Shown one piece after another: positions 1-64,000 of a stretch of 64,000 nt of DNA. Origin of the DNA: Acidimicrobiales bacterium (lineage in GTDB: Bacteria > Actinomycetota > Acidimicrobiia > Acidimicrobiales > SZUA-35); the NCBI GenBank assembly GCA_020630195.1, contig JAHDBV010000018.1, positions 1 to 64,000 on the forward strand, in the 5' to 3' direction. The notes under the pieces were generated by a model. The model had not been told where the DNA came from. It ran no database searches and worked only from the letters and a program-made list of their open reading frames with translations. Each line of letters begins with the position of its first letter. The stretch's first letter is position 1. The position numbers and the translations under genes were made by a program.

Positions 1-73
1 CGGCACCTTCGCCACCCTGGATGTCGATGACGACGAGCACCGGGTTGCCTTCGAGAATCGCACGTGTCGGCAT
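1..73 (-). CDS. Isochorismatase-family cysteine hydrolase, N-terminal fragment
   Basis: Read on the minus strand from the ATG at 73, the first 24 codons give MPTRAILEGNPVLVVIDIQG and then GEGA before the window ends. The segment VLVVIDIQ-G is the first beta strand and catalytic-Asp motif of isochorismatase-like hydrolases (nicotinamidases, N-carbamoylases and relatives). Catalytic Lys and Cys would lie outside the window. It is divergent from the lipoprotein gene that starts at 146. The family call rests on one short motif, so substrate cannot be guessed. Confidence 0.6.
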   Translation of the reverse strand, partial: MPTRAILEGNPVLVVIDIQGGEGA

Positions 74-133
74 CCCGGGAGTCTGCCGCAGATCGGCGAC
101 GCCGGCTCGGGCGATCGGCCTGATGGGGTGGGC

Positions 134-139
134 TACCGT
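134..139 (+). promoter_or_regulatory. Putative -10 element (TACCGT), leaderless start at 146
   Basis: TACCGT fits the actinobacterial TAnnnT -10 consensus and is followed by exactly six bases and then ATG at 146. That spacing would put the first transcribed base at the A of the start codon. It is the reason for preferring ATG 146 over the GTG at 128. No convincing -35 is visible. Confidence 0.4.
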
Positions 140-145
140 TTTCGG

Positions 146-931
146 ATGGCCACGCCCGATCGCCTCTCCCTCGTCAAGCCCGCAGGGTTCGCCATCGTGG
201 CGGCGCTCGTGCTCGCCGCATGCGGCGCTGCCGATGACGCGCCTGCCGCCCAGCCGACGACCACGGCGACCACGACGACCACGACGACCACGACGACCGA
301 GGCCGAGACCAGCAGCACCGCCGAGACCACCACGACGACCGAGGCGGCGACCACGACGACCACCTCGCCGTTTCTCGTCGACCGGTTGGCGGCGGCGAAC
401 GGCGCCGCCGAGACCTCCCAGCAGGCGACGGTGACCGGGCAGCTGCCGGTGCGCACCTTCGACCCGGTCACCCTCGACGAGCCCGGCACGATCGCCGGGG
501 TCGTGTGGCGGGGCATCTATTCGTTCTGCCAGGACCGCGATGGAGTCCCGGACCCCCATGCGTCGGGCTTCCTGGTCGAGTTCTACGCCGATGCGGGAGA
601 CGGAACGCCCGACCGGACCGAGCCGGTGTTCTCCGAGCGTTTCACGCCTGACGCCACAGCCGAGACCTTCGACGACACCGTCGACCAGGCCTGTGTCGAT
701 CGTCCCGAGTCGACCTGGGCCTTCTACGACTACGAGGTCGCCCTGACCGAGCCGTTCGTGATCGACGAGCCCGGCACCATCTGGCTGATGATCCAGGCCG
801 TGACGCCGGGCTTCGACACGTATTGGGGTTGGGAGTCGGCCGGTGGCCAGATCGCCTCGCTGCAGGAGTTCAACGGCGAGCTCTACCCGGTGACCACCGG
901 CAGCCGGGCCGTCGCGCTCATCCGAGGCTGA
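146..931 (+). CDS. Secreted lipoprotein with Thr-rich stalk and beta-sandwich domain
   Basis: A 261-residue protein. Residues 1-26 form a lipoprotein signal peptide with lipobox LAAC (Cys26). Residues about 33-75 are a Thr/Glu/Ala stalk with long runs of Thr encoded by ACC/ACG repeats. The rest is one globular domain containing WRGIYS, FLVEFYAD, YDYEVALTEPFVI, GTIWLMIQ and WGWES, the alternating pattern of extracellular beta-sandwich modules found in many secreted bacterial proteins. I do not recognise a specific function; a cell-surface or adhesive role is plausible. GTG at 128 is in frame, but the -10-like element at 134 favours ATG 146. It ends 4 bases before the convergent PhyH gene. Confidence 0.75.
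   Translation: MATPDRLSLVKPAGFAIVAALVLAACGAADDAPAAQPTTTATTTTTTTTTTEAETSSTAETTTTTEAATTTTTSPFLVDRLAAANGAAETSQQATVTGQLPVRTFDPVTLDEPGTIAGVVWRGIYSFCQDRDGVPDPHASGFLVEFYADAGDGTPDRTEPVFSERFTPDATAETFDDTVDQACVDRPESTWAFYDYEVALTEPFVIDEPGTIWLMIQAVTPGFDTYWGWESAGGQIASLQEFNGELYPVTTGSRAVALIRG
258..363 (+). repeat. ACC/ACG simple repeat coding the Thr-rich stalk
   Basis: Near-tandem ACGACC hexamers, interrupted by an acidic segment, encode the poly-Thr linker of the lipoprotein at 146. It is a low-complexity coding repeat, probably variable in length between strains, and not a mobile or CRISPR repeat. Confidence 0.6.
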
Positions 932-935
932 CGAC

Positions 936-1556
936 TCAGCGCACGCCCTCGCCGCGTTCGATCCGCCAGACGATCTGGAGGGCGGGCCGGTCCGCGTCGC
1001 TCGCGTTGGGCGTGCCCGAGTGCAGGAGGTGGCCGTCGAACACGAGGGCGTCGCCCGCGTCGAGCCGCACGACGAACTCGTCGGGGTGGTGCTCGAGTCC
1101 GCCGGCTCGACGCTGGAGGTCGGGGCGTCGGTGCGAACCGGGGATCACCCGTGTCCCACCGTTGCGGTCGTCGATCGCACAGAGGGCGACGATGGCGGTG
1201 AGCGTCGTCGGGGCCTGCCCGGGGGAGCGGGCCACGTCGTCGGTGTGGAGCCGCTGCCCGCCGAAGCCGGGCTGTGGTGTCCTGGCCGAGACCTGTGAGG
1301 CGGCCACGGAGGACCCCAGATGGGTGTGCACGACGGAGGTGAGTGCGGGGTGGTCGAGCAGTGACGCCACGACCTCGCTCCGTTCGTCGAGCCGGTGCAG
1401 ATGACGCGTGCCCGCCTCGGCCCGCTCACCGGCCGGTCGCTCCTCGGCCGGTGTCGTGCGGAGCCGTTCGAGATCCCGGAGGAGCTGGTCGACGGCCTCG
1501 CGCTCGAGGAGCCCGGTCAGGATCGTGTAGCCGTCGTGGTCGAGCGAGCCCGTCAT
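936..1556 (-). CDS. Phytanoyl-CoA dioxygenase (PhyH) family protein
   Basis: A 206-residue non-heme Fe(II)/2-oxoglutarate oxygenase. It begins MTGSLDHDGYTILTGLL, the usual PhyH opening. The iron site is seen as HTDD (His-x-Asp facial-triad motif) and the distal His in FDGHLLHSGTPN, with GGTRVIPGSH between them and an Arg-rich C-terminus for 2-oxoglutarate. The full double-stranded beta-helix core is present, although the protein is shorter than many relatives. The start ATG 1556 is preceded by a TACGGT -10-like element with a 7-base gap; GTG 1565 is an alternative. Substrate is unknown; family members hydroxylate phytanoyl-CoA or small molecules. It is divergent from the hydrolase at 1659. 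Confidence 0.85.
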   Translation of the reverse strand: MTGSLDHDGYTILTGLLEREAVDQLLRDLERLRTTPAEERPAGERAEAGTRHLHRLDERSEVVASLLDHPALTSVVHTHLGSSVAASQVSARTPQPGFGGQRLHTDDVARSPGQAPTTLTAIVALCAIDDRNGGTRVIPGSHRRPDLQRRAGGLEHHPDEFVVRLDAGDALVFDGHLLHSGTPNASDADRPALQIVWRIERGEGVR

Positions 1557-1563
1557 CGCCGTC

Positions 1564-1569
1564 ACCGTA
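1564..1569 (-). promoter_or_regulatory. Putative -10 element (TACGGT), leaderless PhyH start
   Basis: On the minus strand TACGGT lies seven bases upstream of ATG 1556, matching the leaderless spacing seen elsewhere in this window. It supports ATG 1556 over GTG 1565. Confidence 0.4.
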
Positions 1570-1658
1570 CGACGCCGCCCTCCATGGCTCGATCCGATTT
1601 CGACGGGTTCGAGGACGCATTGGGCAGCGAGGCCGGAGCGACGCGTCAGGATGACGTC

Positions 1659-2642
1659 ATGGACGATCTGGAACTCCGAGCGATCGATCTCGGCGACGTG
1701 ACCCTGTCGACGGTGGTGCACGGCCCCGAGGCCGGCCCGGCGGTGGTGCTGCTGCACGGGTTCCCCGAACTGGGCTACTCCTGGCGGCACCAGATCCGGC
1801 CCCTCGCCGAGGCGGGCTATCGGGTGGTCGTGCCCGATCAGCGGGGCTACGGCGCCAGCTCGATCCCGCCCGACGTGACCGACCACACGATCCACCACCT
1901 CGTCGGCGACGTCGTCGGGCTGATGGACGCGCTGTCGCTGCGCGATCCCGTCGTGGTGGGCCACGACTGGGGGGCCATCATCACGACCCACGTCGGCTTG
2001 GTCGTGCCCGAACGGGTGCGGGGGATCGCGACGATCTCGGTGCCGATGCTGCCGCCGCTCGACCAGTCGATCCTGCAGATCATCGACGGTCAACGTGCGG
2101 GCGGCTTCCACTACATGCGCTACTTCCAGGAGCCCGGCGAGGCCGAGGCCGCGCTCGACGGCGACCCGATCGGCTTCCTCCGCAAGATCCTCTGGTTCGC
2201 GTCCGGTGACCGTCCGGACGGACTCGTCGATCCCGACCCGGCGACCCAGACCACCTGGCTCGGCGACGTCGAGGTGCCCGACGGGCTGCCGCCTTGGCTC
2301 GACAGCGGCGACTTCGAGGCCTTCGCCCGTGCGTTCACCCGCAACGGATTCACCGGACCCCTCAACTGGTACCGGAACCTGCATCGCAACTGGGAACTGA
2401 CCCGGGCATGGCGGAACCGTCCGGTCGAGGTCCCCTCGGCGTTCATCGGTGGGTTGTCCGACTTCGTCGTGAACGGAGGTGTCGACGGTGAGGTCGGCGC
2501 AGGCGTGCAGTTCATGCAGGCGCTCTGCACCGACCTGCGGCGATGCGATCTGTTCGACGGGGTCGGGCACTGGACCCAACAGGAAGCACCCGAGCTCGTC
2601 AACGAGTCGCTGCTCGCGTTCCTCTCCGACGTGCACGGCTGA
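1659..2642 (+). CDS. Alpha/beta hydrolase, epoxide-hydrolase-like
   Basis: A 327-residue soluble hydrolase. HGFPELGYSWRHQ is the oxyanion-hole region of epoxide hydrolases and haloalkane dehalogenases. DQRGYGASS follows, and the nucleophile elbow is GHDWGA, with Asp as nucleophile rather than Ser, which is diagnostic of the epoxide hydrolase/dehalogenase group. A cap region with NWYRN and a C-terminal GVGHWTQQEAP carrying the catalytic His complete the fold. The ATG at 1659 has AGGA about seven bases upstream. Epoxide or haloalkane hydrolysis is the expected chemistry; the substrate is unknown. Confidence 0.85.
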   Translation: MDDLELRAIDLGDVTLSTVVHGPEAGPAVVLLHGFPELGYSWRHQIRPLAEAGYRVVVPDQRGYGASSIPPDVTDHTIHHLVGDVVGLMDALSLRDPVVVGHDWGAIITTHVGLVVPERVRGIATISVPMLPPLDQSILQIIDGQRAGGFHYMRYFQEPGEAEAALDGDPIGFLRKILWFASGDRPDGLVDPDPATQTTWLGDVEVPDGLPPWLDSGDFEAFARAFTRNGFTGPLNWYRNLHRNWELTRAWRNRPVEVPSAFIGGLSDFVVNGGVDGEVGAGVQFMQALCTDLRRCDLFDGVGHWTQQEAPELVNESLLAFLSDVHG

Positions 2643-2687
2643 GCGCGCCGTCGGCCCGGCGAGCTGGCCCCGCCGGGGTGTGTCCCC

Positions 2688-2693
2688 TACGTT
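2688..2693 (+). promoter_or_regulatory. Putative -10 element (TACGTT) for the acyl-CoA ligase
   Basis: TACGTT sits 32 bases before the GTG at 2726, giving a predicted leader of about 26 bases that contains GAGGGGA as ribosome binding site. No clear -35 is visible. Confidence 0.3.
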
Positions 2694-2725
2694 CGCCGCG
2701 GGACCACACGACGAGGGGACACGAC

Positions 2726-4270
2726 GTGAGCGACATCCTGACCATGCGGGCCGAGGCCCATCCCGACAAGGTCGCCGTCATCGACGACCGGCCGGGCCAG
2801 CCGGTGCGATCCATGACGTTCGCCGAGTTCAACGCCTACGTGGCCCGTCTCGCGAACGGCATCGTCGAGCGGGGTGTCCAGCCTGGTGATCGGGTCGTGT
2901 GGTGCGGGCTGAACAGCCTCGAGCTGCTGGCCATGATGCACGCCGCCCGCAAGGCGAAGGTCACCGCGGTGCCACTCAACTACCGCTTGAGCGACGAGGA
3001 GTCGGTCTACGTCGTCGACAACTCCGACGCCGTGCTCGTGTGGGCCGACGTCGAGTACGCCCCGCTGTTCTCACGCATCCGCGGTGAGATCCCCAAGGTG
3101 CGCGACGTCGTGATCTTCGGCGGCGATCCGCTCGACGGGCAGGAGCCCGAGTCGGCCCTGTTGTCGGCAGAGACCGCCGACCCGGCCATCGAGGCCGACA
3201 CGGCGGCCACGATGATCTACACCTCCGGCACCACCGGCGTGCCGAAGGGTGCCTACCGGCGTTCGGCCGCGATGCCCGAGCAGCGCCGGGCCATGTTCGA
3301 CTTCATCGGCTACACCGCCGACGACGTCTACATCACCTGCGGTCCGCTGTATCACTCCGGGCCGGGCGGCTTCGCCGGCTTCTCCCACGCGATGGGCAAC
3401 ACGATCGTGATCCAGCACAAGTTCGACGCCGAGGACTGGATGCGGCTCGTGTCGACCCATCGGGCGACCCACACGTTCTCGGCGCCCACCCCGATCCGGA
3501 TGGTCACGAACCTCCCGGCCGAGGTGAAGGACCGCTACGACGTCACGTGTATGCGGATCATGATGGCCAATGCGGCGCCGTGGCCGTTCCCGCTCAAGCA
3601 GGCCTACGTCGAGGACTTCCCGCCCGAGTCGTTGTGGGAGTGCTACGGCTCGACCGAGATGGGTGTGAACACGCTGCTCGCTCCGGCCGACCAGCTGCGC
3701 AAGCCGGGCTCGTGTGGCCTGCCGGCCCCGATGGTCGAGATCGCGCTGTTCGCGGACGACGGTACGGAGATCACCGAGCCGAACGTGCCGGGCGAGTTGT
3801 GGGTGCGGGCCTCGACCGTGATCGAGACCTATCACGGCGCCCAGGAGAAGTTCGACTCCGAACACCGCACCGACGGCTTCCACACCGTCGGCGACATCGC
3901 CTACCGCGACGACGAGGGCTACCTGTTCATCTGCGACCGCAAGAAGGACATGATCATCTCGGGTGGCATGAACATCTATCCCGCCGAGATCGAGGCGGCG
4001 CTCGAGCAGCACCCGGGCATCTACGAAGCGGCGGTGTTCGGCATCCCGTCGGAGGAGTGGGGCGAATCGGTGCACGCCTGTGTCGTGCGGACCGAGGCCG
4101 ACGGCATCGAGGACGAGGCCGCGGTCGAGGCCCACGCCCGTGACCTTCTCGCCGGCTACAAGGTGCCGCGATCGGTCGAGTTCATCGCCGAGATCCCGAA
4201 GACCGGGTCGAACAAGATCCTGAAGCGGGAGCTCCGCTCGAAGTACTGGGACGACGCCCGCACGATCTGA
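2726..4270 (+). CDS. AMP-dependent acyl-CoA synthetase (ANL superfamily)
   Basis: A 514-residue ligase of normal family length. It activates a carboxylic acid as acyl-AMP and then as its CoA thioester. Visible motifs are the P-loop MIYTSGTTGVPKGA, YGSTEMG, the hinge and core motif YRDDEGYLFICDRKKDMIISGG, NIYPAEIE, and the C-terminal lysine region KTGSNKILKRELR. The GTG start at 2726 has GAGGGG seven bases upstream. It resembles fatty-acid/steroid acyl-CoA ligases of the FadD type; the substrate cannot be fixed. It follows the epoxide-hydrolase-like gene by 83 bases and is convergent with the SRPBCC gene. Confidence 0.9.
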   Translation: MSDILTMRAEAHPDKVAVIDDRPGQPVRSMTFAEFNAYVARLANGIVERGVQPGDRVVWCGLNSLELLAMMHAARKAKVTAVPLNYRLSDEESVYVVDNSDAVLVWADVEYAPLFSRIRGEIPKVRDVVIFGGDPLDGQEPESALLSAETADPAIEADTAATMIYTSGTTGVPKGAYRRSAAMPEQRRAMFDFIGYTADDVYITCGPLYHSGPGGFAGFSHAMGNTIVIQHKFDAEDWMRLVSTHRATHTFSAPTPIRMVTNLPAEVKDRYDVTCMRIMMANAAPWPFPLKQAYVEDFPPESLWECYGSTEMGVNTLLAPADQLRKPGSCGLPAPMVEIALFADDGTEITEPNVPGELWVRASTVIETYHGAQEKFDSEHRTDGFHTVGDIAYRDDEGYLFICDRKKDMIISGGMNIYPAEIEAALEQHPGIYEAAVFGIPSEEWGESVHACVVRTEADGIEDEAAVEAHARDLLAGYKVPRSVEFIAEIPKTGSNKILKRELRSKYWDDARTI

Positions 4271-4277
4271 TCACGGT

Positions 4278-4292
4278 GGGCGGGTCCCGCCC
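4278..4292. terminator. Putative bidirectional terminator hairpin
   Basis: GGGCGGGTCCCGCCC lies in the 26-base gap between two convergent genes ending at 4270 and 4297. It is a perfect inverted repeat about one central base; a realistic hairpin has about five paired bases and a five-base loop. There is no U-tract, which is common in GC-rich actinobacteria. Confidence 0.45.
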
Positions 4293-4296
4293 GTCG

Positions 4297-4755
4297 TCAG
4301 CCCTCGCAGGCGGCGGCGAGGCGGGCGAGGGTCTCGGCCATGCCCGCCGCGTTGTGGGCCTCCCGGTCGGCCACACCCGAGATCTTGACGCTCCCGGCTC
4401 GGACGTCCTCGGGGCGGTGGTCCTTCGTGAACTCGGTGACCGTGCAGCCGGCGTCGGTCGGTGTGACCTCGTAGCCCCAGGTGGCGAACACGTAGCCGTT
4501 CCAGTCGCAGTCGAACGCGAACCGCTCACCGTCGACGAACTCGACGATCTCGGCCTCGGTCGACCACTCCTTGTCGCCGTTTCGGTTCTTCCCGGTCCAG
4601 CGGGCTCCCAGCTCGGCGGTGTCGAAGCCCTCGTTCCACGAGGTCTCATAGGTCTCGGGCGACCACTCACCCATGCGGGTGATGTCGGTGAGCGCGGCCC
4701 ACACGGTGGCGGCGGGGGCGTTGATGTCGCGTGAGACGCTGAGGTCGGGTTCCAT
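4297..4755 (-). CDS. SRPBCC (START/polyketide-cyclase-like) protein
   Basis: A 152-residue protein starting MEPDLSVSRDINAPAATVWAAL. The INAPAATVWAALTDITRMGEWSP opening is the classic SRPBCC beta1-helix signature of hydrophobic-ligand-binding proteins. A central GxxW strand series and a C-terminal amphipathic helix complete the helix-grip fold. ATG 4755 is preferred over the in-frame GTG 4764 because a TAGCGT -10 element lies 7 bases upstream. It is 28 bases downstream of the MFS gene but may have its own promoter. No enzymatic residue can be assigned. Confidence 0.8.
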   Translation of the reverse strand: MEPDLSVSRDINAPAATVWAALTDITRMGEWSPETYETSWNEGFDTAELGARWTGKNRNGDKEWSTEAEIVEFVDGERFAFDCDWNGYVFATWGYEVTPTDAGCTVTEFTKDHRPEDVRAGSVKISGVADREAHNAAGMAETLARLAAACEG

Positions 4756-4762
4756 GCCTCGC

Positions 4763-4768
4763 ACGCTA
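4763..4768 (-). promoter_or_regulatory. Putative -10 element (TAGCGT), leaderless start at 4755
   Basis: TAGCGT on the minus strand precedes ATG 4755 by seven bases, in the short gap after the MFS gene. It suggests that the SRPBCC gene can be transcribed independently of the upstream operon. Confidence 0.4.
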
Positions 4769-4782
4769 GGTCGCGTCGCGGC

Positions 4783-6063
4783 TCAGGTGCCAGGGTGCTC
4801 CCGGGGCACGGTGCGCAGGATCACCAGGTGCAGCACGATCACGGCGGCCATCGAGAAGCAGCCCATGACGATGAGGGTCGTGCGGAGCCCGATCACATCG
4901 GCGACGGCACCGAGGGGCGCCGCGAAGATCCCGAACGCGGAGAAGCCGAGCATCTGCAACGACTGCACTCGGCCGTGGTACTGCTCCTCGGCCCGGAGCA
5001 GCACGAGCGAGTTGTTCAGCGCCTGGAACGCCGCGTTCGCGGCGCCGGTGAGCAGGACGACGAGGAGTGCGGCCTCGATCGTCGGGGTCACCCCGAGGAG
5101 CACGACGAAGGCGCCGAAGGCGATCGCCACGACGGCGACGGTGTGATCACCGAGGTCCTTCGTGCCGCGACGAGCGATGACGAGCGACGAGACGACGGCG
5201 CCGATGGCTCCGGTGGTCGACAGGAAGCCGAGCCATTCGGCCGATCGGTCGAACACGTCGTCGACGAGCGAGGCCAGGAAGGCCACGTAGGGAAAGGCCG
5301 TGGCCACCACCGTGATGCCCATCAGCACGGGCCAGAGCACGGGTGGGGTCGAGCGCACGTATCGCAGGCCGTCGACGAGGTCGCCCAACGGCGACCGGGT
5401 CGAGCCCGTCGCCCGGGGCAGGCCGGGTGGCAGGGAGACGGCGAGGGCGATCGACACGAGCAGCAGGGCGGCGACCGCGAGGTAGACCGCCGTGGCGCCG
5501 AGTGTCTCGATGCCGATGACCGCTCCGGCGATCGACGGACCGAGCACCCGGGTGCCGTTCATCGAGATCTGTGCGAGGAGGATGGCGTTGGTGAGCCGCT
5601 CCCGGCCGACGAGCTCGGCCGAGAACGCCATCCGTGTCGGCGCCATCAGCGAGAACGCCGCCCCCTGGAGCACCGACGACCCGACGAGCATCCAGAACTC
5701 GAGCCGGTCGGCCAGCAGGGCACCGGCGACGAACGCGGCGGGGAGCCACATCATCGAGATCGAGGTGACGAGGACCAGCCGCTTCGGGAAGCGGTCGGCG
5801 GCGATCCCGCCGACCGGGGTGAAGATCAGCATCGGCACACCCATGGCGAGCAGCACGAGGCCGAGGGCGGAGTTCCGCTGTGTCAGGTCGAACGCGAGAA
5901 AGCTCCGGACCGTCGTTTGCATCGCGACCGCGGCGAAGGTGAACAGGCCGGCCAGCCAGAGCCGCCGGTAGGTCGGGATCCGGAGGCTCGAGAACGTGCC
6001 CTCGGCCGGGGCCGCCGGCTCGGGCGCGGCGGTGTTCGTGTCGGTCGCGTCGGTGTCGGTCAC
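4783..6063 (-). CDS. MFS transporter (EntS/MFS_3-like)
   Basis: A 426-residue inner-membrane exporter-type major facilitator. An acidic/Ala-rich N-terminal tail of about 20 residues leads to LRIPTYRRLWLAGLF, the hallmark of the MFS_3/EntS group. GGIAADRFPKRLVLV is the loop 2-3 motif A. About 12 hydrophobic helices follow in two halves around a central RSPLGDLVDGLRYV loop. It overlaps the upstream PPOX gene by 4 bases (ATGA), so the two are translationally coupled. Relatives export siderophores or drugs; the substrate here is unknown. Confidence 0.85.
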   Translation of the reverse strand: MTDTDATDTNTAAPEPAAPAEGTFSSLRIPTYRRLWLAGLFTFAAVAMQTTVRSFLAFDLTQRNSALGLVLLAMGVPMLIFTPVGGIAADRFPKRLVLVTSISMMWLPAAFVAGALLADRLEFWMLVGSSVLQGAAFSLMAPTRMAFSAELVGRERLTNAILLAQISMNGTRVLGPSIAGAVIGIETLGATAVYLAVAALLLVSIALAVSLPPGLPRATGSTRSPLGDLVDGLRYVRSTPPVLWPVLMGITVVATAFPYVAFLASLVDDVFDRSAEWLGFLSTTGAIGAVVSSLVIARRGTKDLGDHTVAVVAIAFGAFVVLLGVTPTIEAALLVVLLTGAANAAFQALNNSLVLLRAEEQYHGRVQSLQMLGFSAFGIFAAPLGAVADVIGLRTTLIVMGCFSMAAVIVLHLVILRTVPREHPGT

Positions 6064-6605
6064 GCGATCGACTCCTCGAGGCCGGTCGGTGCGCCGTCGA
6101 GGCTGGTCGTGTTCTTGCGCCGCCAGTAGTCCCGGAGCTCGTCGTCCGACATGGCGGCGTAGAACGGTTCGAGGTCGGTGGCGCCACGGTCGTGGACGAC
6201 GGACATCTCGGGGACCCCGCTACCGCAGGACGACGTGACGAGCTCGACCGCGACGTCGAAGATCTGCCGTGACCCGCCGAGGGTCGGGAAGGATCCGAGT
6301 GCGTCCGCCCAGGCGTCGTCACGCGGGTGCAGGACCGTGGCGGTGCCGTAGACCCGCACGATCAGCGGGTCGGGGCCGATCGACATCCACATCAGGGTCA
6401 TCCGGCCGTTCTCGCCCACATGGGCGGCGGTCTCGTTGCCGCTGCCGGTCAGGTTGAGCCACCGGATCGTGCGCTCGTCGACGACCCGGAGTGTGTCCAT
6501 GCCCTTGGGGGAGACGTTGACCCGGCCATCGGCACCGGCGGTCGCGACGAAGAACAGCGGTTGGGCTTCGATGAACTCGACGCGGCTCGGCGTCAGTCGA
6601 TCCAT
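6060..6605 (-). CDS. Pyridoxamine 5'-phosphate oxidase family (PPOX) protein
   Basis: A 181-residue FMN- or F420-binding split-barrel protein. It starts MDRLTPSRVEFIEAQPLFFVATAGADGRVNVSPKG, the characteristic opening of this family. The segment NETAAHVGENGRMTLMW matches the second barrel motif. The C-terminal WRRKNTTSLDG tail is typical of actinobacterial members annotated only as PPOX family. A GGAG lies about 8 bases before ATG 6605. It lies between a flavin monooxygenase and an MFS transporter in one operon, which suggests a redox accessory role. Cofactor identity cannot be read from sequence. Confidence 0.85.
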   Translation of the reverse strand: MDRLTPSRVEFIEAQPLFFVATAGADGRVNVSPKGMDTLRVVDERTIRWLNLTGSGNETAAHVGENGRMTLMWMSIGPDPLIVRVYGTATVLHPRDDAWADALGSFPTLGGSRQIFDVAVELVTSSCGSGVPEMSVVHDRGATDLEPFYAAMSDDELRDYWRRKNTTSLDGAPTGLEESIA

Positions 6606-6630
6606 GGGGTGTCTCCGAACTGGGGGAGGG

Positions 6631-8271
6631 TCAGTGGCGTGGGCCCGTGAGGGTCACACCCTCGTACCCGGACTCGGTGATGGCATCGAGCTTGGCCTGG
6701 TACTTGGGGGAGCCGCCGTTGTAGATGAGGTGGCGCATGGTGCCCTCCTCGTGGCCCTCCACGTTGGAGTTGTATCCGGTGAACCAGCCCTTCGCCTTGC
6801 GGAGCAGCATCATCTCGTACATCTGCTTGACGTGATCGACCCAGGCCCGCTCGGCCTCTTCGGTCGCTTCGATCCTCGTGATGCCGTGGGCTCGGGCGTG
6901 GTCGAGCAGGCCGGTGAGCCAGGCGACACCGGTCTCGATGCCTCGGGGGAAGTTGGTGGACGCGTTGCCCGACTGCGGGCCGGCGACCATCAGCAGATTG
7001 GGGAAGCCGTGTGTCATCACCCCCATGAACGTGGCGGGATCGTCCCGCCACTTGTCGCGCAGCGTGACCCCGTCGACTCCTTCGACGTGGATCTTGTCGA
7101 AGGCGCCCGTGATGGCGTCGAAGCCGGTGGCGTAGACGATGAGGTCGAACTCCCGGTGGGCGTCGGTGGTGGCGATGCCGGTCTCGGTGATCTCGACGAT
7201 CGGCGTCTCGGAGACATCGACGAGATGCACGTTGGGCCGGTTGTAGGCCTCGAAGTAGTTCGTCTCCATCGGGACCCGCTGGTACCCGAACCCGTGATCG
7301 GTGGGGATCAGCTTCTCGGCGACGGTCGGGTCGTCGACGCGTTGGCGGATCCGCTCGGCGATGTAGTCCGAGAAGATCCGATTGGCCTCCTCGTCGATGA
7401 AGATCTCGACGAAGTTCTGGAGCCAGATCGCGAACCCCGGCTCGTCGTAGAGCCGGTCCCACAACTCGAAGCGCTCGGCCTCGGTCACTTCCCAGAAGCC
7501 TCGCCGGTCGGGCTCGTGCACGAACCCTCCGGGTGTGCGGGCACAGACCTCGAAGATCTCGTCGTAACGATCGCGGATCTCGTCCATCTCGGCGGGGGAG
7601 ATCGGGGCGTTGTTCAGCGGGGCCGACCAGTTCGGGCGTCGCTGGAACACGTGCAGCTCGGCGACCTTGTCCTGGATCTCGCCGATCACCTGGATCCCGG
7701 TGGCACCCGTGCCGATCACGGCGACACGCAGCTCGCTCAGGTCGAGCGGCTCGGCCGGCCAGTCGTGGGTGTGGAAGCTGCGGCCGGTGAAGCGTTCCAC
7801 ACCGGGGTAACGGGGCGGCGTGGGCACCGTGAGCAGGCCGATGGCGGTGATGACGATCGGGGTCCGGATCGTTCGCCCGTCGGTGAGGGTGACGGTCCAT
7901 TCCGTGGCGTCGTCGTTCCAGACGAGCGACTCGACGTGGCAGTCGAAGTGCATGAACCGCCGGAGGTCGTAGGTGTCGGCGACGGTCTGGAGGTACCGCA
8001 GGTTCTCGGGTTGGCCCGAGAAGTGTTCCTTCCAATGCCAGGTCTCGAGGATCTCGGTCGCCCACGAGTAGCCGTAGCTGTACGACTCGGAGTCGAACCG
8101 GGCGCCGGGATAGCGGTTCCAGAACCACGTGCCGCCGAGGTCGGCGCCCGACTCGATGACGACGGCGTCGATGCCGCGGTCGGTGAGCTCTTTGATCTGG
8201 TGGATGCCGGCCACACCGGCGCCGATGACCACGGCCTCGTGTCGATCGGCGAGTGCGTGCGGTCCGGGCAT
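6631..8271 (-). CDS. Baeyer-Villiger-type flavin monooxygenase
   Basis: A 546-residue FAD/NADPH enzyme. The first Rossmann motif is VVIGAGVAGIHQIKELTDRG and the second is VAVIGTGATGIQVIGEI. Between them lies FHTHDWP, a form of the BVMO fingerprint FxGxxxHxxxW (here RFTGRSFHTHDW). GTWFWNRYPGARFDSES is the canonical substrate/FAD segment of BVMOs. The start ATG 8271 has GAGGAT six bases upstream. It is the first gene of a minus-strand operon with the PPOX and MFS genes. BVMOs turn ketones into esters or lactones, which the many hydrolases nearby could open. The natural ketone is unknown. Confidence 0.9.
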   Translation of the reverse strand: MPGPHALADRHEAVVIGAGVAGIHQIKELTDRGIDAVVIESGADLGGTWFWNRYPGARFDSESYSYGYSWATEILETWHWKEHFSGQPENLRYLQTVADTYDLRRFMHFDCHVESLVWNDDATEWTVTLTDGRTIRTPIVITAIGLLTVPTPPRYPGVERFTGRSFHTHDWPAEPLDLSELRVAVIGTGATGIQVIGEIQDKVAELHVFQRRPNWSAPLNNAPISPAEMDEIRDRYDEIFEVCARTPGGFVHEPDRRGFWEVTEAERFELWDRLYDEPGFAIWLQNFVEIFIDEEANRIFSDYIAERIRQRVDDPTVAEKLIPTDHGFGYQRVPMETNYFEAYNRPNVHLVDVSETPIVEITETGIATTDAHREFDLIVYATGFDAITGAFDKIHVEGVDGVTLRDKWRDDPATFMGVMTHGFPNLLMVAGPQSGNASTNFPRGIETGVAWLTGLLDHARAHGITRIEATEEAERAWVDHVKQMYEMMLLRKAKGWFTGYNSNVEGHEEGTMRHLIYNGGSPKYQAKLDAITESGYEGVTLTGPRH

Positions 8272-8355
8272 GTGTCGATCCTCCCCGCGGCTCCGGAAAC
8301 GGGGCAAGTCCGCCACGGCGTCGGGGCGGGCGTCCCCTGATGGCAGGATGCGGCG

Positions 8356-9276
8356 GTGCGTGATGCGGCGATGACGATCGAGGTTCCCGGCGGCACGGTC
8401 GAGTCGTGGTCGACCGGAGACGGGCCGGGCACACCGCTGCTCCTCCTCCACGGGGGCCCGGGTGGCTCGTCGGCCGGCCTCATGCTCTTCGAGCGGCTCG
8501 CCGACGACCGACGTGTGGTGCGCTGGGATCAGCTCGGCTCGCCGTCGTCGTCCTGGTCGGGCGACGCCCGCGACCTCTGGACGCTGGATCGCTTCTGCGA
8601 CGAGGTCGACGCGGTCCGTGCCGCACACGACCTCGATCGGGTCGTGCTGCTCGGGCACTCGTGGGGCGGCTGGTTGTCGATCGACTACGCGAGTCGGGCC
8701 TTCGGTGCCGACGGCGCCAGCTCGGACGGTGCGGGTCTCGATGGCCTGGTGCTCGCCGACACGACGGCCTCGTTCGCCTCGTTCGAGGCCTCGATCCGAA
8801 GGCGAGTCGCGACGCTCAGCCCCGGGTCGCGGGCGGCGGTCGCCGATGCGGATCGTCGAGCGGTCGAGGGAGCGGGCGGGGTGTACGACGACGAGGACTA
8901 CCGCGACGCCGCACTCGAGTTCTACGGACGCTTCGTCGTCGGCCGGGTGCCGGACCCCGACGCACCGGCCACGGTGTTCGACCGTCAGCGGGCCACCGAG
9001 GTGTTCCGCCACATGCAGGGTGAGGACGAGCTGCACACGAACGGGTCGCTCCGCACCTGGGACCGTCGGGCGTCCCTCGGTGCGATCGGCGTGCCCGCCC
9101 TGGTCTATGGCGGCGCCGATGACCACATGGACCCCGAGTGTGTCGCCGAGACGGTGCTCGGGTTGGCGGATGCGACGCCGAAGGTGTTCCGGGCCAGTTC
9201 CCACTGCCCCCACCTCGAGGAGCCCGAGGCCGTGCTCACGGTCGTGCGGGCGTGGCTGGACGAACGCGGGCTCTGA
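8356..9276 (+). CDS. Proline-iminopeptidase-like alpha/beta hydrolase
   Basis: A 306-residue peptidase-S33-type hydrolase. HGGPGGSS is the oxyanion-hole motif typical of proline iminopeptidases, followed by DQLGS and the nucleophile elbow GHSWGG (Ser). The acid appears to be the Asp in YGGADDHMDPE, and the C-terminal ASSHCPHLEEPE carries the His. GTG 8356 is chosen because a CAGGAT -10-like element lies six bases upstream; ATG 8371 is an alternative. It may cleave N-terminal residues, amides or lactones. It is divergent from the monooxygenase operon and convergent with the CIA30-type lipoprotein gene. Confidence 0.82.
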   Translation: MRDAAMTIEVPGGTVESWSTGDGPGTPLLLLHGGPGGSSAGLMLFERLADDRRVVRWDQLGSPSSSWSGDARDLWTLDRFCDEVDAVRAAHDLDRVVLLGHSWGGWLSIDYASRAFGADGASSDGAGLDGLVLADTTASFASFEASIRRRVATLSPGSRAAVADADRRAVEGAGGVYDDEDYRDAALEFYGRFVVGRVPDPDAPATVFDRQRATEVFRHMQGEDELHTNGSLRTWDRRASLGAIGVPALVYGGADDHMDPECVAETVLGLADATPKVFRASSHCPHLEEPEAVLTVVRAWLDERGL

Positions 9277-9283
9277 GCTCCGA

Positions 9284-9299
9284 CGGCGCGGCGGCGCCG
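9284..9299. terminator. Putative bidirectional terminator hairpin
   Basis: CGGCGC, a four-base GGCG loop, and GCGCCG lie in the 24-base gap between convergent genes ending at 9276 and 9301. A six-base GC-only stem without a U-tract could serve both directions. Confidence 0.45.
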
Positions 9300-9300
9300 G

Positions 9301-10020
9301 TCAGCGGCAGCGTTCGATCGAGGTGATCGTGGCGGCGAACTCGCCGTCGACACCGTCGGCGATCATGACACCGATCCAGTCGATGGCGGCCGTGACGAGG
9401 GCCGTGTCGTCGACGTCGCGGCCGAAGACACCCGGTCGCATGTCGGCGAAGGCCACCTCGACCACGGTCGGGCCCGGCCCGAGGGTGATCTCGGCCCGGT
9501 GTGTCACCCGGCTGTTGCGACCCTCGGCCGAGTCGCGGGCGCGGAACTGGTAGGTGCGCCCGTCGCCCACCGCGGTGATCCGCACGCCCGACCAGCCGTC
9601 GAGGTCGCCGGGATCGACGCCTCGCCGGATCGACGAGAAGCCGCCCCCGTCGGTGTTCACCGACCCGGTGAAGCGGAGCTCTCCGTTCTCGATGAGGAGA
9701 CCGCCGAGCGATCGGCCGCCCATGACGTCGTCGTTGACGACGAACCAGCGTCCGATCTCGGTGTCGTCGATGGTGATCCAGGCCGAGCAGGGGTCGGGCT
9801 CGGTCGTCGTGGTGCTCGTCGTCGACGACTCGATCGACTCGGGCTCGGTGCTGCTCGGGATCCCATCGGTCGGAGCGGGCGCGTCGGTCGCCGAGGTCGC
9901 GGTGGTCGAGGTCGGTTCGGTCGTCACGGCATCCGACTCCTCGTTCGACGGTGCGGCCGCAGCACTGGAGCACGACATGGCCACGAGGGCGACGGCGGCG
10001 ACGATCCAGAGGCGGGACAC
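9301..10020 (-). CDS. Lipoprotein with CIA30-like carbohydrate-binding fold
   Basis: A 239-residue protein. Residues 1-17 are a short signal with a non-ideal lipobox AMSC (Cys17). A Ser/Thr/Glu linker spans roughly 18-80. The domain then shows WFVVNDDVMGGRSLGG, RFTGSVNTDGGGFSSIR and WSGVRITAVGDG, the signature of the CIA30 (complex I intermediate-associated protein 30) galactose-binding-like fold. Bacterial members are exported proteins of unknown role and are not complex I factors. The GTG start at 10020 falls inside a perfect 13-bp hairpin (10008-10040), so translation may depend on opening that structure. Confidence 0.8.
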   Translation of the reverse strand: MSRLWIVAAVALVAMSCSSAAAAPSNEESDAVTTEPTSTTATSATDAPAPTDGIPSSTEPESIESSTTSTTTTEPDPCSAWITIDDTEIGRWFVVNDDVMGGRSLGGLLIENGELRFTGSVNTDGGGFSSIRRGVDPGDLDGWSGVRITAVGDGRTYQFRARDSAEGRNSRVTHRAEITLGPGPTVVEVAFADMRPGVFGRDVDDTALVTAAIDWIGVMIADGVDGEFAATITSIERCR

Positions 10021-10040
10021 CCCGAGAGTGTCCCGCCTCT
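10008..10040 (-). terminator. Perfect 13-bp hairpin between acyl-CoA ligase and CIA30 gene
   Basis: AGAGGCGGGACAC pairs perfectly with GTGTCCCGCCTCT around a 7-base loop. It begins 43 bases after the stop codon of the upstream acyl-CoA ligase (10084) and, on the minus strand, its 3' arm contains the GTG start of the lipoprotein gene (10020). It may be an intrinsic terminator lacking a U-tract, a start-codon-masking structure, or both. Confidence 0.55.
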
Positions 10041-10083
10041 TCGCGTCGATCGTCGGATCGGGTGGACCGTGGTCCGGCGCGGC

Positions 10084-11658
10084 CTAGTTGACCGAACGCT
10101 CCCGGCCCTCCCAATAGGGAGCACGAAGGTCCTTCTTCAGGACCTTGCCGGTGGGGTTGCGGGGGAGTTCGGCCACGAAATCGACCGACTTCGGTGTCTT
10201 GAAGCCGGCGAGTCGCTCCCGGGCGTAGGCGAGGATGTCGTCGGCGTCGGGCTCCGAGTCGGCGACGGCGACCACGATCGCCTTGCCGACCTCACCCCAC
10301 TTCTCGTCGGGCACACCGATCACGGCGACGTCCTGGATGTCGGGGTGGCTCATCATCGCGTTCTCGACCTCGGCCGGGTACACGTTCTCGCCGCCGGACA
10401 CGATCATGTCCTTCACGCGGTCGTGGATGTAGAGGTAGCCGTCGGCATCGAGGTAGCCGGCGTCGCCGGTGCGGAACCAGCCGTCGTCGTCGATCGCCGC
10501 CGCTGTCGCCTCGGGGCGCTTCCAGTAACCGACCATCACCTGGCGTGACCGGATGAGGATCTCACCCACGTCGCCGACTTCCGCGACGTCCGCGCCGTCG
10601 TCCCCGACGATGCGGACCTCGACACCCGGACCGGCGACACCACACGAGCGGAGGCGGTGCAGGTTCGGACCGTCGATGTCGTGGTCCTCGGGCGGCAGGT
10701 TGAAGATGGCGCCGGTGGTCTCGGTGAGCCCGTAGGCCTGCCAGAACTTGCAGCCGAAGAGTGCGACCGACTGTTTGAGGATGTCCTCGGTGATCGGTGA
10801 GGCGCCGTAGGCGACGATCTCCATCGACGACAGCATCGAGGGGTCGAGGTCGGGGGTGAACAGCATGAAGGCGAGCACCGCGGGCACGAGGAAGGCGTGG
10901 GTGATCCGGTGCTTCTGGATGAGCGCGGCGAGTGCCATCGGGTCGAGGTCCCGCATGATCACCGTCGTGCAGCCGTAGTACATGCCGGCGGTGGCCCAGC
11001 CGCCGCCGCCGATGTGGAACAGCGGCATCGCGGCGAGGTTGACCGTGTCGGCGTCGAACTCCCAGATGTCCTGGGCCAGCGGGAGCAGCCCCAGGAAGTT
11101 GTCGTTCGAGATCATCACGCCCTTCGGATGCCCCGTGGTCCCCGAGGAGTAGAGCTGGAAGGCGACGTCGGCGACCTCGGTCGGCGTGCCGGGGTCGATC
11201 GGCTCGTGGGCCATGATCCAGGCGTCGTAGTCGAGGTGGGTGGCGTGGCCGCCGATGACGGCCGTGGTCGTGACCTTGCCGAGGTTGCCGTGGATCCCGT
11301 CGATCAGTTCGGCGAACTCGCCACCGGCCACGAGCACCGTGGCGTCGGTGTCGTCGATGATGAACTCGACCTCGGGTCCGGCGAGGCGCCAGTTGGGATC
11401 GACGCACACGGCGTTGAGCATGGCGGCGCCGTAGAACACCTCGAAGTGCTCGATGCAGTTCTTGTCGAAGAACACGACCCGATCGGCGGCGCCGACGCCG
11501 GCGGCGGCGAGGGCCTGAGCGGCCCGGCTGGACCGATCGAGCAGTTCGGCCCACGTCATCTGCCGCTCACCGTCGATGAGGGCGATCCGATCCGGCGTCT
11601 CGACGCCGTAGAGCCGGACGATGTCGGCCATGTTCTGGATGCTGGTGAAGTCGGGCAC
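10084..11658 (-). CDS. AMP-dependent acyl-CoA synthetase (FadD-like)
   Basis: A 524-residue ANL ligase. Motifs are LYSSGTTGHPKGV (P-loop), YGLTETTG, DGWFRTGDAGYLDADGYLYIHDRVKDMIVSGGENVYPAEVE, and the catalytic lysine region NPTGKVLKKDLR near the C-terminus. The GTG at 11658 is preceded closely by AGGAGG (about four bases); ATG 11631 is an in-frame alternative. A TACGGT element at 11691 gives a likely promoter. It resembles actinobacterial long-chain and steroid acyl-CoA ligases more than acetyl-CoA synthetase. It is the second ANL ligase in the window and not a close copy of the one at 2726. Confidence 0.9.
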   Translation of the reverse strand: MPDFTSIQNMADIVRLYGVETPDRIALIDGERQMTWAELLDRSSRAAQALAAAGVGAADRVVFFDKNCIEHFEVFYGAAMLNAVCVDPNWRLAGPEVEFIIDDTDATVLVAGGEFAELIDGIHGNLGKVTTTAVIGGHATHLDYDAWIMAHEPIDPGTPTEVADVAFQLYSSGTTGHPKGVMISNDNFLGLLPLAQDIWEFDADTVNLAAMPLFHIGGGGWATAGMYYGCTTVIMRDLDPMALAALIQKHRITHAFLVPAVLAFMLFTPDLDPSMLSSMEIVAYGASPITEDILKQSVALFGCKFWQAYGLTETTGAIFNLPPEDHDIDGPNLHRLRSCGVAGPGVEVRIVGDDGADVAEVGDVGEILIRSRQVMVGYWKRPEATAAAIDDDGWFRTGDAGYLDADGYLYIHDRVKDMIVSGGENVYPAEVENAMMSHPDIQDVAVIGVPDEKWGEVGKAIVVAVADSEPDADDILAYARERLAGFKTPKSVDFVAELPRNPTGKVLKKDLRAPYWEGRERSVN

Positions 11659-11690
11659 GGCGCCTCCTGCCGTCGGAACTGGGTGGACCG

Positions 11691-11696
11691 ACCGTA
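11691..11696 (-). promoter_or_regulatory. Putative -10 element (TACGGT) for the acyl-CoA ligase
   Basis: TACGGT on the minus strand lies 32 bases before the GTG at 11658, which leaves room for a leader of about 25 bases containing the AGGAGG ribosome binding site. It sits in the 74-base gap after cobQ. Confidence 0.3.
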
Positions 11697-11732
11697 GTGC
11701 TGTGCCGCCTGTCACGTCCTGTTGCGGAGGGT

Positions 11733-13157
11733 TCAGGTCTCGGTGCGTGCGAGCAGGGCGCCGAGGTCGAGATGGGTCTCGACGGCGTCGGCGAGCGCCT
11801 CGAAGGTCTCCTCGAGCACGTCGGCCGGACGGACACCGGTGAGTCCCTCGAGCACGTCGGGCGACTCGAACAGGCCGTGCGCCGTCGTCGCCAGGACGTT
11901 GCCGGCGGCCCACACCAGCGGGGCCGTCGCCACCGCGGCACCATCGATCCGGCCGTTGCGGATCTCGTAGCCGCCGGCGCGCCGGCCGGTGAGGCCCGCC
12001 CACGGGGCGGGCAGTGCGCCGAACTCGACGTCGGTCCGCTCGGTGAGCTTCTCGGTGGCCATCGTGGTCGTGAGATCGAGCAGGCCGAGGCCCGGCACCG
12101 TCGTCGGTCCATCGGCGGCGGCCGGGCCCTCGATCCCGTCGGGATCGTGCACGGCGTGGCCGAGCAGCATCGCACCACCGCAGACGCCCAGCACGCGGGC
12201 CCCTCGGGCGGCGGCGTGGCGGACGGCGTCATCGAGTCCGGTCTCGCGGAGCCACGCGGCGTCGGCGGCCACGTGCTTCGAGCCCGGCAGCACGACCAGG
12301 TCGGCGCCGTCGAGGTCGGCCGGGGCGGTGGCCCAACGAACCCGGGCGGCGTGGGGGAGCAGGTGCCACTCGTCGAGGTTGGAGCCGAACGGCCACCGCA
12401 CGATGGCGGCCGTCGGCGCGTTCGCCGGGGCCGTCGCCCGGAGGGTCGCCCCCTCCTCGTCGGGAAGCTGGTGGCGGATCATGGGCAACACGCCGAGATC
12501 GGCCATGCCGGTGCGGCGGGTCACGAACTCCGGTGCCGGGGTGAGCAGCGAGGCGTCGCCCCGGAACTTGTTGAGCACGAACCCCGCGAGCCGTCGCTGC
12601 GTGGTCACGGGTGCGAGGTCGTGGGTGCCGACGAGGTGGGCGAAGGCACCGCCCCGATCGATGTCGGCGACGAGGACCGCGACCGCGTCGACATGGGCCG
12701 TCATCCGGTTGTTGACGTAGTCGGGCAGGTTGATCTCGGCGGGTGAGCCCGCGCCTTCCATGACGACCAACTCGTGCTCGCCGACGATGCGGTCGGCGCC
12801 GTTCGCCATCGCCGTCCACAGGTGCGGCCCACGCTCGATCCACGGCATCGACGACAGGTCGTGACGGGCCCGGCCGTCGACCACGACCTGGCTGCGGGTG
12901 TCGGCCTCGGGCTTGAGCAACACCGGATTCATCTCGACGGTGGGTGTCAGGTTCGCGGCCCCGGCCTGCAGCCACTGCGCCACACCGATCTCCCCGCCGT
13001 CGACCACGCGTGCGTTGTTCGACATGTTCTGCGCCTTGAACGGCGCCACGTCGATCCCGCGTCGATGGAAGGCCCGACACAGCGCCGTGACGATCAGGCT
13101 CTTGCCCGCGTCGGAGGTGCAGCCGAGCACCATGATCGGCCGTCGGTGGGACGTCAC
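11733..13157 (-). CDS. cobQ: Cobyric acid synthase
   Basis: A 474-residue glutamine-dependent amidase that converts adenosylcobyrinic acid a,c-diamide to adenosylcobyric acid in B12 synthesis. The N-terminal half is the P-loop dethiobiotin-synthetase-like domain with VLGCTSDAGKSLIVTALCRAF, FKAQNMSNNA and GAGSPAEINL. The C-terminal half is the glutaminase domain with nucleophile Cys in LGVCGGAMLLG and the His in TTAHGLFE. GTG 13157 overlaps the upstream CoA-transferase stop by 4 bases, so the two are coupled. No other cobalamin gene is nearby, which is unusual. The context of CoA-thioester genes suggests supply for B12-dependent mutases, but that is inference. Confidence 0.93.
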   Translation of the reverse strand: MTSHRRPIMVLGCTSDAGKSLIVTALCRAFHRRGIDVAPFKAQNMSNNARVVDGGEIGVAQWLQAGAANLTPTVEMNPVLLKPEADTRSQVVVDGRARHDLSSMPWIERGPHLWTAMANGADRIVGEHELVVMEGAGSPAEINLPDYVNNRMTAHVDAVAVLVADIDRGGAFAHLVGTHDLAPVTTQRRLAGFVLNKFRGDASLLTPAPEFVTRRTGMADLGVLPMIRHQLPDEEGATLRATAPANAPTAAIVRWPFGSNLDEWHLLPHAARVRWATAPADLDGADLVVLPGSKHVAADAAWLRETGLDDAVRHAAARGARVLGVCGGAMLLGHAVHDPDGIEGPAAADGPTTVPGLGLLDLTTTMATEKLTERTDVEFGALPAPWAGLTGRRAGGYEIRNGRIDGAAVATAPLVWAAGNVLATTAHGLFESPDVLEGLTGVRPADVLEETFEALADAVETHLDLGALLARTET

Positions 13158-14344
13158 GAGAACTCGGCCCGGATGGCCGCCCCCTGGGCGTCGATCGCCG
13201 GCACGGATCGGGTCGCCTCGACGGTGCCGAGTCCGTCGACGTGGCGGACCGGATGGGCCGGGAGCGAGACGATCTCGCCGTGGGACGACCGGACCGACCG
13301 CCGACGCAGCGCCGCGTGTGTGGCCAGGTCGTCGAGTGAGCTGACGTTGCCGAACGCGATCGAGGCAGCCGAGAGACGGGCCTGGAACGTCGGGCGGTCG
13401 AGCCGGCCGATGATCTCGGCCAGCGTGGCGTCCAACGCCGCGCGTGCGTCGACCCGTCGGTCGTTGTCGCCGAAGCGCGGGTCCGTGGCGAGTTCGGACC
13501 GCTCGAGCACATCGCCACACAGACGGACCCACTCCCGCTCGTTCTGGATCGAGATGAGCGTGAGGTGGCCGTCACTCGTCTCGAACGCGCCGTAGGGGGC
13601 GATCGACGGGTGCCGGAGCCCGACCCGGGTGGGAGGTGTGCCGGCGGCGTGGTGGGCGAACGGCACGGTCATCCACTCGGCGGCGACGTCGAACAGCGAC
13701 ACGGCGAGGCCGCGACCCCGGCCGGTGATCGACCGCTCGACCAGCGCCTCGAGGATCGCGGCGTGGGCGGTCACGCCGGTGCCGATGTCGCACACCGAGA
13801 CCCCGATCCGCCCCAGTTCGCCGGGTGGTCCCGAGACGGCGACGAGGCCGCTCTCGGCCTGGACGAGCAGGTCGTAGGCCTTCTTGTCCCGCACGGCGTC
13901 GTCGTCGCCGTAGCCGGAGATGTCGCAGGTGATCAGCCGCGGATGAGCCGCCCGGAGCTCGGCCGGATCGAAACCGGCCCGGGCCGCCGCACCCGGAGCC
14001 AGGTTCTGCACGAAGACGTCGGCCGACGCCAGGATCCGGTGGACGAGTGCGGCGTCGCCCGGGTCCTTGAGGTCGGCGGCGAGGGACTCCTTGCCGTGGT
14101 TCGCCCAGGCGAAGTACGACGAGTCGCCGCCCGCGGCGGTGTCGTAGCCACGGGCGAAGTCGCCGTCCGCCCGCTCGATCTTGATGACCCGGGCGCCCGC
14201 GTCGGCGAGGCGGGCGGTGGCCAGTGGGGCCGCCACGGCCTGCTCGACGGCGACGACGAGGAGCCCGTCGAGGGGGCGGCGGCTGGTGTGTTCGGTCTCG
14301 TCCACCGGGGCATCGTGGTGCGCCGGCGCTCCGGGAGCCAGCAC
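13154..14344 (-). CDS. Class III CoA-transferase (CaiB/BaiF family)
   Basis: A 396-residue CoA-transferase moving CoA between acyl-CoA and a free acid. PLDGLLVVAVEQAVAAPLATARLADAGARVIKIER is the family's opening. The catalytic Asp lies in KKAYDLLVQAESGL, and NHGKESLAADLKDP and HPSIAPYGAF are further hallmarks. GTG 14344 lies one base past the Bcp stop; GTG 14305 (MDETEHTSRRPLDG) is an equally possible start. Operon order on the minus strand is bcp, this gene, cobQ. The donor and acceptor are unknown; homologues act on carnitine, bile acids, formate/oxalate or 2-methylacyl-CoA. Confidence 0.88.
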   Translation of the reverse strand: MLAPGAPAHHDAPVDETEHTSRRPLDGLLVVAVEQAVAAPLATARLADAGARVIKIERADGDFARGYDTAAGGDSSYFAWANHGKESLAADLKDPGDAALVHRILASADVFVQNLAPGAAARAGFDPAELRAAHPRLITCDISGYGDDDAVRDKKAYDLLVQAESGLVAVSGPPGELGRIGVSVCDIGTGVTAHAAILEALVERSITGRGRGLAVSLFDVAAEWMTVPFAHHAAGTPPTRVGLRHPSIAPYGAFETSDGHLTLISIQNEREWVRLCGDVLERSELATDPRFGDNDRRVDARAALDATLAEIIGRLDRPTFQARLSAASIAFGNVSSLDDLATHAALRRRSVRSSHGEIVSLPAHPVRHVDGLGTVEATRSVPAIDAQGAAIRAEFS

Positions 14345-14345
14345 C

Positions 14346-14816
14346 TCAGCCGAGCTTCGACAGGATCTCGTTGGTGTGGTCCTTCGTCCTGGGGCGCTTG
14401 AACACGTGCTGGATCACGCCGTCGGGACCGATGAGGAACGTGGTCCGCTGCAGACCGTCGTAGACCTTCCCGTAGTTCTTCTTCTCTCCCCACACGCCGT
14501 AGGCCTCGATGATGGTGCGATCGGGGTCGGCCACGAGGGCGAACGGAAGCTCGTGCTTCTCGGCGAAGCGGGCGTGGCTGGCGTCGTCGTCGGGCGAGAC
14601 CCCGATGACCGTGATGCCGTGCTCGGCGAGTTCGCCGAGGCCGTCTCGCAGGTTGCAGGCCTGCGCCGTGCAGCCGGGTGTGGCGTCCTTCGGGTAGAAG
14701 TACAACGCCACGCGCCCACCACGGAGCGACGAGAGTGTCAGCTCGTCACCGGCGGTGGTGGTCACGGTGAAATCCGGCGCCTCGGCGCCGGTCTCGAGTG
14801 GTCGGGGAGCGGGCAT
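14346..14816 (-). CDS. bcp: Thioredoxin-dependent thiol peroxidase (peroxiredoxin Q)
   Basis: A 156-residue peroxiredoxin of the BCP/PrxQ type, reducing hydrogen peroxide and organic or lipid hydroperoxides with thioredoxin. ATPGCTAQACNLRD contains the peroxidatic Cys and, five residues later, the resolving Cys typical of PrxQ. FTVTTTAGDELTLSSLRG and VALYFYPKD match the thioredoxin-fold start. ATG 14816 has GGAGG eight bases upstream. It leads an operon with the CoA-transferase and cobQ and is divergent from the hydrolase-TPR/cyclase operon. A lipoxygenase-like gene lies about 8 kb away, so lipid-peroxide detoxification is a plausible physiological link. Confidence 0.93.
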   Translation of the reverse strand: MPAPRPLETGAEAPDFTVTTTAGDELTLSSLRGGRVALYFYPKDATPGCTAQACNLRDGLGELAEHGITVIGVSPDDDASHARFAEKHELPFALVADPDRTIIEAYGVWGEKKNYGKVYDGLQRTTFLIGPDGVIQHVFKRPRTKDHTNEILSKLG

Positions 14817-14905
14817 GGTGGCGACCTCCGGGTTGGGGACGCGTACCCCGGGAAATCGGGGTCGGCGTGGCGGTGTTCCGCGTCGTGGTCTGCCAGTCTG
14901 GCGGG

Positions 14906-17806
14906 GTGACGGACGCCCCCCGCCAATCGCCACCACAGCTGGGTCTGCTCGTCGTCCACGGCATCGGCGAACAAGCCCAGGGCAGCACGCTCGTGCAGTG
15001 GTCCGACGCCCTCGCCGACTGGCTCCGGGTGTGGAGCGCCGACGAACCCGGCACCGCCCTGCACCTGCCCGCCGGAACGGAACGTCGGGTGAGTGTCGAA
15101 CGGGCCGAGTTGGCGCCGGCCGAGGGCCCGGCGCACGCCACCCTCCGCTTCGACATCCCCGACGCCGACGATCCCTCGCAGACCTGGGTGGTGGCGGAGG
15201 GCTGGTGGGCCGGCGCATTCCAGGCGCCGTCGTTCGGGGAGTTGTGGAGCTGGAGCTTCGTGTCGGTGCCGGCCACCGCCGCGATGCACACCAATGCGAT
15301 GGTGGGGCGCGCCGTGGCCCAGGTCCGGCGGTCACACACACCACTCGAGCGAGCCGTCAACGCCACGCGCCTGGCCGGACTCGTGGCGTTGCTCACCGCA
15401 CTCGTACTCGTGAGCCCCGCGGTCATCGTGCTGTTCACGGCGCTGCTCGCCGTCGGCTTCGTGGCCCAGCTCCTCCCGTTTCCCGCCGTCGGTGCGTTCG
15501 TGTCACGCGCCCAGCTCGCCGCGATCGGCACGATCGGGGACTCCCAGCGTCTCGTCGAGAGCCCGACCCAGGCGGGTGCGATCAAGGCGCCGATCATCGA
15601 TGGGCTCGCCCACCTCGTCGAACGGGGCTGCACCCGCATCGCGATCCTCGCCCACTCCCAGGGCGCCGCCGTCACCCACAAGGCGCTCGCCGACCTGCAG
15701 CACCGGCTCGAGCCCGACCAGCCGCCGCCGGTCGACGCACTCATCACGGTCGGCTCGGGTCTGCCGAAGGTGCACGCCCTGGAACACCTGTCCCGCAGCG
15801 GCGGGTGGCGGAACCTGCGGGTCGCCTCGCTGGCCGTCCCGATCTGCGCGGTCACCATCGCCCTGTGCTGGTGGTATCTCAACGAGCGCGGGCTCTACGG
15901 CGGACTGCTCGGCATGGCCGCCATCGCCGCCGTGACCGTCGTGTGGGCCCGCTCGTCGGCCCGGCGTCGACGCGAGGCCCTCGCGGATCACGTCGCGGGC
16001 CGTCGCTCGTCGCCACCACACGAGTGGACGGCGCCCATCGATCTCGCCGGCACCCCGATTCCCCGGATCCCGATCGTGGTGTCGGTGCTCGCCGCCTTCG
16101 TGTGGGGGGTGATCGCCTCGCACGGCATGGCGGCGTTCGGGATCTACCTCGCCGGGCTGACGGGACTGGCCGCCATCGTGTTGATCTCGGTCGGTCGGAT
16201 CCCGCCGATCGGGAACGACATCGATCGCATGGCCGACCACTGGCTGGATCTCTATGCACGCCGGGACCCGGTGCCGGCCGGGCCGACCCGGACCGAGCGG
16301 GTCGGTTGGCCACGTTCGCTGCCGATCACGAATCGGGCCTCGGTGGTGCGTGACCACACCGGCTACCACCGCAACGCCGACGAGTGCCTCACCCATGTCG
16401 GCATCGAACTGCTCGACCTCGTCGACGCCCCGATCCCCACCGAAGCGGCCCGCCTCCACACCTCGGTGTACGGGCTCGAGCGCCGGTGGCGAGCGGTGTG
16501 GGCCCGGATCGTGAACCTGGTGTTGGGTCTGGCGGCCCTGGTGTTCGCGCTGCGCACGTGGGGTCGGGCCGACACCGTCGTCGCCGACGCCTACGGCGGC
16601 CTCGTCGACGGCGAGGGACCCCTCACCCGATTCCTCCCGGGGTCGGTCCCGGGCTTCGTGCCCGATCAGCTCGACGGGTGGTGGCTGAGCGCGACGATGG
16701 TGGTGCTCTACGCCGTCGGTGCGGTGGTGCTGACCCGGATCGGGAACGGGCTGTGGTCGACCTGGGACGGCGCGGCGGCGGCCCGCGAGCTCGGCCCGGA
16801 GCGATACGACCCGTCGTCGACCGACGGTCGTCAGGGGGCGCTGCTCGGCATGACCGCCCTGCTCACCTTCCTCGCGCTCACGCCCCACTGGTCGTGGCGG
16901 ACACTGCGATCGCTCGACCTCACGACCTGGACCGACTCGGGGTTCGTCGCCCTGGTCGTGGCGATCCCCATGGGGGTCGGCCTGGTCATCCCGGGTCTGC
17001 TGGTGCGGCTCGGCGTCAAGGACTGGTTCCTGCGCCAGGACCGACTCCGTAGCGAAGACCAGCTCACGCAGGGTCACTACCGGATGGAACGGGGCGAGCT
17101 CCGACGGGCCATCGCCTCCTACGAGCGGGCCCGCAGCGTCGCCCTCGCCACCGGAGGACCGGTCGGTCCGGCCGAGTTGGGCCTCGCCCGTGCGCTCGAC
17201 CGGCTCGCCCACGAACGGGTCGAGGCCGGCGCGAGTGACGTGGCCGAGACGGTGGCCGCCGCCGACGCGGCCTACCGCCGGGCCCGGTTCGCCGCCGGCA
17301 ACGACCCGGACATCCTCGTGGCCCACGCCAACATGCTCGGTTCGGCCGGGCCCTCGGCCGAAGCCGCGTCGCTGGTGGCACTCGCCGCCGAGGTGGCCGA
17401 CGGGACCGACGACGGTGCCCTCCTCGCCGCCCGGGTGGCGCTCGCCCACGATGCCGGCGCCGGCATCATCGACGCCGAGCTGGCCGGCCTCATCGACCGC
17501 CGCTGGGACAACCTCGCCCCGTCGGAGAAGCTCGCCATCGGGTTCGCCGCCGCCGTCGTCGTCGGTGACCCCAGAACACCGAGCGGTCGGACCCTCGACT
17601 GGGCCGGACGGGTCCGCCGACTGCTCGACCACGGTTTCGACGGTGAAGGTCTCGATCTGCGAGCCTCACTGGCCGCATTGCCCGGCACCCTGCCCGAGGA
17701 CGATGTCGCACGTCTCCGCCTCCTCGCCGATCGGGTGCTCGGGCGTTGCGGAGACGACGAACCGTGCGATCCACCCACGCCCCACGACCACCCGGAGTCC
17801 TCGTGA
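14906..17806 (+). CDS. Membrane alpha/beta hydrolase with C-terminal TPR-like region
   Basis: A 966-residue protein. Residues 1-330 hold a lipase-like core: LLVVHGIGEQ (His18-Gly-Ile-Gly) as oxyanion region and ILAHSQGAAVTH with nucleophile Ser251. A pair of hydrophobic segments interrupts this core near 155-195, and further hydrophobic helices lie at about 315-350, 395-435, 540-560, 595-620, 650-665 and 690-710. After DWFLRQDRLRSEDQLTQGHYRMERGELRRAIASYERA a soluble TPR-like helical repeat region fills residues 715-960. GTG 14906 follows a CAGTCT -10-like element by six bases. GTGA overlap couples it to the cyclase gene. I know no characterised protein with this layout; membrane lipid or ester hydrolysis is inferred. 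Confidence 0.75.
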   Translation: MTDAPRQSPPQLGLLVVHGIGEQAQGSTLVQWSDALADWLRVWSADEPGTALHLPAGTERRVSVERAELAPAEGPAHATLRFDIPDADDPSQTWVVAEGWWAGAFQAPSFGELWSWSFVSVPATAAMHTNAMVGRAVAQVRRSHTPLERAVNATRLAGLVALLTALVLVSPAVIVLFTALLAVGFVAQLLPFPAVGAFVSRAQLAAIGTIGDSQRLVESPTQAGAIKAPIIDGLAHLVERGCTRIAILAHSQGAAVTHKALADLQHRLEPDQPPPVDALITVGSGLPKVHALEHLSRSGGWRNLRVASLAVPICAVTIALCWWYLNERGLYGGLLGMAAIAAVTVVWARSSARRRREALADHVAGRRSSPPHEWTAPIDLAGTPIPRIPIVVSVLAAFVWGVIASHGMAAFGIYLAGLTGLAAIVLISVGRIPPIGNDIDRMADHWLDLYARRDPVPAGPTRTERVGWPRSLPITNRASVVRDHTGYHRNADECLTHVGIELLDLVDAPIPTEAARLHTSVYGLERRWRAVWARIVNLVLGLAALVFALRTWGRADTVVADAYGGLVDGEGPLTRFLPGSVPGFVPDQLDGWWLSATMVVLYAVGAVVLTRIGNGLWSTWDGAAAARELGPERYDPSSTDGRQGALLGMTALLTFLALTPHWSWRTLRSLDLTTWTDSGFVALVVAIPMGVGLVIPGLLVRLGVKDWFLRQDRLRSEDQLTQGHYRMERGELRRAIASYERARSVALATGGPVGPAELGLARALDRLAHERVEAGASDVAETVAAADAAYRRARFAAGNDPDILVAHANMLGSAGPSAEAASLVALAAEVADGTDDGALLAARVALAHDAGAGIIDAELAGLIDRRWDNLAPSEKLAIGFAAAVVVGDPRTPSGRTLDWAGRVRRLLDHGFDGEGLDLRASLAALPGTLPEDDVARLRLLADRVLGRCGDDEPCDPPTPHDHPESS

Positions 17807-20511
17807 CCGACACACCGCTGATCCGCACCGGCGGCCCCGACGGCCATCGCCCCGACAACCTCCCCGCGGGGGTGGTGACCTTCCTGTTCTCCGACATCGA
17901 GGGCTCGACCCCACGGTGGGAATCGGATCCGGTCGGGATGCGGGACCTGATCGTGCGTCACAACGAGCTGTGCGTGGAGGTGGTGCGTGCCGCCGGCGGG
18001 GAGATCTATCAGCACACCGGTGACGGTGTGTCGGCCGTGTTCGTGGCGCCGGATGCCGCGGCGCTCGCCGCGATCGACCTGCAACGGCGGTTCCAGACCG
18101 ACGCCTGGGGCGGCGCGGAACGGCTCCGGATCCGCGTCGGGGTGCACACCGGGATGTGTGAACCGACCGCCGGCGACTACTTCGGCACACCGGTGAACAC
18201 CTGTGCCCGGGTGACCGATCTCGCCAACGGCGATCAGATCGCCATCACCCCCGCCACGGCGGCGCTCATCACCGGTCATGACCTCCGTGACCGCGGGGTG
18301 CATCAGCTGAAGGGGCTGGGGTCGGAGACGATCTACACGCTGCACCACAAGGATCTCGTCCTCGACGACCGGCCGCTGCGATCGCCGTTGATCGAGGGTG
18401 TGCGGGGCCTGCCGTCGACCCTCGCGGAGCTCGTCGGACGCGAGGAGGAGATCAAGCGCCTGTCCGACCTGATCGCCCGCCAGCGGGTCGTGACCCTCGT
18501 CGGTCCCGGTGGTGTCGGCAAGACCCATCTCGCGTCCGTGGTCGCCCGGACCGTGGCCGATCGGTTCGAGGACCGGGCCGTGTTCTGCGACCTCGTGCCG
18601 ATCACCGACGCCGACGACGTCGCCGAGATCGTCGCCGAGACCCTCGGTGCTCGAGTGCAGCCCGGGCTGAGCCTCGTGGAGAGCATCGGGGACTACTGCG
18701 CCAGCCGACGGATGCTCCTCGTGATCGACAACGCGGAGCATCTGCCGGGCGCCGTGCGGGCGTTGGCCACCGAGCTGTTGTCGCACCCGAACATCACGAT
18801 GCTCATCACCTCCCGGGAACCGGTCGGCCTGCCCGGCGAGCAGCTCTTCGGCCTCCTCCCGTTGCCCGAGACCGATGCGCTCGAGTTGTTCCGCCGCCGT
18901 GTGGCCGAGCGCGATCCGGACGTGCTCGACGATTTCGACATGGCCTCCGCTCGGGCCATCGTCGAACGCCTCGACGGTGTGCCGCTCGCGTTGGAGCTGG
19001 CCGCCGCCCGGACGCGGTCGTTGTCGCTCGCCGAACTCCTCGAGCGCCTCGACGACCGGCTGCACATCCTCCGCGGCGGTCGCACCGGTCGGCACCAGAC
19101 GTTGCTCGACACGATCCTGTGGTCGTACGAGTCGCTGCGTCCCGATCAGGCGGACCTGTTCGAACGCCTGTCGGTGTTCGCCGGCGATTTCTCGCTGGGC
19201 GACGCCGAGGCGGTCTGCGCCGCGCCCGGTGTCGACGTGCTCGACGTGCTCGGCGAACTCGTCGACAAGTCGATGGTGCTCGCGAAGCGCCACCGGGGCC
19301 GTCTCCGCTATCTGCTCCTCGGATCCCTCCGACACTTCGGCCAGGAGCGCCTCGACGCCTCCGGCTCGGCCGGTGAGGTGCGGGCACGTCACGCCGCGCA
19401 CTTCCGATCCCTGGTGGCGACCGAGACCGGTCGGTTGCTGTCCGCCCACGAGGCCGACGGTTGGGAGACGCTCGGCCGCAACTGGGCCAACATCCGCGCC
19501 GCGTTCGAGGAGCTGCTGCATCTCGGCAACGTCGACGCGGCCGCCGGGATGGTGTGCGAGCTCGGACACTTCGCGGTCTACTCGATGCGCTTCGAGGCTC
19601 TGGCCTGGGCCGAGGAGCTCGGGGAGCGCTTCGACCTCGCCGGCCACCCGCTCGAGGGGTCGTTGCTCGGCATCCGCTCGGTGCTCGCCTACTTCACCGT
19701 CGACGAGCGGGCCCATGAGCTCGCGATGCGTGGCCTCGCCGTCGACGCCAACGATCCGTACGGCTACTGCCGGATCTCGATCGCCGCGATCGTGCTCAAC
19801 AACAAACTCGACGCCGAGGCCAGCGCCGAGCTGACCTCCGAGTGGGTGGCCGCACTCACCGACGGTGTGGGGCCCGAAGCCACGGGGTTCGCCCGTCTCT
19901 GGGGGCACGCGATGCGGGTGTTCCACCTCGCGGCGAACGAACCGACCGTCTCCGCCCAGAACGATCTCGACGAGGTCGAACGGCTCGCCCGCGACAGCGG
20001 ATCGGCCACGGCCCTCGCCGTGGCCGGCTGGGCCGGGGGCATGGTGGCGAGCTACTCGGGGATGGGTGCGGCCATCCGACGGTGGCGCCGCGGCGCCGAC
20101 CTGGCCGAATCGATGCATCCCTCCCACCTCGTGTCGCAGATCATCATCGGTCTGCTCCTGCACTTCTCGGTGGAACACGACGAGGTCGACGCCGCACTCG
20201 GTGCCTGCGAGGACGCGCTCTCGATCGCCCGCGAACAGCACTACGTCGCCGGCGCGAGCCACCTGTTCGGCGTCACGGCGATCGCACTCTGTCGAGCCGG
20301 GCGTGCCGAGACCGCCGGCCGTCTGCTCGGCGCCATGAAGGCCGCCGGTCACAATCCGCGTGAGAACGCGATCCGGGTCGTCGGCGATGCCCTGGGCGGG
20401 CGGGCGTCGACCATCGAGGCGGAGGGTCGGAGTTGGTCGGTCGACGAGGCGTGTTCGATCGCGCTCGACACGATGCGGGCCGTTCGGGGCGAGCGGGGTG
20501 TGATGTCGTGA
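17803..20511 (+). CDS. Class III nucleotide cyclase - AAA/STAND ATPase - TPR regulator
   Basis: A 902-residue signalling protein. Residues 20-190 form a cyclase homology domain: FLFSDIEGST gives metal Asp31, HTGDG gives metal Asp74, and VNTCAR gives transition-state Asn132 and Arg136. The usual purine-specifying Lys is replaced by Gln70. LVGREEEIKRL then leads into a STAND NTPase with Walker A GPGGVGKT (234-241) and Walker B MLLVIDNAEHL, and residues 560-880 are TPR-like helices. The layout matches mycobacterial cyclase-ATPase-TPR proteins such as Rv0386, but no LuxR helix-turn-helix is seen at the C-terminus. It is translationally coupled to both neighbours, so it probably controls or senses the hydrolase/catalase-like pair. 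Confidence 0.88.
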   Translation: MTDTPLIRTGGPDGHRPDNLPAGVVTFLFSDIEGSTPRWESDPVGMRDLIVRHNELCVEVVRAAGGEIYQHTGDGVSAVFVAPDAAALAAIDLQRRFQTDAWGGAERLRIRVGVHTGMCEPTAGDYFGTPVNTCARVTDLANGDQIAITPATAALITGHDLRDRGVHQLKGLGSETIYTLHHKDLVLDDRPLRSPLIEGVRGLPSTLAELVGREEEIKRLSDLIARQRVVTLVGPGGVGKTHLASVVARTVADRFEDRAVFCDLVPITDADDVAEIVAETLGARVQPGLSLVESIGDYCASRRMLLVIDNAEHLPGAVRALATELLSHPNITMLITSREPVGLPGEQLFGLLPLPETDALELFRRRVAERDPDVLDDFDMASARAIVERLDGVPLALELAAARTRSLSLAELLERLDDRLHILRGGRTGRHQTLLDTILWSYESLRPDQADLFERLSVFAGDFSLGDAEAVCAAPGVDVLDVLGELVDKSMVLAKRHRGRLRYLLLGSLRHFGQERLDASGSAGEVRARHAAHFRSLVATETGRLLSAHEADGWETLGRNWANIRAAFEELLHLGNVDAAAGMVCELGHFAVYSMRFEALAWAEELGERFDLAGHPLEGSLLGIRSVLAYFTVDERAHELAMRGLAVDANDPYGYCRISIAAIVLNNKLDAEASAELTSEWVAALTDGVGPEATGFARLWGHAMRVFHLAANEPTVSAQNDLDEVERLARDSGSATALAVAGWAGGMVASYSGMGAAIRRWRRGADLAESMHPSHLVSQIIIGLLLHFSVEHDEVDAALGACEDALSIAREQHYVAGASHLFGVTAIALCRAGRAETAGRLLGAMKAAGHNPRENAIRVVGDALGGRASTIEAEGRSWSVDEACSIALDTMRAVRGERGVMS

Positions 20512-21419
20512 ACGATCTGCCCGATCTGCCGGCGGACTACACGACCCGGACGGCGGAGGCGAAGGCGGCCTGGCTCGCCGGCGAACTGCTCGGCCCGACC
20601 GAATACGACCCGTCGACGCGGCCGGACCCGGCCATGGGGTCGCCCTGGCAGATGTTGTCGGTGGCCGGGTCCCGCCGCCGACTCGCCCGGACCCTCGATC
20701 GCAGCGACGAGCTCATGGAGGACGGTCGCCCGAAGATCATCCACACCCATGGCGCGGTCGCGATGGTGGAATTCGAGACGGAGCCCGCGTCGGCGTTCAC
20801 GGGTGTGCTGGCCGCACCGCCGCGGGGTGGAGCGATCGGGGTCGTCCGGATGTCGCTCGCGGTGCCACCCACCGGGCAGCGGGCCGTCACGCCCGGGATC
20901 GGTCTCAAGCTCCTCGTCGACGGTCGGCCGTCGCTCGACCTCCTCGCCATGAACCACACGGTCGGCCAGGGCCGTGATCCCAACCCGTTCTCGAACTCGT
21001 TCACCCACGACCTCCGCGACGAACACACCGAGCTGCGGCCCGCACAGAAAGTGATGCAATTCTTCTTCAAGCGGCTCGTGCGCCAGCCGCGGCGGCTGCT
21101 CATCGATCACTTCGCCGCGGTCGATCGGCACGGGGTCGAGGAGCCGGATCCACGGGTCCCCGATCGACTCGTGTTCCATCCACACGACGACGTGGCCACC
21201 CACGTCCGGGGCCGCGAGATGTTCGACCTCCGTGACCTGCTGGCCGACCTGCCCGTCGGCGTCCGCCTGTGGCGGGTCGACGCGGTGGGCGCCGCCCACG
21301 ACCGCGGCGACCTGACGATCGGCCGGGTCCGTCTCACGTCGCGGTTCACCAGCTCCGCCGGTGGGGACCGGCTGTTCTTCCGGCACCACGTGGCACCGGA
21401 GGATCGACTCGATCAGTAG
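20508..21419 (+). CDS. Catalase-related protein lacking the heme-Tyr end
   Basis: A 303-residue protein. PKIIHTHGAVAMVEFE resembles the distal-His strand of catalases (HAKGAGA-type), and GIGLKLLVDGRPSLDLLAMN matches the G-x-x-LKF...DG...D-hh--N strand pair of catalase-related proteins. MQFFFKRLVRQP and VGVRLWRVDAV follow in catalase-like order. The sequence stops at RLFFRHHVAPEDRLDQ, about where relatives continue into the Arg-x-x-x-Tyr heme-ligand helix, so no proximal Tyr is seen. GTGA overlap couples it to the cyclase gene. It overlaps the convergent lipoxygenase-like gene by 7 bases. Function is unknown; peroxide binding or fatty-acid-hydroperoxide conversion is a hypothesis. Confidence 0.6.
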   Translation: MNDLPDLPADYTTRTAEAKAAWLAGELLGPTEYDPSTRPDPAMGSPWQMLSVAGSRRRLARTLDRSDELMEDGRPKIIHTHGAVAMVEFETEPASAFTGVLAAPPRGGAIGVVRMSLAVPPTGQRAVTPGIGLKLLVDGRPSLDLLAMNHTVGQGRDPNPFSNSFTHDLRDEHTELRPAQKVMQFFFKRLVRQPRRLLIDHFAAVDRHGVEEPDPRVPDRLVFHPHDDVATHVRGREMFDLRDLLADLPVGVRLWRVDAVGAAHDRGDLTIGRVRLTSRFTSSAGGDRLFFRHHVAPEDRLDQ

Positions 21420-23005
21420 CTGATCGAGGTCTCCCACCGGTGCGGCTCCATCCCACGGAACGGGATGGCGCGAGTGGCGTTCCGTTCGGCGATCACCCGG
21501 CCGGCCTCGATCATCTCCGACTGGAGGTCCTCGATCGCCCGGCGGAGACGGGGATCGTCGACGTGGCGGGCGGCGTTGATCGTCTGGAGGTTGTTGCCGG
21601 CCACGTTGAAGCGGCTGACGAAGCTCGCCTGCTCCATCAAGAAGACGTCGGCGGCGGCCGGTGTCGGTGTCACGTCGTGGTCGAGGAGCTCACGCAACGT
21701 CTCGAAGGACAACCCGGCCTTGTCGGCGTGATCCTCCGAGTCGAGGATCGGCGAGAGGTTCCCGCAGATCTCGTGGATGACGTTGTTGTAGACGAGTGCG
21801 GTGCACAGTCGGCGGAGCGACGCCACCCCGTCGAGTCGAGGCACCGACTCGACACCGGGCAGCACCTGACGCACGACGCCGTACCAGGCCGCGAGGTGGG
21901 GGTCGTCGACGACGTCCGCATCGGTGCGGACATGGAGATCGTCGAGGTGTCGGTCGACGACCCGCTCGACCATGGGCCAGACCGTGCGGGCGTCCTCGAC
22001 ATAGGGATGGCCCGGGATCGCGTCGAGGCCACGCTTGGCGATGTCGAGCGGTACCGACCACTCGTCGAAGTCGAAGGCCGCCATCGAGTTCTCGACGATG
22101 CGTCGGGCGTCGGCGGGGCGGACGAAGTTCGACCGGAGGAAGTAGCTGTTGGGCGTCAGCAGGGCCTGGTAGGCGAAGTGGTTCACCTGGAGCGTGCCGT
22201 AGGTGAAGAAGTCCATGAACTCGCGCAGCGGGTGCCACACCGGCAGCGTGTGGGCGGCGACGGCGAAGGCCTGGCCGACCATGAGGTGGGTGTTGAACAG
22301 ATGGCGGATGAACGTCACGTAGCGGGCGTCGAGGGCGTTCACGATCGACTTCGCCCGGCCCCAGCCGGGGTCGCCGGGGCGGTGCTGCTCGTCTCCGATC
22401 CGGATCCAGGCGGGGACCAGCCCGTCGCCCTCGACACGGAAGCGGGCACACGTCGCGGGGAAGACGCCGTCGAAGAACGGGCCGAGATCCAGGTCGAACA
22501 CGACGTCGTCGGGACCGTCGCCCATCGCGGGATCGGCGGAGGCCCGGCGGAGTTCGAACGGATTCGGGCCCTGCAGCCGCAGTGCGGTGAACGTGGCATC
22601 GTCGGTCGGATGGCCCCACTCGTCGCGGCCGGCCGGAAAGGCGTCGTTCCACGGCAGCTCGTCGTTCCAGGCGAGGGAGGGGTCGATCGGGAGCTTCCCG
22701 TAGAGAAGCCAGCCGAGCTTCGAGGTCCCGTAGTAGGGAAGCACGTAGCGCATCGGGAGCTTCGCCTCCGGCGGGAGCGTCTCGGGGGCGAGCAGGGCGG
22801 CGGGCAGCCAGCCCATGTCGGCGTGGACCGAGGCGGCCGGCACGAGGCGGGGAGGTGGGGAGGTCGGCACCACCCGCTTGCGGAACGTGCGGGTGCTCGA
22901 GTGTTCGATCGTGCGTTGATGGGTGCGCCGCATCCGGACGACGAGTGAGGCCTTGGCCCGGTCGGCGAGGCCGGCGGGTCGGGTACGTGGGCGATCGGCG
23001 AGCAT
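21413..23005 (-). CDS. Lipoxygenase-family protein
   Basis: A 530-residue protein resembling bacterial lipoxygenases without a PLAT domain. FIRHLFNTHLMVGQAFAVAAH...HPLREFMDFF matches the lipoxygenase iron helix, with His235 and His240 spaced as His-x4-His. IHEICGN carries the third His (His411), but the usual Asn at +4 is Gly415 and Asn416 lies at +5. The C-terminus is ETSISY, so the terminal carboxylate ligand is on Tyr rather than the usual Ile. ATG 23005 is chosen for its GGAG and an upstream GATACT element; ATG 23044 is possible. It would dioxygenate polyunsaturated fatty acids. It is convergent with the catalase-like gene. The family call is firm, activity uncertain. Confidence 0.8.
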   Translation of the reverse strand: MLADRPRTRPAGLADRAKASLVVRMRRTHQRTIEHSSTRTFRKRVVPTSPPPRLVPAASVHADMGWLPAALLAPETLPPEAKLPMRYVLPYYGTSKLGWLLYGKLPIDPSLAWNDELPWNDAFPAGRDEWGHPTDDATFTALRLQGPNPFELRRASADPAMGDGPDDVVFDLDLGPFFDGVFPATCARFRVEGDGLVPAWIRIGDEQHRPGDPGWGRAKSIVNALDARYVTFIRHLFNTHLMVGQAFAVAAHTLPVWHPLREFMDFFTYGTLQVNHFAYQALLTPNSYFLRSNFVRPADARRIVENSMAAFDFDEWSVPLDIAKRGLDAIPGHPYVEDARTVWPMVERVVDRHLDDLHVRTDADVVDDPHLAAWYGVVRQVLPGVESVPRLDGVASLRRLCTALVYNNVIHEICGNLSPILDSEDHADKAGLSFETLRELLDHDVTPTPAAADVFLMEQASFVSRFNVAGNNLQTINAARHVDDPRLRRAIEDLQSEMIEAGRVIAERNATRAIPFRGMEPHRWETSISY

Positions 23006-23083
23006 GGTGGGATCTCCGCTCTCGGGGAGCGCCGAGTATCGCATGTCGCCGGAACCCGCCCGTGCCCGGACCGGCGCCGGAGC

Positions 23084-25021
23084 TCAGTGGAGCGACGTGT
23101 CGTGCACTCGTGATCCCGTCGGGCGGGTGACGAGTGCCAGGAGCTCGTCGATCGGCATGGGGCGGTGGAACAGGAACCCCTGCCCGAGCGTCCCACCGAG
23201 TCGTTCGACCACGGCGGCCTGATCGGTGGTCTCGATGCCCTCGCAGACGACGTCGAGGCCCATCGCGTCACACAGGTGCAGGAGCGACCCGGTCATCGCC
23301 CGGGTCACCTCGTCGTCGACGAGATCCCACACGAACGAACGGTCGATCTTCACGACGTCGATCGGGAGCTCGCGCAGGTGTGCGAGTGAGGAGAACCCGG
23401 TGCCGAAGTCGTCGAGGGCGATGCGGACGCCGAGCGCCCGGAGTTCGTGGAGTGTCGGCAGTACCCGGTCGGCGGAGATGACGGTCGACTCGGTGATCTC
23501 GACGACGAGGTCCCGGGCGGGAAGTTCCCATCGGGCGAGCGACCGGGCGATCACGTCGACGACATCCGGCTCGACGAGCTCCGCCGCCGTGAGGTTGACG
23601 GTGACGTACATGGGGCGGCCGCGGCGGCGCAGCTCCGACCCCGCCTCGATGGCGCGGTCGACGACGAGACGACCGAGGTCGGGCATGAGCCCGGCCTCCT
23701 CGGCGACGTCGAGGAACGCCCCGGGGCCGAGCAGCTCACGCCCGGTCCGCCAGCGCACGAGCGCCTCGGCCCCGACGACGCCGCCACCCGGGAGACGGAC
23801 GATCGGTTGCAGGTGGACTTCGAGCTCGTCGCCGTCCAGTGCCCGGCGGAGCGCGGCCTCGACCTCGAAGCGCCGGTCGACGGCGGCCCGCAGCTCGCGG
23901 TCGAACACGACGTAGCGACCGCGACCCTGACGCTTCGCCTCGTAGGCCGCGGTGTCGGCCTCGCCGAGGATGCGGTCGGGGTCGCGGTGGTCGGCGGTGG
24001 CGTAGGAGATCCCGATGCTCATGTGGAGGCGCAGCGAACGATCGGCGATCCGGAACGGGAGGGTCAACGCCTCCAGCGTCTCCTCGGCGGCGGCGATCGC
24101 CCGCTCCTCCGAGCCGTCGGCCAACAGCACCACGAACTCGTCGCCGCCCTGTCGGGCACACACGCTGTCCGCCGACACCGCCAGTGCGTTGAGGCGGGCG
24201 CCGAGCGCTGCGAGGAGCTCGTCACCGGCGGCATGGCCGAGCGAGTCGTTGATCACCTTGAAGTGATCGAGATCGAGGAACAGCACCGCGGGGTCGTGCC
24301 CTTCCTCGAGGGCGGCGGACAACGCTTCGAGGAACGTCGCCCGGTTGGCGAGCCCGGTCAGTTCGTCCGTGGTCGCCCGTCGATGCAGCTCGGCGGCGAG
24401 GCGATGTTCCTCGGTGACGTCGCGGCCGATGCCGAAGCACCGACCGACGGCGGTGTCGAAGTGGAGCGCCCACCGCACGAGTCGGTACGTGCCGTCCGCC
24501 CGCCGCATGTGGAACGTCGGCTCGGCCCGCCCGCGGGTGCGGAGGCTCTGCTCGACCTCTACGCGGGTCCGGACGTCGTCCGGCGGCAGCAGGGTCCAGG
24601 AGTCGAGCCCGAAGACCTCGTCGTGGGAGTAGCCGAGCAGCTTCTCCCAGGCCTGGTTCGACTCGATCACGTGCCCCGACTGGTCGTAGACGACGAAGAG
24701 CGAGTCGCCGGTGGAGTAGAAGCGTCGGATCAGGTGGTCGCCGGTGTCCTCCCGCTCGGTGGTGGCCAGGAAGACACCCGCGTCGGGGTCGACCGGCCGC
24801 ACGCGCCAGCGGGTCGTGCCGTCGGCGCCGAACACCAGGCCCTTCGAGACGGCCTCGGCCAGCGGGCGGACGAGTGCCTGCCCCGGCTCGACCTCGATCC
24901 AACGATTGGCGGCGACCATGACGCCGTTGCGGTCGACCAGTGCCGCCGGGACGGGCATGGCGGCCACGACCGAACGCCAAGCGGGGAGCTCGGTGTGGGT
25001 GGCGTGGTGGTCCGCGACCAT
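23084..25021 (-). CDS. PAS-GGDEF-EAL cyclic-di-GMP protein
   Basis: A 645-residue soluble regulator. An N-terminal region of about 110 residues precedes a PAS domain (GDSLFVVYDQSGHVIESNQAWEKLLGYSHDEVFG) with a PAC tail (FGIGRDVTEE). A GGDEF domain follows with intact signature RQGGDEFVVL but no RxxD inhibitory site at the usual place. The EAL domain has GAEALVRW, NLTAAEL, EITES, DDFGTGFSSL, KIDRSF and a QGFLFHRPM end, all consistent with an active phosphodiesterase. No membrane segment is visible. ATG 25021 has GGAG five bases upstream. Net effect on c-di-GMP cannot be told from sequence. Confidence 0.92.
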   Translation of the reverse strand: MVADHHATHTELPAWRSVVAAMPVPAALVDRNGVMVAANRWIEVEPGQALVRPLAEAVSKGLVFGADGTTRWRVRPVDPDAGVFLATTEREDTGDHLIRRFYSTGDSLFVVYDQSGHVIESNQAWEKLLGYSHDEVFGLDSWTLLPPDDVRTRVEVEQSLRTRGRAEPTFHMRRADGTYRLVRWALHFDTAVGRCFGIGRDVTEEHRLAAELHRRATTDELTGLANRATFLEALSAALEEGHDPAVLFLDLDHFKVINDSLGHAAGDELLAALGARLNALAVSADSVCARQGGDEFVVLLADGSEERAIAAAEETLEALTLPFRIADRSLRLHMSIGISYATADHRDPDRILGEADTAAYEAKRQGRGRYVVFDRELRAAVDRRFEVEAALRRALDGDELEVHLQPIVRLPGGGVVGAEALVRWRTGRELLGPGAFLDVAEEAGLMPDLGRLVVDRAIEAGSELRRRGRPMYVTVNLTAAELVEPDVVDVIARSLARWELPARDLVVEITESTVISADRVLPTLHELRALGVRIALDDFGTGFSSLAHLRELPIDVVKIDRSFVWDLVDDEVTRAMTGSLLHLCDAMGLDVVCEGIETTDQAAVVERLGGTLGQGFLFHRPMPIDELLALVTRPTGSRVHDTSLH

Positions 25022-25147
25022 GGCGCTCCATCGGCCGGAGCGGTGGTTCTGCTGAATCCGACCGGGCCGTCTGGCCCAGATGGACCGGTGTCTGCCCTCC
25101 ACATGAGGGGTCCGGCGGCCGCCTGCGGCCCGTCACCGCATCGGATC

Positions 25148-25153
25148 TACCCT
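25148..25153 (+). promoter_or_regulatory. Putative -10 element (TACCCT), leaderless start at 25160
   Basis: TACCCT is followed by six bases and then GTG 25160, the same spacing as other leaderless candidates here. A GGAGG overlaps the GTG and could instead serve ATG 25169, so either start is possible. Confidence 0.35.
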
Positions 25154-25159
25154 GCGGAG

Positions 25160-25537
25160 GTGTCGACGATGCTCCGCCTCGCCTGGATGACGGCCGGGTT
25201 GGTCTGTGTCGCGATCGGCGGCGTCGGTGTGATCGTGCCCGGCCTGCCGTCGACGGTCTTCTTCATCGCCGCCGCCGCCTGTTTCACACGGTCGAGTCCG
25301 CGCCTCGAGGCCTGGGTGCTCGGGCTTCCCGGTGTGGGTGCGGCGATCCAGGACTACCGAGACGGTGTGATGCCCAAGCGGGCCAAGGCGACGGCGTTGG
25401 TGATGATGTCGATCGCCGTCGCGACCAGCGCCTGGTTGCTCCGGTCGTGGGTGAGCCTCGTCGTGATCGGCGTCGGCCTGATCGGCGCGGTCGTCGTGCT
25501 GCGGATCCCGACCAAACCGGAGACGACCGTCGCCTGA
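25160..25537 (+). CDS. DUF454 (YbaN-like) inner-membrane protein
   Basis: A 125-residue membrane protein. GVGVIVPGLPSTVFFIAAAACFTRSSPRLEAWVL is the DUF454 signature, with three or four hydrophobic helices across the chain and a short basic loop PKRAKATALVMM. Length fits the family (about 120-130). The start is GTG 25160 (leaderless) or ATG 25169 (122 residues). DUF454 proteins have no established biochemical function. It lies alone between two c-di-GMP genes, divergent from the first and followed after 108 bases by the second. Confidence 0.85.
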   Translation: MSTMLRLAWMTAGLVCVAIGGVGVIVPGLPSTVFFIAAAACFTRSSPRLEAWVLGLPGVGAAIQDYRDGVMPKRAKATALVMMSIAVATSAWLLRSWVSLVVIGVGLIGAVVVLRIPTKPETTVA

Positions 25538-25645
25538 CGCGTTGGGTGGAACTGTCCACCGTCGGAGGACCTCGGTCCGCGAGGGGTCAAGTCCGAGCCC
25601 TTCACCGACCGACGACATGGATGAGCCCACCAACCAGGATCACCC

Positions 25646-27499
25646 ATGTCCCTCGCCCGATCGTCGCGTCGCGACGTGATCGGCGGCTTCGCCCTCGTCG
25701 CGGTCGCCGCCGCCCTCGTCGTGATCGCGAGCGTCTTCTATCTCGATGCCCTCGCCGCCCGGCGCTCCGTCGCGGACATCGACGCGGTCCGCATCGCGTC
25801 CGCCCGCGTGTCGGCCGTGGACGCCGTCGCCCGGGCCGGTGGGGAACCCGACACCTCGACGCTGCTCGCCGACCTGGCCACCCTCGACGCCGACCACGCG
25901 GTGCTCCTCGATCGGCTGGAGCCCGCCGAAGCGGACCACGCCGCGGAGATGCTCGATTCCATCGCGTCGTGCGGCATCATGCTCGCCGACGGTGGGGAGC
26001 CGATGGCCGACGCCCACCCGCACCATCACGTGGACGAGCTGCTCACCCGGGCGGCCGACCTCGCCGGTGCCGACGCCGATCGGGCCGAGTGGCGTGCCGG
26101 CGTCGCCATGATCTCGGCGATGGTCGCCGGACTGCTCATGACGGCGTTGCTCATCCGATCCCGCTTCAGCGAGTTCCAACTCCGGCGGGCGTTGCTCCGC
26201 CGGGCCGACACCGACGTCCTCACCGGGCTGCCGAACCGCCGCGTGCTCCGCGAGACGCTCGATCGGTCGCCGGGCCACGGGGTGCGTCGAGCCCTGCTCG
26301 TGCTCGACCTCGACGGCTTCAAGCAGATCAACGACGTCTACGGCCACGAGGCGGGCGACGAGATGCTCCGGAAGGTGGCCCAGCGCCTGTCCCGGGTGTC
26401 CCGGGCGCAGGACGTGCTCGTCCGGCTCGGTGGTGACGAGTTCGCCGTCGTCATCGAAGGCGTGCCCCAGGGGTCGACCGCCGAGAACATCGCCGCCCGC
26501 TATCTCGACGCACTGGTCGAACCGATCGCCGTCGGCGGAACCGTGCATCGGGTCCGGGCCAGCCTCGGCCTCGCCGGAGCCGAGACGAACCGCCCGGACC
26601 GGATGCTGGCCGAAGCCGACCTCGCGATGTACGAGGCCAAGCGCCTCGGTGGTGGTCAGGTCGTGCGATTCCACGAGGGCATCGAGGACTCGGCCAGCCG
26701 GGCCGCCACCGTGATCCAGGCGTTGCGGACCCTCGACCACGAGCATGACCTCGAGCTCGTCGTCCAGCCGATCGTCGGCGCGGCCGACGGCGTCGCCCAT
26801 TCCCACGAGGCGCTCGTGCGATGGACCGATCCGACGTTGGGGCCGGTCAGCCCGGCGGAGTTCATCCCCCTCGCGGAGCGGACGGGTCTGATCATCGACA
26901 TCGGTGCGACCGTCGCTCGACGCCTCTGCGCCTCGCTGCGAGCGTGGGACGAGGCCGGCGACGGCGGGCATCGGGTGTCGCTCAACGTGTCGCCGGTGGA
27001 GCTCCGCGACGTCGACTTCGTCGACCGTCTGGTGTCGACCATCCGCTCCCACGGACTGGCGACCGACCGGTTCACGGTGGAGATCACCGAGTCGGCCGTC
27101 ATCGAGGAGCCCGAACTCGTCGCTGAGCGATTGCGGCGTCTGCGGGCCGAGGGCATCCGGATCGCCATCGACGACTTCGGTTCGGGCTATTCGAACCTCG
27201 CCCAACTCCTGTCGGTGCCCTTCGACGTGTTGAAGGTCGATCGTTCGCTCCTGTTGCACCTGAGCGGCATGCGCGAAGCGAACGGTGGCGATCCGTCGGG
27301 CCCCTGCAACGTGATGTCGGCCATCGTCGAGATCGCCGGCACGTTCGGGGCACCGGTGGTCTGCGAGGGTGTCGAGACGGCCGAGCAACTCGCCAGCCTG
27401 CAGCGCTCGGGTGTCACATTCGTCCAGGGGTACCTCACCGGGCGGCCGGCGCCGACGCCGATCCGCCACAGCCTGGCCCACGAGCCGACGCCCGCTTGA
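25646..27499 (+). CDS. Membrane-anchored GGDEF-EAL cyclic-di-GMP protein
   Basis: A 617-residue protein with transmembrane helices at residues about 12-32 and 152-168 flanking a roughly 115-residue extracytoplasmic sensor rich in Ala, Asp and His (HPHHHVDELL). GGDEF domain: LTGLPNRR and RLGGDEFAVVIEG, with an allosteric I-site RAQD five residues before GGDEF. EAL domain: SHEALVRW, NVSPVEL, EITESAVI, DDFGSGYSNL, KVDRSLL and CEGVET, consistent with an active phosphodiesterase. ATG 25646. Unlike the gene at 23084 it has an I-site and membrane anchoring. No ligand for the sensor can be proposed; the His cluster could bind metal. Confidence 0.92.
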   Translation: MSLARSSRRDVIGGFALVAVAAALVVIASVFYLDALAARRSVADIDAVRIASARVSAVDAVARAGGEPDTSTLLADLATLDADHAVLLDRLEPAEADHAAEMLDSIASCGIMLADGGEPMADAHPHHHVDELLTRAADLAGADADRAEWRAGVAMISAMVAGLLMTALLIRSRFSEFQLRRALLRRADTDVLTGLPNRRVLRETLDRSPGHGVRRALLVLDLDGFKQINDVYGHEAGDEMLRKVAQRLSRVSRAQDVLVRLGGDEFAVVIEGVPQGSTAENIAARYLDALVEPIAVGGTVHRVRASLGLAGAETNRPDRMLAEADLAMYEAKRLGGGQVVRFHEGIEDSASRAATVIQALRTLDHEHDLELVVQPIVGAADGVAHSHEALVRWTDPTLGPVSPAEFIPLAERTGLIIDIGATVARRLCASLRAWDEAGDGGHRVSLNVSPVELRDVDFVDRLVSTIRSHGLATDRFTVEITESAVIEEPELVAERLRRLRAEGIRIAIDDFGSGYSNLAQLLSVPFDVLKVDRSLLLHLSGMREANGGDPSGPCNVMSAIVEIAGTFGAPVVCEGVETAEQLASLQRSGVTFVQGYLTGRPAPTPIRHSLAHEPTPA

Positions 27500-27524
27500 C
27501 CCATCGGTCGGCGGCCGGGAACAT
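27496..27524 (+). promoter_or_regulatory. Putative promoter, TTGACC-N17-GAACAT, leaderless
   Basis: TTGACC (27496-27501), a 17-base spacer and GAACAT (27519-27524) end six bases before the ATG at 27531. The -35 matches the housekeeping consensus in five of six positions. The predicted transcript begins at the start codon. Confidence 0.5.
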
Positions 27525-27530
27525 CGGTGG

Positions 27531-28637
27531 ATGACCACCGTCGAGGAGTTCCGGTCCGACGCCGAACGCTGGGTCCGTGCCCAGCTCGACAGCGCCCCGC
27601 CCGACTGGGGGCCGATCATGCCGCCCGAACGCCGAGCCGAGGGCATGGACTGGCAGCGGCGGATCCACGAGGCGGGCTTCGCCGGGATCCACTGGCCCGT
27701 CGAGCACGGAGGCCGGGGGTTGACCGACGCGCATCATCGGGCGTTCGCCGAGACGTGCCAGGCCCACGGCGTGCCGTCGGTGCTCAACATGGTCGGCCTG
27801 GTCCTGGCGGCCGGGGCGATCCGGACCTTCGGGACCGCCGATCAGCAGCGGGAGCATCTCGGGCCCACACTCCGGGGTGAGCGGGTGTGGTGCCAGCTCT
27901 TCTCCGAGCCCGACGCCGGGTCCGACCTCGCCGGGCTGACGACCTCGGCGGTGCTCGACGGTGAGCGGTGGATCGTGAACGGGCAGAAGGTGTGGACGTC
28001 CGGGGCGCGGGCGTCGGACTGGGGGATCCTCATGGCGAGGACCGAGCCGGACGCCCCGAAGCACCAGGGCATCTCGTTCTTCCTCATCGACATGACCACG
28101 GCGGGCGTCGAGACCCGACCGCTCCGTCAGATGACCGGGGACGCCGAGTTCGACGAGGTCTTCCTCACCGACGTCGAACTGCCGGCGACGGCGCTCGTGG
28201 GCGAGCGAGGGCAGGGCTGGCATCTCGCGATGGCGACCCTGCTGTCGGAGCGGAGCCACATCGGCGGTGCGACCCGGGCGCTCGAGCGCCGGCTCGACCG
28301 ACTGATCTCGTCGACCGCGGCGCAGGTGGGACCGGTCGGCCGGGATCGCCTGGCCGCACTGCTGGTCGAGGGTCGGGCGTATCTCGCCATGCTCGGCCGA
28401 CGTGGTCCGGGCGCCGCACACCCGTCACTCGGGAAACTGGCGACGACCAGGTTCACGTTCGATCTCGCCGAGTTCGCCGCCGACGCGTCCGGCGCCGACT
28501 CGATGCTCGAGGGTCCGGCGTCGGCCGGACTCGTGGCCGCCCCCGGTGCGTGGTTCGGCGGCGGGACGTCCCAGGTGCAGCAGAACATCATCGGGGAGCG
28601 GGTGCTCGGGCTGCCACGGGAGCCCCGACCGGGCTGA
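27531..28637 (+). CDS. Acyl-CoA dehydrogenase
   Basis: A 368-residue flavoprotein oxidising an acyl-CoA to its 2,3-enoyl form. WCQLFSEPDAGSDLAGL and WIVNGQKVWTSGA are the FAD/substrate signatures, FDEVFLTDVELPATALVG is the middle beta domain, and WFGGGTSQVQQNIIGERVLGLP closes the C-terminal helical domain. It is somewhat shorter than the 380-400 usual for the family. The position of the MCAD-type catalytic Glu is Gly (GGGTSQ), so the base must lie elsewhere, as in several actinobacterial FadE groups. It has its own leaderless promoter and is convergent with the luciferase-like gene. Confidence 0.88.
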   Translation: MTTVEEFRSDAERWVRAQLDSAPPDWGPIMPPERRAEGMDWQRRIHEAGFAGIHWPVEHGGRGLTDAHHRAFAETCQAHGVPSVLNMVGLVLAAGAIRTFGTADQQREHLGPTLRGERVWCQLFSEPDAGSDLAGLTTSAVLDGERWIVNGQKVWTSGARASDWGILMARTEPDAPKHQGISFFLIDMTTAGVETRPLRQMTGDAEFDEVFLTDVELPATALVGERGQGWHLAMATLLSERSHIGGATRALERRLDRLISSTAAQVGPVGRDRLAALLVEGRAYLAMLGRRGPGAAHPSLGKLATTRFTFDLAEFAADASGADSMLEGPASAGLVAAPGAWFGGGTSQVQQNIIGERVLGLPREPRPG

Positions 28638-28647
28638 CCGGGGCCGA

Positions 28648-29679
28648 TCAGGCCCGGCCGGCGATGTCGACGAGACGGCCGAGTGCCTCGGCGCGCTCGT
28701 CGAGGGAGTCGCCGGGGACCCCGACGCGGAGGAGCTCCACACCTGCCGCGGCGTACTGCTCGATCCGACGCCGGATCTCGACGTCGTCGCCGATGAGGTT
28801 CTGTTCGCGGCCGATCGCGAGCGGGACCGCCGAAGCCGCCCCCGCACGGTCGCCGTCCCGCCACAACCGTGCGACCTCCGCCACGGCGTCGCCGAAGCCC
28901 TGGCGGCCGAAGGCGTTGTTGTAGAAGTTCGTGCCCTCCGAACCCATCGCACCGAACGTGAACGCGAAGCCGTCGGCGTGGCGGCGCCAGGCCGCCTCCA
29001 TCGACGCCTCGTCGCCGTCGGTGAACTCGAGTCCGACGTTGACGGTGCGTTCGACGGCGCCGGGCCGAGACGCGGCCTGCTCCGCGTCGGCGAGCGGTTC
29101 GAGGAACGTCTCGGCGTGGTCGACGAAGAACGAGTTGCCGATCCAGCCGTCCGCGAGTTCCCCGGTGAGTCGGAGATTGGCCGGGCCCAACGAGGCGATG
29201 TGGATCGGGACGTGCACCGGTGTGCGAGCCGCGGAACGGATCGCCCGGCCCTGGGACTCGAGGAGCGGCAGGGTGTAGAGCGTCCCGTCATGGGTCAGGC
29301 GCTCGCCCGAGCAGACGGTTCGGATGATCTCGATGGTCTCGCGGGTCCGGGTGACGGGTCGGTCGAACCGGACACCGTGCCACCCCTCCATGACCTGCGG
29401 TCCCGAGGTGCCGATGCCGAGCACGAACCGCCCGCCCGACAGCTCCTGGAGCGACATCGCCGACATCGCGAGCATCGCGGGGGATCGGGTGCCGAGTTGG
29501 ACGATGGCGGTGCCGAGCCGGATGCGATCGGTCACCGCCGCGGCCGCGGCGAGTGGGGTGAGGCCGTCGTGGGCCCAGTACTCGGCGACCCAGACCGAGT
29601 CGGCGCCGCTCCGCTCGATCTCGCGGACCCAGTCGAGCCCGCCCGGTGACGACGGTTGGGCGTAGACCCCGATCTTCAC
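28648..29679 (-). CDS. Luciferase-like (F420-dependent type) oxidoreductase
   Basis: A 343-residue TIM-barrel oxidoreductase of the luciferase-like monooxygenase superfamily. VKIGVYAQPSS, VWVAEYWAHDGLTPLAAAAAVTDRIRLGTAIVQL and GRFVLGIGTSGPQVMEGWHG are typical of the F420-dependent (Mer/G6PDH/LLM) group, and HIASLGPANLRLTGELADGWIGNSF is the later phosphate-binding region. The GTG start at 29679 lies two bases past the upstream stop. It is the last gene of the minus-strand P450-ADH-SDR-SRPBCC operon, where it may reduce an enone or oxidise an alcohol intermediate. Whether it binds F420 or FMN needs assay. Confidence 0.87.
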   Translation of the reverse strand: MKIGVYAQPSSPGGLDWVREIERSGADSVWVAEYWAHDGLTPLAAAAAVTDRIRLGTAIVQLGTRSPAMLAMSAMSLQELSGGRFVLGIGTSGPQVMEGWHGVRFDRPVTRTRETIEIIRTVCSGERLTHDGTLYTLPLLESQGRAIRSAARTPVHVPIHIASLGPANLRLTGELADGWIGNSFFVDHAETFLEPLADAEQAASRPGAVERTVNVGLEFTDGDEASMEAAWRRHADGFAFTFGAMGSEGTNFYNNAFGRQGFGDAVAEVARLWRDGDRAGAASAVPLAIGREQNLIGDDVEIRRRIEQYAAAGVELLRVGVPGDSLDERAEALGRLVDIAGRA

Positions 29680-29681
29680 GA

Positions 29682-30227
29682 TCAGGTGGCCTCGGCCAGG
29701 GTCTTGATCCCGGCGACGGTGTTCACCATGTTGGCGTGCAGCCCCCGGAGCCGACGCAGGATGATGCGATCCTCCTTGTCGGGCATCGACTCGATCGCCA
29801 TGGTGAGCCCGGAGGGGCCGGGTCCGAGGCGGACGAGGTAGTCGAGCCGGCAGCGGGTCTCGTCGAGGGGCGTCAGGTCGAACTGCCAGCGGGCGCCGGG
29901 GTTGTCGAGACTGACGACGGCCCACCCGAACGTGCGACCCTCGACATAGGCGTCGACGGTGTTCGTGAGCGACCACCGGCCCATGTTCTCGTTCTCGTTC
30001 GTACCGGTGAAGGTCGCTCCGAGGCCCCGCTCGTCGGAGTCCCAGGCGCCCTCCATGAACTCGTCGGAGAACCGGGCGGGCAGGTTCACGTCGGTGAGCA
30101 GCGGCCACACCGCGTCGGCCGGTGCGTCGATCTCGATCGAGGTGGAGGTTCCGGGTCCGTCGGCGAGACACACGGGCTCGCTCGGGCCCCGTTCGTAGGT
30201 CGGGGTCATCTCGGGAGCATCAGACAT
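29682..30227 (-). CDS. SRPBCC family protein
   Basis: A 181-residue helix-grip-fold protein. The motif IEIDAPADAVWPLLTDVNLPARFSDEF is the SRPBCC opening strand and helix, after a roughly 35-residue N-terminal extension. GRTFGWAVVSLDNPGARWQFDL marks the central sheet and a long amphipathic C-terminal helix closes it. It sits between an SDR and a luciferase-like oxidoreductase with gaps of 28 and 2 bases, so it is part of a catabolic operon. It may bind a hydrophobic intermediate. It is a different subgroup from the SRPBCC protein at 4297. Confidence 0.8.
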   Translation of the reverse strand: MSDAPEMTPTYERGPSEPVCLADGPGTSTSIEIDAPADAVWPLLTDVNLPARFSDEFMEGAWDSDERGLGATFTGTNENENMGRWSLTNTVDAYVEGRTFGWAVVSLDNPGARWQFDLTPLDETRCRLDYLVRLGPGPSGLTMAIESMPDKEDRIILRRLRGLHANMVNTVAGIKTLAEAT

Positions 30228-30255
30228 GGTCGGAGCTTCGCGTCGGTGTCGGGGC

Positions 30256-31119
30256 TCACGCCAGCGGGTCGTCGATGGGTTGCACACGCTCGGGCATCAT
30301 CCGAGCCAGCAGCGCGCGGGTGTCGTGCACGCCGTCACCGTCGAAGCGGGGAGCCCGGGCGTCGAAGGTCGCCGAGATCTCGTCGTGGCGTTCGTCGACG
30401 AACTCGCGGATCGGCGGGTGCGGAATGCAGTAGAAGTCGCCGCGTTCCACGGCGTCGAGCGCCCAGGTCGCCACCTCGTCGGCTCCGTAGCCGATCCCGG
30501 CCCGACTGCCGTCGTTCTCGCCGACGGGTGCGAGCGCGGTGTTCACGATCCCGGGACACAGCAGGGTGACACCGATGCGTGGCGGGAGCTCCCGGCGCAT
30601 CACGTCGGCGAGCCCGTGCACGGCGTGCTTCGAGGCGGTGTAGCCGGCCATGCGGAGCACCGGTGCACCGAGGCTGTTCTCCGAGCCGGTGACGAGGAAG
30701 TGGCCGGGGCCCGGGCGATCGAGCAGGTGCCGGGCGAAGGCCCGGACCGTCCAGTGCACACCGAAGTAGTTCACCGCCATCACCCGCTCGACGTCGGCCG
30801 GCTCCAGCTCGAAGAACGGCGCATGGGGTGCGCCGATGCCGGCGTTGGCGACCACGAGGTCGGCTCGTCCGAACCGTTCGAGCGTGCGGGCGACGAGTGT
30901 GTCGACGGCGTCGAGATCGCTGACGTCGGTCGGTACGGCCAGGGCCGGGAGGCCGGCGCCGGCGAGCTCGTCGGCGACGATCGACAGGGCGTCGCCGTCG
31001 ATGTCGGCCAACACGACACTCTCCGCTCGGCCGACCAGCGCACGGCCGAGCCCTCGTCCGATGCCGCTGGCGGCTCCGGTGATCACGGCGACGGCACCAT
31101 CGCGTCGGAATCCGGTCAT
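30256..31119 (-). CDS. Short-chain dehydrogenase/reductase
   Basis: A 287-residue classical SDR. VAVITGAASGIGRGLGRAL is the cofactor-binding TGxxxGxG motif, DID after strand 2 favours NAD(H), NAGIG follows strand 4, and TGSENSLG...YTASKH contains the Ser-Tyr-Lys catalytic set. The C-terminus is extended with RHDEISATFDARAP, a tail common in mycobacterial SDRs of steroid and lipid operons. ATG 31119 has AGGAG six bases upstream. In this operon it would oxidise or reduce the alcohol or ketone made by the P450/ADH steps. Confidence 0.88.
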   Translation of the reverse strand: MTGFRRDGAVAVITGAASGIGRGLGRALVGRAESVVLADIDGDALSIVADELAGAGLPALAVPTDVSDLDAVDTLVARTLERFGRADLVVANAGIGAPHAPFFELEPADVERVMAVNYFGVHWTVRAFARHLLDRPGPGHFLVTGSENSLGAPVLRMAGYTASKHAVHGLADVMRRELPPRIGVTLLCPGIVNTALAPVGENDGSRAGIGYGADEVATWALDAVERGDFYCIPHPPIREFVDERHDEISATFDARAPRFDGDGVHDTRALLARMMPERVQPIDDPLA

Positions 31120-31150
31120 GACGTCTCCTGGAGTGGGAGCGGGTTCGAGC

Positions 31151-32254
31151 TCAGTCGAACCGCAGGACGGGTTTGATGACCGAGCCGTCCATCGAGGCGG
31201 CTTCGGCGGCGTTGATCTCGGCGAGGGGGAACTCGGTGATGAGTTCGTCGAAGGGGAAGCGGCCCGAGGCATGGAGGTCGATGAGCCGTGGGATGAACGA
31301 GGTCGGCACGGAGTCGCCCTCCATCACGCCGGTGATCGTGCGGCCGCCGAGGAACTCGCGCATCGGCACGGCGAAGTCGGCCCAGCCCACACCGGCGATC
31401 CCGAGCGTTCCGAGATTGTTGAGGCCGCGGAACAACGCCACGGCCACCTCGTTGTTGCCGGTCGTGTCGAAGGCGTGGTCGGCGCCGTGGCCCGTGGCGT
31501 CGCGGATCTGGTCGGCGAAGCCGTCCGGCGGCCCGGTGATCGTGCCCGTCGCACCGAATCGTCGGGCGAGCTCGAGCCGGGTCTCGTGGCGGTCGATGAC
31601 GAGGATCTCGGCGGCACCCGCGACACGGGCGGCCATGACCGCACTCAGACCGAGGGCACCGGCCCCGGCGACGACGACGCTCTCCCCGGCGGCGACGTCC
31701 AGGGTGTTCAGGATCGCGCCCGCCCCGGTCTGGACGCCGCAGCCGAGTGGGCCGAGGAGGTGGAGCGGGGCGCCCGGATCGACCGGCACGACCGACCGGG
31801 CGGACACGACGGAGTCGGCGGCGAACGACGACTGACCGAAGTAGTGGGAGCGGACCGGCGCGCCGTCGGCGTCGGTGAAGGCCGTCGTGCCGTCGGGTCG
31901 CCCTCCGGCGGTGTTGTGGGCGGAGAAGTTCTCGCAGTAGGGGAGCCGTTGCTTCGCACACGACGGGCACGCACCACAGGAGTTGAAGCTCAACACCACG
32001 GCGTCACCCTCGGCGACGTGGTCGACACCCGGGCCGACGGCGGTGACGACACCGGCACCCTCGTGGCCGTACACCATCGGACCGGCGAAGAACTCCGGCG
32101 GCAGCTCCCGAGCGAGGAGGTCGGTGTGGCACATCCCGGCCGCGGTCATGTGGACCGCGACCTCGCCGGGCCCGGGATCGGCGACCGTCAACTCCTCGAT
32201 GACGAACGGTCCATGACCCTCCCGGAGCACCGCCGCCGTCGTGGTCGTCGGCAC
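31151..32254 (-). CDS. Zinc-dependent alcohol dehydrogenase (aryl/AdhD type)
   Basis: A 367-residue medium-chain dehydrogenase. Catalytic zinc residues are seen in MCHTDLL (Cys) and GHEGAG (His-Glu), with the third ligand in GPLGCGVQTGAG. The structural zinc lobe is intact (C-x2-C-x2-C-x7-C in CGACPSCAKQRLPYC). The Rossmann motif is VVVAGAGALGLSA, followed by IDRHETRLELA (NAD preference). It resembles the benzyl-alcohol dehydrogenase group. The GTG start at 32254 is only 3 bases after the P450 stop, so the P450 product is its probable alcohol substrate. Confidence 0.9.
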   Translation of the reverse strand: MPTTTTAAVLREGHGPFVIEELTVADPGPGEVAVHMTAAGMCHTDLLARELPPEFFAGPMVYGHEGAGVVTAVGPGVDHVAEGDAVVLSFNSCGACPSCAKQRLPYCENFSAHNTAGGRPDGTTAFTDADGAPVRSHYFGQSSFAADSVVSARSVVPVDPGAPLHLLGPLGCGVQTGAGAILNTLDVAAGESVVVAGAGALGLSAVMAARVAGAAEILVIDRHETRLELARRFGATGTITGPPDGFADQIRDATGHGADHAFDTTGNNEVAVALFRGLNNLGTLGIAGVGWADFAVPMREFLGGRTITGVMEGDSVPTSFIPRLIDLHASGRFPFDELITEFPLAEINAAEAASMDGSVIKPVLRFD

Positions 32255-32257
32255 CGC

Positions 32258-33514
32258 TCAGCGCTCGCCGTCGGTCGGGGTGAGGGTGTACCGGATCGGC
32301 AGCGTCTTGTGTCCGCCGACGAACGTCGTCTTCATCGTCGTCGGCTCGGCTGCCAGCTCGATCGTCTCGATCCGGGGAATCACGTGGGAGAACAGGTTCC
32401 GGAGCTCGTTGCGGGCGAGCTGTGCGCCGAGGCAGAAGTGCACGCCGTAGCCGAAGCTCACGTTCCGGTCGGCGTTGGGGCGCTCGATGTCGAAGCGGAG
32501 CGGATCCTCGAAGACCTTCGGGTCGAGGTTGGCGGCCTTGTAGCTCAGGTACAGCCAGTCACCGGCGGCGATCCGCTGGCCACACACCTCGGTGTCGGCC
32601 GTGGCAGTCCGCATGAAGTGGCGCACGGGTGCGGTCCAGCGGATCATCTCCTCGACGGCGTTGTTCACGAGTGACGGGTCGGCCCGGAGCTTGTCGAGCT
32701 GCTCGGGGTTCTCGATCAACGCCCGCATGCCCCCGGCCATCGCCGATGACGTCGTGTCGTGCCCGGCCGTGGCGATGATCACGTAGTAGCCGAGTGTCTC
32801 GAGATCGGGCATGGGGGCATCGTCGATCCGGCCGTTCGCGATCAGGGTGGCGAGATCGTCCGTCGGCTGTTCCCGGCGTTCGGCGGTGAGTCCGGTGAAG
32901 TAGCCGTAGAAGTCCATCAGGACCTCGGCCACGACCTCGGGGGTGAGTTCCTCGCGTTGGAGGTCGGGGTCCTCACCACCGAAGAGCTGTTGGGTGAGCA
33001 TCATCATCCGCTCGTAGTCGCCCTCGGGCAGTCCGAGGATCTTCAGGATCACCTGGAGCGGGTAGGGGAGGGCGATGTCGACGGCGAAGTCGAGTTCGCC
33101 CCCGGCCGACTCGAGCGTCGCGACCGCCTGTTGTGACAGTTCGGTCAGGCGGGCGTCGAGCCGGCGGATCGCGGCCGGCTTGAACCAGTCGTTGGTGAGG
33201 CGTCGGTACTTGCCGTGGTCGGGCGCGTCCATGTGGATCAGCGTCTTGATGTCCATGCCACGCGCCTCGCGTGACTCGATCGTGTTCAGGACGGGCTCCG
33301 GGCCGTTCGTGAACAGCTCCGGCTGCTTCTCGATGTCGAGGACCGCACGATGGTCGATCACGGCCCAGAACGGCTGGAAGCCGTCGCGTTCGATCCGATG
33401 GATGCCGCCACGCTCGTGCAGCGCCACGGCGGTCCGGTTCCAGTCGTTCAGATCCCCCCACCGTTCGTTGTCGGTGAAGATGTCGTCCCGCGTCGGGCTC
33501 CCGACCTCGGCCAT
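32258..33514 (-). CDS. Cytochrome P450 (CYP125/CYP142-like)
   Basis: A 418-residue soluble bacterial P450. HMDAPDHGKYRRLTNDWFKPAAI is the C-helix region, IATAGHDTTSSAMAGG the I-helix oxygen-activating motif, EEMIRWTAPVRHFMRT the ExxR, and FGYGVHFCLGAQLARNE the heme-Cys loop. The pattern resembles actinobacterial sterol and fatty-acid side-chain hydroxylases. GGAGG precedes ATG 33514 by about nine bases. It leads an operon with ADH, SDR, SRPBCC and a luciferase-like enzyme, as expected for stepwise oxidation of a terpenoid or steroid chain. No redox partner is encoded adjacent. Confidence 0.92.
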   Translation of the reverse strand: MAEVGSPTRDDIFTDNERWGDLNDWNRTAVALHERGGIHRIERDGFQPFWAVIDHRAVLDIEKQPELFTNGPEPVLNTIESREARGMDIKTLIHMDAPDHGKYRRLTNDWFKPAAIRRLDARLTELSQQAVATLESAGGELDFAVDIALPYPLQVILKILGLPEGDYERMMMLTQQLFGGEDPDLQREELTPEVVAEVLMDFYGYFTGLTAERREQPTDDLATLIANGRIDDAPMPDLETLGYYVIIATAGHDTTSSAMAGGMRALIENPEQLDKLRADPSLVNNAVEEMIRWTAPVRHFMRTATADTEVCGQRIAAGDWLYLSYKAANLDPKVFEDPLRFDIERPNADRNVSFGYGVHFCLGAQLARNELRNLFSHVIPRIETIELAAEPTTMKTTFVGGHKTLPIRYTLTPTDGER

Positions 33515-33669
33515 GTCCGTTCCTCCCCGGCGAGTGGTCCCGTCGCTCGCCTGCGGCCATCATGGCGGAGCTTCCCGGCCCGGTCGATTCGTCGCCCCGC
33601 GGCCGTCGATCCCGAACGAGGTACGCCGAACGTGACCGATCCCGCCGTCCGCCGCCCGGAGCGGCAGCG

Positions 33670-34440
33670 ATGAGCCGCCTCGCTCACCACCTGGTCGGTC
33701 CGACCGACGCGCCGCCCGTGTTGATGGTGCACGGGTTCCTGTCGAGCCGTCACCAGTGGGACCCGAACGTCGCCGCCCTTTCGGCCGAGCACCGCCTCGT
33801 GCTCGTCGAGTTGCCGGGCCATGGCGACAGCGACGAACCCGGCTCCGACGACGACCTCTCGCCCGATGTCGTGGTGGCCGAGATCGATCGGATCCGGCGG
33901 GAGCTCGGGATCGACCGATGGTGGGTCGTCGGGCAGTCGTTGGGTGCCGCGGTGGTGATCCGGTCCGCACTCGCCCACCCCGACCACACCCGGGGCGTCG
34001 TGTTCACGAACGGGCGTGCGGCCTTCGGACTACCCCGGGGCGACGGCCCCGGCGGCTCACCGATCCCACCCGATCTGAGGTCCGTGCGGGACGTGGCCGT
34101 GCACCCGATCCATGCCCGTCGTCTCGACCCGGAGACGAAGGCGACCCTGGTCCGCCTGGCCGATCGGGTGACGCTGGAGACCGTCTCGTTCGTCGGAGCG
34201 AACCGTCACCGCTGGGCCTGCGTCGACCGGCTCGGTGAGCTCACCATGCCGGTCCGGCTCGTGAACGGCCGGTGGGAGAAACGGTTCCAGCCGTCCATCG
34301 ATCTCGCCCGGGCCGCGCTGCCTCGGCTGGAGGTTGTCGACCTCGACGGTGGCCACGCCATCAATCTCGACCAGCCCGCCGCGTTCGACGCCGCGGTGCT
34401 CGACATCCTGCGACGCCACCCCGACGGAGCCGCCCCGTGA
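33670..34440 (+). CDS. Alpha/beta hydrolase
   Basis: A 256-residue hydrolase. VLMVHGFLSSRHQWDPN is the oxyanion region, ELPGHGDSDEP follows, and VVGQSLGAAVV is the nucleophile elbow with Ser but Gln in place of the usual His. The catalytic His lies in LDGGHAINLDQP. ATG 33670 has GGAG nine bases upstream. GTGA overlap couples it to a CoA-transferase. The 155-base gap to the divergent P450 gene shows no clear palindrome. A thioesterase, lactonase or C-C hydrolase role is possible. Confidence 0.82.
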   Translation: MSRLAHHLVGPTDAPPVLMVHGFLSSRHQWDPNVAALSAEHRLVLVELPGHGDSDEPGSDDDLSPDVVVAEIDRIRRELGIDRWWVVGQSLGAAVVIRSALAHPDHTRGVVFTNGRAAFGLPRGDGPGGSPIPPDLRSVRDVAVHPIHARRLDPETKATLVRLADRVTLETVSFVGANRHRWACVDRLGELTMPVRLVNGRWEKRFQPSIDLARAALPRLEVVDLDGGHAINLDQPAAFDAAVLDILRRHPDGAAP

Positions 34441-35636
34441 CCACGTCCCACGAACCGACGTCGACGGACGGCCCGCTCGCCGGGGTCCGGGTCGTCGATC
34501 TCACCACGATCGTCATGGGCCCGATGGCGACCCGCCTGCTCGGCGACCTCGGCGCGGACGTGATCCGGGTGGAGACCCATGTGCCGGAGCTGATGCGCAA
34601 CTTCGTCCCGCAGCGGTCCGAGGGCATGAGCGGGATCGCGCTCAACCTCCACCGCAACAAGCGCTCCGTCGCGGTCGACCTCAAGACCGACGACGGGCGC
34701 CGGGCCCTCCTGGACATCATCGCCACGGCGGATGTGCTCGTCACCAATCTGCGCCCGGCGGCACTCGAGCGCCTCGATCTCGGCCCGTCCGTCATGCGCT
34801 CGGTCCGCCCCGACCTCGTGCACTGCCAGGCGGTGGGCTTCGGCAGCGACGGCCCGTACGCCGGGCGGGCCGCCTACGACGACGTGATCCAGGCCGTCTC
34901 GGGCCTGGCGTCGATGTTCACCTGGCACGGGGCCGATCCGGCCTACGTACCGACGATCATCGGTGACAAGGTGACCGCGCTCCACATCGCACTCGCGGTG
35001 TGTGCGGCGCTGCATCGGCGAGCGGTGACGGGGCAGGGCGACGACATCGAGGTCCCCATGGCCGAGGTGACCGCCGCGTTCAACCTCGTGGAACACCTGA
35101 ACGGCCACACGTTCGAACCGAAGGAAGAGCCCTTCTCCTACCTGCGGCTCCGCAGCCGGAACCGCAAGCCCCGCCGCACGGCCGACGGTTGGATCTGCCT
35201 GTTGCCCTATTCCGACGCCAACTGGCGTGACTTCTTCACGACCGTCGGCCGCCCCGAACTCGCCGACGACCCCCGCTTCGCCACCGCCAACGACCGGGTG
35301 GCGAACGCCGACGAGGTCTACGGCCACGTCGACACCTACGCACCCACCAAGACGACGGCCGCGTGGATGGCGTTCTGTGCCGAGCACTCGATCCCGTGCA
35401 TGCCGATCACCGACCTGCGTGCGCTCGACGACGACGAACACTTCGCCGCCGTCGGGCTGCTCGAGCTCGACGACCACCCGACCGAGGGGGCCTATCGGGT
35501 CATCCGCGATCCGGTCCGGTTCGCGTCGGCCGACGATCGCACGATCCGCCGCCATGCCCCCCGCATCGGGCAGCACAACCTCGAGGTCCTGCGTGAGATC
35601 GGCTGGACCGACGACGACATCGCCGCCCTCGGCTGA
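34437..35636 (+). CDS. Class III CoA-transferase (CaiB/BaiF family)
   Basis: A 399-residue CoA-transferase. PLAGVRVVDLTTIVMGPMATRLLGDLGADVIRVE is the canonical start, NLHRNKRSVAVDLKTDDGR and the catalytic-Asp region GRAAYDDVIQAVSGL follow, and DDIEVPMAEVTAAFNLVEHL is the domain-swap loop. It overlaps the hydrolase stop by 4 bases. It differs from the CaiB at 13154 (family members, not duplicates). With the downstream BadH-like SDR and enoyl-CoA hydratase it could activate an alicyclic or branched acid, although those genes lie on the other strand. Confidence 0.9.
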   Translation: MTTSHEPTSTDGPLAGVRVVDLTTIVMGPMATRLLGDLGADVIRVETHVPELMRNFVPQRSEGMSGIALNLHRNKRSVAVDLKTDDGRRALLDIIATADVLVTNLRPAALERLDLGPSVMRSVRPDLVHCQAVGFGSDGPYAGRAAYDDVIQAVSGLASMFTWHGADPAYVPTIIGDKVTALHIALAVCAALHRRAVTGQGDDIEVPMAEVTAAFNLVEHLNGHTFEPKEEPFSYLRLRSRNRKPRRTADGWICLLPYSDANWRDFFTTVGRPELADDPRFATANDRVANADEVYGHVDTYAPTKTTAAWMAFCAEHSIPCMPITDLRALDDDEHFAAVGLLELDDHPTEGAYRVIRDPVRFASADDRTIRRHAPRIGQHNLEVLREIGWTDDDIAALG

Positions 35637-35645
35637 GCGGGCCGG

Positions 35646-36419
35646 TCAGGCCATCGTCAGGCCGCCGGAGACCGAGAGCGTCTGGCCGGTCGTGAAGCCC
35701 GCCTCCTCGGAGCAGAAGTAGACGACGGCCGCCGCGATCTCCTCGGGCTGGCCGATGCGCTTCATCGGCACGGCACGCGCCATCGCGCCGATCACCTTCT
35801 CCCCGTTGTCGGAAGCGGCGACGATGCCGTCGAGCAACGGCGTGTCGGTCGGGCCGGGACACACGACGTTGGCGGTGACGCCGGTGCGGGCGGCCTCCCG
35901 GGCGATCGTCTTCGTGAACGAGATCACCCCGCCCTTGGCGCCGGCGTAGACGGCCTCGAGTGACGAACCCACCCGAGCCGCGTCGGAGCTGATGTTCACG
36001 ATCCGTCCCCACCCGCGTTCGGCCATGCCGGGGAGACAGCGGTGCACCGTGCGAAGCGTGCCCTTCAGGTTGATGTCGATGACCCGGTCCCAGAAGTCCT
36101 CGTCGGTGTCGCCGAAGGGCTTCAGCTCGTCCCACCCGGCGCAGTTCACGACGATGTCGACGGGGCCGAGGGCGGCCTCGATGTCGTCCACCGCGGTGGA
36201 GATCGACGTCGGGCGGGTCACGTCGAGGGTGACGGCCAGCGCTCGGCCGCCCGCCGCCGAGATCCGCTCGGCGGTGGCGACGGCGCCCGCGGTGTCGAGA
36301 TCGGCCGGTGCGACGGCATGGCCGGCGTCGGCGAGGGCGACCGAGATCGCCCGGCCGATCCCGGAGCCGCCCCCGGTGACCATGGCCGTCCGACCGGTCG
36401 TCGGCGTGGGGGCGCTCAT
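35646..36419 (-). CDS. SDR, 2-hydroxycyclohexanecarboxyl-CoA dehydrogenase (BadH)-like
   Basis: A 257-residue SDR. AMVTGGGSGIGRAI is the cofactor motif and DLD after strand 2 suggests NAD. NISSDAARVG...YAGAKGG holds the catalytic Ser, Tyr and Lys, and FTTGQTLSVSGGLTMA is the closing motif. DTDEDFWDRVIDINLKG and the VGSSLEAVYAGAKGGVISFTKT stretch look closest to BadH-type enzymes of cyclohexanecarboxyl-CoA oxidation, but 3-oxoacyl reductases are close relatives. It overlaps the luciferase-like gene by 4 bases on the same strand, so the two form an operon. Confidence 0.85.
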   Translation of the reverse strand: MSAPTPTTGRTAMVTGGGSGIGRAISVALADAGHAVAPADLDTAGAVATAERISAAGGRALAVTLDVTRPTSISTAVDDIEAALGPVDIVVNCAGWDELKPFGDTDEDFWDRVIDINLKGTLRTVHRCLPGMAERGWGRIVNISSDAARVGSSLEAVYAGAKGGVISFTKTIAREAARTGVTANVVCPGPTDTPLLDGIVAASDNGEKVIGAMARAVPMKRIGQPEEIAAAVVYFCSEEAGFTTGQTLSVSGGLTMA

Positions 36420-37444
36420 CCGGCCCGGACCGCCCGTGCGACCTCGGACCATCGGCCGAGATGATCGGCGTCGGCTCGCATCTGTCGTTCGCCGAGATAC
36501 ATCACGACCCGGCTCGCGGTGTCGCCGTAGCGCTCGAGCAGCGTGTCGGCGAGATCGTCCCAACCCGCCACGACGGCGTAGTGGTCGAGCATCTCGTCGG
36601 TGATCTCGTCGCCGAGGGTGTCGAGTTCGCCGGCCTTCATCTTGGCCCGGATGCGATCGGTCGTGCCCTCGAAGCCGAGGTCGTCGAACTGGAATCGGTA
36701 GTTGGGGGTCGAGCCGTAGAAGGCGATCTGGCGTTTGGCGGTGGCGACGTAGGCGGCCCGCTCCTCCGGTGTGTCACCCGGGCACGCGAACACCGGGATG
36801 ATCAGATCGATCTCGCCGGGGTCGCGGCCGGATCGGGCGGCGCCCTCGGCCACGGCCGGAGCGAGCCGGTGTTCGAGGTAGTGCATGGAGTGGAGGGGGT
36901 GGACGTGCACACCGTCGGCGACCTCGCCGGCCACCCGGCTCATGATCGGGCCGACCGCGGAGATGTCGACCTTCATCTCGTGGTCGTGGGCCCGGGGCGC
37001 CCAGTCGGGTGGCAGCAGGCTGAGCTGGTGGAACTCGCCGTCGTGGGACAGCCGTTCCTCGCGGTTGAACGCCCGCCAACATGCCTTCACGGCCTCGACG
37101 TAGTCCTTGAGGCGGGCGGCGGGGCGGTCGAACTCGGAGCCGTAGCGGCGCTCCACGTGTGCCTTCACCTGGCTGCCGAGTCCGAGGCGGAAGCGCCCAC
37201 CGGTGTTCTCGGCGAGCTCGTAGGCCACCGCGGCGGAGACCATCGGGCTCCTGGGGAAGGCCACGGCGATGCCGGTGGTGAAGTACAGCTCCGGTGCGGC
37301 CAGCGACGCCGCGGCGATCTGCATCCAGGGGACCTGTGAGGTCTCGGTGTAGAGCATGCCGGAGAACCCGGCGCCGTCGAGGAGGCGGGCCAGTTCGGCC
37401 GACTCGGCCCACGTGGAGCCACCCGTCATGAGATCGATGTCCAT
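36416..37444 (-). CDS. Luciferase-like (F420-dependent type) oxidoreductase
   Basis: A 342-residue luciferase-like oxidoreductase. It begins MDIDLMTGGSTWAESAELARLLDGAGFSGMLYTET. YFTTGIAVAFPRSPMVSAAVAYELAENTGGRFRLGLGSQVKAHVERRYG is characteristic of the F420-dependent subfamily common in mycobacteria, as is HVHPLHSMHYLEH. ATG 37444 is preceded by TAGGTT with a 7-base gap, a probable leaderless promoter. It is translationally coupled to the SDR gene downstream. It is only distantly similar to the luciferase-like protein at 28648. Confidence 0.87.
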   Translation of the reverse strand: MDIDLMTGGSTWAESAELARLLDGAGFSGMLYTETSQVPWMQIAAASLAAPELYFTTGIAVAFPRSPMVSAAVAYELAENTGGRFRLGLGSQVKAHVERRYGSEFDRPAARLKDYVEAVKACWRAFNREERLSHDGEFHQLSLLPPDWAPRAHDHEMKVDISAVGPIMSRVAGEVADGVHVHPLHSMHYLEHRLAPAVAEGAARSGRDPGEIDLIIPVFACPGDTPEERAAYVATAKRQIAFYGSTPNYRFQFDDLGFEGTTDRIRAKMKAGELDTLGDEITDEMLDHYAVVAGWDDLADTLLERYGDTASRVVMYLGERQMRADADHLGRWSEVARAVRAG

Positions 37445-37451
37445 GACGGCG

Positions 37452-37457
37452 AACCTA
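37452..37457 (-). promoter_or_regulatory. Putative -10 element (TAGGTT), leaderless start at 37444
   Basis: TAGGTT on the minus strand lies seven bases before ATG 37444, in the 63-base gap after the enoyl-CoA hydratase gene. It should drive the luciferase-like/SDR pair. Confidence 0.4.
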
Positions 37458-37507
37458 GTGGTGGCGGGGTTCGCGTTTCCCGTCCACCGATCGGCGTCGG
37501 TCGGTGC

Positions 37508-38341
37508 TCACTCGCTCGTGGGGTTGCCGGAGAAGTCGGGTGCCCGCTTCTCCCGGTGCGAGGCGAGACCTTCGGCGGCGTCGGGGCCCATGAAGCCGAT
37601 CATCTCGTAGGCGAGGGAGGCGTCGAAGGCCGGCTCGAGCAGCTTGTAGCCGTAGTTCAGGGTCCGCTTGGTCCACCGGATGGCCTGCTGCGCCCCGTTC
37701 GACAGATCGACGGCCACCGACATCGCCTCGGCCATGACGGCCTCCGGGCCGTCGCTGTCGTCGACACACAACGACACCAGACCGATGCGCTCGGCCTCCT
37801 CGCCCGACAGGTCACGACACGTCAGGAGGTAGTACTTCGCCTTGGCCATCCCGCACAGCATCGGCCAGCAGATCGCGGCGTGATCGCCGGCCGCCACGCC
37901 GAGGCGGGTGTGGCCGTCGATGATCCGGGTCTTCGCTCCCACCACCGAGATGTCGGCCAGGAGTCCGGCCACGAGCCCGGCGCCGACCGCCGGGCCCCAC
38001 ATCGCGGACACGATCGGCTTCGAGCAGTTGATGACGTTGAGCACGATGTCGCGGGCTTCGCGGATCGTCTTCAGCATCTCGCCGTGGTCGGCCATGATCC
38101 CGTCGATCAGATCGAAGCTCCCGCCGGAGGAGAAGCCCTTGCCGGCGCCGGCCAGCAGTGCCACCCGCACCTCCGGGTCACGGTCGATCGTGAGCCACAC
38201 GTCCGCGATCTCGCGGTGCTTGTCGGCGTCGACGGAGTTGAGGCCGGGCCCTTCGAGAGTGATCTGCAGGACCCCGTCGGCGGGGTTGGTGAACGTGAGG
38301 CTCGGAAACGCGGTGCTGTAGCGGCTGATCATGTCGGACAT
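37508..38341 (-). CDS. Enoyl-CoA hydratase/isomerase family protein
   Basis: A 277-residue crotonase-fold protein. The CoA-binding oxyanion segments are [18 protein letters not shown] and [32 protein letters not shown]. The [32 protein letters not shown] region follows. The first catalytic Glu of hydratases (GNAF-E-type position) is not obvious, and Asp/His (GDHAA) sits near the second, so isomerase, hydrolase or lyase chemistry is possible. GAGGAG six bases upstream supports ATG 38341. It is on the same strand as, but 63 bases upstream of, the luciferase-like gene. Confidence 0.85.
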
Positions 38342-38411
38342 CGGGGCTCCTCGGCTCGGGTGGGCTCACCCTCGCGCCGTCGGGCCCCCGTCGTCCAAGA
38401 GACCCGGCTCC

Positions 38412-39476
38412 TCAGCCCTTCACGAGGAACTCGTGGGGCGTGATGGCCCGCCACAACACTCCGGCCGGATGGTGTGGCTGGGCGTCGGGCTGGGTCGTGC
38501 CGGTGCGATCGGTCGCCCGGGTCTCGATCACGTGGCGCCCGGGGTGCAGCACGACATCGACGACGAACGGGGTCCAACCCCACGGGCCGGCGGGGTCACC
38601 GAGGTCGGCCGGGCGCCATGGCGCACCGTCGACCCGCCAGTCGACCGCGTCGATCGGGCCGGCACCCGAGCGGGCGATGCCCTCGAGACGATGCCGCCCC
38701 GCGATGAGGCGCTGGGGGCGTGCGACCGCGAGATGACTCCGCACCGGCGAGGTGGTGATCGGTCCACTCGGCCGACCCGACCCGTCTCGATGCACGTAGT
38801 ACTCGTCGGCCCGGAACGAGCCGAGCCAGCGGTCGTCGAGGTCGATCCGGTCGAGCCACTTGATCGAGTAGGCACCGACCCAGCCGGGCACGAGGAGGCG
38901 TGCCGGTGCGCCATGTGCCCGGGGGAGCGGGTCGCCGTTCATGGCCAGCGCCACGATCGTGTCGGGGTGCCAGGCCTTCGTGCCCGGCAGGCACATGCGG
39001 ATCGGTTCGCCTTCGGCGTTGTCACGGTCCGCGCCGGTGGCCGCCACGAACGCCGACGACCCGTCGATGCCAGCGAGACGCACCACGTCGGCCAGGCTCG
39101 GGCCGCTCCAGGCGGCGGAGCCGAGCGCGCCGAGGGTCCATGCCGTGTTCTTCGGATCGTCGAGGCCCACGTCGAGCCCGGCGACCTCGCCGAAGAGCCG
39201 GCGTCCGTTGCCGGCACATTCGAGCCAGGCCGTGAGGTGGTGCTGCGGGAGCTCCTCCAGCGCCTCGCGATCGAGCACGACCCGGGTGTGCGAACGATGG
39301 TCGACGACGGTCAGGGGGCCGATCGTGTGGGACCCGGGTGCATCGCCCGCGTTGCAGACGAAGAACCGCTCCTGCGGTGTCCGGGGATCGGGTCCGATCG
39401 GGGCGACGGGTTCGAGGCTCGACGTGTGCTCGACGAAGCCGTCGGTCGGCTTGCCGTGGTGCCAGCTCGACCGCAT
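38412..39476 (-). CDS. Sulfite-oxidase-family molybdopterin oxidoreductase
   Basis: A 354-residue enzyme. The Mo-ligating Cys is in LTAWLECAGNGRRLF, GSAAWSGPSLADVVRLAGI is the next pterin-contact motif, and AHGAPARLLVPGWVGAYSIKWLDRI is the family's closing signature. The C-terminal 110 residues form the Ig-like dimerisation domain (VDWRVDGAPWRPADLGD). No signal peptide or TAT motif is visible, so it should be cytoplasmic, unlike periplasmic sulfite dehydrogenases. It is the last gene after two amidotransferase-fold genes, gap 10 bases. The substrate may be sulfite or an organic S/N-oxide. Confidence 0.9.
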   Translation of the reverse strand: MRSSWHHGKPTDGFVEHTSSLEPVAPIGPDPRTPQERFFVCNAGDAPGSHTIGPLTVVDHRSHTRVVLDREALEELPQHHLTAWLECAGNGRRLFGEVAGLDVGLDDPKNTAWTLGALGSAAWSGPSLADVVRLAGIDGSSAFVAATGADRDNAEGEPIRMCLPGTKAWHPDTIVALAMNGDPLPRAHGAPARLLVPGWVGAYSIKWLDRIDLDDRWLGSFRADEYYVHRDGSGRPSGPITTSPVRSHLAVARPQRLIAGRHRLEGIARSGAGPIDAVDWRVDGAPWRPADLGDPAGPWGWTPFVVDVVLHPGRHVIETRATDRTGTTQPDAQPHHPAGVLWRAITPHEFLVKG

Positions 39477-39486
39477 CGGCGCCGTC

Positions 39487-40203
39487 TCAGCCCGCCGCCA
39501 TCCGGGCCCGGGCCGCCTCGATGAGCCAACCGAACACCGGGTCGGTGTCGCGGGTCTCGAGCATCTCGGGGTGCCATTGCACCGCGAGCATCGGCAGGGT
39601 GTCGTGCTCGAGCGCTTCGATCACGCCCTCCGCCGTGGCCAGGACACGGAGATCTCCGCCGAGTTCGTCGACGGTCTGGTGGTGCAGCGAGTTGACCTGG
39701 CGGCCGGGTTCGTAGAGGCGGGCGAGCGTCGAGTCGGGCGTGATCTCGAGCCGGTGGGCCATGGTGCGGACCGGATCGGAGAACAAGGCGTGTTCGGGCA
39801 CGTGTTGATGGAGCGTCCCGCCGAAGGCGACGTTGATCATCTGGAGCCCCCGACAGATGCCGAGCACCGGGAGTTCGGTCGATGCGGCCACGTCGAGCAA
39901 GCCGAGCTCGAACTCGTCGCGGATGGCCTCGGGCGGGAACTCGTCGGTCTCGGGCTCGTGTCCGTAGTGCTCCGGGCCGATGTCGGCGCCGCCGGTGAGC
40001 AGGACGCCGTCGAGGTGGTCCACGTAGTCGGCGGGGTCACCGTCGACGGGCAGGTACACCGGCAGGCCCCCGGCCGCCCGGACACCGCGTCCGTAGTCGA
40101 CGTAGAACCAGTCGCCCTCGAGGTGGCCGAGGATCTCGAACATGCCGGTGAACTCGGCGGCCCGCTTGCGGCGGCCCGTGATGCCGATCAGGGGTGCGGT
40201 CAT
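39487..40203 (-). CDS. Gamma-glutamyl amide hydrolase (peptidase C26, PuuD-like)
   Basis: A 238-residue class I glutamine-amidotransferase-fold hydrolase. PLIGITGRRKR opens it, VLLTGGADIGPEHYG and GICRGLQMINVAFGGTLHQ hold the nucleophile Cys, and VQWHPE the catalytic His. This is the family of PuuD, which frees the amine-derived product from gamma-glutamyl intermediates. ATGA overlap couples it to the second amidotransferase upstream. With the glutamine-synthetase-like ligase at 46893 across the shared operator it would form a make-and-break gamma-glutamyl cycle. The exact substrate is unknown. Confidence 0.88.
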   Translation of the reverse strand: MTAPLIGITGRRKRAAEFTGMFEILGHLEGDWFYVDYGRGVRAAGGLPVYLPVDGDPADYVDHLDGVLLTGGADIGPEHYGHEPETDEFPPEAIRDEFELGLLDVAASTELPVLGICRGLQMINVAFGGTLHQHVPEHALFSDPVRTMAHRLEITPDSTLARLYEPGRQVNSLHHQTVDELGGDLRVLATAEGVIEALEHDTLPMLAVQWHPEMLETRDTDPVFGWLIEAARARMAAG

Positions 40204-40952
40204 ACGGGCTCCTCCCGCGGGTGTTCGGCGAGTCCACTGCGCTCGAGGAACCAGTCGACGAGGGCGTGGCACTGTTCGGTGTTGCGGTCGTCGTGGGCGG
40301 CGATCTCGGCGAGCAGGGCCTCGGGGTCGACGCCGACCCCGTCCAGATACTCGGCATCGGCGCCGCCGAGCCAGACCGACACGTGCTCGTGGTCGATCTC
40401 GGGGTGGAACTGGGTCCCGACCATGCGGCCGAGCGTGAACAGCTGCGGGCCGACCGGTGTGGTGGCGAGCAGCTCCGCTCCGGGCGGCGGTGTGAACCGG
40501 TCGTGATGCCATTCCATCCACGGTCCGGGGCCGACCGGGTTGTCGACGCCGGGCGCCGGGGTGATCGATCGCCAACCGACCTCGACCTCGGGCGACTCCT
40601 CGACCGCGCCACCGAGGGCGTCGGCGATGAGTTGGCCACCGAAGCACACGCCGAGGATCGGCTGATCCCGCTCCGCGGCGTCACGGATCCGATCGAGCTC
40701 GTCATGGACCCAGCTGTCGATCTCGTCCTTGCGGGTGAGGGATCGGATCGATCCCATGATCGCCACGAGCTCGAATGCCGCGAAGTCGGGGAAGGGTGTC
40801 GCCTCGTTCGGTGCGGCGACGTCGGGTGTCACGACATGGGTGACGACCTCGAACCCGCGCTGGCGGAGCCGCACACTCACCTGGCCGCCCGGACCGTCGG
40901 GTTCGTGGGCGATCACGAGGGCTCGGCGTGGGGTGACGGGGTCGGCTCGCAT
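40200..40952 (-). CDS. Class I glutamine amidotransferase-like protein
   Basis: A 250-residue stand-alone amidotransferase-fold protein of the GMP-synthase glutaminase-like group. VCFGGQLIADALGG carries the nucleophile Cys and VGTQFHPEID the His. The N-terminus RALVIAHEPDGPGGQVSVRLRQRGFEV is typical. ATG 40952 is preceded by a TAGCAT -10 at 8 bases. It resembles the amidotransferase partner (TdnT/AtdA2 group) of aniline catabolic clusters in type, but that is inference. It is divergent from the ABC importer operon over a shared 18-bp operator. Confidence 0.85.
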   Translation of the reverse strand: MRADPVTPRRALVIAHEPDGPGGQVSVRLRQRGFEVVTHVVTPDVAAPNEATPFPDFAAFELVAIMGSIRSLTRKDEIDSWVHDELDRIRDAAERDQPILGVCFGGQLIADALGGAVEESPEVEVGWRSITPAPGVDNPVGPGPWMEWHHDRFTPPPGAELLATTPVGPQLFTLGRMVGTQFHPEIDHEHVSVWLGGADAEYLDGVGVDPEALLAEIAAHDDRNTEQCHALVDWFLERSGLAEHPREEPV

Positions 40953-40960
40953 CGGTCCCG

Positions 40961-40990
40961 ATGCTACGGGTGTGTGAACCGGGCGGCGAA
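40961..40990 (-). promoter_or_regulatory. Putative promoter of the amidotransferase operon
   Basis: On the minus strand TAGCAT (40961-40966) is 8 bases before ATG 40952, with TTCGCC (40985-40990) 18 bases further upstream as a -35. The palindromic operator at 40991 abuts the -35, a position where a bound repressor would block RNA polymerase. Confidence 0.4.
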
Positions 40991-41008
40991 TCGTTCGCTA
41001 CCGAACGA
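40991..41008. promoter_or_regulatory. Palindromic operator, copy 3 (one mismatch)
   Basis: TCGTTCGCTACCGAACGA differs at one central base from the perfect copies at 60246 and 60864. It lies between divergent genes starting at 40952 and 41148. A possible plus-strand -10 (TCTACT, 41016-41021) lies eight bases downstream, with TTCGCT inside the operator as -35 (16-base spacer). The site therefore could repress both directions. The MarR protein at 60306 is the likely ligand. Confidence 0.65.
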
Positions 41009-41147
41009 CCGGTGGTCTACTGTCCCGGTCGACCGGTGAGAACGGTCACATCCGCCGGTGTCCGGACCTCCGGGGCCGACACCTCGGCGGGTGGTTCGAC
41101 AGGACGCTCCGCCCCGGCCGGGCGGGCGTTCCGAAGGGGGTAACACA

Positions 41148-42374
41148 ATGAACATCCGCAAGCTCCTCGCTCTGCTGTTCGCCATGGCGCTCGTCGCCGC
41201 GGCGTGTGGCTCCGACGGCGACTCGAGTTCGTCCAGTGCCGCCGGCGAAGGTGGCGGCACCGTCGACATCGATGCCGCGCTCAACGCCGATCTGTCGGCC
41301 TGTGAAGACGCCCCGACGGGCGATCCGATCCGGGTCGGCATGGCCATGGACTTCTCCGACGTCGTCGGCTTCGTCGACATCCCGGGCTCGAATCTCGTGC
41401 CCTACATGGCCGAGAAGATCAACTGCGCCGGCGGCGTGAACGGCTCGCCCGTCGAGGTCCGCGTGGCCGAGGTCGGTGACGACGCCGCCCTCGCCGCCCA
41501 GGAGCTCCTCGACTGGGGCGCACACTTCCTGATCGGCCCGCCGTTCGCCGACTTCGCCCTGCCGATCCTGCAGACCACCGACGGCGAGGTGCCGATGTTC
41601 GTCGCCGCCTCGACGGAGCCGACACTGGCCGACGCGAGCATCAACTCGTTCCTCGTGAGCTTCGACGACAACCTCATGTCCGGCGCCGTCGCCCAGTGGG
41701 CGCTCGACGAGGGCATCACCCGGGCCATCGTGTTCACCGAGGGTGAGGGTGTGCCCTACACCGGCGTGAACCCCGACGCCTTCATCGCCGCCTTCGAGGC
41801 CGGCGGTGGCGAGGTCGTCAGCACCCAGACCTACGTCTGGGCCGCCGACACCGACTTCTCCGCCCAGGTGAACGAGATCGCCGGGATCTCCGAGAACAAC
41901 GAGATCGTGTTCTCGGCCGCCCTCGGCTTCCAGGTCACGGCACTGCGCGGCCAGCTCGAAGGTCAGGGCCTCGACGGGCTCGTCTACGCCGGGACCGATG
42001 CACTGGATGCCACCGGGATCCAGTTCGAGGCCAACAACGAGGGCATCGTGCACACGCCCCACACCTCCATCTCGGCCGGCGACCGTGTCGACACCATGCT
42101 CGCCTCCTACGAGGCCGACCGCGGCGAGGCGCTCGAGTCCCGGGGCTTCATGGGCCTGTACGTCGACTCGATGTTCCTCGGCCTCCAGGGCATCCTCGAC
42201 TGCGGCTGCACCGAGCCCGCCGACATCGGCGCCGCCGTGGCACAGATCGAGGGCTTCCAGGGCCTGACCGGCGAGATCACCTACGCCGGGACCAACGGCA
42301 TCCCGCCCAAGGCCGTGCCGATCAACCGCATCGTCGACGGTGAGGACGTCCTCGTCGCCACCATCGGCGGCTGA
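41148..42374 (+). CDS. ABC transporter substrate-binding lipoprotein (Liv/peripla_BP_6 type)
   Basis: A 408-residue lipoprotein. Signal peptide with lipobox AAAC (Cys about residue 21: MNIRKLLALLFAMALVAAACGSD), a short Ser-rich linker, then a type I periplasmic-binding fold: IRVGMAMDFSDVVGFVDIPGSNLVPYMAEKINCAGGVNG and PPFADFALPILQTTDGEVPMF. The binding proteins of branched-chain amino acid, amide and aromatic-acid importers belong here. AAGGGGG lies before ATG 41148. It is the first gene of a 13-gene run. The leader from the operator to ATG is about 120-150 bases. The ligand is unknown and may be the operon's amine substrate. Confidence 0.9.
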   Translation: MNIRKLLALLFAMALVAAACGSDGDSSSSSAAGEGGGTVDIDAALNADLSACEDAPTGDPIRVGMAMDFSDVVGFVDIPGSNLVPYMAEKINCAGGVNGSPVEVRVAEVGDDAALAAQELLDWGAHFLIGPPFADFALPILQTTDGEVPMFVAASTEPTLADASINSFLVSFDDNLMSGAVAQWALDEGITRAIVFTEGEGVPYTGVNPDAFIAAFEAGGGEVVSTQTYVWAADTDFSAQVNEIAGISENNEIVFSAALGFQVTALRGQLEGQGLDGLVYAGTDALDATGIQFEANNEGIVHTPHTSISAGDRVDTMLASYEADRGEALESRGFMGLYVDSMFLGLQGILDCGCTEPADIGAAVAQIEGFQGLTGEITYAGTNGIPPKAVPINRIVDGEDVLVATIGG

Positions 42375-42389
42375 TCGGCACCGACACTC

Positions 42390-43103
42390 GTGACCACGAT
42401 GCTCGAGGTCTCGGGGCTCACGACGCGCTACGGCGCGATCGCGGCGCTCCGCTCGGCATCCCTGCACGTCGGGTCCGGTGAGGTCGTCGGCCTCATCGGA
42501 CCCAACGGAGCGGGGAAGACCACCCTGCTCGGCTCCATCGCCGGCCTGCTCTCGCCCGACGAGGGAAGCGTCCGGTTCGACGGGGCCGACATCACCGGCG
42601 CCGCGCCCGAGAAGCTGCTGCGGTCGGGCCTCGCCCTCGTGCCGGAGCACCGACGGATCTTCGTCGACCTGACGGTCGAGGAGAACCTGCGGATCGGTGG
42701 CATCACCGTCAAGGCATCCGAGCGGGCCGAGCTGCTCGACGAGATGGCCGAGACGTTCCCGGTGCTGCGCGAGAAGTGGGCGACCCCCGCGGGGTATCTC
42801 TCGGGCGGTGAGGCACAGCAGCTCGCCATCGCCCGGGCGCTGATGTCACGCCCGCGCCTGTTGATGATGGACGAACCGTCACTCGGGCTCGCACCGGTCC
42901 TCGTCGACCTCGTCTTCGAGTTGATCGACCGCCTGCGATCGCAGGGGCGGACACTGCTCGTCGTCGAACAGAACGCCCATCGCATGCTCGAGGTCGCCGA
43001 CCGTGCCTACGTGCTGCGGTCCGGTGAGGTCGTCACCTCGGGCACCGGCGCAGAACTCGCGGCCCGGGATGATCTCTTCGACACCTTCGTGGGCGGTGCC
43101 TGA
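42390..43103 (+). CDS. ABC transporter ATP-binding protein (LivF-like)
   Basis: A 237-residue ATPase. Walker A GLIGPNGAGKTTLLG, signature YLSGGEAQQLAIARAL, Walker B LLMMDEPSLGLAP and the switch His in VVEQNAHRMLE are all present. LVPEHRRIFVDLTVEENLRIGG is the typical LivF Q-loop region. GTG 42390 is 15 bases after the binding-protein stop, and the gene's stop overlaps the permease ATG by one base. It is one of two ATPases of the importer; the second is fused to LivM. Confidence 0.93.
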   Translation: MTTMLEVSGLTTRYGAIAALRSASLHVGSGEVVGLIGPNGAGKTTLLGSIAGLLSPDEGSVRFDGADITGAAPEKLLRSGLALVPEHRRIFVDLTVEENLRIGGITVKASERAELLDEMAETFPVLREKWATPAGYLSGGEAQQLAIARALMSRPRLLMMDEPSLGLAPVLVDLVFELIDRLRSQGRTLLVVEQNAHRMLEVADRAYVLRSGEVVTSGTGAELAARDDLFDTFVGGA

Positions 43104-43993
43104 TGGTCGAACTGGCGCAGAACCTGATCGACGGACTCGGCCGGGGCAGCATCTACGCGTTGTTGGCGCTCGGTGTCGCGGTCGTGTTCGGCGTGATGCA
43201 TCTGCTGAACTTCGCCCACGGCGAGCTGATCACCGTCTCGGGCTACGCGGCCTTCTGGGCGATCACCAACGGTTGGTCGTGGTGGCTGGTGGTCCCGCTG
43301 ATCATCGTCGTCGCGGTGCTCACGAGTCTGGTCATCGAACGCCTCGCGTTCAGCCGTGTCCGGGGAGCGTCGCAGTTCACGCTCCTGCTGACGTCGTTCG
43401 GCGTGCACTTCGTCGTCTCGGCGATCTTCCTGCTCTACGTGTCGGCATCGGTGAAGAACTTCGCCCGACCGGCATGGACGACCCAGAGCACCTGGGCGCT
43501 CGGTCCGCTGCAGATCGAGACCTTCGACACCGTGGTCATCGTGGTGACGATCCTGACCCTCATCGGGACCAACCTGTTGTTGCAACGCACGATGTTCGGC
43601 CTCGCCCTGCGTGCGGCCGCCGCCGACTTCGACACGGCCCGGCTCATGGGCGTCCGGTCCGACACCGTCATCCGGGGGGCGTTCGCCCTGTCGGGTCTGC
43701 TCGCCGGGATCGCCGGGGTGTTCTGGCTGATGCGTGCGGGGAGCACGACGCCATCGGCCGGCATCGACCCGATGCTCAAGGGTGTGCTGGCCGCACTGAT
43801 CGGCGGCCTCGGCAGCCTGCGCGGTGCGGTGCTCGGCGGCTTCGCCCTCGGCCTGGCCGAGGTGCTGCTGCGTTCGTGGTTGCCCGGATCGATCGCCGGG
43901 CTCACCGAGGGATTCGTGTTCGCCCTCATCGCACTGCTGTTCATCTTCCGACCGCAGGGCTTCGTGTCCGTCGCCCACGCGGAGCGTGTGTGA
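43103..43993 (+). CDS. ABC transporter permease (LivH-like)
   Basis: A 296-residue inner-membrane permease. QNLIDGLGRGSIYALLALGVAVVFGVMHLLNFAHGEL is the canonical LivH opening, GLALRAAAADFDTARLMGVRSDTVI is the cytoplasmic coupling loop, and LKGVLAALIGGLGSLRGAVLGGFALG closes the core. About eight hydrophobic helices. TGATG overlaps join it to both neighbouring genes, which indicates strict co-translation. Confidence 0.93.
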   Translation: MVELAQNLIDGLGRGSIYALLALGVAVVFGVMHLLNFAHGELITVSGYAAFWAITNGWSWWLVVPLIIVVAVLTSLVIERLAFSRVRGASQFTLLLTSFGVHFVVSAIFLLYVSASVKNFARPAWTTQSTWALGPLQIETFDTVVIVVTILTLIGTNLLLQRTMFGLALRAAAADFDTARLMGVRSDTVIRGAFALSGLLAGIAGVFWLMRAGSTTPSAGIDPMLKGVLAALIGGLGSLRGAVLGGFALGLAEVLLRSWLPGSIAGLTEGFVFALIALLFIFRPQGFVSVAHAERV

Positions 43994-45861
43994 TGGCCTC
44001 GCTCCTCGCCGGACGCACCGGCCGCGATCTCGGCTGGCCGGTCATCGGCGCCGTCGCGCTGTTCGCCGTGCTCGTGGGTGGCGGGCTCGCCTACCAGGGG
44101 ATCCTCGGCACCGGCGCCGCCGAGCGGCTCGTCACGGTGATGCTGATCGACGCCATCGTCGTGGTCGGGATCCAGATCTACATCGGCAACACCGGGGTGC
44201 TGTCGTTCGGGCACATCGGGTTCGGCGCCATCGGTGGGTACGTCTTCGCCCTCCTCGCGATCAGCGAGGCCGAGAAGCTGAAACGCATCCCGGATGCCCC
44301 GTTCGGCCTCGTCGGGGTCGAGCTCCCGCCACTCGTGGCGATCGCGTGTGCGGTCGCCTTCGCCGTGGTGTGTGCCTTCGTCGTCGGCCTCGGACTGGGC
44401 CGATCCGGCGCGGCGTCCGGTGCCGTCGCGGCCACCGTCATCACGCTCGCGCTGTTGTTCGTCACGCACGAGGTGGCCCGGAACTGGCCCGATCTCACCG
44501 GTGGTGACCGGGCCGGTCTCGCCTTCCCGATCCGCGGCTCGCTCGACTCACGGGTCCCGACCTACGGCGCCCTGCTGATCGCACTGATCGTCGCCCGTCT
44601 GTTCGCCCGATCCCGCCGAGGTCGCCTCGCCCAGGCCGCTCGCGAAGACGATCTCGCCGCCCGGGCGATGGGCATCGATCCACTCGTCCAACAGATGATG
44701 GCCCTGTTGTTGAGCGTGGCCGTCGTCGTGCTCGGTTCCTCGTTGAAGGTCTGGGAGGACGGGTCGATCCTGCCGGGAGACTTCTTCTTCCAGTACACGC
44801 TCGTCACGCTCGTGATGCTGATCGTCGGCGGTCGCAACGGTGTGACCGGTGCGGTGGTCGGCGTCATCGTGATGACCATCGGCCGTGAGCTGGCCCGCCG
44901 GCTCGGCCAGGACGGGTTCGAGGTCTTCGGCATCGGGCTCGACTCGGCACCGCTCGACTGGATCTTCCGGGAGAACCTCCAGACCGTGTTCCTCGGCGCC
45001 GCCATGTTGGGGTTCATGATCTGGCGTCCGTCGGGCCTGCTCGACGATCTGGAGATCGACGACTGGCTGCGGCGGCGTCTCGGCGGGGCCGAGTCCGACG
45101 TGCCACCCGCCCTGGTCCCGGCGCCCGAAGCCGGATCCTCGACGCTGTCGGCCTCGGGGATCGACGTCCGCTTCGGCGGATTCCAGGCGCTCTCGAACGC
45201 CGGCCTCGAGGCCGACAGCGGTGAGGTCGTCGGCATCATCGGGCCCAACGGCGCCGGCAAGACCACCTTCGTCAACGTGCTCACCGGGATGGTCCGCCCG
45301 ACCGACGGCACGTTCTCGATCGACGGTCGCCAACTCGCCGGTGAGCCGGCCCACGAACTCGCTCGCGCCGGTCTCGTGCGCACGTTCCAGAATCTCCGCC
45401 TCTTCGGATCGCTCACCGTGGAGGAGAACGTCGAGGTGGCTGCGCTCGTCGCCGCCGAGCACCGGGGCGACCGGTCGCATCAGGACACCGCCGCACTGAT
45501 CGCCCAGGCCGGGTTGTGGGAGCACCGGCATCGCCGGGCGCGAGAGCTCGACTACGGCAACTCACGGCGCCTCGAACTCGCTCGTGCCGCCGCGATGGCC
45601 CCCACCTTCCTCCTCCTCGACGAACCGACCTCGGGCATGAGCGACGCCGAGTCCGTCGCGATGGTCGAGCAGGTGAAGGGCATGGCCGACGCCGTCGGTG
45701 CCGGTGTGCTCGTCATCGATCACGACCTCGCGTTCATCACCGGCATCTCGGATCGCATCTACGTCCTCGACCACGGCTCGGTGATCGCCGATGGGACGCC
45801 GGCCGAGGTGCAGAGCGACAAGCGGGTCAAAGAGGCCTACCTGGGATCGGCGGCCACATGA
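43993..45861 (+). CDS. Fused permease-ATPase (LivM-LivG) of the ABC importer
   Basis: A 622-residue fusion. Residues 1-355 are a LivM-type permease with IQIYIGNTGVLSFGHIGFGAIGGY, the coupling loop GRLAQAAREDDLAARAMGIDP and VGGRNGVTGAVVG. A linker rich in Pro/Ala (PPALVPAPEAGSS) joins the LivG-type ATPase: Walker A IIGPNGAGKTTFVN, RTFQNLRLFGSLTVEENVEV, a degenerate signature LDYGNSRRLELARA, and Walker B LLLDEPTSGMSD. The usual LSGG is replaced by YGNS, as often in LivG. LivM-LivG fusion occurs in actinobacteria and fixes 1:1 stoichiometry. ATG 43993 overlaps the previous stop. Confidence 0.92.
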   Translation: MASLLAGRTGRDLGWPVIGAVALFAVLVGGGLAYQGILGTGAAERLVTVMLIDAIVVVGIQIYIGNTGVLSFGHIGFGAIGGYVFALLAISEAEKLKRIPDAPFGLVGVELPPLVAIACAVAFAVVCAFVVGLGLGRSGAASGAVAATVITLALLFVTHEVARNWPDLTGGDRAGLAFPIRGSLDSRVPTYGALLIALIVARLFARSRRGRLAQAAREDDLAARAMGIDPLVQQMMALLLSVAVVVLGSSLKVWEDGSILPGDFFFQYTLVTLVMLIVGGRNGVTGAVVGVIVMTIGRELARRLGQDGFEVFGIGLDSAPLDWIFRENLQTVFLGAAMLGFMIWRPSGLLDDLEIDDWLRRRLGGAESDVPPALVPAPEAGSSTLSASGIDVRFGGFQALSNAGLEADSGEVVGIIGPNGAGKTTFVNVLTGMVRPTDGTFSIDGRQLAGEPAHELARAGLVRTFQNLRLFGSLTVEENVEVAALVAAEHRGDRSHQDTAALIAQAGLWEHRHRRARELDYGNSRRLELARAAAMAPTFLLLDEPTSGMSDAESVAMVEQVKGMADAVGAGVLVIDHDLAFITGISDRIYVLDHGSVIADGTPAEVQSDKRVKEAYLGSAAT

Positions 45862-45871
45862 GGGCTCGACG

Positions 45872-46870
45872 ATGAAGGCCGCAGTGTTCACCGGACCGCA
45901 TCGGCCGGTCGAGATCATGGCCGACCATCCGGAACCGACGGCGGCCGATGGTCTGGTGCTCGAGGTGACCGCGTGTGGCGTGTGCCGCTCCGACCTCCAC
46001 GTGCTCGACGGCGAGTTCGGCGCCGAGGCACCGATGATCCTCGGCCACGAGGTGACCGGTGTCGACGCCGAGCTCGGACCGGTGATGGTCTACGCGCCGT
46101 GGGGCTGTCGGAGCTGTCGCCACTGCGACGACGGCGACGAGATGATCTGCGGGTCCGCGACCGAGGCCGGCTTGTTCACCGACGGTGGCTACGCCGAGCG
46201 GATGTGGGTGCCCGATCGCCGCTATCTCGCCCCACTCGACGGTCTGGATCCGGTGGCCAGCGCGCCGCTCGCCTGTGGGGGACTCACCGCCTACCGGGCG
46301 GTGCTCCACACGGTGGCTCGGCTCCGGGCGCTCGGCTCGCGGGGCCGAGCGGTGGTGATCGGTGCGGGCGGTCTCGGCCAGTACGCCATCCGCTATCTCC
46401 GACTGCTCACCGACGCCCACGTCACCGCCCTCGACCTCTCGCCCGAGAAGCAGGCCACGGCCCTCGCCGTGGGCGCCCACGCGGCCGCCGGCCAGCTCGA
46501 CACCGCCGGTAGCGGCGATGTCGTCATCGACTTCATCGCCGCCGACGCGACGCTCGCCACCGCCGCCACGATCGTGGGCAAGCAGGGTGTCGTGGTGGCC
46601 GTCGGGCTCGCGGGTGGCCGGATCCCGTTCGGTTTCGGCGCCGTGCCCCACGAAGCGGCGTTCCTGTCGTCGGTCTGGGGACGTCGCGATCAGCTCGACG
46701 AGCTGCTCGACCTCGCCCGTCGCGAACCGTCGATCGTCGCCGAGGTCGAGGTCCTTCCACTCGACCGGGTCGCCGAGGCCCATCAACGCCTGCGCGACGG
46801 TGATCTGCGCGGGAGGATCGTCATCGACTGCGCCTCGGGGGCCACCCGGGACGCCGCCACCACGCTCTGA
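45872..46870 (+). CDS. Zinc-dependent alcohol dehydrogenase
   Basis: A 332-residue medium-chain dehydrogenase. GVCRSDLHVL and GHEVTG supply catalytic zinc residues, and the structural zinc lobe C-x2-C-x2-C-x7-C is intact (GCRSCRHCDDGDEMIC). The Rossmann motif is VVIGAGGLGQYAI followed by ALDLS, favouring NAD. The typical third catalytic Cys lies in ASAPLACGGLTAY. ATG 45872 is 10 bases after the importer gene. In this operon it may oxidise a hydroxyl introduced by the P450s. Confidence 0.9.
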   Translation: MKAAVFTGPHRPVEIMADHPEPTAADGLVLEVTACGVCRSDLHVLDGEFGAEAPMILGHEVTGVDAELGPVMVYAPWGCRSCRHCDDGDEMICGSATEAGLFTDGGYAERMWVPDRRYLAPLDGLDPVASAPLACGGLTAYRAVLHTVARLRALGSRGRAVVIGAGGLGQYAIRYLRLLTDAHVTALDLSPEKQATALAVGAHAAAGQLDTAGSGDVVIDFIAADATLATAATIVGKQGVVVAVGLAGGRIPFGFGAVPHEAAFLSSVWGRRDQLDELLDLARREPSIVAEVEVLPLDRVAEAHQRLRDGDLRGRIVIDCASGATRDAATTL

Positions 46871-46892
46871 TCGGTCGAAGGGGGACCATCAC

Positions 46893-48242
46893 ATGCCAGA
46901 CATCAGCACCACCACCGAGGCCTTCCGCGCCGCCACCGAGGCGGCCGGAGTGCACACCATCGAGTTGGCCGTGCCCGACACCCAGGGGCATCTGCGGGGC
47001 AAGCGGGTTCCCGTCGGTCGCTACTTCGACTCCGTCCACACCTCGGGGGCGAACATCGCGGACGCGATGTTCGTGTTCGACATGCAGAACGACCTGCCGG
47101 ACAACGAGTTCGTGAACATGGACACCGGCTACCTCGACTGTCACATCACGCCGGATGCGTCCACCGGCCGGATCCTCACCCACCGGCCCGGCTACGCCCT
47201 CGTGTTCGGCGACACCAGCAACGAGCGTGCGGAGCCGCACCCACTGGCGCCACGCAACGTGCTCGCGGCCCAGATCGAACGGTGCCGTGCGGCGGGTCTC
47301 GATCCCGTGGTCGCCACCGAGATGGAGTTCTACCTGTGCACCCCCGAGTGGGAGCCGGTGCAGGGCCACATCCAGTACTCGTCGCTCACCGACGCCCTCG
47401 AACTCGAGGCCGTGCTCGCCGACATGCGGGCGGCGCTCCTCGGGGCGGGGCTCGAGGTCGAGTCGTCGAACGCCGAATACGGCCCCGGCCAGGTCGAGAT
47501 CAACGTCGGCGCCGCCGACGCCATGACCACGGCCGACAACACGGTGCTCTTCAAGTCGATCGTGAAGCAGGTGGCGGTGCAGCACGGGTTGCGGGCCACG
47601 TTCATGCCGAAGCCCTGGGCCGAGGCCTCGGGTTCGGGCATGCACGTGCACACCTCACTCGCGGGTGACGGCGGCAACCGCTTCGCCGAGTGCGAGGAGG
47701 GGCAACCGAACGACCTGATGCGTGCCTGGCTCGGTGGCCTGATGACCCACGCCGAGGCGCTCACGCTCCTCGCCGCCCCCACGAGCAACGGACCGAAACG
47801 GATCCGTCCCTACACCTTCGCCCCGACGCACGTGACCTGGGGTCTCGACAACCGGACCGTCATGGCCCGCTGCATCGCCGAGCCGGGCAGCGGTGCCAAC
47901 CGCGTGGAGTTCCGTTCGGCCGGTGCCGACGCGAACCCCTACCTGATCATCGCCGGCATCCTCGCCGCCGGGATGGACGGCGTCGAGCAGTCCCACGACC
48001 CCGGGATGATGTGCGTGGGGGACATGTACACCGAACCCGGCGACCACACCGCGCTGCCCACCGATCTGGCCGGTGCGATCGCGGCCTTCTCCGGCAGCGG
48101 GCTCGCCGAACAGCTCGGCGACACCTTCGCCCGGAGCTACTGCTCGATCGCCGAGGCCGAGGTGGCCCTCGCCGCCGAGCACAACCCCGACGCCGACGAC
48201 GTGAACGACTGGGAGCGGGAACGCTTCATCGAGCACTGCTGA
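46893..48242 (+). CDS. Glutamine-synthetase-like gamma-glutamyl-amide ligase
   Basis: A 449-residue GS-fold enzyme. ATEMEFYLCTP, NAEYGPGQVEINVG, FMPKPWAEASGSGMHVHTSL and NRVEFRSAGADANPYLIIAGILAAGMDG are the metal/ATP/glutamate motifs. The adenylylation loop Tyr of housekeeping GlnA is absent, and the protein resembles the PuuA/IpuC/TdnQ group that couples glutamate to amines. AAGGGGGA precedes ATG 46893. A P450 gene follows after 4 bases. GS-like genes also accompany the P450s of mycobacterial morpholine and piperidine catabolism (from memory). It probably makes a gamma-glutamylated amine as the P450 substrate; the amine is unknown. Confidence 0.88.
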   Translation: MPDISTTTEAFRAATEAAGVHTIELAVPDTQGHLRGKRVPVGRYFDSVHTSGANIADAMFVFDMQNDLPDNEFVNMDTGYLDCHITPDASTGRILTHRPGYALVFGDTSNERAEPHPLAPRNVLAAQIERCRAAGLDPVVATEMEFYLCTPEWEPVQGHIQYSSLTDALELEAVLADMRAALLGAGLEVESSNAEYGPGQVEINVGAADAMTTADNTVLFKSIVKQVAVQHGLRATFMPKPWAEASGSGMHVHTSLAGDGGNRFAECEEGQPNDLMRAWLGGLMTHAEALTLLAAPTSNGPKRIRPYTFAPTHVTWGLDNRTVMARCIAEPGSGANRVEFRSAGADANPYLIIAGILAAGMDGVEQSHDPGMMCVGDMYTEPGDHTALPTDLAGAIAAFSGSGLAEQLGDTFARSYCSIAEAEVALAAEHNPDADDVNDWERERFIEHC

Positions 48243-48246
48243 GCCG

Positions 48247-49512
48247 ATGACGCCGGATCCCGACAGCATGCCGACCCCGGTCGCCGAGGCCCCGAACGTC
48301 ACCGACGACGGGCTCTACCTCGACGGCATCCCGCACGACCGATTCGCCGAGATGCGGCGGACGCCGGGCCTCATGTGGCACCCCTACCGGGACGGTGGCT
48401 TCTGGGCCGTCGCCCGCCATGCCGAGGTGAAGGAGGTCAGCCGCACACCGGAGGTGTTCTCCTCCGCGGTGGGTCACACGAACCTCTGGGATCTCGAGGC
48501 CGACGCGCTCGAAGCGCGACGTGGGCTCATCGACACCGATGCCCCCGACCACACCAGAATCCGGCGTCTGGTGGCGTCGGGCTTCACCCCGAAGAACATC
48601 AAGGCCTGGACCGACACGGTCGGCGAACTCACCGACGAGCTCCTCGACGACGCCGAGGCCGCCGGCACGGTCGACTGGGTCGACGCACTCGCCGCCCCAC
48701 TGCCGATCCGCGTGATCCTCGCCTTGCTCGGTGTGCCGGTGGAGGACGCCGACCACCTCGTCGAGCTGTCCAACTTCCTCGTCGAGGGCACGAGCGAGCA
48801 GCAGTCGCTGCCACCCGATGCGTTCGGGAACACCACCGAGTTGCGTCTCCTGCCGTTCAACAGCCCGGCGTCGCACGCCCTGTTCGAATACGGCGAGGCG
48901 CTGGCCGCCCGCAAACGCGCCGAGCCCGCCGACGACATCGTGACCACACTCGTCCGGGCCGAGGCCGACGGCGAACGCCTCACCGGTTCGGAGTTCCGGA
49001 ACCTCTTCCATCTGCTCGTGTTCGCGGGCAACGAGACCACCCGCACGGCCCTGACCCACGGAGCCATGGCACTCGCCGATCACCCGGAGCAGTGGCAACG
49101 GGTGCTCGACGGCGACGTGACACTCGAGCAGGCGACCGAGGAGGTCCTCCGCTGGGCGACACCGGTGTTGCACATGCGTCGGACCACCACGACGGCGACC
49201 GAACTCGCCGGGACCCGGATCGGCGCGGGGGAGAAGGTCGTGGTCTGGTACGCCTCGGCCAATCGTGACGAGACCGCCTTCGACGATCCGTTCACCTTCG
49301 ACGTGGGGCGGACCGACAATCCGCACTTCGCCTTCGGTGGGGGTGGCCCGCACTTCTGCCTCGGCGCGTTCCTCGCCCGCCTCGAGATCCAGGTCGTGCT
49401 CGGTGCGATGCGTGACCGTGGCCTCCGCCTCCGTCGCACGGGCGAACCGGTGCGGGTGCCGTCGAACTTCGTGCACGGCGTGTTGTCGGTCGACATGGAG
49501 CTGGCCCGATGA
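48247..49512 (+). CDS. Cytochrome P450 (first of a paralogous pair)
   Basis: A 421-residue P450. I-helix VFAGNETTRTALTHG has Asn where many have His, ExxR is in EEVLRWATPVLHMRRT, and the heme loop is FAFGGGGPHFCLGAFLAR. The segment GNTTELRLLPFNSPA is shared with the P450 at 49726, so the two are diverged duplicates. DTDAPDHTRIRRLVASGFTPKNI is the C-helix. ATGA overlap couples it to the ferredoxin gene, its likely electron donor. No ferredoxin reductase is present nearby. Confidence 0.92.
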   Translation: MTPDPDSMPTPVAEAPNVTDDGLYLDGIPHDRFAEMRRTPGLMWHPYRDGGFWAVARHAEVKEVSRTPEVFSSAVGHTNLWDLEADALEARRGLIDTDAPDHTRIRRLVASGFTPKNIKAWTDTVGELTDELLDDAEAAGTVDWVDALAAPLPIRVILALLGVPVEDADHLVELSNFLVEGTSEQQSLPPDAFGNTTELRLLPFNSPASHALFEYGEALAARKRAEPADDIVTTLVRAEADGERLTGSEFRNLFHLLVFAGNETTRTALTHGAMALADHPEQWQRVLDGDVTLEQATEEVLRWATPVLHMRRTTTTATELAGTRIGAGEKVVVWYASANRDETAFDDPFTFDVGRTDNPHFAFGGGGPHFCLGAFLARLEIQVVLGAMRDRGLRLRRTGEPVRVPSNFVHGVLSVDMELAR

Positions 49513-49736
49513 GCGAGGACGTCGTCCGGATGCAGGTGAACCCCGAGACCTGCATCGCCGGTGGCCAGTGTGAGCTCCTCGCACCGGACGTGTTCGAGAT
49601 CGACGACGACGAGGTGATCGCCGTGGTGCAGGGCGATGGCCGCCTCGACCGGAAGGTCGCCCTCGAGGTGATCGACCGGTGCCCGAGTGGTGCGATCTCG
49701 ATCGTGGAACCCGACGAGGCCGCCGGTGGCGGCTGA
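49509..49736 (+). CDS. [3Fe-4S]-type ferredoxin
   Basis: A 75-residue acidic ferredoxin. C-x5-C in TCIAGGQCELL and a single CP in DRCPSGAISI give three cluster Cys ligands, the pattern of actinobacterial P450-partner [3Fe-4S] ferredoxins; the would-be fourth Cys position is Gly. It overlaps both flanking P450 genes (4 bases upstream, 11 bases downstream), so all three proteins are made in step. It should pass electrons to one or both P450s. Confidence 0.93.
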   Translation: MSEDVVRMQVNPETCIAGGQCELLAPDVFEIDDDEVIAVVQGDGRLDRKVALEVIDRCPSGAISIVEPDEAAGGG

Positions 49737-51000
49737 GGGCCCGCCGCCGCCGGTCGATCTGCGGGATCCGGCCGTGTTCGCCCAGGGGATCCCACACGAC
49801 CTCTTCGCCGAACTGCGGGCCACGCCCGGCCTGCACTGGTCGCCGCAGCACGATGGCGACCGGGGCTTCTGGTCGGTCACCCGACTGGCCGAGGTCGTCG
49901 AGGTGTCCCGGGACCCGGCCACGTACTCCTCGGAGGTGGGCCACATCCAGATGTACGACATCGAGGAGGACTGCCTCGCGGCCCGGGCCTCGATGATCGA
50001 CCTCGATCCGCCGGTGCACACCCGTCTGCGCCGCCTCGTGTCCTCGGCGTTCACGCCACGCCACGTGCAGGGCTATCGCGAAGCGATCCGTCGCCGTGTC
50101 CGGGCCACGCTCGATCGGCTCGAGGTCGACGGCGGCGGCGACTGGGTCGATCTCGTCGCCGCACCGATCCCCATCGGGGTGATCTGCGATCTGATGGGTG
50201 TGCCGGAGGCGGATCACGGGTATCTGATCGAGTTGTCCGACCACCTCGTGGCCGGGACCTCGAGCGAGCCGCTCCCCGCCGACGCCTACGGCAACACGAC
50301 CGACCTGCGGCTCCTGCCGTTCAACTCGCCGGCGGCGTCCGCGATGTCGGCCTACGCGGATGCCCACGCCGCCCGACTCCGGGAGCGTCCCGGCGACGAT
50401 CTGTCATCGCAGCTGCTCGCCGCGGAGATCGACGGCGAGGCGCTGAGCCCGGAGGAGTTCGCGAACTTCTTCCGCCTCATGATCTTCGCCGGCAACGAGA
50501 CGACCCGGTCGGCCATGTCGCACCTCGCCATGCACGCCCGGGCCTTCCCCGACGCCTTCGGCGCCGTGGCCGCCGACCGCGAACTGCTCGGGGCACTCGC
50601 CGAGGAGATCGTCCGCTACTCGTCGCCGATCCTCTACTTCCGCCGCACGGTGACCCGTGCGACCGAGCTCGGAGGCACCACGCTCGCCGCCGGCGACAAG
50701 GTCGTCATGTGGTACGCCTCGGCCAACTTCGACGACGCCGCCTTCGACGCACCACTCGAGTTCCGTGTCGATCGACCGCCGACGCCGATCCACAGCGCCT
50801 TCGGCGGCGGAGGTGCGCACTTCTGCCTCGGCGCCAGCCTGGCCCGGCTCGAACTCGTCGAGCTGCTCGACGAGATGTTCGACCGGGGACTCGAGCTCGA
50901 CCACGGGACCCCGACCCATGTCGATTCGAACTTCGTGAACGGCATCGAGCATCTGCCGGTGACCGTGACCCGCTCATCCGACCACCGGAGCACACCATGA
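49726..51000 (+). CDS. Cytochrome P450 (second of a paralogous pair)
   Basis: A 424-residue P450. I-helix MIFAGNETTRSAMSH, ExxR region EEIVRYSSPILYFRRT and heme loop SAFGGGGAHFCLGASLAR are intact. GNTTDLRLLPFNSPA is shared with the P450 at 48247. The GTG start at 49726 lies inside the ferredoxin gene with GAGG seven bases upstream. The stop overlaps the acyl-CoA dehydrogenase ATG. The pair may act on successive oxidations of the same molecule or form distinct substrate ranges. Confidence 0.92.
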   Translation: MAAEGPPPPVDLRDPAVFAQGIPHDLFAELRATPGLHWSPQHDGDRGFWSVTRLAEVVEVSRDPATYSSEVGHIQMYDIEEDCLAARASMIDLDPPVHTRLRRLVSSAFTPRHVQGYREAIRRRVRATLDRLEVDGGGDWVDLVAAPIPIGVICDLMGVPEADHGYLIELSDHLVAGTSSEPLPADAYGNTTDLRLLPFNSPAASAMSAYADAHAARLRERPGDDLSSQLLAAEIDGEALSPEEFANFFRLMIFAGNETTRSAMSHLAMHARAFPDAFGAVAADRELLGALAEEIVRYSSPILYFRRTVTRATELGGTTLAAGDKVVMWYASANFDDAAFDAPLEFRVDRPPTPIHSAFGGGGAHFCLGASLARLELVELLDEMFDRGLELDHGTPTHVDSNFVNGIEHLPVTVTRSSDHRSTP

Positions 51001-52196
51001 CCTGGGATCTGACCGACGACCAGAAGCGCATCCGCGACGAGGCCCGGGCGCTCGCCCGGGAGGTCATCGCCCCCCGGGCGGCCGAGGTCGATGCCTCCGA
51101 GCAGTACCCGTGGGACAACGTCGAGGCGCTCCGCGACGCCGGCTTCACCGGCATGACGATCCCGACCGACGTCGGCGGACCCGGGCGTTCGTTCCTCGAC
51201 GCCGTGCTCGTCGTCGAGGAGATGGCGAAGGTGTGCGGAGTGACGGGACGCATCGCCGTCGAAGCCAACATGGGGGCGATCTCGGCCGTGATGGCCTACG
51301 GCACCGAGTCGCAGCGCAAGCTCGCCGCCGATCTCGTCCTCCACGGGGACAAGCCGGCGATCTGCATCACCGAACCCGAGGCCGGCAGCGCGGCGTCGCA
51401 GATGACGACGCGGGCCGATCGGCGCGGCGATCGCTTCGTGCTCAACGGGACCAAGCACTGGATCACCGGCGGCGGTGTGAGTCGCCTGCATCTGATCTTC
51501 GCCCGGGTGTTCGCCGAGGACGGCACACCCGAGGGCATCGGTGGGTTCCTCGCCGTGCGGGACGAGACCCCGGGACTCGTGTTCGGTCATCGGGAGCCGA
51601 CGATGGGCCTCCGCGGGATCCCGGAGATGGAGGTCCGGTTCGAGGACATGGTGGTCGAGCCGGAGATGGTCGTGCTTCCGCCGTCCGGCTTCCGCCGGGG
51701 TTTCGCCGATCTGATGAACGCCTACAACGCGCAACGTGTCGGGGCCGGCACCGTCGCGCTCGGCCTCGCCGCCGGAGCGCAGGACCTGGCGATCGACTTC
51801 GCGAAGGAGCGGGAGCAGTTCGACCGCCCGATCGCGGAGTTCCAGGGACTCCAGTGGATGCTCGCCGACAACTCCGTGAAGTTGGAGGCGGCCCGGAGCC
51901 TGACCTATCGGGCGGCCGAGAGCCGGGGTCCGAACGACTCGCCGTTCCCCGATCCCACACTCGCGGCGCAGGCCAAGATCTTCACCGCCGAGGCGGCGAT
52001 CGGTGTGGTGAGTGATGCCCTCCAGGTGTTCGGGGCCGCCGGGTACAGCCGGCGCAACCCGCTCGAGCGGATGTACCGCGACGTGCGCATGTTCACGATC
52101 GGCGGGGGCACGGCCCAGATCCTGCGCACCGTCGTCGCGAGCCGGGTGCTGGACATGAAGCTCCCGCAGACCCGCGACGGCCATGTCGGCCGCTGA
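50997..52196 (+). CDS. Acyl-CoA dehydrogenase
   Basis: A 399-residue acyl-CoA dehydrogenase of normal length. CITEPEAGSAASQMTTRADRRGD and FVLNGTKHWITGGG are the FAD/substrate motifs, MGLRGIPEMEVRFEDMVVEPEMVV is the beta domain, and FGAAGYSRRNPLERMYRDVRMFTIGGGTAQILR is the C-terminal signature. The MCAD-type catalytic Glu site is Gly (GGGT), so catalysis may use a Glu at another position, as in isovaleryl-CoA dehydrogenase. ATGA overlap joins it to the P450. It overlaps the next hydrolase gene by 14 bases. Confidence 0.9.
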   Translation: MTWDLTDDQKRIRDEARALAREVIAPRAAEVDASEQYPWDNVEALRDAGFTGMTIPTDVGGPGRSFLDAVLVVEEMAKVCGVTGRIAVEANMGAISAVMAYGTESQRKLAADLVLHGDKPAICITEPEAGSAASQMTTRADRRGDRFVLNGTKHWITGGGVSRLHLIFARVFAEDGTPEGIGGFLAVRDETPGLVFGHREPTMGLRGIPEMEVRFEDMVVEPEMVVLPPSGFRRGFADLMNAYNAQRVGAGTVALGLAAGAQDLAIDFAKEREQFDRPIAEFQGLQWMLADNSVKLEAARSLTYRAAESRGPNDSPFPDPTLAAQAKIFTAEAAIGVVSDALQVFGAAGYSRRNPLERMYRDVRMFTIGGGTAQILRTVVASRVLDMKLPQTRDGHVGR

Positions 52197-52983
52197 CCCA
52201 CGCTGGCTGGACCGGGCCGACGGGCCCCATGCCTGGCGGGAGGCGGGCACCGGCGCGCCGGTGGTCTTCCTGCACGGCCTCGGCGGCACCCGCGGATCGT
52301 GGAACCCACAGATCGAGGCACTCGCCGACCGGTTCCGCTGCATCGCCTGGGACATGCCCGGCTACGGCGCCGCGGCACCGCTCGATCCGCTCAGCTACGC
52401 CGGCGTCGCCGACCGGCTGGTGGGCCTGCTCGATCACCTGGGTCTCGACCGGGTCGATCTCGTGGGGCTGTCGTTCGGCGGCATGCACGCCCTGCACACC
52501 ACCCTCGCCCATCCCGACCGCGTGCGCCGCATGGTGCTGTGCTCGACCAGTCCGGCGTTCGGCATGGACGGCACCGACCCGGCCGAATGGAAGGCGTCGC
52601 GGCTCGAAGCGATCGACACCGGCGCGACACCCGCCGATCTCGCCGAGCCGGTGCTCGACGCGATCGCCGGGCGCCCGCTCGATCCCGGGATCCGAGCCGA
52701 CCTGATCGACGCCTTCGCCCGGATCCCGACCGACGGCTTCCGGGCCGCCGTCGAGTGTCTCCCGACCAATGACGTGCGAGGCCGGCTCCACGAGATCCCG
52801 CACCCCACCGCCGTGGTCGTGGGTGCACACGACACCGAGACGCCCGTTGCCTACGCTCAGGTGCTCGCCGATGGCCTGCCCCACGCCGAGCTCACCATCC
52901 TCCCCGGGATCGGACACCTCAGCCCGTCCGAAGATCCCGCCGCCGTCAACGCCGTCATCGCCGACCACCTGGAGCGACCGTGA
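52183..52983 (+). CDS. Alpha/beta hydrolase (3-oxoadipate enol-lactonase-like)
   Basis: A 266-residue hydrolase. VVFLHGLGGTRGSWNPQIEAL and IAWDMPGYGAA resemble PcaD-type lactonases and meta-cleavage hydrolases. The nucleophile elbow is GLSFGGMHA (Ser). The acid lies near GAHDTETP and the His in GIGHLSPSEDP. ATG 52183 lies inside the preceding gene; the stop overlaps the next gene. A lactone, ester or vinylogous C-C bond in the catabolic pathway is the probable target. Confidence 0.85.
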   Translation: MSAADPRWLDRADGPHAWREAGTGAPVVFLHGLGGTRGSWNPQIEALADRFRCIAWDMPGYGAAAPLDPLSYAGVADRLVGLLDHLGLDRVDLVGLSFGGMHALHTTLAHPDRVRRMVLCSTSPAFGMDGTDPAEWKASRLEAIDTGATPADLAEPVLDAIAGRPLDPGIRADLIDAFARIPTDGFRAAVECLPTNDVRGRLHEIPHPTAVVVGAHDTETPVAYAQVLADGLPHAELTILPGIGHLSPSEDPAAVNAVIADHLERP

Positions 52984-54182
52984 TCGACACCGCCGCCACC
53001 GACGCCATCCTCACACCATCGCGCCGAGCCCTCGTCGAGCGGATGGCCGAGCTCGGTCCCGCGATCGCCAAGCGCGCCACGGCCCATGACGACGCCGCCG
53101 AGTTCCCCCACGACAACTGGACCGACTTCACCGACGCCGGCATGTTGGGGTTGTGCATCCCGGAGGTCGACGGTGGCCTCGGCGCCGACTTCGTCGGCTA
53201 TGCCCTCGTGAGCGAGGAACTCGGTCGTCACTGCGCCGGCACGGCGCTCACGTTCAACATGCACATCGCCACCACGCTGCTGACGGGCCAGATCGCGGAC
53301 GACATGGATCTCTCCGACGCCGAACGGGCGCTGCTGCACGAGCGTCGTGCGGGATTGCGGGCCGGGGTCGTCGAGCGTGGGGTGATCCACTCCCAGCCGT
53401 TCTCCGAGGGCAACAAGGCCGGTGCCACCGAGGGGTTCTCGACGACGGCGACGCAGGTCGACGGCGGCTACCGGGTGAACGGTCGGAAGATCTTCGCCTC
53501 GTTGTCCGGCGGCGCACACATCAACAACGTGGCCTGCATGGTCCCCGGTGACGACCGGATCCGTCTGCTCGGTGTGCCGGCGGATGCCGAGGGTGTGGTG
53601 CTCGAAGGCACCTGGGATCCGCTCGGCATGCGGGCGACCGACTCCCGGACGCTCGTCATGCACGACGTGTTCGTGCCGGCCGAGCACGAGTGGATCCCGC
53701 CCGGCCTGTTCGACCAGGCGGCGCAGCGCTGGCCGTACTTCTACATGACCCTGTCGTTCAGCTATCTCGGTCTGATGCGGGCCATCGTCGACGCCACCCA
53801 GGAGTACCTCCGCGGCGACGGCTCCCCGAACGCCCGGCGGGACCATCCGATCAAGCAGCAGGGATGGGCGCAGATGGTGCTGCGCTACGAGATGGCCCAG
53901 GCCCTCTGCTACCGCGTGCTCGCCGAGGTGTCGGTCGATCCCTCACCCGCGGCGGTTCGACGGGCCATGGCCTCGATGGTGACCACGATGGAGACCGCCC
54001 CCGAGCTCGCCTCGACCGCCCTGCGGGTCTGCGGCGGTCGGTCGTTGCTGCGCCCGTCGGCCCTCGAGCGCCACTATCGGGACGCCCGATGTGGGGCGAC
54101 GATGTTGCCGTGGAGTGTCGAGGTGTGTCTGGAGCGTCTCGGACGGGCCGAGCTGTACGACGCCGACGCAACGCCCGCCTGA
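52980..54182 (+). CDS. Acyl-CoA dehydrogenase (divergent subunit)
   Basis: A 400-residue acyl-CoA dehydrogenase-fold protein more divergent than the one at 50997. LCIPEVDGGLGADFVGYALVSEELGRHC is the N-terminal helical domain. HSQPFSEGNKAGATEGFSTTATQ replaces the usual TEP-x-AGSD signature, and YRVNGRKIFASLSGGA is the beta domain. Its C-terminus LRPSALERHYRDARCGATMLPW lacks a Glu-Gly-Thr motif. It could be a partner subunit of the other dehydrogenase (steroid FadE pairs form alpha2beta2) or act on an unusual substrate. GTGA overlap with the hydrolase gene. Confidence 0.82.
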   Translation: MIDTAATDAILTPSRRALVERMAELGPAIAKRATAHDDAAEFPHDNWTDFTDAGMLGLCIPEVDGGLGADFVGYALVSEELGRHCAGTALTFNMHIATTLLTGQIADDMDLSDAERALLHERRAGLRAGVVERGVIHSQPFSEGNKAGATEGFSTTATQVDGGYRVNGRKIFASLSGGAHINNVACMVPGDDRIRLLGVPADAEGVVLEGTWDPLGMRATDSRTLVMHDVFVPAEHEWIPPGLFDQAAQRWPYFYMTLSFSYLGLMRAIVDATQEYLRGDGSPNARRDHPIKQQGWAQMVLRYEMAQALCYRVLAEVSVDPSPAAVRRAMASMVTTMETAPELASTALRVCGGRSLLRPSALERHYRDARCGATMLPWSVEVCLERLGRAELYDADATPA

Positions 54183-54218
54183 TCGTGGCCTCCCCGACAC
54201 CCCACCACGGATGCTGAC

Positions 54219-54896
54219 GTGGCAGCGCTCGGCGTCCGCGCGGTCGAGCTCGGTTCCGTGCGACTGCCGGCAGCCCACCCACGCGCCGCTGACGGTCGCT
54301 GCGTCATCCGATCGTTCCTCATCGAGCACCCCGACGGCCTGATCCTGGTCGACACCGGCGTCGGCCGTGGACATCCGGTCATCGACGAGTTGTACGCGCC
54401 CGAGGTCGACGATCTCGTGGCGGCACTGCACCGCCACGACGTCGACGAGCGTGACGTCGTGCTGGTCGTGAACTCGCACCTGCACTTCGACCACTGCGGC
54501 CAGAACGACCGGTTCCCCGGCGTGCCGGTCGCCGTGACGGCCGAGGAGGTCGAGGCCGCGACCGAGGACTTCTACACGGTGCCCGAATGGGCGCACCTGG
54601 AGCCCGGCCGTCGGCGTCTCGTCGTCGATGGGGAGGAACTGGCGCCCGGCGTCACCGTCGCCCACACGCCGGGCCACACACCCGGCCACCTCTCGGTGGT
54701 CGTGGACACGCCGGCGGGTCGGGTGCTCGTGGCGGGGCAGTGCTGCCACACCGCCGAGGAGTTCGATGCGGGGTCGCCGGCGCTCGGCGACATGCACACC
54801 GAGGAGTGGCACGGCCACGGCGTGGCCAGCCTGGCCCGCTTGCGGGCGCTCGGCCCGGCCCGCCTCCTGCTCGCCCACGACGCCCGCACGATCTGA
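54219..54896 (+). CDS. Metallo-beta-lactamase-fold hydrolase
   Basis: A 225-residue metallohydrolase. VLVVNSHLHFDHCGQN gives the HxHxDH zinc motif, VAHTPGHTPGHL the third His, and LLLAHDARTI the last His. The bridging-metal Asp position (usually GD) reads GQ in VLVAGQCCHTAEEF. It is in the lactonase-like group that includes AHL lactonases and N-acyl hydrolases. GTG 54219 lies 36 bases after the dehydrogenase stop and ends the long operon. A hairpin follows. The substrate is unknown. Confidence 0.85.
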   Translation: MAALGVRAVELGSVRLPAAHPRAADGRCVIRSFLIEHPDGLILVDTGVGRGHPVIDELYAPEVDDLVAALHRHDVDERDVVLVVNSHLHFDHCGQNDRFPGVPVAVTAEEVEAATEDFYTVPEWAHLEPGRRRLVVDGEELAPGVTVAHTPGHTPGHLSVVVDTPAGRVLVAGQCCHTAEEFDAGSPALGDMHTEEWHGHGVASLARLRALGPARLLLAHDARTI

Positions 54897-54902
54897 GCGG
54901 CC

Positions 54903-54920
54903 GTGGGTCGTTGTACCCAC
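54903..54920 (+). terminator. Putative terminator hairpin after the amine/P450 operon
   Basis: GTGGGT, six-base loop CGTTGT, ACCCAC form a perfect six-base stem beginning 7 bases after the stop codon at 54896. No U-tract follows. The 131-base gap to the MscS gene holds no other clear structure or promoter. Confidence 0.4.
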
Positions 54921-55027
54921 CCATCCTGGGGGCGTGTGGGCCCTCGGACTCACAGACGGGTCCGAGGCGCCGATCGGAGTGCCACCTCAGTGAGCCCGGA
55001 CCCGCCGGCTCGGAAAGGCAGTGCGTC

Positions 55028-55852
55028 ATGGACGCCGTACTCGACTGGCTCGGTGAAAACGGGCCGACCTACCTCATCCGGATCATCGGTGCGATCGCCG
55101 TGTTCTGGATCGGTCGCATCATCGCGAACAAGCTCGCCGGTCTCGCCGAGCGGGCGATGGCCAAGGGCAAGATGGACGCCACCCTCGCCGGCTTCCTCGG
55201 TTCGATCCTGCGGGCGATCCTCCTCGCCCTCGTCGTGATCGCGGCGCTCGGCACCCTCGGGATCGAGACCACCAGCTTCGCCGCCATCATCGCCGCCGCC
55301 GGCCTGGCCATCGGCCTGGCACTGCAGGGCACCCTCGCCAACTTCGCCTCGGGTGTGATGCTGCTGCTCTTCAAGCCGTACAAGGCCGGTGACCTCGTCG
55401 AGGTCGGCGGCGTGCTGGGTGTCGTGGACGAGCTGCAGGTGTTCAACACCATGCTCACGACGCCCGACCACAAGCAGGTGATCATGCCGAACTCGCATGT
55501 CACGGCCGGGCCGATCACGAACCTGTCGGGCAAGGGCGCCCTGCGTGTCGATCTCGTCGCGGGCATCGGCTACGACGACGACCTGCTCCAGGCCAAGGCG
55601 ATCTTCAACGAGATCGTCTCGTCCCATCCGAAGGTGCTGGCCGAACCCGCACCGGAGGTGTCGGTGATGGAGTTGGGCGACAACAGCGTGAACTTCGCCG
55701 TGCGCCCCTACGCCACGGTCGAGGACTACTGGGACGTCTATTTCGACGTGACCGAGCAGATCAAGCTGCGCCTCGACGCCGCCGGCATCTCGATCCCGTA
55801 CCCGCAGCGGGACGTGCACGTCATCCACAGCGACGAGGTCGCCCCGAGCTGA
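55028..55852 (+). CDS. mscS: Small-conductance mechanosensitive channel (MscS family)
   Basis: A 274-residue inner-membrane channel close to E. coli MscS in size. Three hydrophobic helices: residues about 12-32 and 60-85, then the Gly/Ala-rich pore helix FAAIIAAAGLAIGLALQGTLANFASGVMLLLF, followed by FKPYKAGDLVEVGGVLGVV of the beta domain and PHSxV-type VIMPNSHVTAGPITN. It releases solutes on hypo-osmotic shock. ATG 55028 with AAAGG upstream. It stands alone between the catabolic operons and is convergent with the PLP decarboxylase gene (14-base gap). Confidence 0.93.
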   Translation: MDAVLDWLGENGPTYLIRIIGAIAVFWIGRIIANKLAGLAERAMAKGKMDATLAGFLGSILRAILLALVVIAALGTLGIETTSFAAIIAAAGLAIGLALQGTLANFASGVMLLLFKPYKAGDLVEVGGVLGVVDELQVFNTMLTTPDHKQVIMPNSHVTAGPITNLSGKGALRVDLVAGIGYDDDLLQAKAIFNEIVSSHPKVLAEPAPEVSVMELGDNSVNFAVRPYATVEDYWDVYFDVTEQIKLRLDAAGISIPYPQRDVHVIHSDEVAPS

Positions 55853-55865
55853 TCGGCTCGGTTGC

Positions 55866-57215
55866 TCAGCTCGTCATGTCGGCGAGCAACGCCTCCAGGT
55901 CCGCCGGATCCGTACGCGGATTCACCACGCAGATCCGCAGACACATCTCTCCCCGCCATCGGGTCGGCACGACGAGTGCCGTGCCGGCCCGGGCGGTGCG
56001 CTCCGACCACGCCGTGTAGGCGTCCTCGTCCCAGCCGAGCCGGCGGAACAGCACCACCGACAACGTCGGCTCGAGCACCAGCTCGAGCCGTTCGTGCGTC
56101 CGGATGCGCTCGGCGACGTCGTGTGCGAGCCGCAGCGCCGTGTCGACCGCCTCGGCGTAGGCCCGGGTGCCGTTGGTGGCGAGTGAGAACCACAGCGGCA
56201 GGCCCCGCGCCCGGCGTGTGAGGTGCAGGGACAGGTCGGCCGGGTTGGCCTCGTCACGGTCGACGGCATCGAGGTAGGCCGCCTGCTGGGCATGGGCATG
56301 CGCCGCCATCGCCGGGTCCCGGTAGAGGATCGCGGCGCAGTCGTATGGCGCGAACAGCCACTTGTGCGGGTCGATCCCGAAGCTGTCGGCCCGCTCGATG
56401 CCGTCCAGCTCGCCGCGATGGGTCGTCGAGGCGAGTGCGCCGCCGCCGTAGGCCGCGTCGACGTGGAGCCACAGCCCGGTCCGCTCACACACCGAGGCGA
56501 TGCCGTCGAGATCGTCGACCACACCGGCGTTGGTCGTGCCGGCGGAGGTCACGACGGCCACCGGTTCGAGGTGTTCGCTCGCCTCGAGTGTCGATTCGAG
56601 GGCCTCGGCCGTCATCCGTCCGGTCTCGTCGGCGGGGACCCGGATCAGCTCGACGTCCATCACGCGGGCCACCACGTCGATCGATGCGTGTGCACCATCG
56701 GTCGCGAGCACCGCGAGCGGCCGGCCCGACGGCTCGTTGCGGTCCCTCCATCGGTGGCGAGCCGTGACGAGGGCGGCCAGATTCGCCGCGGTGCCTCCCG
56801 ACACGAAACAGCCGGCGGCCGTGGCCGGGAACCCGGCGAGATCCATGATCCAACGCAGGGCCTGGTTCTCCGCGGCGATCGCTCCGGCCCCGGCCTCCCA
56901 GTGCCCGGCGAAGATCGACGACGCCCCGACGACCATGTCGAACAGCACGGCGGCGATCGACGGTGCCGTCGGCACGTACGACAGCATCATCGGATCGTCG
57001 TTGGGGCGGCAGGCGGGCAGAAGGGTGTCGCGGAAGATGTCGAGTGCGGCATGGCCGCCGATGCCCTCGGGCGACACGGCGCCCTCGATCGCCGCGGCGA
57101 GCTCGGCGGCGTCCTTGGCGCCCCAGCGGGGATCCTTCGGCCGCTTCGCCCGCTCGGACGCGTAGTCGAGCACGGCGGCGGCGAGCTCGTCGAGGTCCGG
57201 GGTCCACTCGTGCAC
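55866..57215 (-). CDS. PLP-dependent group II decarboxylase (aromatic amino acid type)
   Basis: A 449-residue fold-type I decarboxylase. GCFVSGGTAANLAALVTAR binds PLP phosphate, VVTSAGTTNAGVVDDLDGIASVCERTGLWLHVDAAYGGG holds the ring-stacking and Asp residues, and SFGIDPHKWLFAPYDC contains the Schiff-base Lys. The sequence fits aromatic-L-amino-acid or tyrosine decarboxylases better than glutamate decarboxylase. AGGA is about 8 bases before GTG 57215. It follows the HpaD-like gene by 52 bases on the same strand, so tyramine or dopamine metabolism linked to homoprotocatechuate is suggested. Substrate specificity is inferred only. Confidence 0.87.
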   Translation of the reverse strand: MHEWTPDLDELAAAVLDYASERAKRPKDPRWGAKDAAELAAAIEGAVSPEGIGGHAALDIFRDTLLPACRPNDDPMMLSYVPTAPSIAAVLFDMVVGASSIFAGHWEAGAGAIAAENQALRWIMDLAGFPATAAGCFVSGGTAANLAALVTARHRWRDRNEPSGRPLAVLATDGAHASIDVVARVMDVELIRVPADETGRMTAEALESTLEASEHLEPVAVVTSAGTTNAGVVDDLDGIASVCERTGLWLHVDAAYGGGALASTTHRGELDGIERADSFGIDPHKWLFAPYDCAAILYRDPAMAAHAHAQQAAYLDAVDRDEANPADLSLHLTRRARGLPLWFSLATNGTRAYAEAVDTALRLAHDVAERIRTHERLELVLEPTLSVVLFRRLGWDEDAYTAWSERTARAGTALVVPTRWRGEMCLRICVVNPRTDPADLEALLADMTS

Positions 57216-57267
57216 GTCGGTCGTCCTTTCGTGACCGGCGGACCGGTCGGTTCCGGGCCCGGTGGGC

Positions 57268-58128
57268 TCAGACGTCGAACCAGAGATGGACCTGGCCCGT
57301 CCCGGCGACGGCCTCGTACTCGCCGTACTGGCGGCCGGCGCCCGTGAAGTCGGCACCGCCGAGGGCGCCGAGCATCGTCAGGTAGTGGCCGAATCGTCCC
57401 TCGGGTGCGTGCTGGCGGAACTCGGGCATGTAGTCGACCACGGCGCGGTGGTCGCCAGCGAGAAGTCGATCGATCACGTGGCGGTCGGCCGCCGCGGCCT
57501 CGGGGGTTCGCACATGCAGGTCGGGGTCGGCGCCCTCGTGCCGGCGGAACTCGCGGAGTGGCCAGAACCGGTGGCTGAGGCCGCCGGACGCGAGGATCAC
57601 GACGCGGCGATCGGACTCGGCCACGGCCCGGCCGAGGAGTTCGCCGAACAGGAGGAAGTCCTCCGGCAGGGCGGTCTGGCAGATCCCGGCCGAGACCCAC
57701 GCCTCGTCGCCCTGGAGGAACGGGAGCAGATTGACGGTGGGGTAGTGGACCGGGAGATACGGGTCGTCGATCGCGGTGATCCAGGTGTCGTCACGTCCGT
57801 CCGCGGTGGCGGCCCAGGCTTCGGCGAGGTCGCGGTCACCCGGCATGTCGTACGGCATCCGGCACATGCCACGAGGGAGCTCGTCGGAGGTGTAGAGACC
57901 CTCGCGACGATCGTGGCTGGCCACGATGTGTTCGATCGTGGTGAACCAGTGGGTGTCGATCACCACCACGGTGTCGATCCGACGTGTGTCGAACTCGGCC
58001 CGACGCATCTCGTGCAGACCCGAGAACAACGTCGTGTCCTCGCCGTCGTTCATCTCCCGCCGGACGTCCTCGGGGAGCACGAGCGGCGGGACGTGCGACA
58101 CGAGTGCGGCGCCGACGATCGCACCCAT
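57268..58128 (-). CDS. Class III extradiol dioxygenase (HpaD-like)
   Basis: A 286-residue LigB-type ring-cleavage dioxygenase. VSHVPPLV gives iron ligand His12, VVIDTHWFTTIEHI a second His and the catalytic partner, and ASGGLSHRFWP the active-site His. EGLYTSDELPRGMCRMPYDMPGDRDLA matches 3,4-dihydroxyphenylacetate (homoprotocatechuate) 2,3-dioxygenase. It would open an aromatic diol to a carboxymethyl-hydroxymuconate semialdehyde. TGATG overlap couples it to the upstream P450. HpaE- and HpaG-like genes lie on the other side of the MarR gene. Confidence 0.88.
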   Translation of the reverse strand: MGAIVGAALVSHVPPLVLPEDVRREMNDGEDTTLFSGLHEMRRAEFDTRRIDTVVVIDTHWFTTIEHIVASHDRREGLYTSDELPRGMCRMPYDMPGDRDLAEAWAATADGRDDTWITAIDDPYLPVHYPTVNLLPFLQGDEAWVSAGICQTALPEDFLLFGELLGRAVAESDRRVVILASGGLSHRFWPLREFRRHEGADPDLHVRTPEAAAADRHVIDRLLAGDHRAVVDYMPEFRQHAPEGRFGHYLTMLGALGGADFTGAGRQYGEYEAVAGTGQVHLWFDV

Positions 58129-59396
58129 CAGGCCACGACCTTGACGGGCAGGTGCTTGATGCCGGCGATGAAGTTCGAGCGGAGGAACTGCACGTCGCCG
58201 TTCGGTTCGAATCGGTCGATGCGCTTCATGAGCTCTTCGAACACGAGTCGGACCTCCATCCGGGCGAGCCAGGCACCGAGACACAGATGGGGCCCGTTGC
58301 GGCCGAATGCCATGTGATCGTTCTTCTCCCTGGCGAGGTCGAATCGGAACGGCCGCTCGAAGCCCTCGGCGTCGTGGTTGGCGGAGTTGAACCAGATCAC
58401 GATCTTGTCCCCGGCCCGGATCTGCTTGCCCCGCATCTCGATGTCGCGGGTCGCGGTGCGGCGGAAGTGCATCGTCACGGCACTCGTCCGGAGGATCTCG
58501 TCGACGGCGGTGAGTGTGAGGGACGGGTCGGCCTTCCAGGCGTCCCACAGGCCGGGGTGGTTCATCAGCGTCCAGAGCCCGTGGGTCATCGTGTAGCGGG
58601 TCGTGTCGTTGCCGGCGGCGACGAGCAGCGTGACGAAGTTGTTGAACTCGTGGTCGGTGAGGGGCACCCCGTCACTCGCCGGCTCGAGGAGCTGCGAGAT
58701 GACGTCGTCGGTTGGTTCGGCTCGACGTCGCTCGGCCTGCACCTGCGCCCACTGGAAGATCTGGATCGAGGCCGGGCTCCGGAACGGCACCATCCGGAAC
58801 TGTTCGGTGTCGGTCAGGTCGACCGGGAAGTCGGTGAAGTCGGGGTCGGTGTTGCCGAGCAGGGCATCGCCCCAGGCCACCAGCTTGTGACCGTCGGCGT
58901 CGCTCGTCCCCAACATCCGCCCGAGCATGCGCATCGGCAGCTGCTCGGCGATCGCGTGGACGAAGTCGAACTCGCGCTCGGACAGTGCGTCCTCGATCAC
59001 CTCGATCGCGAGCTCACGGATCTGCGCTTCGTAGCTCTCGACGCGACGTCGGGTGAAGCCCTTGCTCACGAGACGGCGGTAGCGGGTGTGGTCGGGCGGG
59101 TCGAGCTCCATCATCGTGCGACGGGCTTCGGACTCCTCGGCGTCCATCTCCTCGAGGCGGATGCCCCCGGTCGAGGTGAAGGTCTCGACGTCCCGGCTCA
59201 CCTCGAGGGCGTCGTCGTAGCGCAGGATCGACCAGAAGCCCGAGCCGTCGGCCTCCTCGGTCCAGTGGATCGGGTCGGTCTCGCGCAGACGCGTGAACGT
59301 CGCGTGTGGCACACCTCGCGTGTAGGTGTCGTGGCTCGTGATGTCGGCGTCGTCGGGGCCGTGGTCGAGCAGGTAGTCGTCGACGTGGGTGCTCAC
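58128..59396 (-). CDS. Cytochrome P450
   Basis: A 422-residue P450. C-helix MMELDPPDHTRYRRLVSKGFTRRRV, I-helix VAAGNDTTRYTMTHG, ExxR DEILRTSAVTMHFRRT and heme loop AFGRNGPHLCLGAWLAR are intact. GTGA overlap couples it to the acetoacetate-decarboxylase-family gene, and TGATG to HpaD. It is in a MarR-operator-controlled operon and might hydroxylate an aromatic compound to the diol used by HpaD. No adjacent ferredoxin; the one at 49509 could serve. Confidence 0.92.
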   Translation of the reverse strand: MSTHVDDYLLDHGPDDADITSHDTYTRGVPHATFTRLRETDPIHWTEEADGSGFWSILRYDDALEVSRDVETFTSTGGIRLEEMDAEESEARRTMMELDPPDHTRYRRLVSKGFTRRRVESYEAQIRELAIEVIEDALSEREFDFVHAIAEQLPMRMLGRMLGTSDADGHKLVAWGDALLGNTDPDFTDFPVDLTDTEQFRMVPFRSPASIQIFQWAQVQAERRRAEPTDDVISQLLEPASDGVPLTDHEFNNFVTLLVAAGNDTTRYTMTHGLWTLMNHPGLWDAWKADPSLTLTAVDEILRTSAVTMHFRRTATRDIEMRGKQIRAGDKIVIWFNSANHDAEGFERPFRFDLAREKNDHMAFGRNGPHLCLGAWLARMEVRLVFEELMKRIDRFEPNGDVQFLRSNFIAGIKHLPVKVVA

Positions 59397-60232
59397 GCTG
59401 CGCCTCCGCCGCCCGCCATCGGGTTCGGGCCGGCCCACACGGTGGTGCCGCCGTGCATCGAGTTGCCGACCTGGCGGTAGTAGCCGCCGATGATCTCGAG
59501 CTCCCCGTCGGGTCCGAGGAACCGGGTGAGTTCCTCGGTGGGGCAGTCGTGGAGATCGAGTTCGGCCTCGCCCGAGTAGACGGGCCCGAGTTCGACGTCG
59601 AAGCCACGCATCGTCACCAGTTCGTCGAGTGAATCGCGGCCATCCATCTCGATCGCCGGCATCTGGCGGGTGTGCAGCATCGGGTGCCCGTTGACGAAGC
59701 CGGCGGCGTCGGTGGTGCCCGTGATCGTGAACCGGGCATCGGCGATGCGGCGCCCGAACGTCGAGAGCGTGCAGCCGAAGCGACCGCCCGGCTCGAGGCG
59801 CGGCCCGGCCTTGCCGATCGTGACCGGTCGGGTCATCCAGATCTCGCTCATCTTCTTGGGGTAACCCTGGATGTGACCCCGTGCCATGGCGAAGTCCTTG
59901 TCGACCCAGATGTAGGCGGCCCGGCTGTAGGTCGTGCCCTCGTACTGGCATCGCACCACCACGAAGACCTCCTTGTACTGGGCCCGTGCGGGGTCGAGGA
60001 GCTCGTCGAAGGAATCCGAACAGCTCTGCCAGTCGGCCCAGATGATGGCGACGGCGCCGGGGTCGTCGTCGGCGAGCGTGAGCGGCTCGGGCAGCAGTTC
60101 GGCGACGTTGGCGGGGTCGGTGCGGAACTCGACGGTGAGCATCTCGCCGGAGTAGTGCCATGGCGGACTCGGCAGGATGCTGCCCGCCCCGGTCGGCGTT
60201 CTCGGATACATCAATCCGTGCAGCTCAGGCAT
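59393..60232 (-). CDS. Acetoacetate decarboxylase family protein
   Basis: A 279-residue ADC-fold protein. SGEMLTVEFRTDPANVAELLPEPLTLADDDPG is the opening strand pair. IQGYPKKMSEIWMT has the YPKK motif where ADC carries its Schiff-base Lys, and VRCQYEGTTYSRAAYIWVDKD is the core barrel. ATG 60232 is chosen because TACGTT lies six bases upstream; the in-frame ATG 60268 would run through the operator. ADC relatives also catalyse aldol or hydratase-type steps. It is the first gene of the operon leading to the P450, HpaD-like and PLP decarboxylase genes. Confidence 0.85.
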   Translation of the reverse strand: MPELHGLMYPRTPTGAGSILPSPPWHYSGEMLTVEFRTDPANVAELLPEPLTLADDDPGAVAIIWADWQSCSDSFDELLDPARAQYKEVFVVVRCQYEGTTYSRAAYIWVDKDFAMARGHIQGYPKKMSEIWMTRPVTIGKAGPRLEPGGRFGCTLSTFGRRIADARFTITGTTDAAGFVNGHPMLHTRQMPAIEMDGRDSLDELVTMRGFDVELGPVYSGEAELDLHDCPTEELTRFLGPDGELEIIGGYYRQVGNSMHGGTTVWAGPNPMAGGGGAA

Positions 60233-60238
60233 GCCCGC

Positions 60239-60268
60239 AACGTAATCGTTCGGTACCGAACGATTCAA
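60239..60268 (-). promoter_or_regulatory. Promoter with operator filling the -35/-10 spacer
   Basis: On the minus strand TTGAAT (60263-60268) and TACGTT (60239-60244) are 18 bases apart, and TACGTT is six bases before ATG 60232. The spacer is essentially the palindromic operator, so repressor binding would directly compete with RNA polymerase. Confidence 0.6.
60246..60263. promoter_or_regulatory. Palindromic operator, copy 1 (perfect)
   Basis: TCGTTCGGTACCGAACGA is a perfect palindrome, extending to 22 bp (60244-60265). It lies between the end of the MarR gene and the acetoacetate-decarboxylase-family gene. MarR dimers bind palindromes of this size. Confidence 0.8.
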
Positions 60269-60305
60269 CCGTTCCGACCGGTTTCGTGGTGTGGGCGGGT
60301 GGGGA

Positions 60306-60818
60306 CTACTCCGCCTCGGCGTTGGTGATCACCCGGCGGAGCATGCGGGCCAACTCGACCTTCTCCGCGTCGTCGAGCCCGTCGGTGAACGCGGTCTCCT
60401 GCCGGTTGAACTTCGGGTACAGCTCTTCGATGCAGTCGTGACCTGCGTCGGTGAGCCCCACGAGGACCCGGCGCTTGTCGCCCGGATGTTGGGCTCGGCG
60501 CACGAGCTCCTGCTTCTCGAGCGTCGTGAGCATGCCCGTGAGCGTTCCCTTGGCGAGATTGCACTCGGCGGCGAGCGGTGCGGCCTCCATCTCGCCCCAC
60601 ACCCACAGCACCCACAGGATCGTGAACCCGCCCCACGTGATGCCGTAGTCCGACAACAGGTCACGCTCGGTCCGGCGGCGGACCGCGGCGGCGGCCCGGT
60701 AGATGTTCGACACCGCGTTCAGCGAGAGGAAGTCGAGTGGACGGTCGCCGATGGCGGCCTGAACGGCCTTCTCCTGGGCGAGCAGTTCGGCTTGCTCGTT
60801 GGTGGGCGACTCGGCCAT
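60306..60818 (-). CDS. MarR-family transcriptional regulator (HpaR-like role)
   Basis: A 170-residue winged-helix repressor. NIYRAAAAVRRRTERDLLSDYGITWGGFTILWVLWVWGEMEAAPLAAECNLAKGTLTGMLTTLEKQELVRRAQHPGDKRRVLVGLTDAG shows the helix-turn-helix and wing (DKRRVLV-LT) in full. ATG 60818 is preferred because TACACT lies nine bases upstream and the operator lies beyond it; the longer GTG start at 60893 would span the operator. Matching palindromes at 60246, 60864 and 40991 suggest it represses itself, both flanking catabolic operons and the ABC importer region. HpaR, a MarR protein, regulates homoprotocatechuate genes in E. coli. Confidence 0.9.
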   Translation of the reverse strand: MAESPTNEQAELLAQEKAVQAAIGDRPLDFLSLNAVSNIYRAAAAVRRRTERDLLSDYGITWGGFTILWVLWVWGEMEAAPLAAECNLAKGTLTGMLTTLEKQELVRRAQHPGDKRRVLVGLTDAGHDCIEELYPKFNRQETAFTDGLDDAEKVELARMLRRVITNAEAE

Positions 60819-60827
60819 GCCCGGCCG

Positions 60828-60833
60828 AGTGTA
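60828..60833 (-). promoter_or_regulatory. Putative -10 element (TACACT) of the MarR gene
   Basis: TACACT on the minus strand is nine bases before ATG 60818. Its -35 would lie just inside the operator at 60864, consistent with autorepression. Confidence 0.4.
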
Positions 60834-60863
60834 CGACGCGGCCGGATCGCCTACCGTGGGTGA

Positions 60864-60881
60864 TCGTTCGGTACCGAACGT
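60864..60881. promoter_or_regulatory. Palindromic operator, copy 2
   Basis: TCGTTCGGTACCGAACGT, with 16 bp (60865-60880) perfectly palindromic, lies between the divergent MarR and HpaG-like genes. A TACCGT at 60852-60857 could be the plus-strand -10, which would place the operator over its transcription start. Confidence 0.75.
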
Positions 60882-60913
60882 TCTGGTGTCCATCCACTCC
60901 CAAGGAGCGTCCC

Positions 60914-61795
60914 ATGCCCGAGACCCGCCGGATCCTGCTCGATGGCTATCCGACCGAGGTCGTGCGAGACGGTGATGACCTCGTGGCCCACGACGGCCGG
61001 GCGGTGTCGGTCGACGACGCCGTGCATCTCGCCCCCGTCGAGCCCAGCAAGATCATCTGCATCCACCTGAACTACCGCAGCCGGGTCGACGAGTTCATGA
61101 CCAAGCTGCCGGCGGCGCCGACCTACTTCCACAAGCCGATCACCGCACTCTGCGGGCACGGCGCCGACGTCGTGCGTCCGGTGGGATGTGAGTGGCTCAA
61201 CTACGAGGGCGAGATCGCCATCGTCATCGGACGCACCTGTCGCAACGTCTCCCCGGAGGAGGCGGGCGACTTCATCGCCGGCTACTCCGTGTCGAACGAC
61301 TACGGCCTCCACGACTTCCGCGACACCGACGCGGGCTCGATGTTGCGGGTGAAGGGCTCGGACACGCTGTGCCCGATCGGCCCCGGCCTCGTGACCGACT
61401 GGGACTTCCGGGGTAAGCGCATCACGACGACCGTCAACGGCGAGATCAAGCAGGACGCCTCGACCGACGAGATGCAGTGGGACATGCACTACCTCGTCGC
61501 CGACATCGCCCGGACCATCACCCTCGTGCCGGGCGACGTCATCCTCTCCGGCACACCCGCCAACTCGCGCACCGTCTACCCGGGTGACGTGGTCACCGTC
61601 GAGGTCGAGGGGCTCGGAGCGCTCACCAACACGATCGTGACCGGGCCCACCCCGATCCGGACCGACGTCGGTGCGCAGCCCTCAGATTCCGAGGAGGTGC
61701 TGTCGACGGCGCAGGGCGGCGACTGGGAGTTCCGGGGCATCCGGGCTCCGATGGGCCCGGGCGCGAAGCACTACGAGAGCACCCTCGACGACTGA
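60914..61795 (+). CDS. Fumarylacetoacetate-hydrolase-family protein (HpaG-like)
   Basis: A 293-residue FAH-fold enzyme. NYEGEIAIVIGRTCRNVSPEEAGDFIAGYSVSNDYGLHDFR holds the metal-binding ExE and Asp residues. KGSDTLCPIGPGLV and VPGDVILSGTPANSRTVYPGDVVTVEVEGLG are the closing family motifs. In homoprotocatechuate pathways such single-domain proteins isomerise or decarboxylate the carboxymethyl-hydroxymuconate products. AAGGAG is six to seven bases before ATG 60914. TGATG couples it to the aldehyde dehydrogenase gene. Confidence 0.88.
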   Translation: MPETRRILLDGYPTEVVRDGDDLVAHDGRAVSVDDAVHLAPVEPSKIICIHLNYRSRVDEFMTKLPAAPTYFHKPITALCGHGADVVRPVGCEWLNYEGEIAIVIGRTCRNVSPEEAGDFIAGYSVSNDYGLHDFRDTDAGSMLRVKGSDTLCPIGPGLVTDWDFRGKRITTTVNGEIKQDASTDEMQWDMHYLVADIARTITLVPGDVILSGTPANSRTVYPGDVVTVEVEGLGALTNTIVTGPTPIRTDVGAQPSDSEEVLSTAQGGDWEFRGIRAPMGPGAKHYESTLDD

Positions 61796-63288
61796 TGAGC
61801 GACGCACCGGACCTCACATTGCCGGCCGCACCCCCCTCGGCCACCGTGGCCGGGGTGGAGGTGCCGACCGGACACCTGATCGGCGGCCGCTGGGTCGGCT
61901 CCGATTCGACCTTCACCACGAACTCGCCGCTCGACTGGGATGCCGGCCCGATCGCCGAGCTCGCCCGTGGCGATGCGTCGACGGCCGCTGCGGCCGTGAC
62001 CGCGGCCGTCGAGGGCTTCGCGGTCTGGGGTGCGATGGCGCCGGGGGAGCGCGCCGCGATCATGCGCCGACTGGCCGACCTGATCGAGGCGAACACCGAC
62101 GCGATCGCGGATGTCGAGACCGCCGACATGGCGTTCATGAACGCCTCGATGCGGGCCCGCCTCGTCGGGCGCGGCGCCGCCAACTTCCGTCTTTACGCCG
62201 ATCTCATCGTCGAACACGCCGAGCGGGCGTGGTCGGCCAAGAACATGGCCAACACGGTCCAGTGGATGCCCGCCGGCCCGGCCGTGGTCATCACGCCGTG
62301 GAACGCCCCGTTCATGCTCAGCACCTGGAAGCTGGCCCCGGCGCTGGCGGCCGGGAACCCGGTGATCCACAAGCCGGCCGAGTGGTCGCCGCTCACGGCG
62401 GCGCTGCTCGCGCAGCTCACCGTCGAGGCCGGTTTCCCGCCGGGTGCCTACAACCTGGTGCAGGGCATCGGTGAAGAGGTCGGGGCCGCCCTCGTGTCCG
62501 ACGCCCGGGTGCGGCGGATCAGCTTCACCGGCTCGCCGGAGACGGGACGCCACATCGGGCGGGCCGCGGCGGACAACCTCGTGCCCTTCACCGCGGAGAT
62601 GGGCGGCAAGGGGCCGATGCTCGTGTTCGCCGACGCCGACCTCGACGCGGCGGTGCACCGGGCCGCCTGGCAGTACGACGATTCCGGCCAGGTCTGTCTC
62701 GCCGGCACGCGCCTCCTCGTCGAGGCGTCGATCCGAGACGAGTTCCTCGATCGCTTCCACGCGACCGTCGACGGACTCCGGCTCGGTGACCCCCGCGATG
62801 CCGACACCGACATCGCGCCGATGGTGCACCCCGACCACCGGGCCAACGTGCACGGCTTCGTCGAGCGGGCGAGGGCCGCCGGCGACACGATCGTGCGTGG
62901 CGGTGCCCCGCTCGACGGGTCGCTGCACTACGAGCCGACCCTGATCGAACCGGCGTCGAACGGCGCCGAGGTGGTGCAGTCGGAGATCTTCGGCCCGGTG
63001 CTCACGTTCCAGACCTTCGAGGACGAAGCCGAGGCGATCGAGCTGGCGAACTCGACGGCCTACGGGCTGTCGGCGCTCGTGTGGACGGGATCATCCGAGC
63101 GGGCCGACCGTGTGGGTCGTGCGCTGCGCGCCGGGCTCGTGTGGGTCAACACCTTCCTCGTGCGGGATCTCACGGCTCCGTTCGGCGGTGTCGGGATCTC
63201 CGGGATCGGGCGGGAGGGCGGCTGGCACGCCCTCGAGTTCCACAGCGATCTGAAGACGTTGATGGTGCTCGACGACACGACGAGTTGA
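61795..63288 (+). CDS. Aldehyde dehydrogenase (HpaE-like)
   Basis: A 497-residue NAD(P)+ aldehyde dehydrogenase. ITPWNAPFMLSTWKLAPALAAGNPVIHKPAEWSPLTA binds the cofactor, FTGSPETGRHIG is the Rossmann motif, EMGGKGP holds the general-base Glu, and DDSGQVCLAGTR the catalytic Cys. Its place next to the HpaG-like gene supports a carboxymethyl-hydroxymuconate semialdehyde dehydrogenase role, but related benzaldehyde or betaine aldehyde enzymes cannot be excluded. The start overlaps the preceding stop by one base. A 106-base gap follows. Confidence 0.9.
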   Translation: MSDAPDLTLPAAPPSATVAGVEVPTGHLIGGRWVGSDSTFTTNSPLDWDAGPIAELARGDASTAAAAVTAAVEGFAVWGAMAPGERAAIMRRLADLIEANTDAIADVETADMAFMNASMRARLVGRGAANFRLYADLIVEHAERAWSAKNMANTVQWMPAGPAVVITPWNAPFMLSTWKLAPALAAGNPVIHKPAEWSPLTAALLAQLTVEAGFPPGAYNLVQGIGEEVGAALVSDARVRRISFTGSPETGRHIGRAAADNLVPFTAEMGGKGPMLVFADADLDAAVHRAAWQYDDSGQVCLAGTRLLVEASIRDEFLDRFHATVDGLRLGDPRDADTDIAPMVHPDHRANVHGFVERARAAGDTIVRGGAPLDGSLHYEPTLIEPASNGAEVVQSEIFGPVLTFQTFEDEAEAIELANSTAYGLSALVWTGSSERADRVGRALRAGLVWVNTFLVRDLTAPFGGVGISGIGREGGWHALEFHSDLKTLMVLDDTTS

Positions 63289-63308
63289 GCCCTGTCGGAG
63301 CGGAAGCC

Positions 63309-63341
63309 TTGACCACATCCTGAGATCGTGAAAGCGTTCAC
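63309..63341 (+). promoter_or_regulatory. Putative promoter with inverted repeat
   Basis: TTGACC (63309-63314), a 17-base spacer and AAGCGT (63332-63337) form a plausible promoter. GTGAA-AGCG-TTCAC (63328-63341) is an inverted repeat across the -10, different from the MarR operator. It may bind another repressor of the P450 gene at 63395. Confidence 0.35.
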
Positions 63342-63394
63342 AAAGTCGAGGGTCGCCGTCGACGCTCGACGAAGGCTCGACAGAGGAGCGCGTC

Positions 63395-64000
63395 GTGCGT
63401 GTCGAACAGGTCGTGTTCCCGGTCGTCCGCCAGATCGAGAAGCGTCCTCGGCTCGCTGCGGCACTGTTCCGGTTCGACGCCTGGGGCAACCCGTTCGACC
63501 CCGCCCTCGATGCCGACCCGTGGCCGCTGATCGACCGGATGCGGGCGGATGGGTACGTCGCGCACAAGAAGCTCACCCAGCAGTGGTACGTCATGGGGTA
63601 CGACGAGGCCCGCCAGGTGCTGTCGTCCGATGCGTTCGTGACGAGCGACCAGATGGAGACGTTGCTGTGCATCCGCCCCTACAACCAGCTCGGTGAACAG
63701 AGCCGGGCCTTCCTCCGACTCTGGCTGAACTTCGTCGACCCGCCCGCGCACGGTCGTCTGCGCCGGCTGGTCAATCGGGCCTTCACCCCTCGACGGGTCG
63801 CGGGGCTGCAGGAGCGGATCGAGGCACTCGTGTCGGACCGGATCGACGCCGCGCTCGCCGACCCCCGCCCCGACATGGTCCGCCATCTCGCCGCCGCCCT
63901 ACCGCCGATGGTGATCGGCGAGCTGCTCGGCCTGCCCGAGGAGAAGTTGGCGTGGGCGGCGGCATCCACCGACGAGCTGATCAAGGTCATCAACCCCATC
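63395..64000 (+). CDS. Cytochrome P450, N-terminal part (cut by window end)
   Basis: Open from GTG 63395 to the end of the window, 202 codons. It begins MRVEQVVFPVVRQIEKRPRL and contains RAFLRLWLNFVDPPAHGRLRRLVNRAFTPRRVAGL, the P450 C-helix region. PPMVIGELLGLPEE follows; the I-helix, ExxR and heme-Cys loop lie beyond the window. AGAGGAG about seven bases upstream supports the start. It is the fifth P450 here. It has its own promoter region and may not be in the MarR regulon. Confidence 0.85.
   Translation, partial: MRVEQVVFPVVRQIEKRPRLAAALFRFDAWGNPFDPALDADPWPLIDRMRADGYVAHKKLTQQWYVMGYDEARQVLSSDAFVTSDQMETLLCIRPYNQLGEQSRAFLRLWLNFVDPPAHGRLRRLVNRAFTPRRVAGLQERIEALVSDRIDAALADPRPDMVRHLAAALPPMVIGELLGLPEEKLAWAAASTDELIKVINPI

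Follow-up and report, generated by a model that had tools for sequence, protein, structure and literature searches.

Lipoxygenases are rare in bacteria, and their biological roles there are mostly unknown. The pairing of a lipoxygenase with a catalase-fold protein has already been described in corals and in cyanobacteria (PMC5617202, PMC11719350, PMC10813956). In corals, the pairing takes the form of allene oxide synthase (AOS)-lipoxygenase and hydroperoxide lyase-lipoxygenase fusions (Plexaura, Capnella; PMC5617202). In cyanobacteria, catalase-lipoxygenase fusions are known from Acaryochloris and Anabaena, and their catalase domains are active hemoproteins (PMC11719350, PMC10813956). We analysed a locus in an Acidimicrobiales bacterium that combines a lipoxygenase and a catalase-fold protein with two further partners. 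The window is a stretch of 64,000 nucleotides (contig JAHDBV010000018.1, positions 1 to 64,000), and the locus within it comprises four genes:

hyd, 14906-17806, + strand: 966 aa; membrane alpha/beta-hydrolase-like protein with a TPR-like tail, a probable lipase
cyc, 17803-20511, + strand: 902 aa; class III nucleotide cyclase with an NB-ARC/STAND ATPase and a long C-terminal part
cat, 20508-21419, + strand: 303 aa; small catalase-fold protein
lox, 21413-23005, - strand: 530 aa; lipoxygenase catalytic domain, no PLAT domain

GTGA overlaps join hyd to cyc and cyc to cat, and lox converges tail to tail on cat with a 7-base overlap (21413-21419). The positions and overlaps of all four genes agree exactly with the original prediction (ORFs 14906-23005), which had read the locus as a possible lipid-oxidation module. 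As in the coral fusions, a lipoxygenase is accompanied by a catalase-fold partner, but cat and lox are separate convergent genes, the PLAT domain is missing, and lipase and STAND-cyclase partners have been added. The cyanobacterial fusions show the same prokaryotic pairing of a catalase fold with a lipoxygenase; compared with them, the lipase and cyclase genes are extra, and heme ligation by cat is doubtful.

The gene set is conserved across the order. Among 397 Acidimicrobiales genomes, cat and this subtype of lox occur in an identical set of 18, adjacent and convergent every time, while a nineteenth lox match is a distant canonical lipoxygenase. A smaller sample gave the same picture, with cat and lox found in an identical 6 of 118 genomes of the order. 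A cat profile run against 84,980 species genomes returned 19 loci, all in Acidimicrobiales MAGs, and lox is convergent with cat in each of the 17 that have enough contig. Of 296 genomes searched across the phylum, none apart from the window genome yielded a relative. Of the 18 compared loci (window included), 16 have cyc, and contig ends cut the remaining two. The best cyc match is the module copy in nine of ten module genomes, scoring at least 515 bits against at most 345 for paralogues; in the tenth (G419) it is a paralogue. Pairwise distances for cat and lox are correlated with r 0.96. The joint occurrence of the two genes in the 18 of 397 genomes is far beyond chance. Failure of the lipoxygenase-like gene to co-occur with its neighbours in related genomes had been set as a refuting condition for the original prediction; lox, cat and cyc were instead found together across the Acidimicrobiales.

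A search for conserved neighbours found no further gene family in four or more loci. In the window, a peroxiredoxin gene (BCP-like, a thiol peroxidase; 14346-14800, - strand) lies divergent from neighbouring hyd, and in a locus of the same genus (L020) a stretch 60% identical to it is about 2 kb away from hyd; it is absent from the other loci. On the other side, PAS-GGDEF-EAL type genes adjoin lox at 23084-25102 (- strand) and 25646-27499 (+ strand). The nearer gene shares the strand of lox and stops 79 bases before lox begins; the two could be co-transcribed here. This neighbourhood of lox is not conserved.

The fold of lox is certain. Pfam assigns the Lipoxygenase family (PF00305) at 41.7 bits against a cut-off of 23.6, sequence searches match solved lipoxygenases, and the predicted model aligns with human 12-LOX at Z 28.5 over 463 residues, C-terminus on C-terminus. 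The iron ligands His235 and His240 (H-x4-H) and His411 are invariant in 18 members. The position of the Asn ligand, four residues after the third His, is an invariant glycine (Gly415) where Asn, His or Ser is expected, and the C-terminal residue is Tyr or Phe in all members (Tyr530 in the window) where the canonical residue is Ile. In the alignments, the lox chain ends where lipoxygenases end, so its terminal carboxylate may still bind the iron. The Coffa site is occupied by an invariant alanine (Ala278). Alanine at this site is associated with S products, and S stereochemistry is predicted for the lox product.

Assignment of cat required more sensitive comparisons. Searches of Pfam, NCBIfam and PDB sequences found no match of cat to a catalase. 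Profile comparison with hhalign against catalases of the same order gave E 2.2e-5 (control against lox, E 0.46), and Foldseek with the predicted model returned PDB 3e4y as the best match (E 1.4e-4), followed almost exclusively by catalases and the coral allene oxide synthase. The model gives Z 10-11 for the catalase fold, and its low TM-scores (about 0.37) make it good for fold recognition and not for pocket detail. Profile comparison and predicted structure thus both support the earlier description of cat as catalase-related. The best structural match, MAP-2744c, is a 33-kDa catalase-related protein of Mycobacterium avium paratuberculosis (3e4w, 3e4y). It is similar to cat in length and about 17% identical, but cat is extended at the N-terminus and stops short of the region where catalases have the proximal ligand.

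All complete cat members stop at the catalase F-x-P segment, before the R-x3-Y motif that supplies the proximal heme tyrosine. The structural alignment ends at human catalase residue 353, just short of R354 and Y358, which we take to be the proximal segment. The Pro of the F-x-P motif, which lines the proximal heme side in catalases, is matched in the alignment by an invariant histidine of cat, His293, a candidate replacement for the proximal heme ligand. The stretch DRLFFRH was also considered as the catalase R-L-F-x-Y proximal motif and was rejected, because the hhalign and structural ranges place it upstream, on EQ-x-AF-x-P.

The distal face of cat is better preserved. The distal residues His79 and Asn149 and the heme-binding position Arg114 are invariant and have the same spacing as H67, N137 and R102 of coral AOS (PMC5617202). 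The residue preceding the distal His is an invariant isoleucine (Ile78). According to a title cited in PMC10813956, a Thr before the distal His is the hallmark by which catalase-related proteins that act on fatty-acid hydroperoxides are known, and coral AOS has such a residue, T66 (PMC5617202). cat therefore differs from coral AOS in having Ile at the Thr66 position and in lacking equivalents of Y353 and R360. Two defining features of the coral and cyanobacterial enzymes, the proximal Tyr and Thr-His, are thus missing from cat, and the proposal that it is a heme hydroperoxide-converting enzyme of their kind is not supported.

The lipase partner is the most variable component of the locus. In hyd, a VVHGIG motif (17-21) and a nucleophile motif AHSQG with Ser251 are present, and the Ser251 motif, HGIG, Asp454 and His484 are conserved in seven members. 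The protein has about 7-9 hydrophobic segments, and its TPR-like tail is indicated by a TPR signal in one relative and in a profile search. No Pfam family scores above cut-off, so the lipase function is an inference; the alpha/beta-hydrolase motifs and the hydrophobic segments agree with the membrane hydrolase originally predicted. Full-length hyd relatives occur only in genomes with the module, and hyd lies upstream of cyc in seven loci, which form the window clade. In eleven loci without hyd, a Lipase_3 (class 3 lipase) domain is fused to the lipoxygenase N-terminus (type B; for example P0005, with Lipase_3 at 6.6e-12 and Lipoxygenase at 7.9e-7). No locus has both hyd and the fusion, and in the cat tree as in the lox tree each form makes up a single clade. 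An outlier, L097, has neither, and a patatin phospholipase (8.8e-25) adjoins its lox gene. The predicted genetic unit of hydrolase, lipoxygenase, catalase-fold protein and signalling ATPase is supported, with a lipase nearly always present in one of three unrelated forms. That the same trio has acquired unrelated lipases suggests that lipid hydrolysis either supplies lox or goes along with it. Nothing else in the data gives a stronger clue to function than this exchange, and it is the best evidence for a pathway that would release lipid, dioxygenate it and handle the hydroperoxide.

The signalling partner combines a class III cyclase with a STAND ATPase. In cyc, Pfam identifies Guanylate_cyc (2.8e-12) and, in an NB-ARC/AAA STAND region, NB-ARC (6e-8), in agreement with its earlier description as a nucleotide-cyclase signalling ATPase; the TPR region in the C-terminal part is that description's assignment. 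The cyclase motifs FSDIEGST, HTGDG and PVNxxARV, which comprise the metal Asp pair and the transition-state Asn and Arg, occur in the cyc of the window and in most other copies, and the ATPase motifs GPGGVGKT and LLVIDNAEH (Walker A and B region) are conserved. No transmembrane segment is present. Mycobacterial multidomain class III cyclases of the Rv0386 type likewise have a cyclase fused to a STAND ATPase; unlike these, cyc has no DNA-binding end and sits in a lipoxygenase module. A link between hydrolases and cyclases in actinobacteria is also provided by LipJ, a lipase-cyclase, and the LipJ model is among the profile matches. A built-in sensor, consisting of the STAND ATPase and the cyclase, is plausible from this domain architecture. 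The cyc copy of locus L032 (14059-16728, - strand) has degenerate cyclase motifs, with IIRAAILCE replacing VNxxARV, which suggests that the sensor part can be kept where cyclase activity is missing.

Cyclic-nucleotide-binding proteins are encoded near some of the loci. In L033, L036 and L037, the lipase-lox fusion gene and cyc are separated by a gene for an MFS transporter that has a cyclic-nucleotide-binding domain. Close beyond lox in L020 (13106-15451, + strand) is an NTE-family patatin phospholipase fused to two cyclic-nucleotide-binding domains. Such neighbours, which occur at a minority of loci, would fit cyclase control of lipid release or export.

We conclude that the locus is probably a co-inherited and regulated module for the release and oxidation of fatty acids, of the oxylipin type. 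In the order of steps that we would propose, a lipase (in the window, the membrane alpha/beta-hydrolase hyd) would free an unsaturated fatty acid from lipid, and lox would add O2 to form a fatty-acid hydroperoxide. cat would then bind, convert or dispose of this hydroperoxide via its distal His/Asn face. The STAND-cyclase cyc would sense a ligand or the state of the cell and make a cyclic nucleotide, by which the pathway would be tuned; its likely targets, alongside some loci, would be the cyclic-nucleotide-binding MFS transporter, which might export a product, or the patatin phospholipase. Several features count against an oxylipin module: the metal site of lox is off consensus at two ligands, cat has no proximal Tyr segment and carries Ile-His in place of Thr-His, hyd belongs to no recognised lipase family, the L032 cyclase is degenerate, and no recognisable lipase was found at locus L096. 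Of the oxylipin pathway originally outlined, the conserved gene set and the lipase exchange support the general scheme, and a part for cat as a heme enzyme of the coral or cyanobacterial type is not supported. More tentatively, cat may represent a new class of catalase-fold protein that handles the lipoxygenase products and either binds heme via another proximal residue (such as His293) or is heme-free, combined with a lox metal site that has an aromatic C-terminus and with control by a STAND-sensor/cyclase.

The simplest alternative is that lox and the three-gene operon are adjacent by descent and share no common function. The position of lox on the opposite strand would agree with this, as would the confinement of all loci to one order, within which linkage could be inherited. 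However, cat pairs have diverged to about 41-44% identity and the genes surrounding them are not conserved. The module is also patchy within genera, yet neither cat nor this lox subtype is ever found without the other; cyc can flank the cat-lox pair on one side or the other and can point in either direction; and lipases have been recruited independently. Mere adjacency is largely refuted by these observations, and we regard it as very improbable. A catabolic or detoxifying route would instead accept a common function, in which the bacteria take up foreign lipids (algal, plant or fungal), lipase and lipoxygenase degrade them, cat removes hydroperoxides and the cyclase acts as a nutrient switch. 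Such a route would account for the near-constant presence of a lipase with lox and for the canonical distal residues of cat, and the peroxiredoxin-like gene divergent beside hyd, with its relative near the same-genus locus, would suit it. That gene is not conserved beyond the genus, though, genes for beta-oxidation or transport do not recur among the loci, and we know of no lipoxygenase that serves as a catabolic entry point. We consider this route unlikely.

The architecture of cyc raises a further alternative, a defence or cell-death module in which an NLR-like STAND-cyclase would raise an alarm by making a cyclic nucleotide, lipases and lipoxygenase would damage the cell's own membrane through hydrolysis and lipid peroxidation, and cat would be a brake or part of the damage. 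The cyclase domain alone gives weak matches to Pycsar cyclases (PycC), and interchangeable lipolytic partners that include patatin, cyclic-nucleotide-binding neighbours and the patchy distribution are all features that such a module might show. At L097, TIR-type and STAND-type genes (1947-6723, + strand) adjoin the patatin-lipoxygenase-cat-cyc locus, and the region resembles a defence region. Against this, PADLOC matched none of hyd, cat and lox to a known system, and cat and lox are co-inherited with congruent distances rather than shuffled. Peroxidation of the cell's own membrane would also require polyunsaturated membrane lipids, and module-specific synthesis of polyunsaturated fatty acids received no support, as genomes that have the module and genomes that lack it overlap in their desaturase counts. 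A defence role appears quite improbable, and fatty-acid release and oxidation is the reading that we retain.

Within the open-access literature, we found no bacterial description of such a gene set of lipase, lipoxygenase, catalase-fold protein and cyclase, and no described lipase-lipoxygenase fusion or cyclase-lipoxygenase cluster. As far as we have found there, three things are new: the fusion of a lipase with a lipoxygenase in bacteria, the conservation of a STAND-cyclase partner, and a catalase-fold partner without a proximal tyrosine. A lipoxygenase with fixed partners, namely interchangeable lipases, a regulator and a redesigned catalase fold, turns the role of a bacterial lipoxygenase into a testable pathway. 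The natural lipase-lipoxygenase fusions are usable as tools, and cat is a test case for whether a catalase fold can act without tyrosine-ligated heme.

Canonical lipoxygenases of the same order (L098 and L099) share the lipoxygenase fold and likewise lie near a catalase-related gene, but unlike lox they have an HxxxN motif at the third His and an Ile or Val C-terminus. In both cases, the neighbour is a different catalase-related protein that keeps R-x3-Y (L098, 32-874 on the + strand and 6151-7842 on the - strand; L099, 1282-2928 on the + strand and 4266-5453 on the - strand). These are a second, independent lipoxygenase-catalase neighbourhood. The only Pfam-detectable catalase of the window genome is another small catalase-related protein with R-x3-Y (L055, 1468-2523; G000:C142:76567-77466). 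A cyc paralogue (G000:C142:73842-75572) lies about 1 kb from this gene on the same contig.
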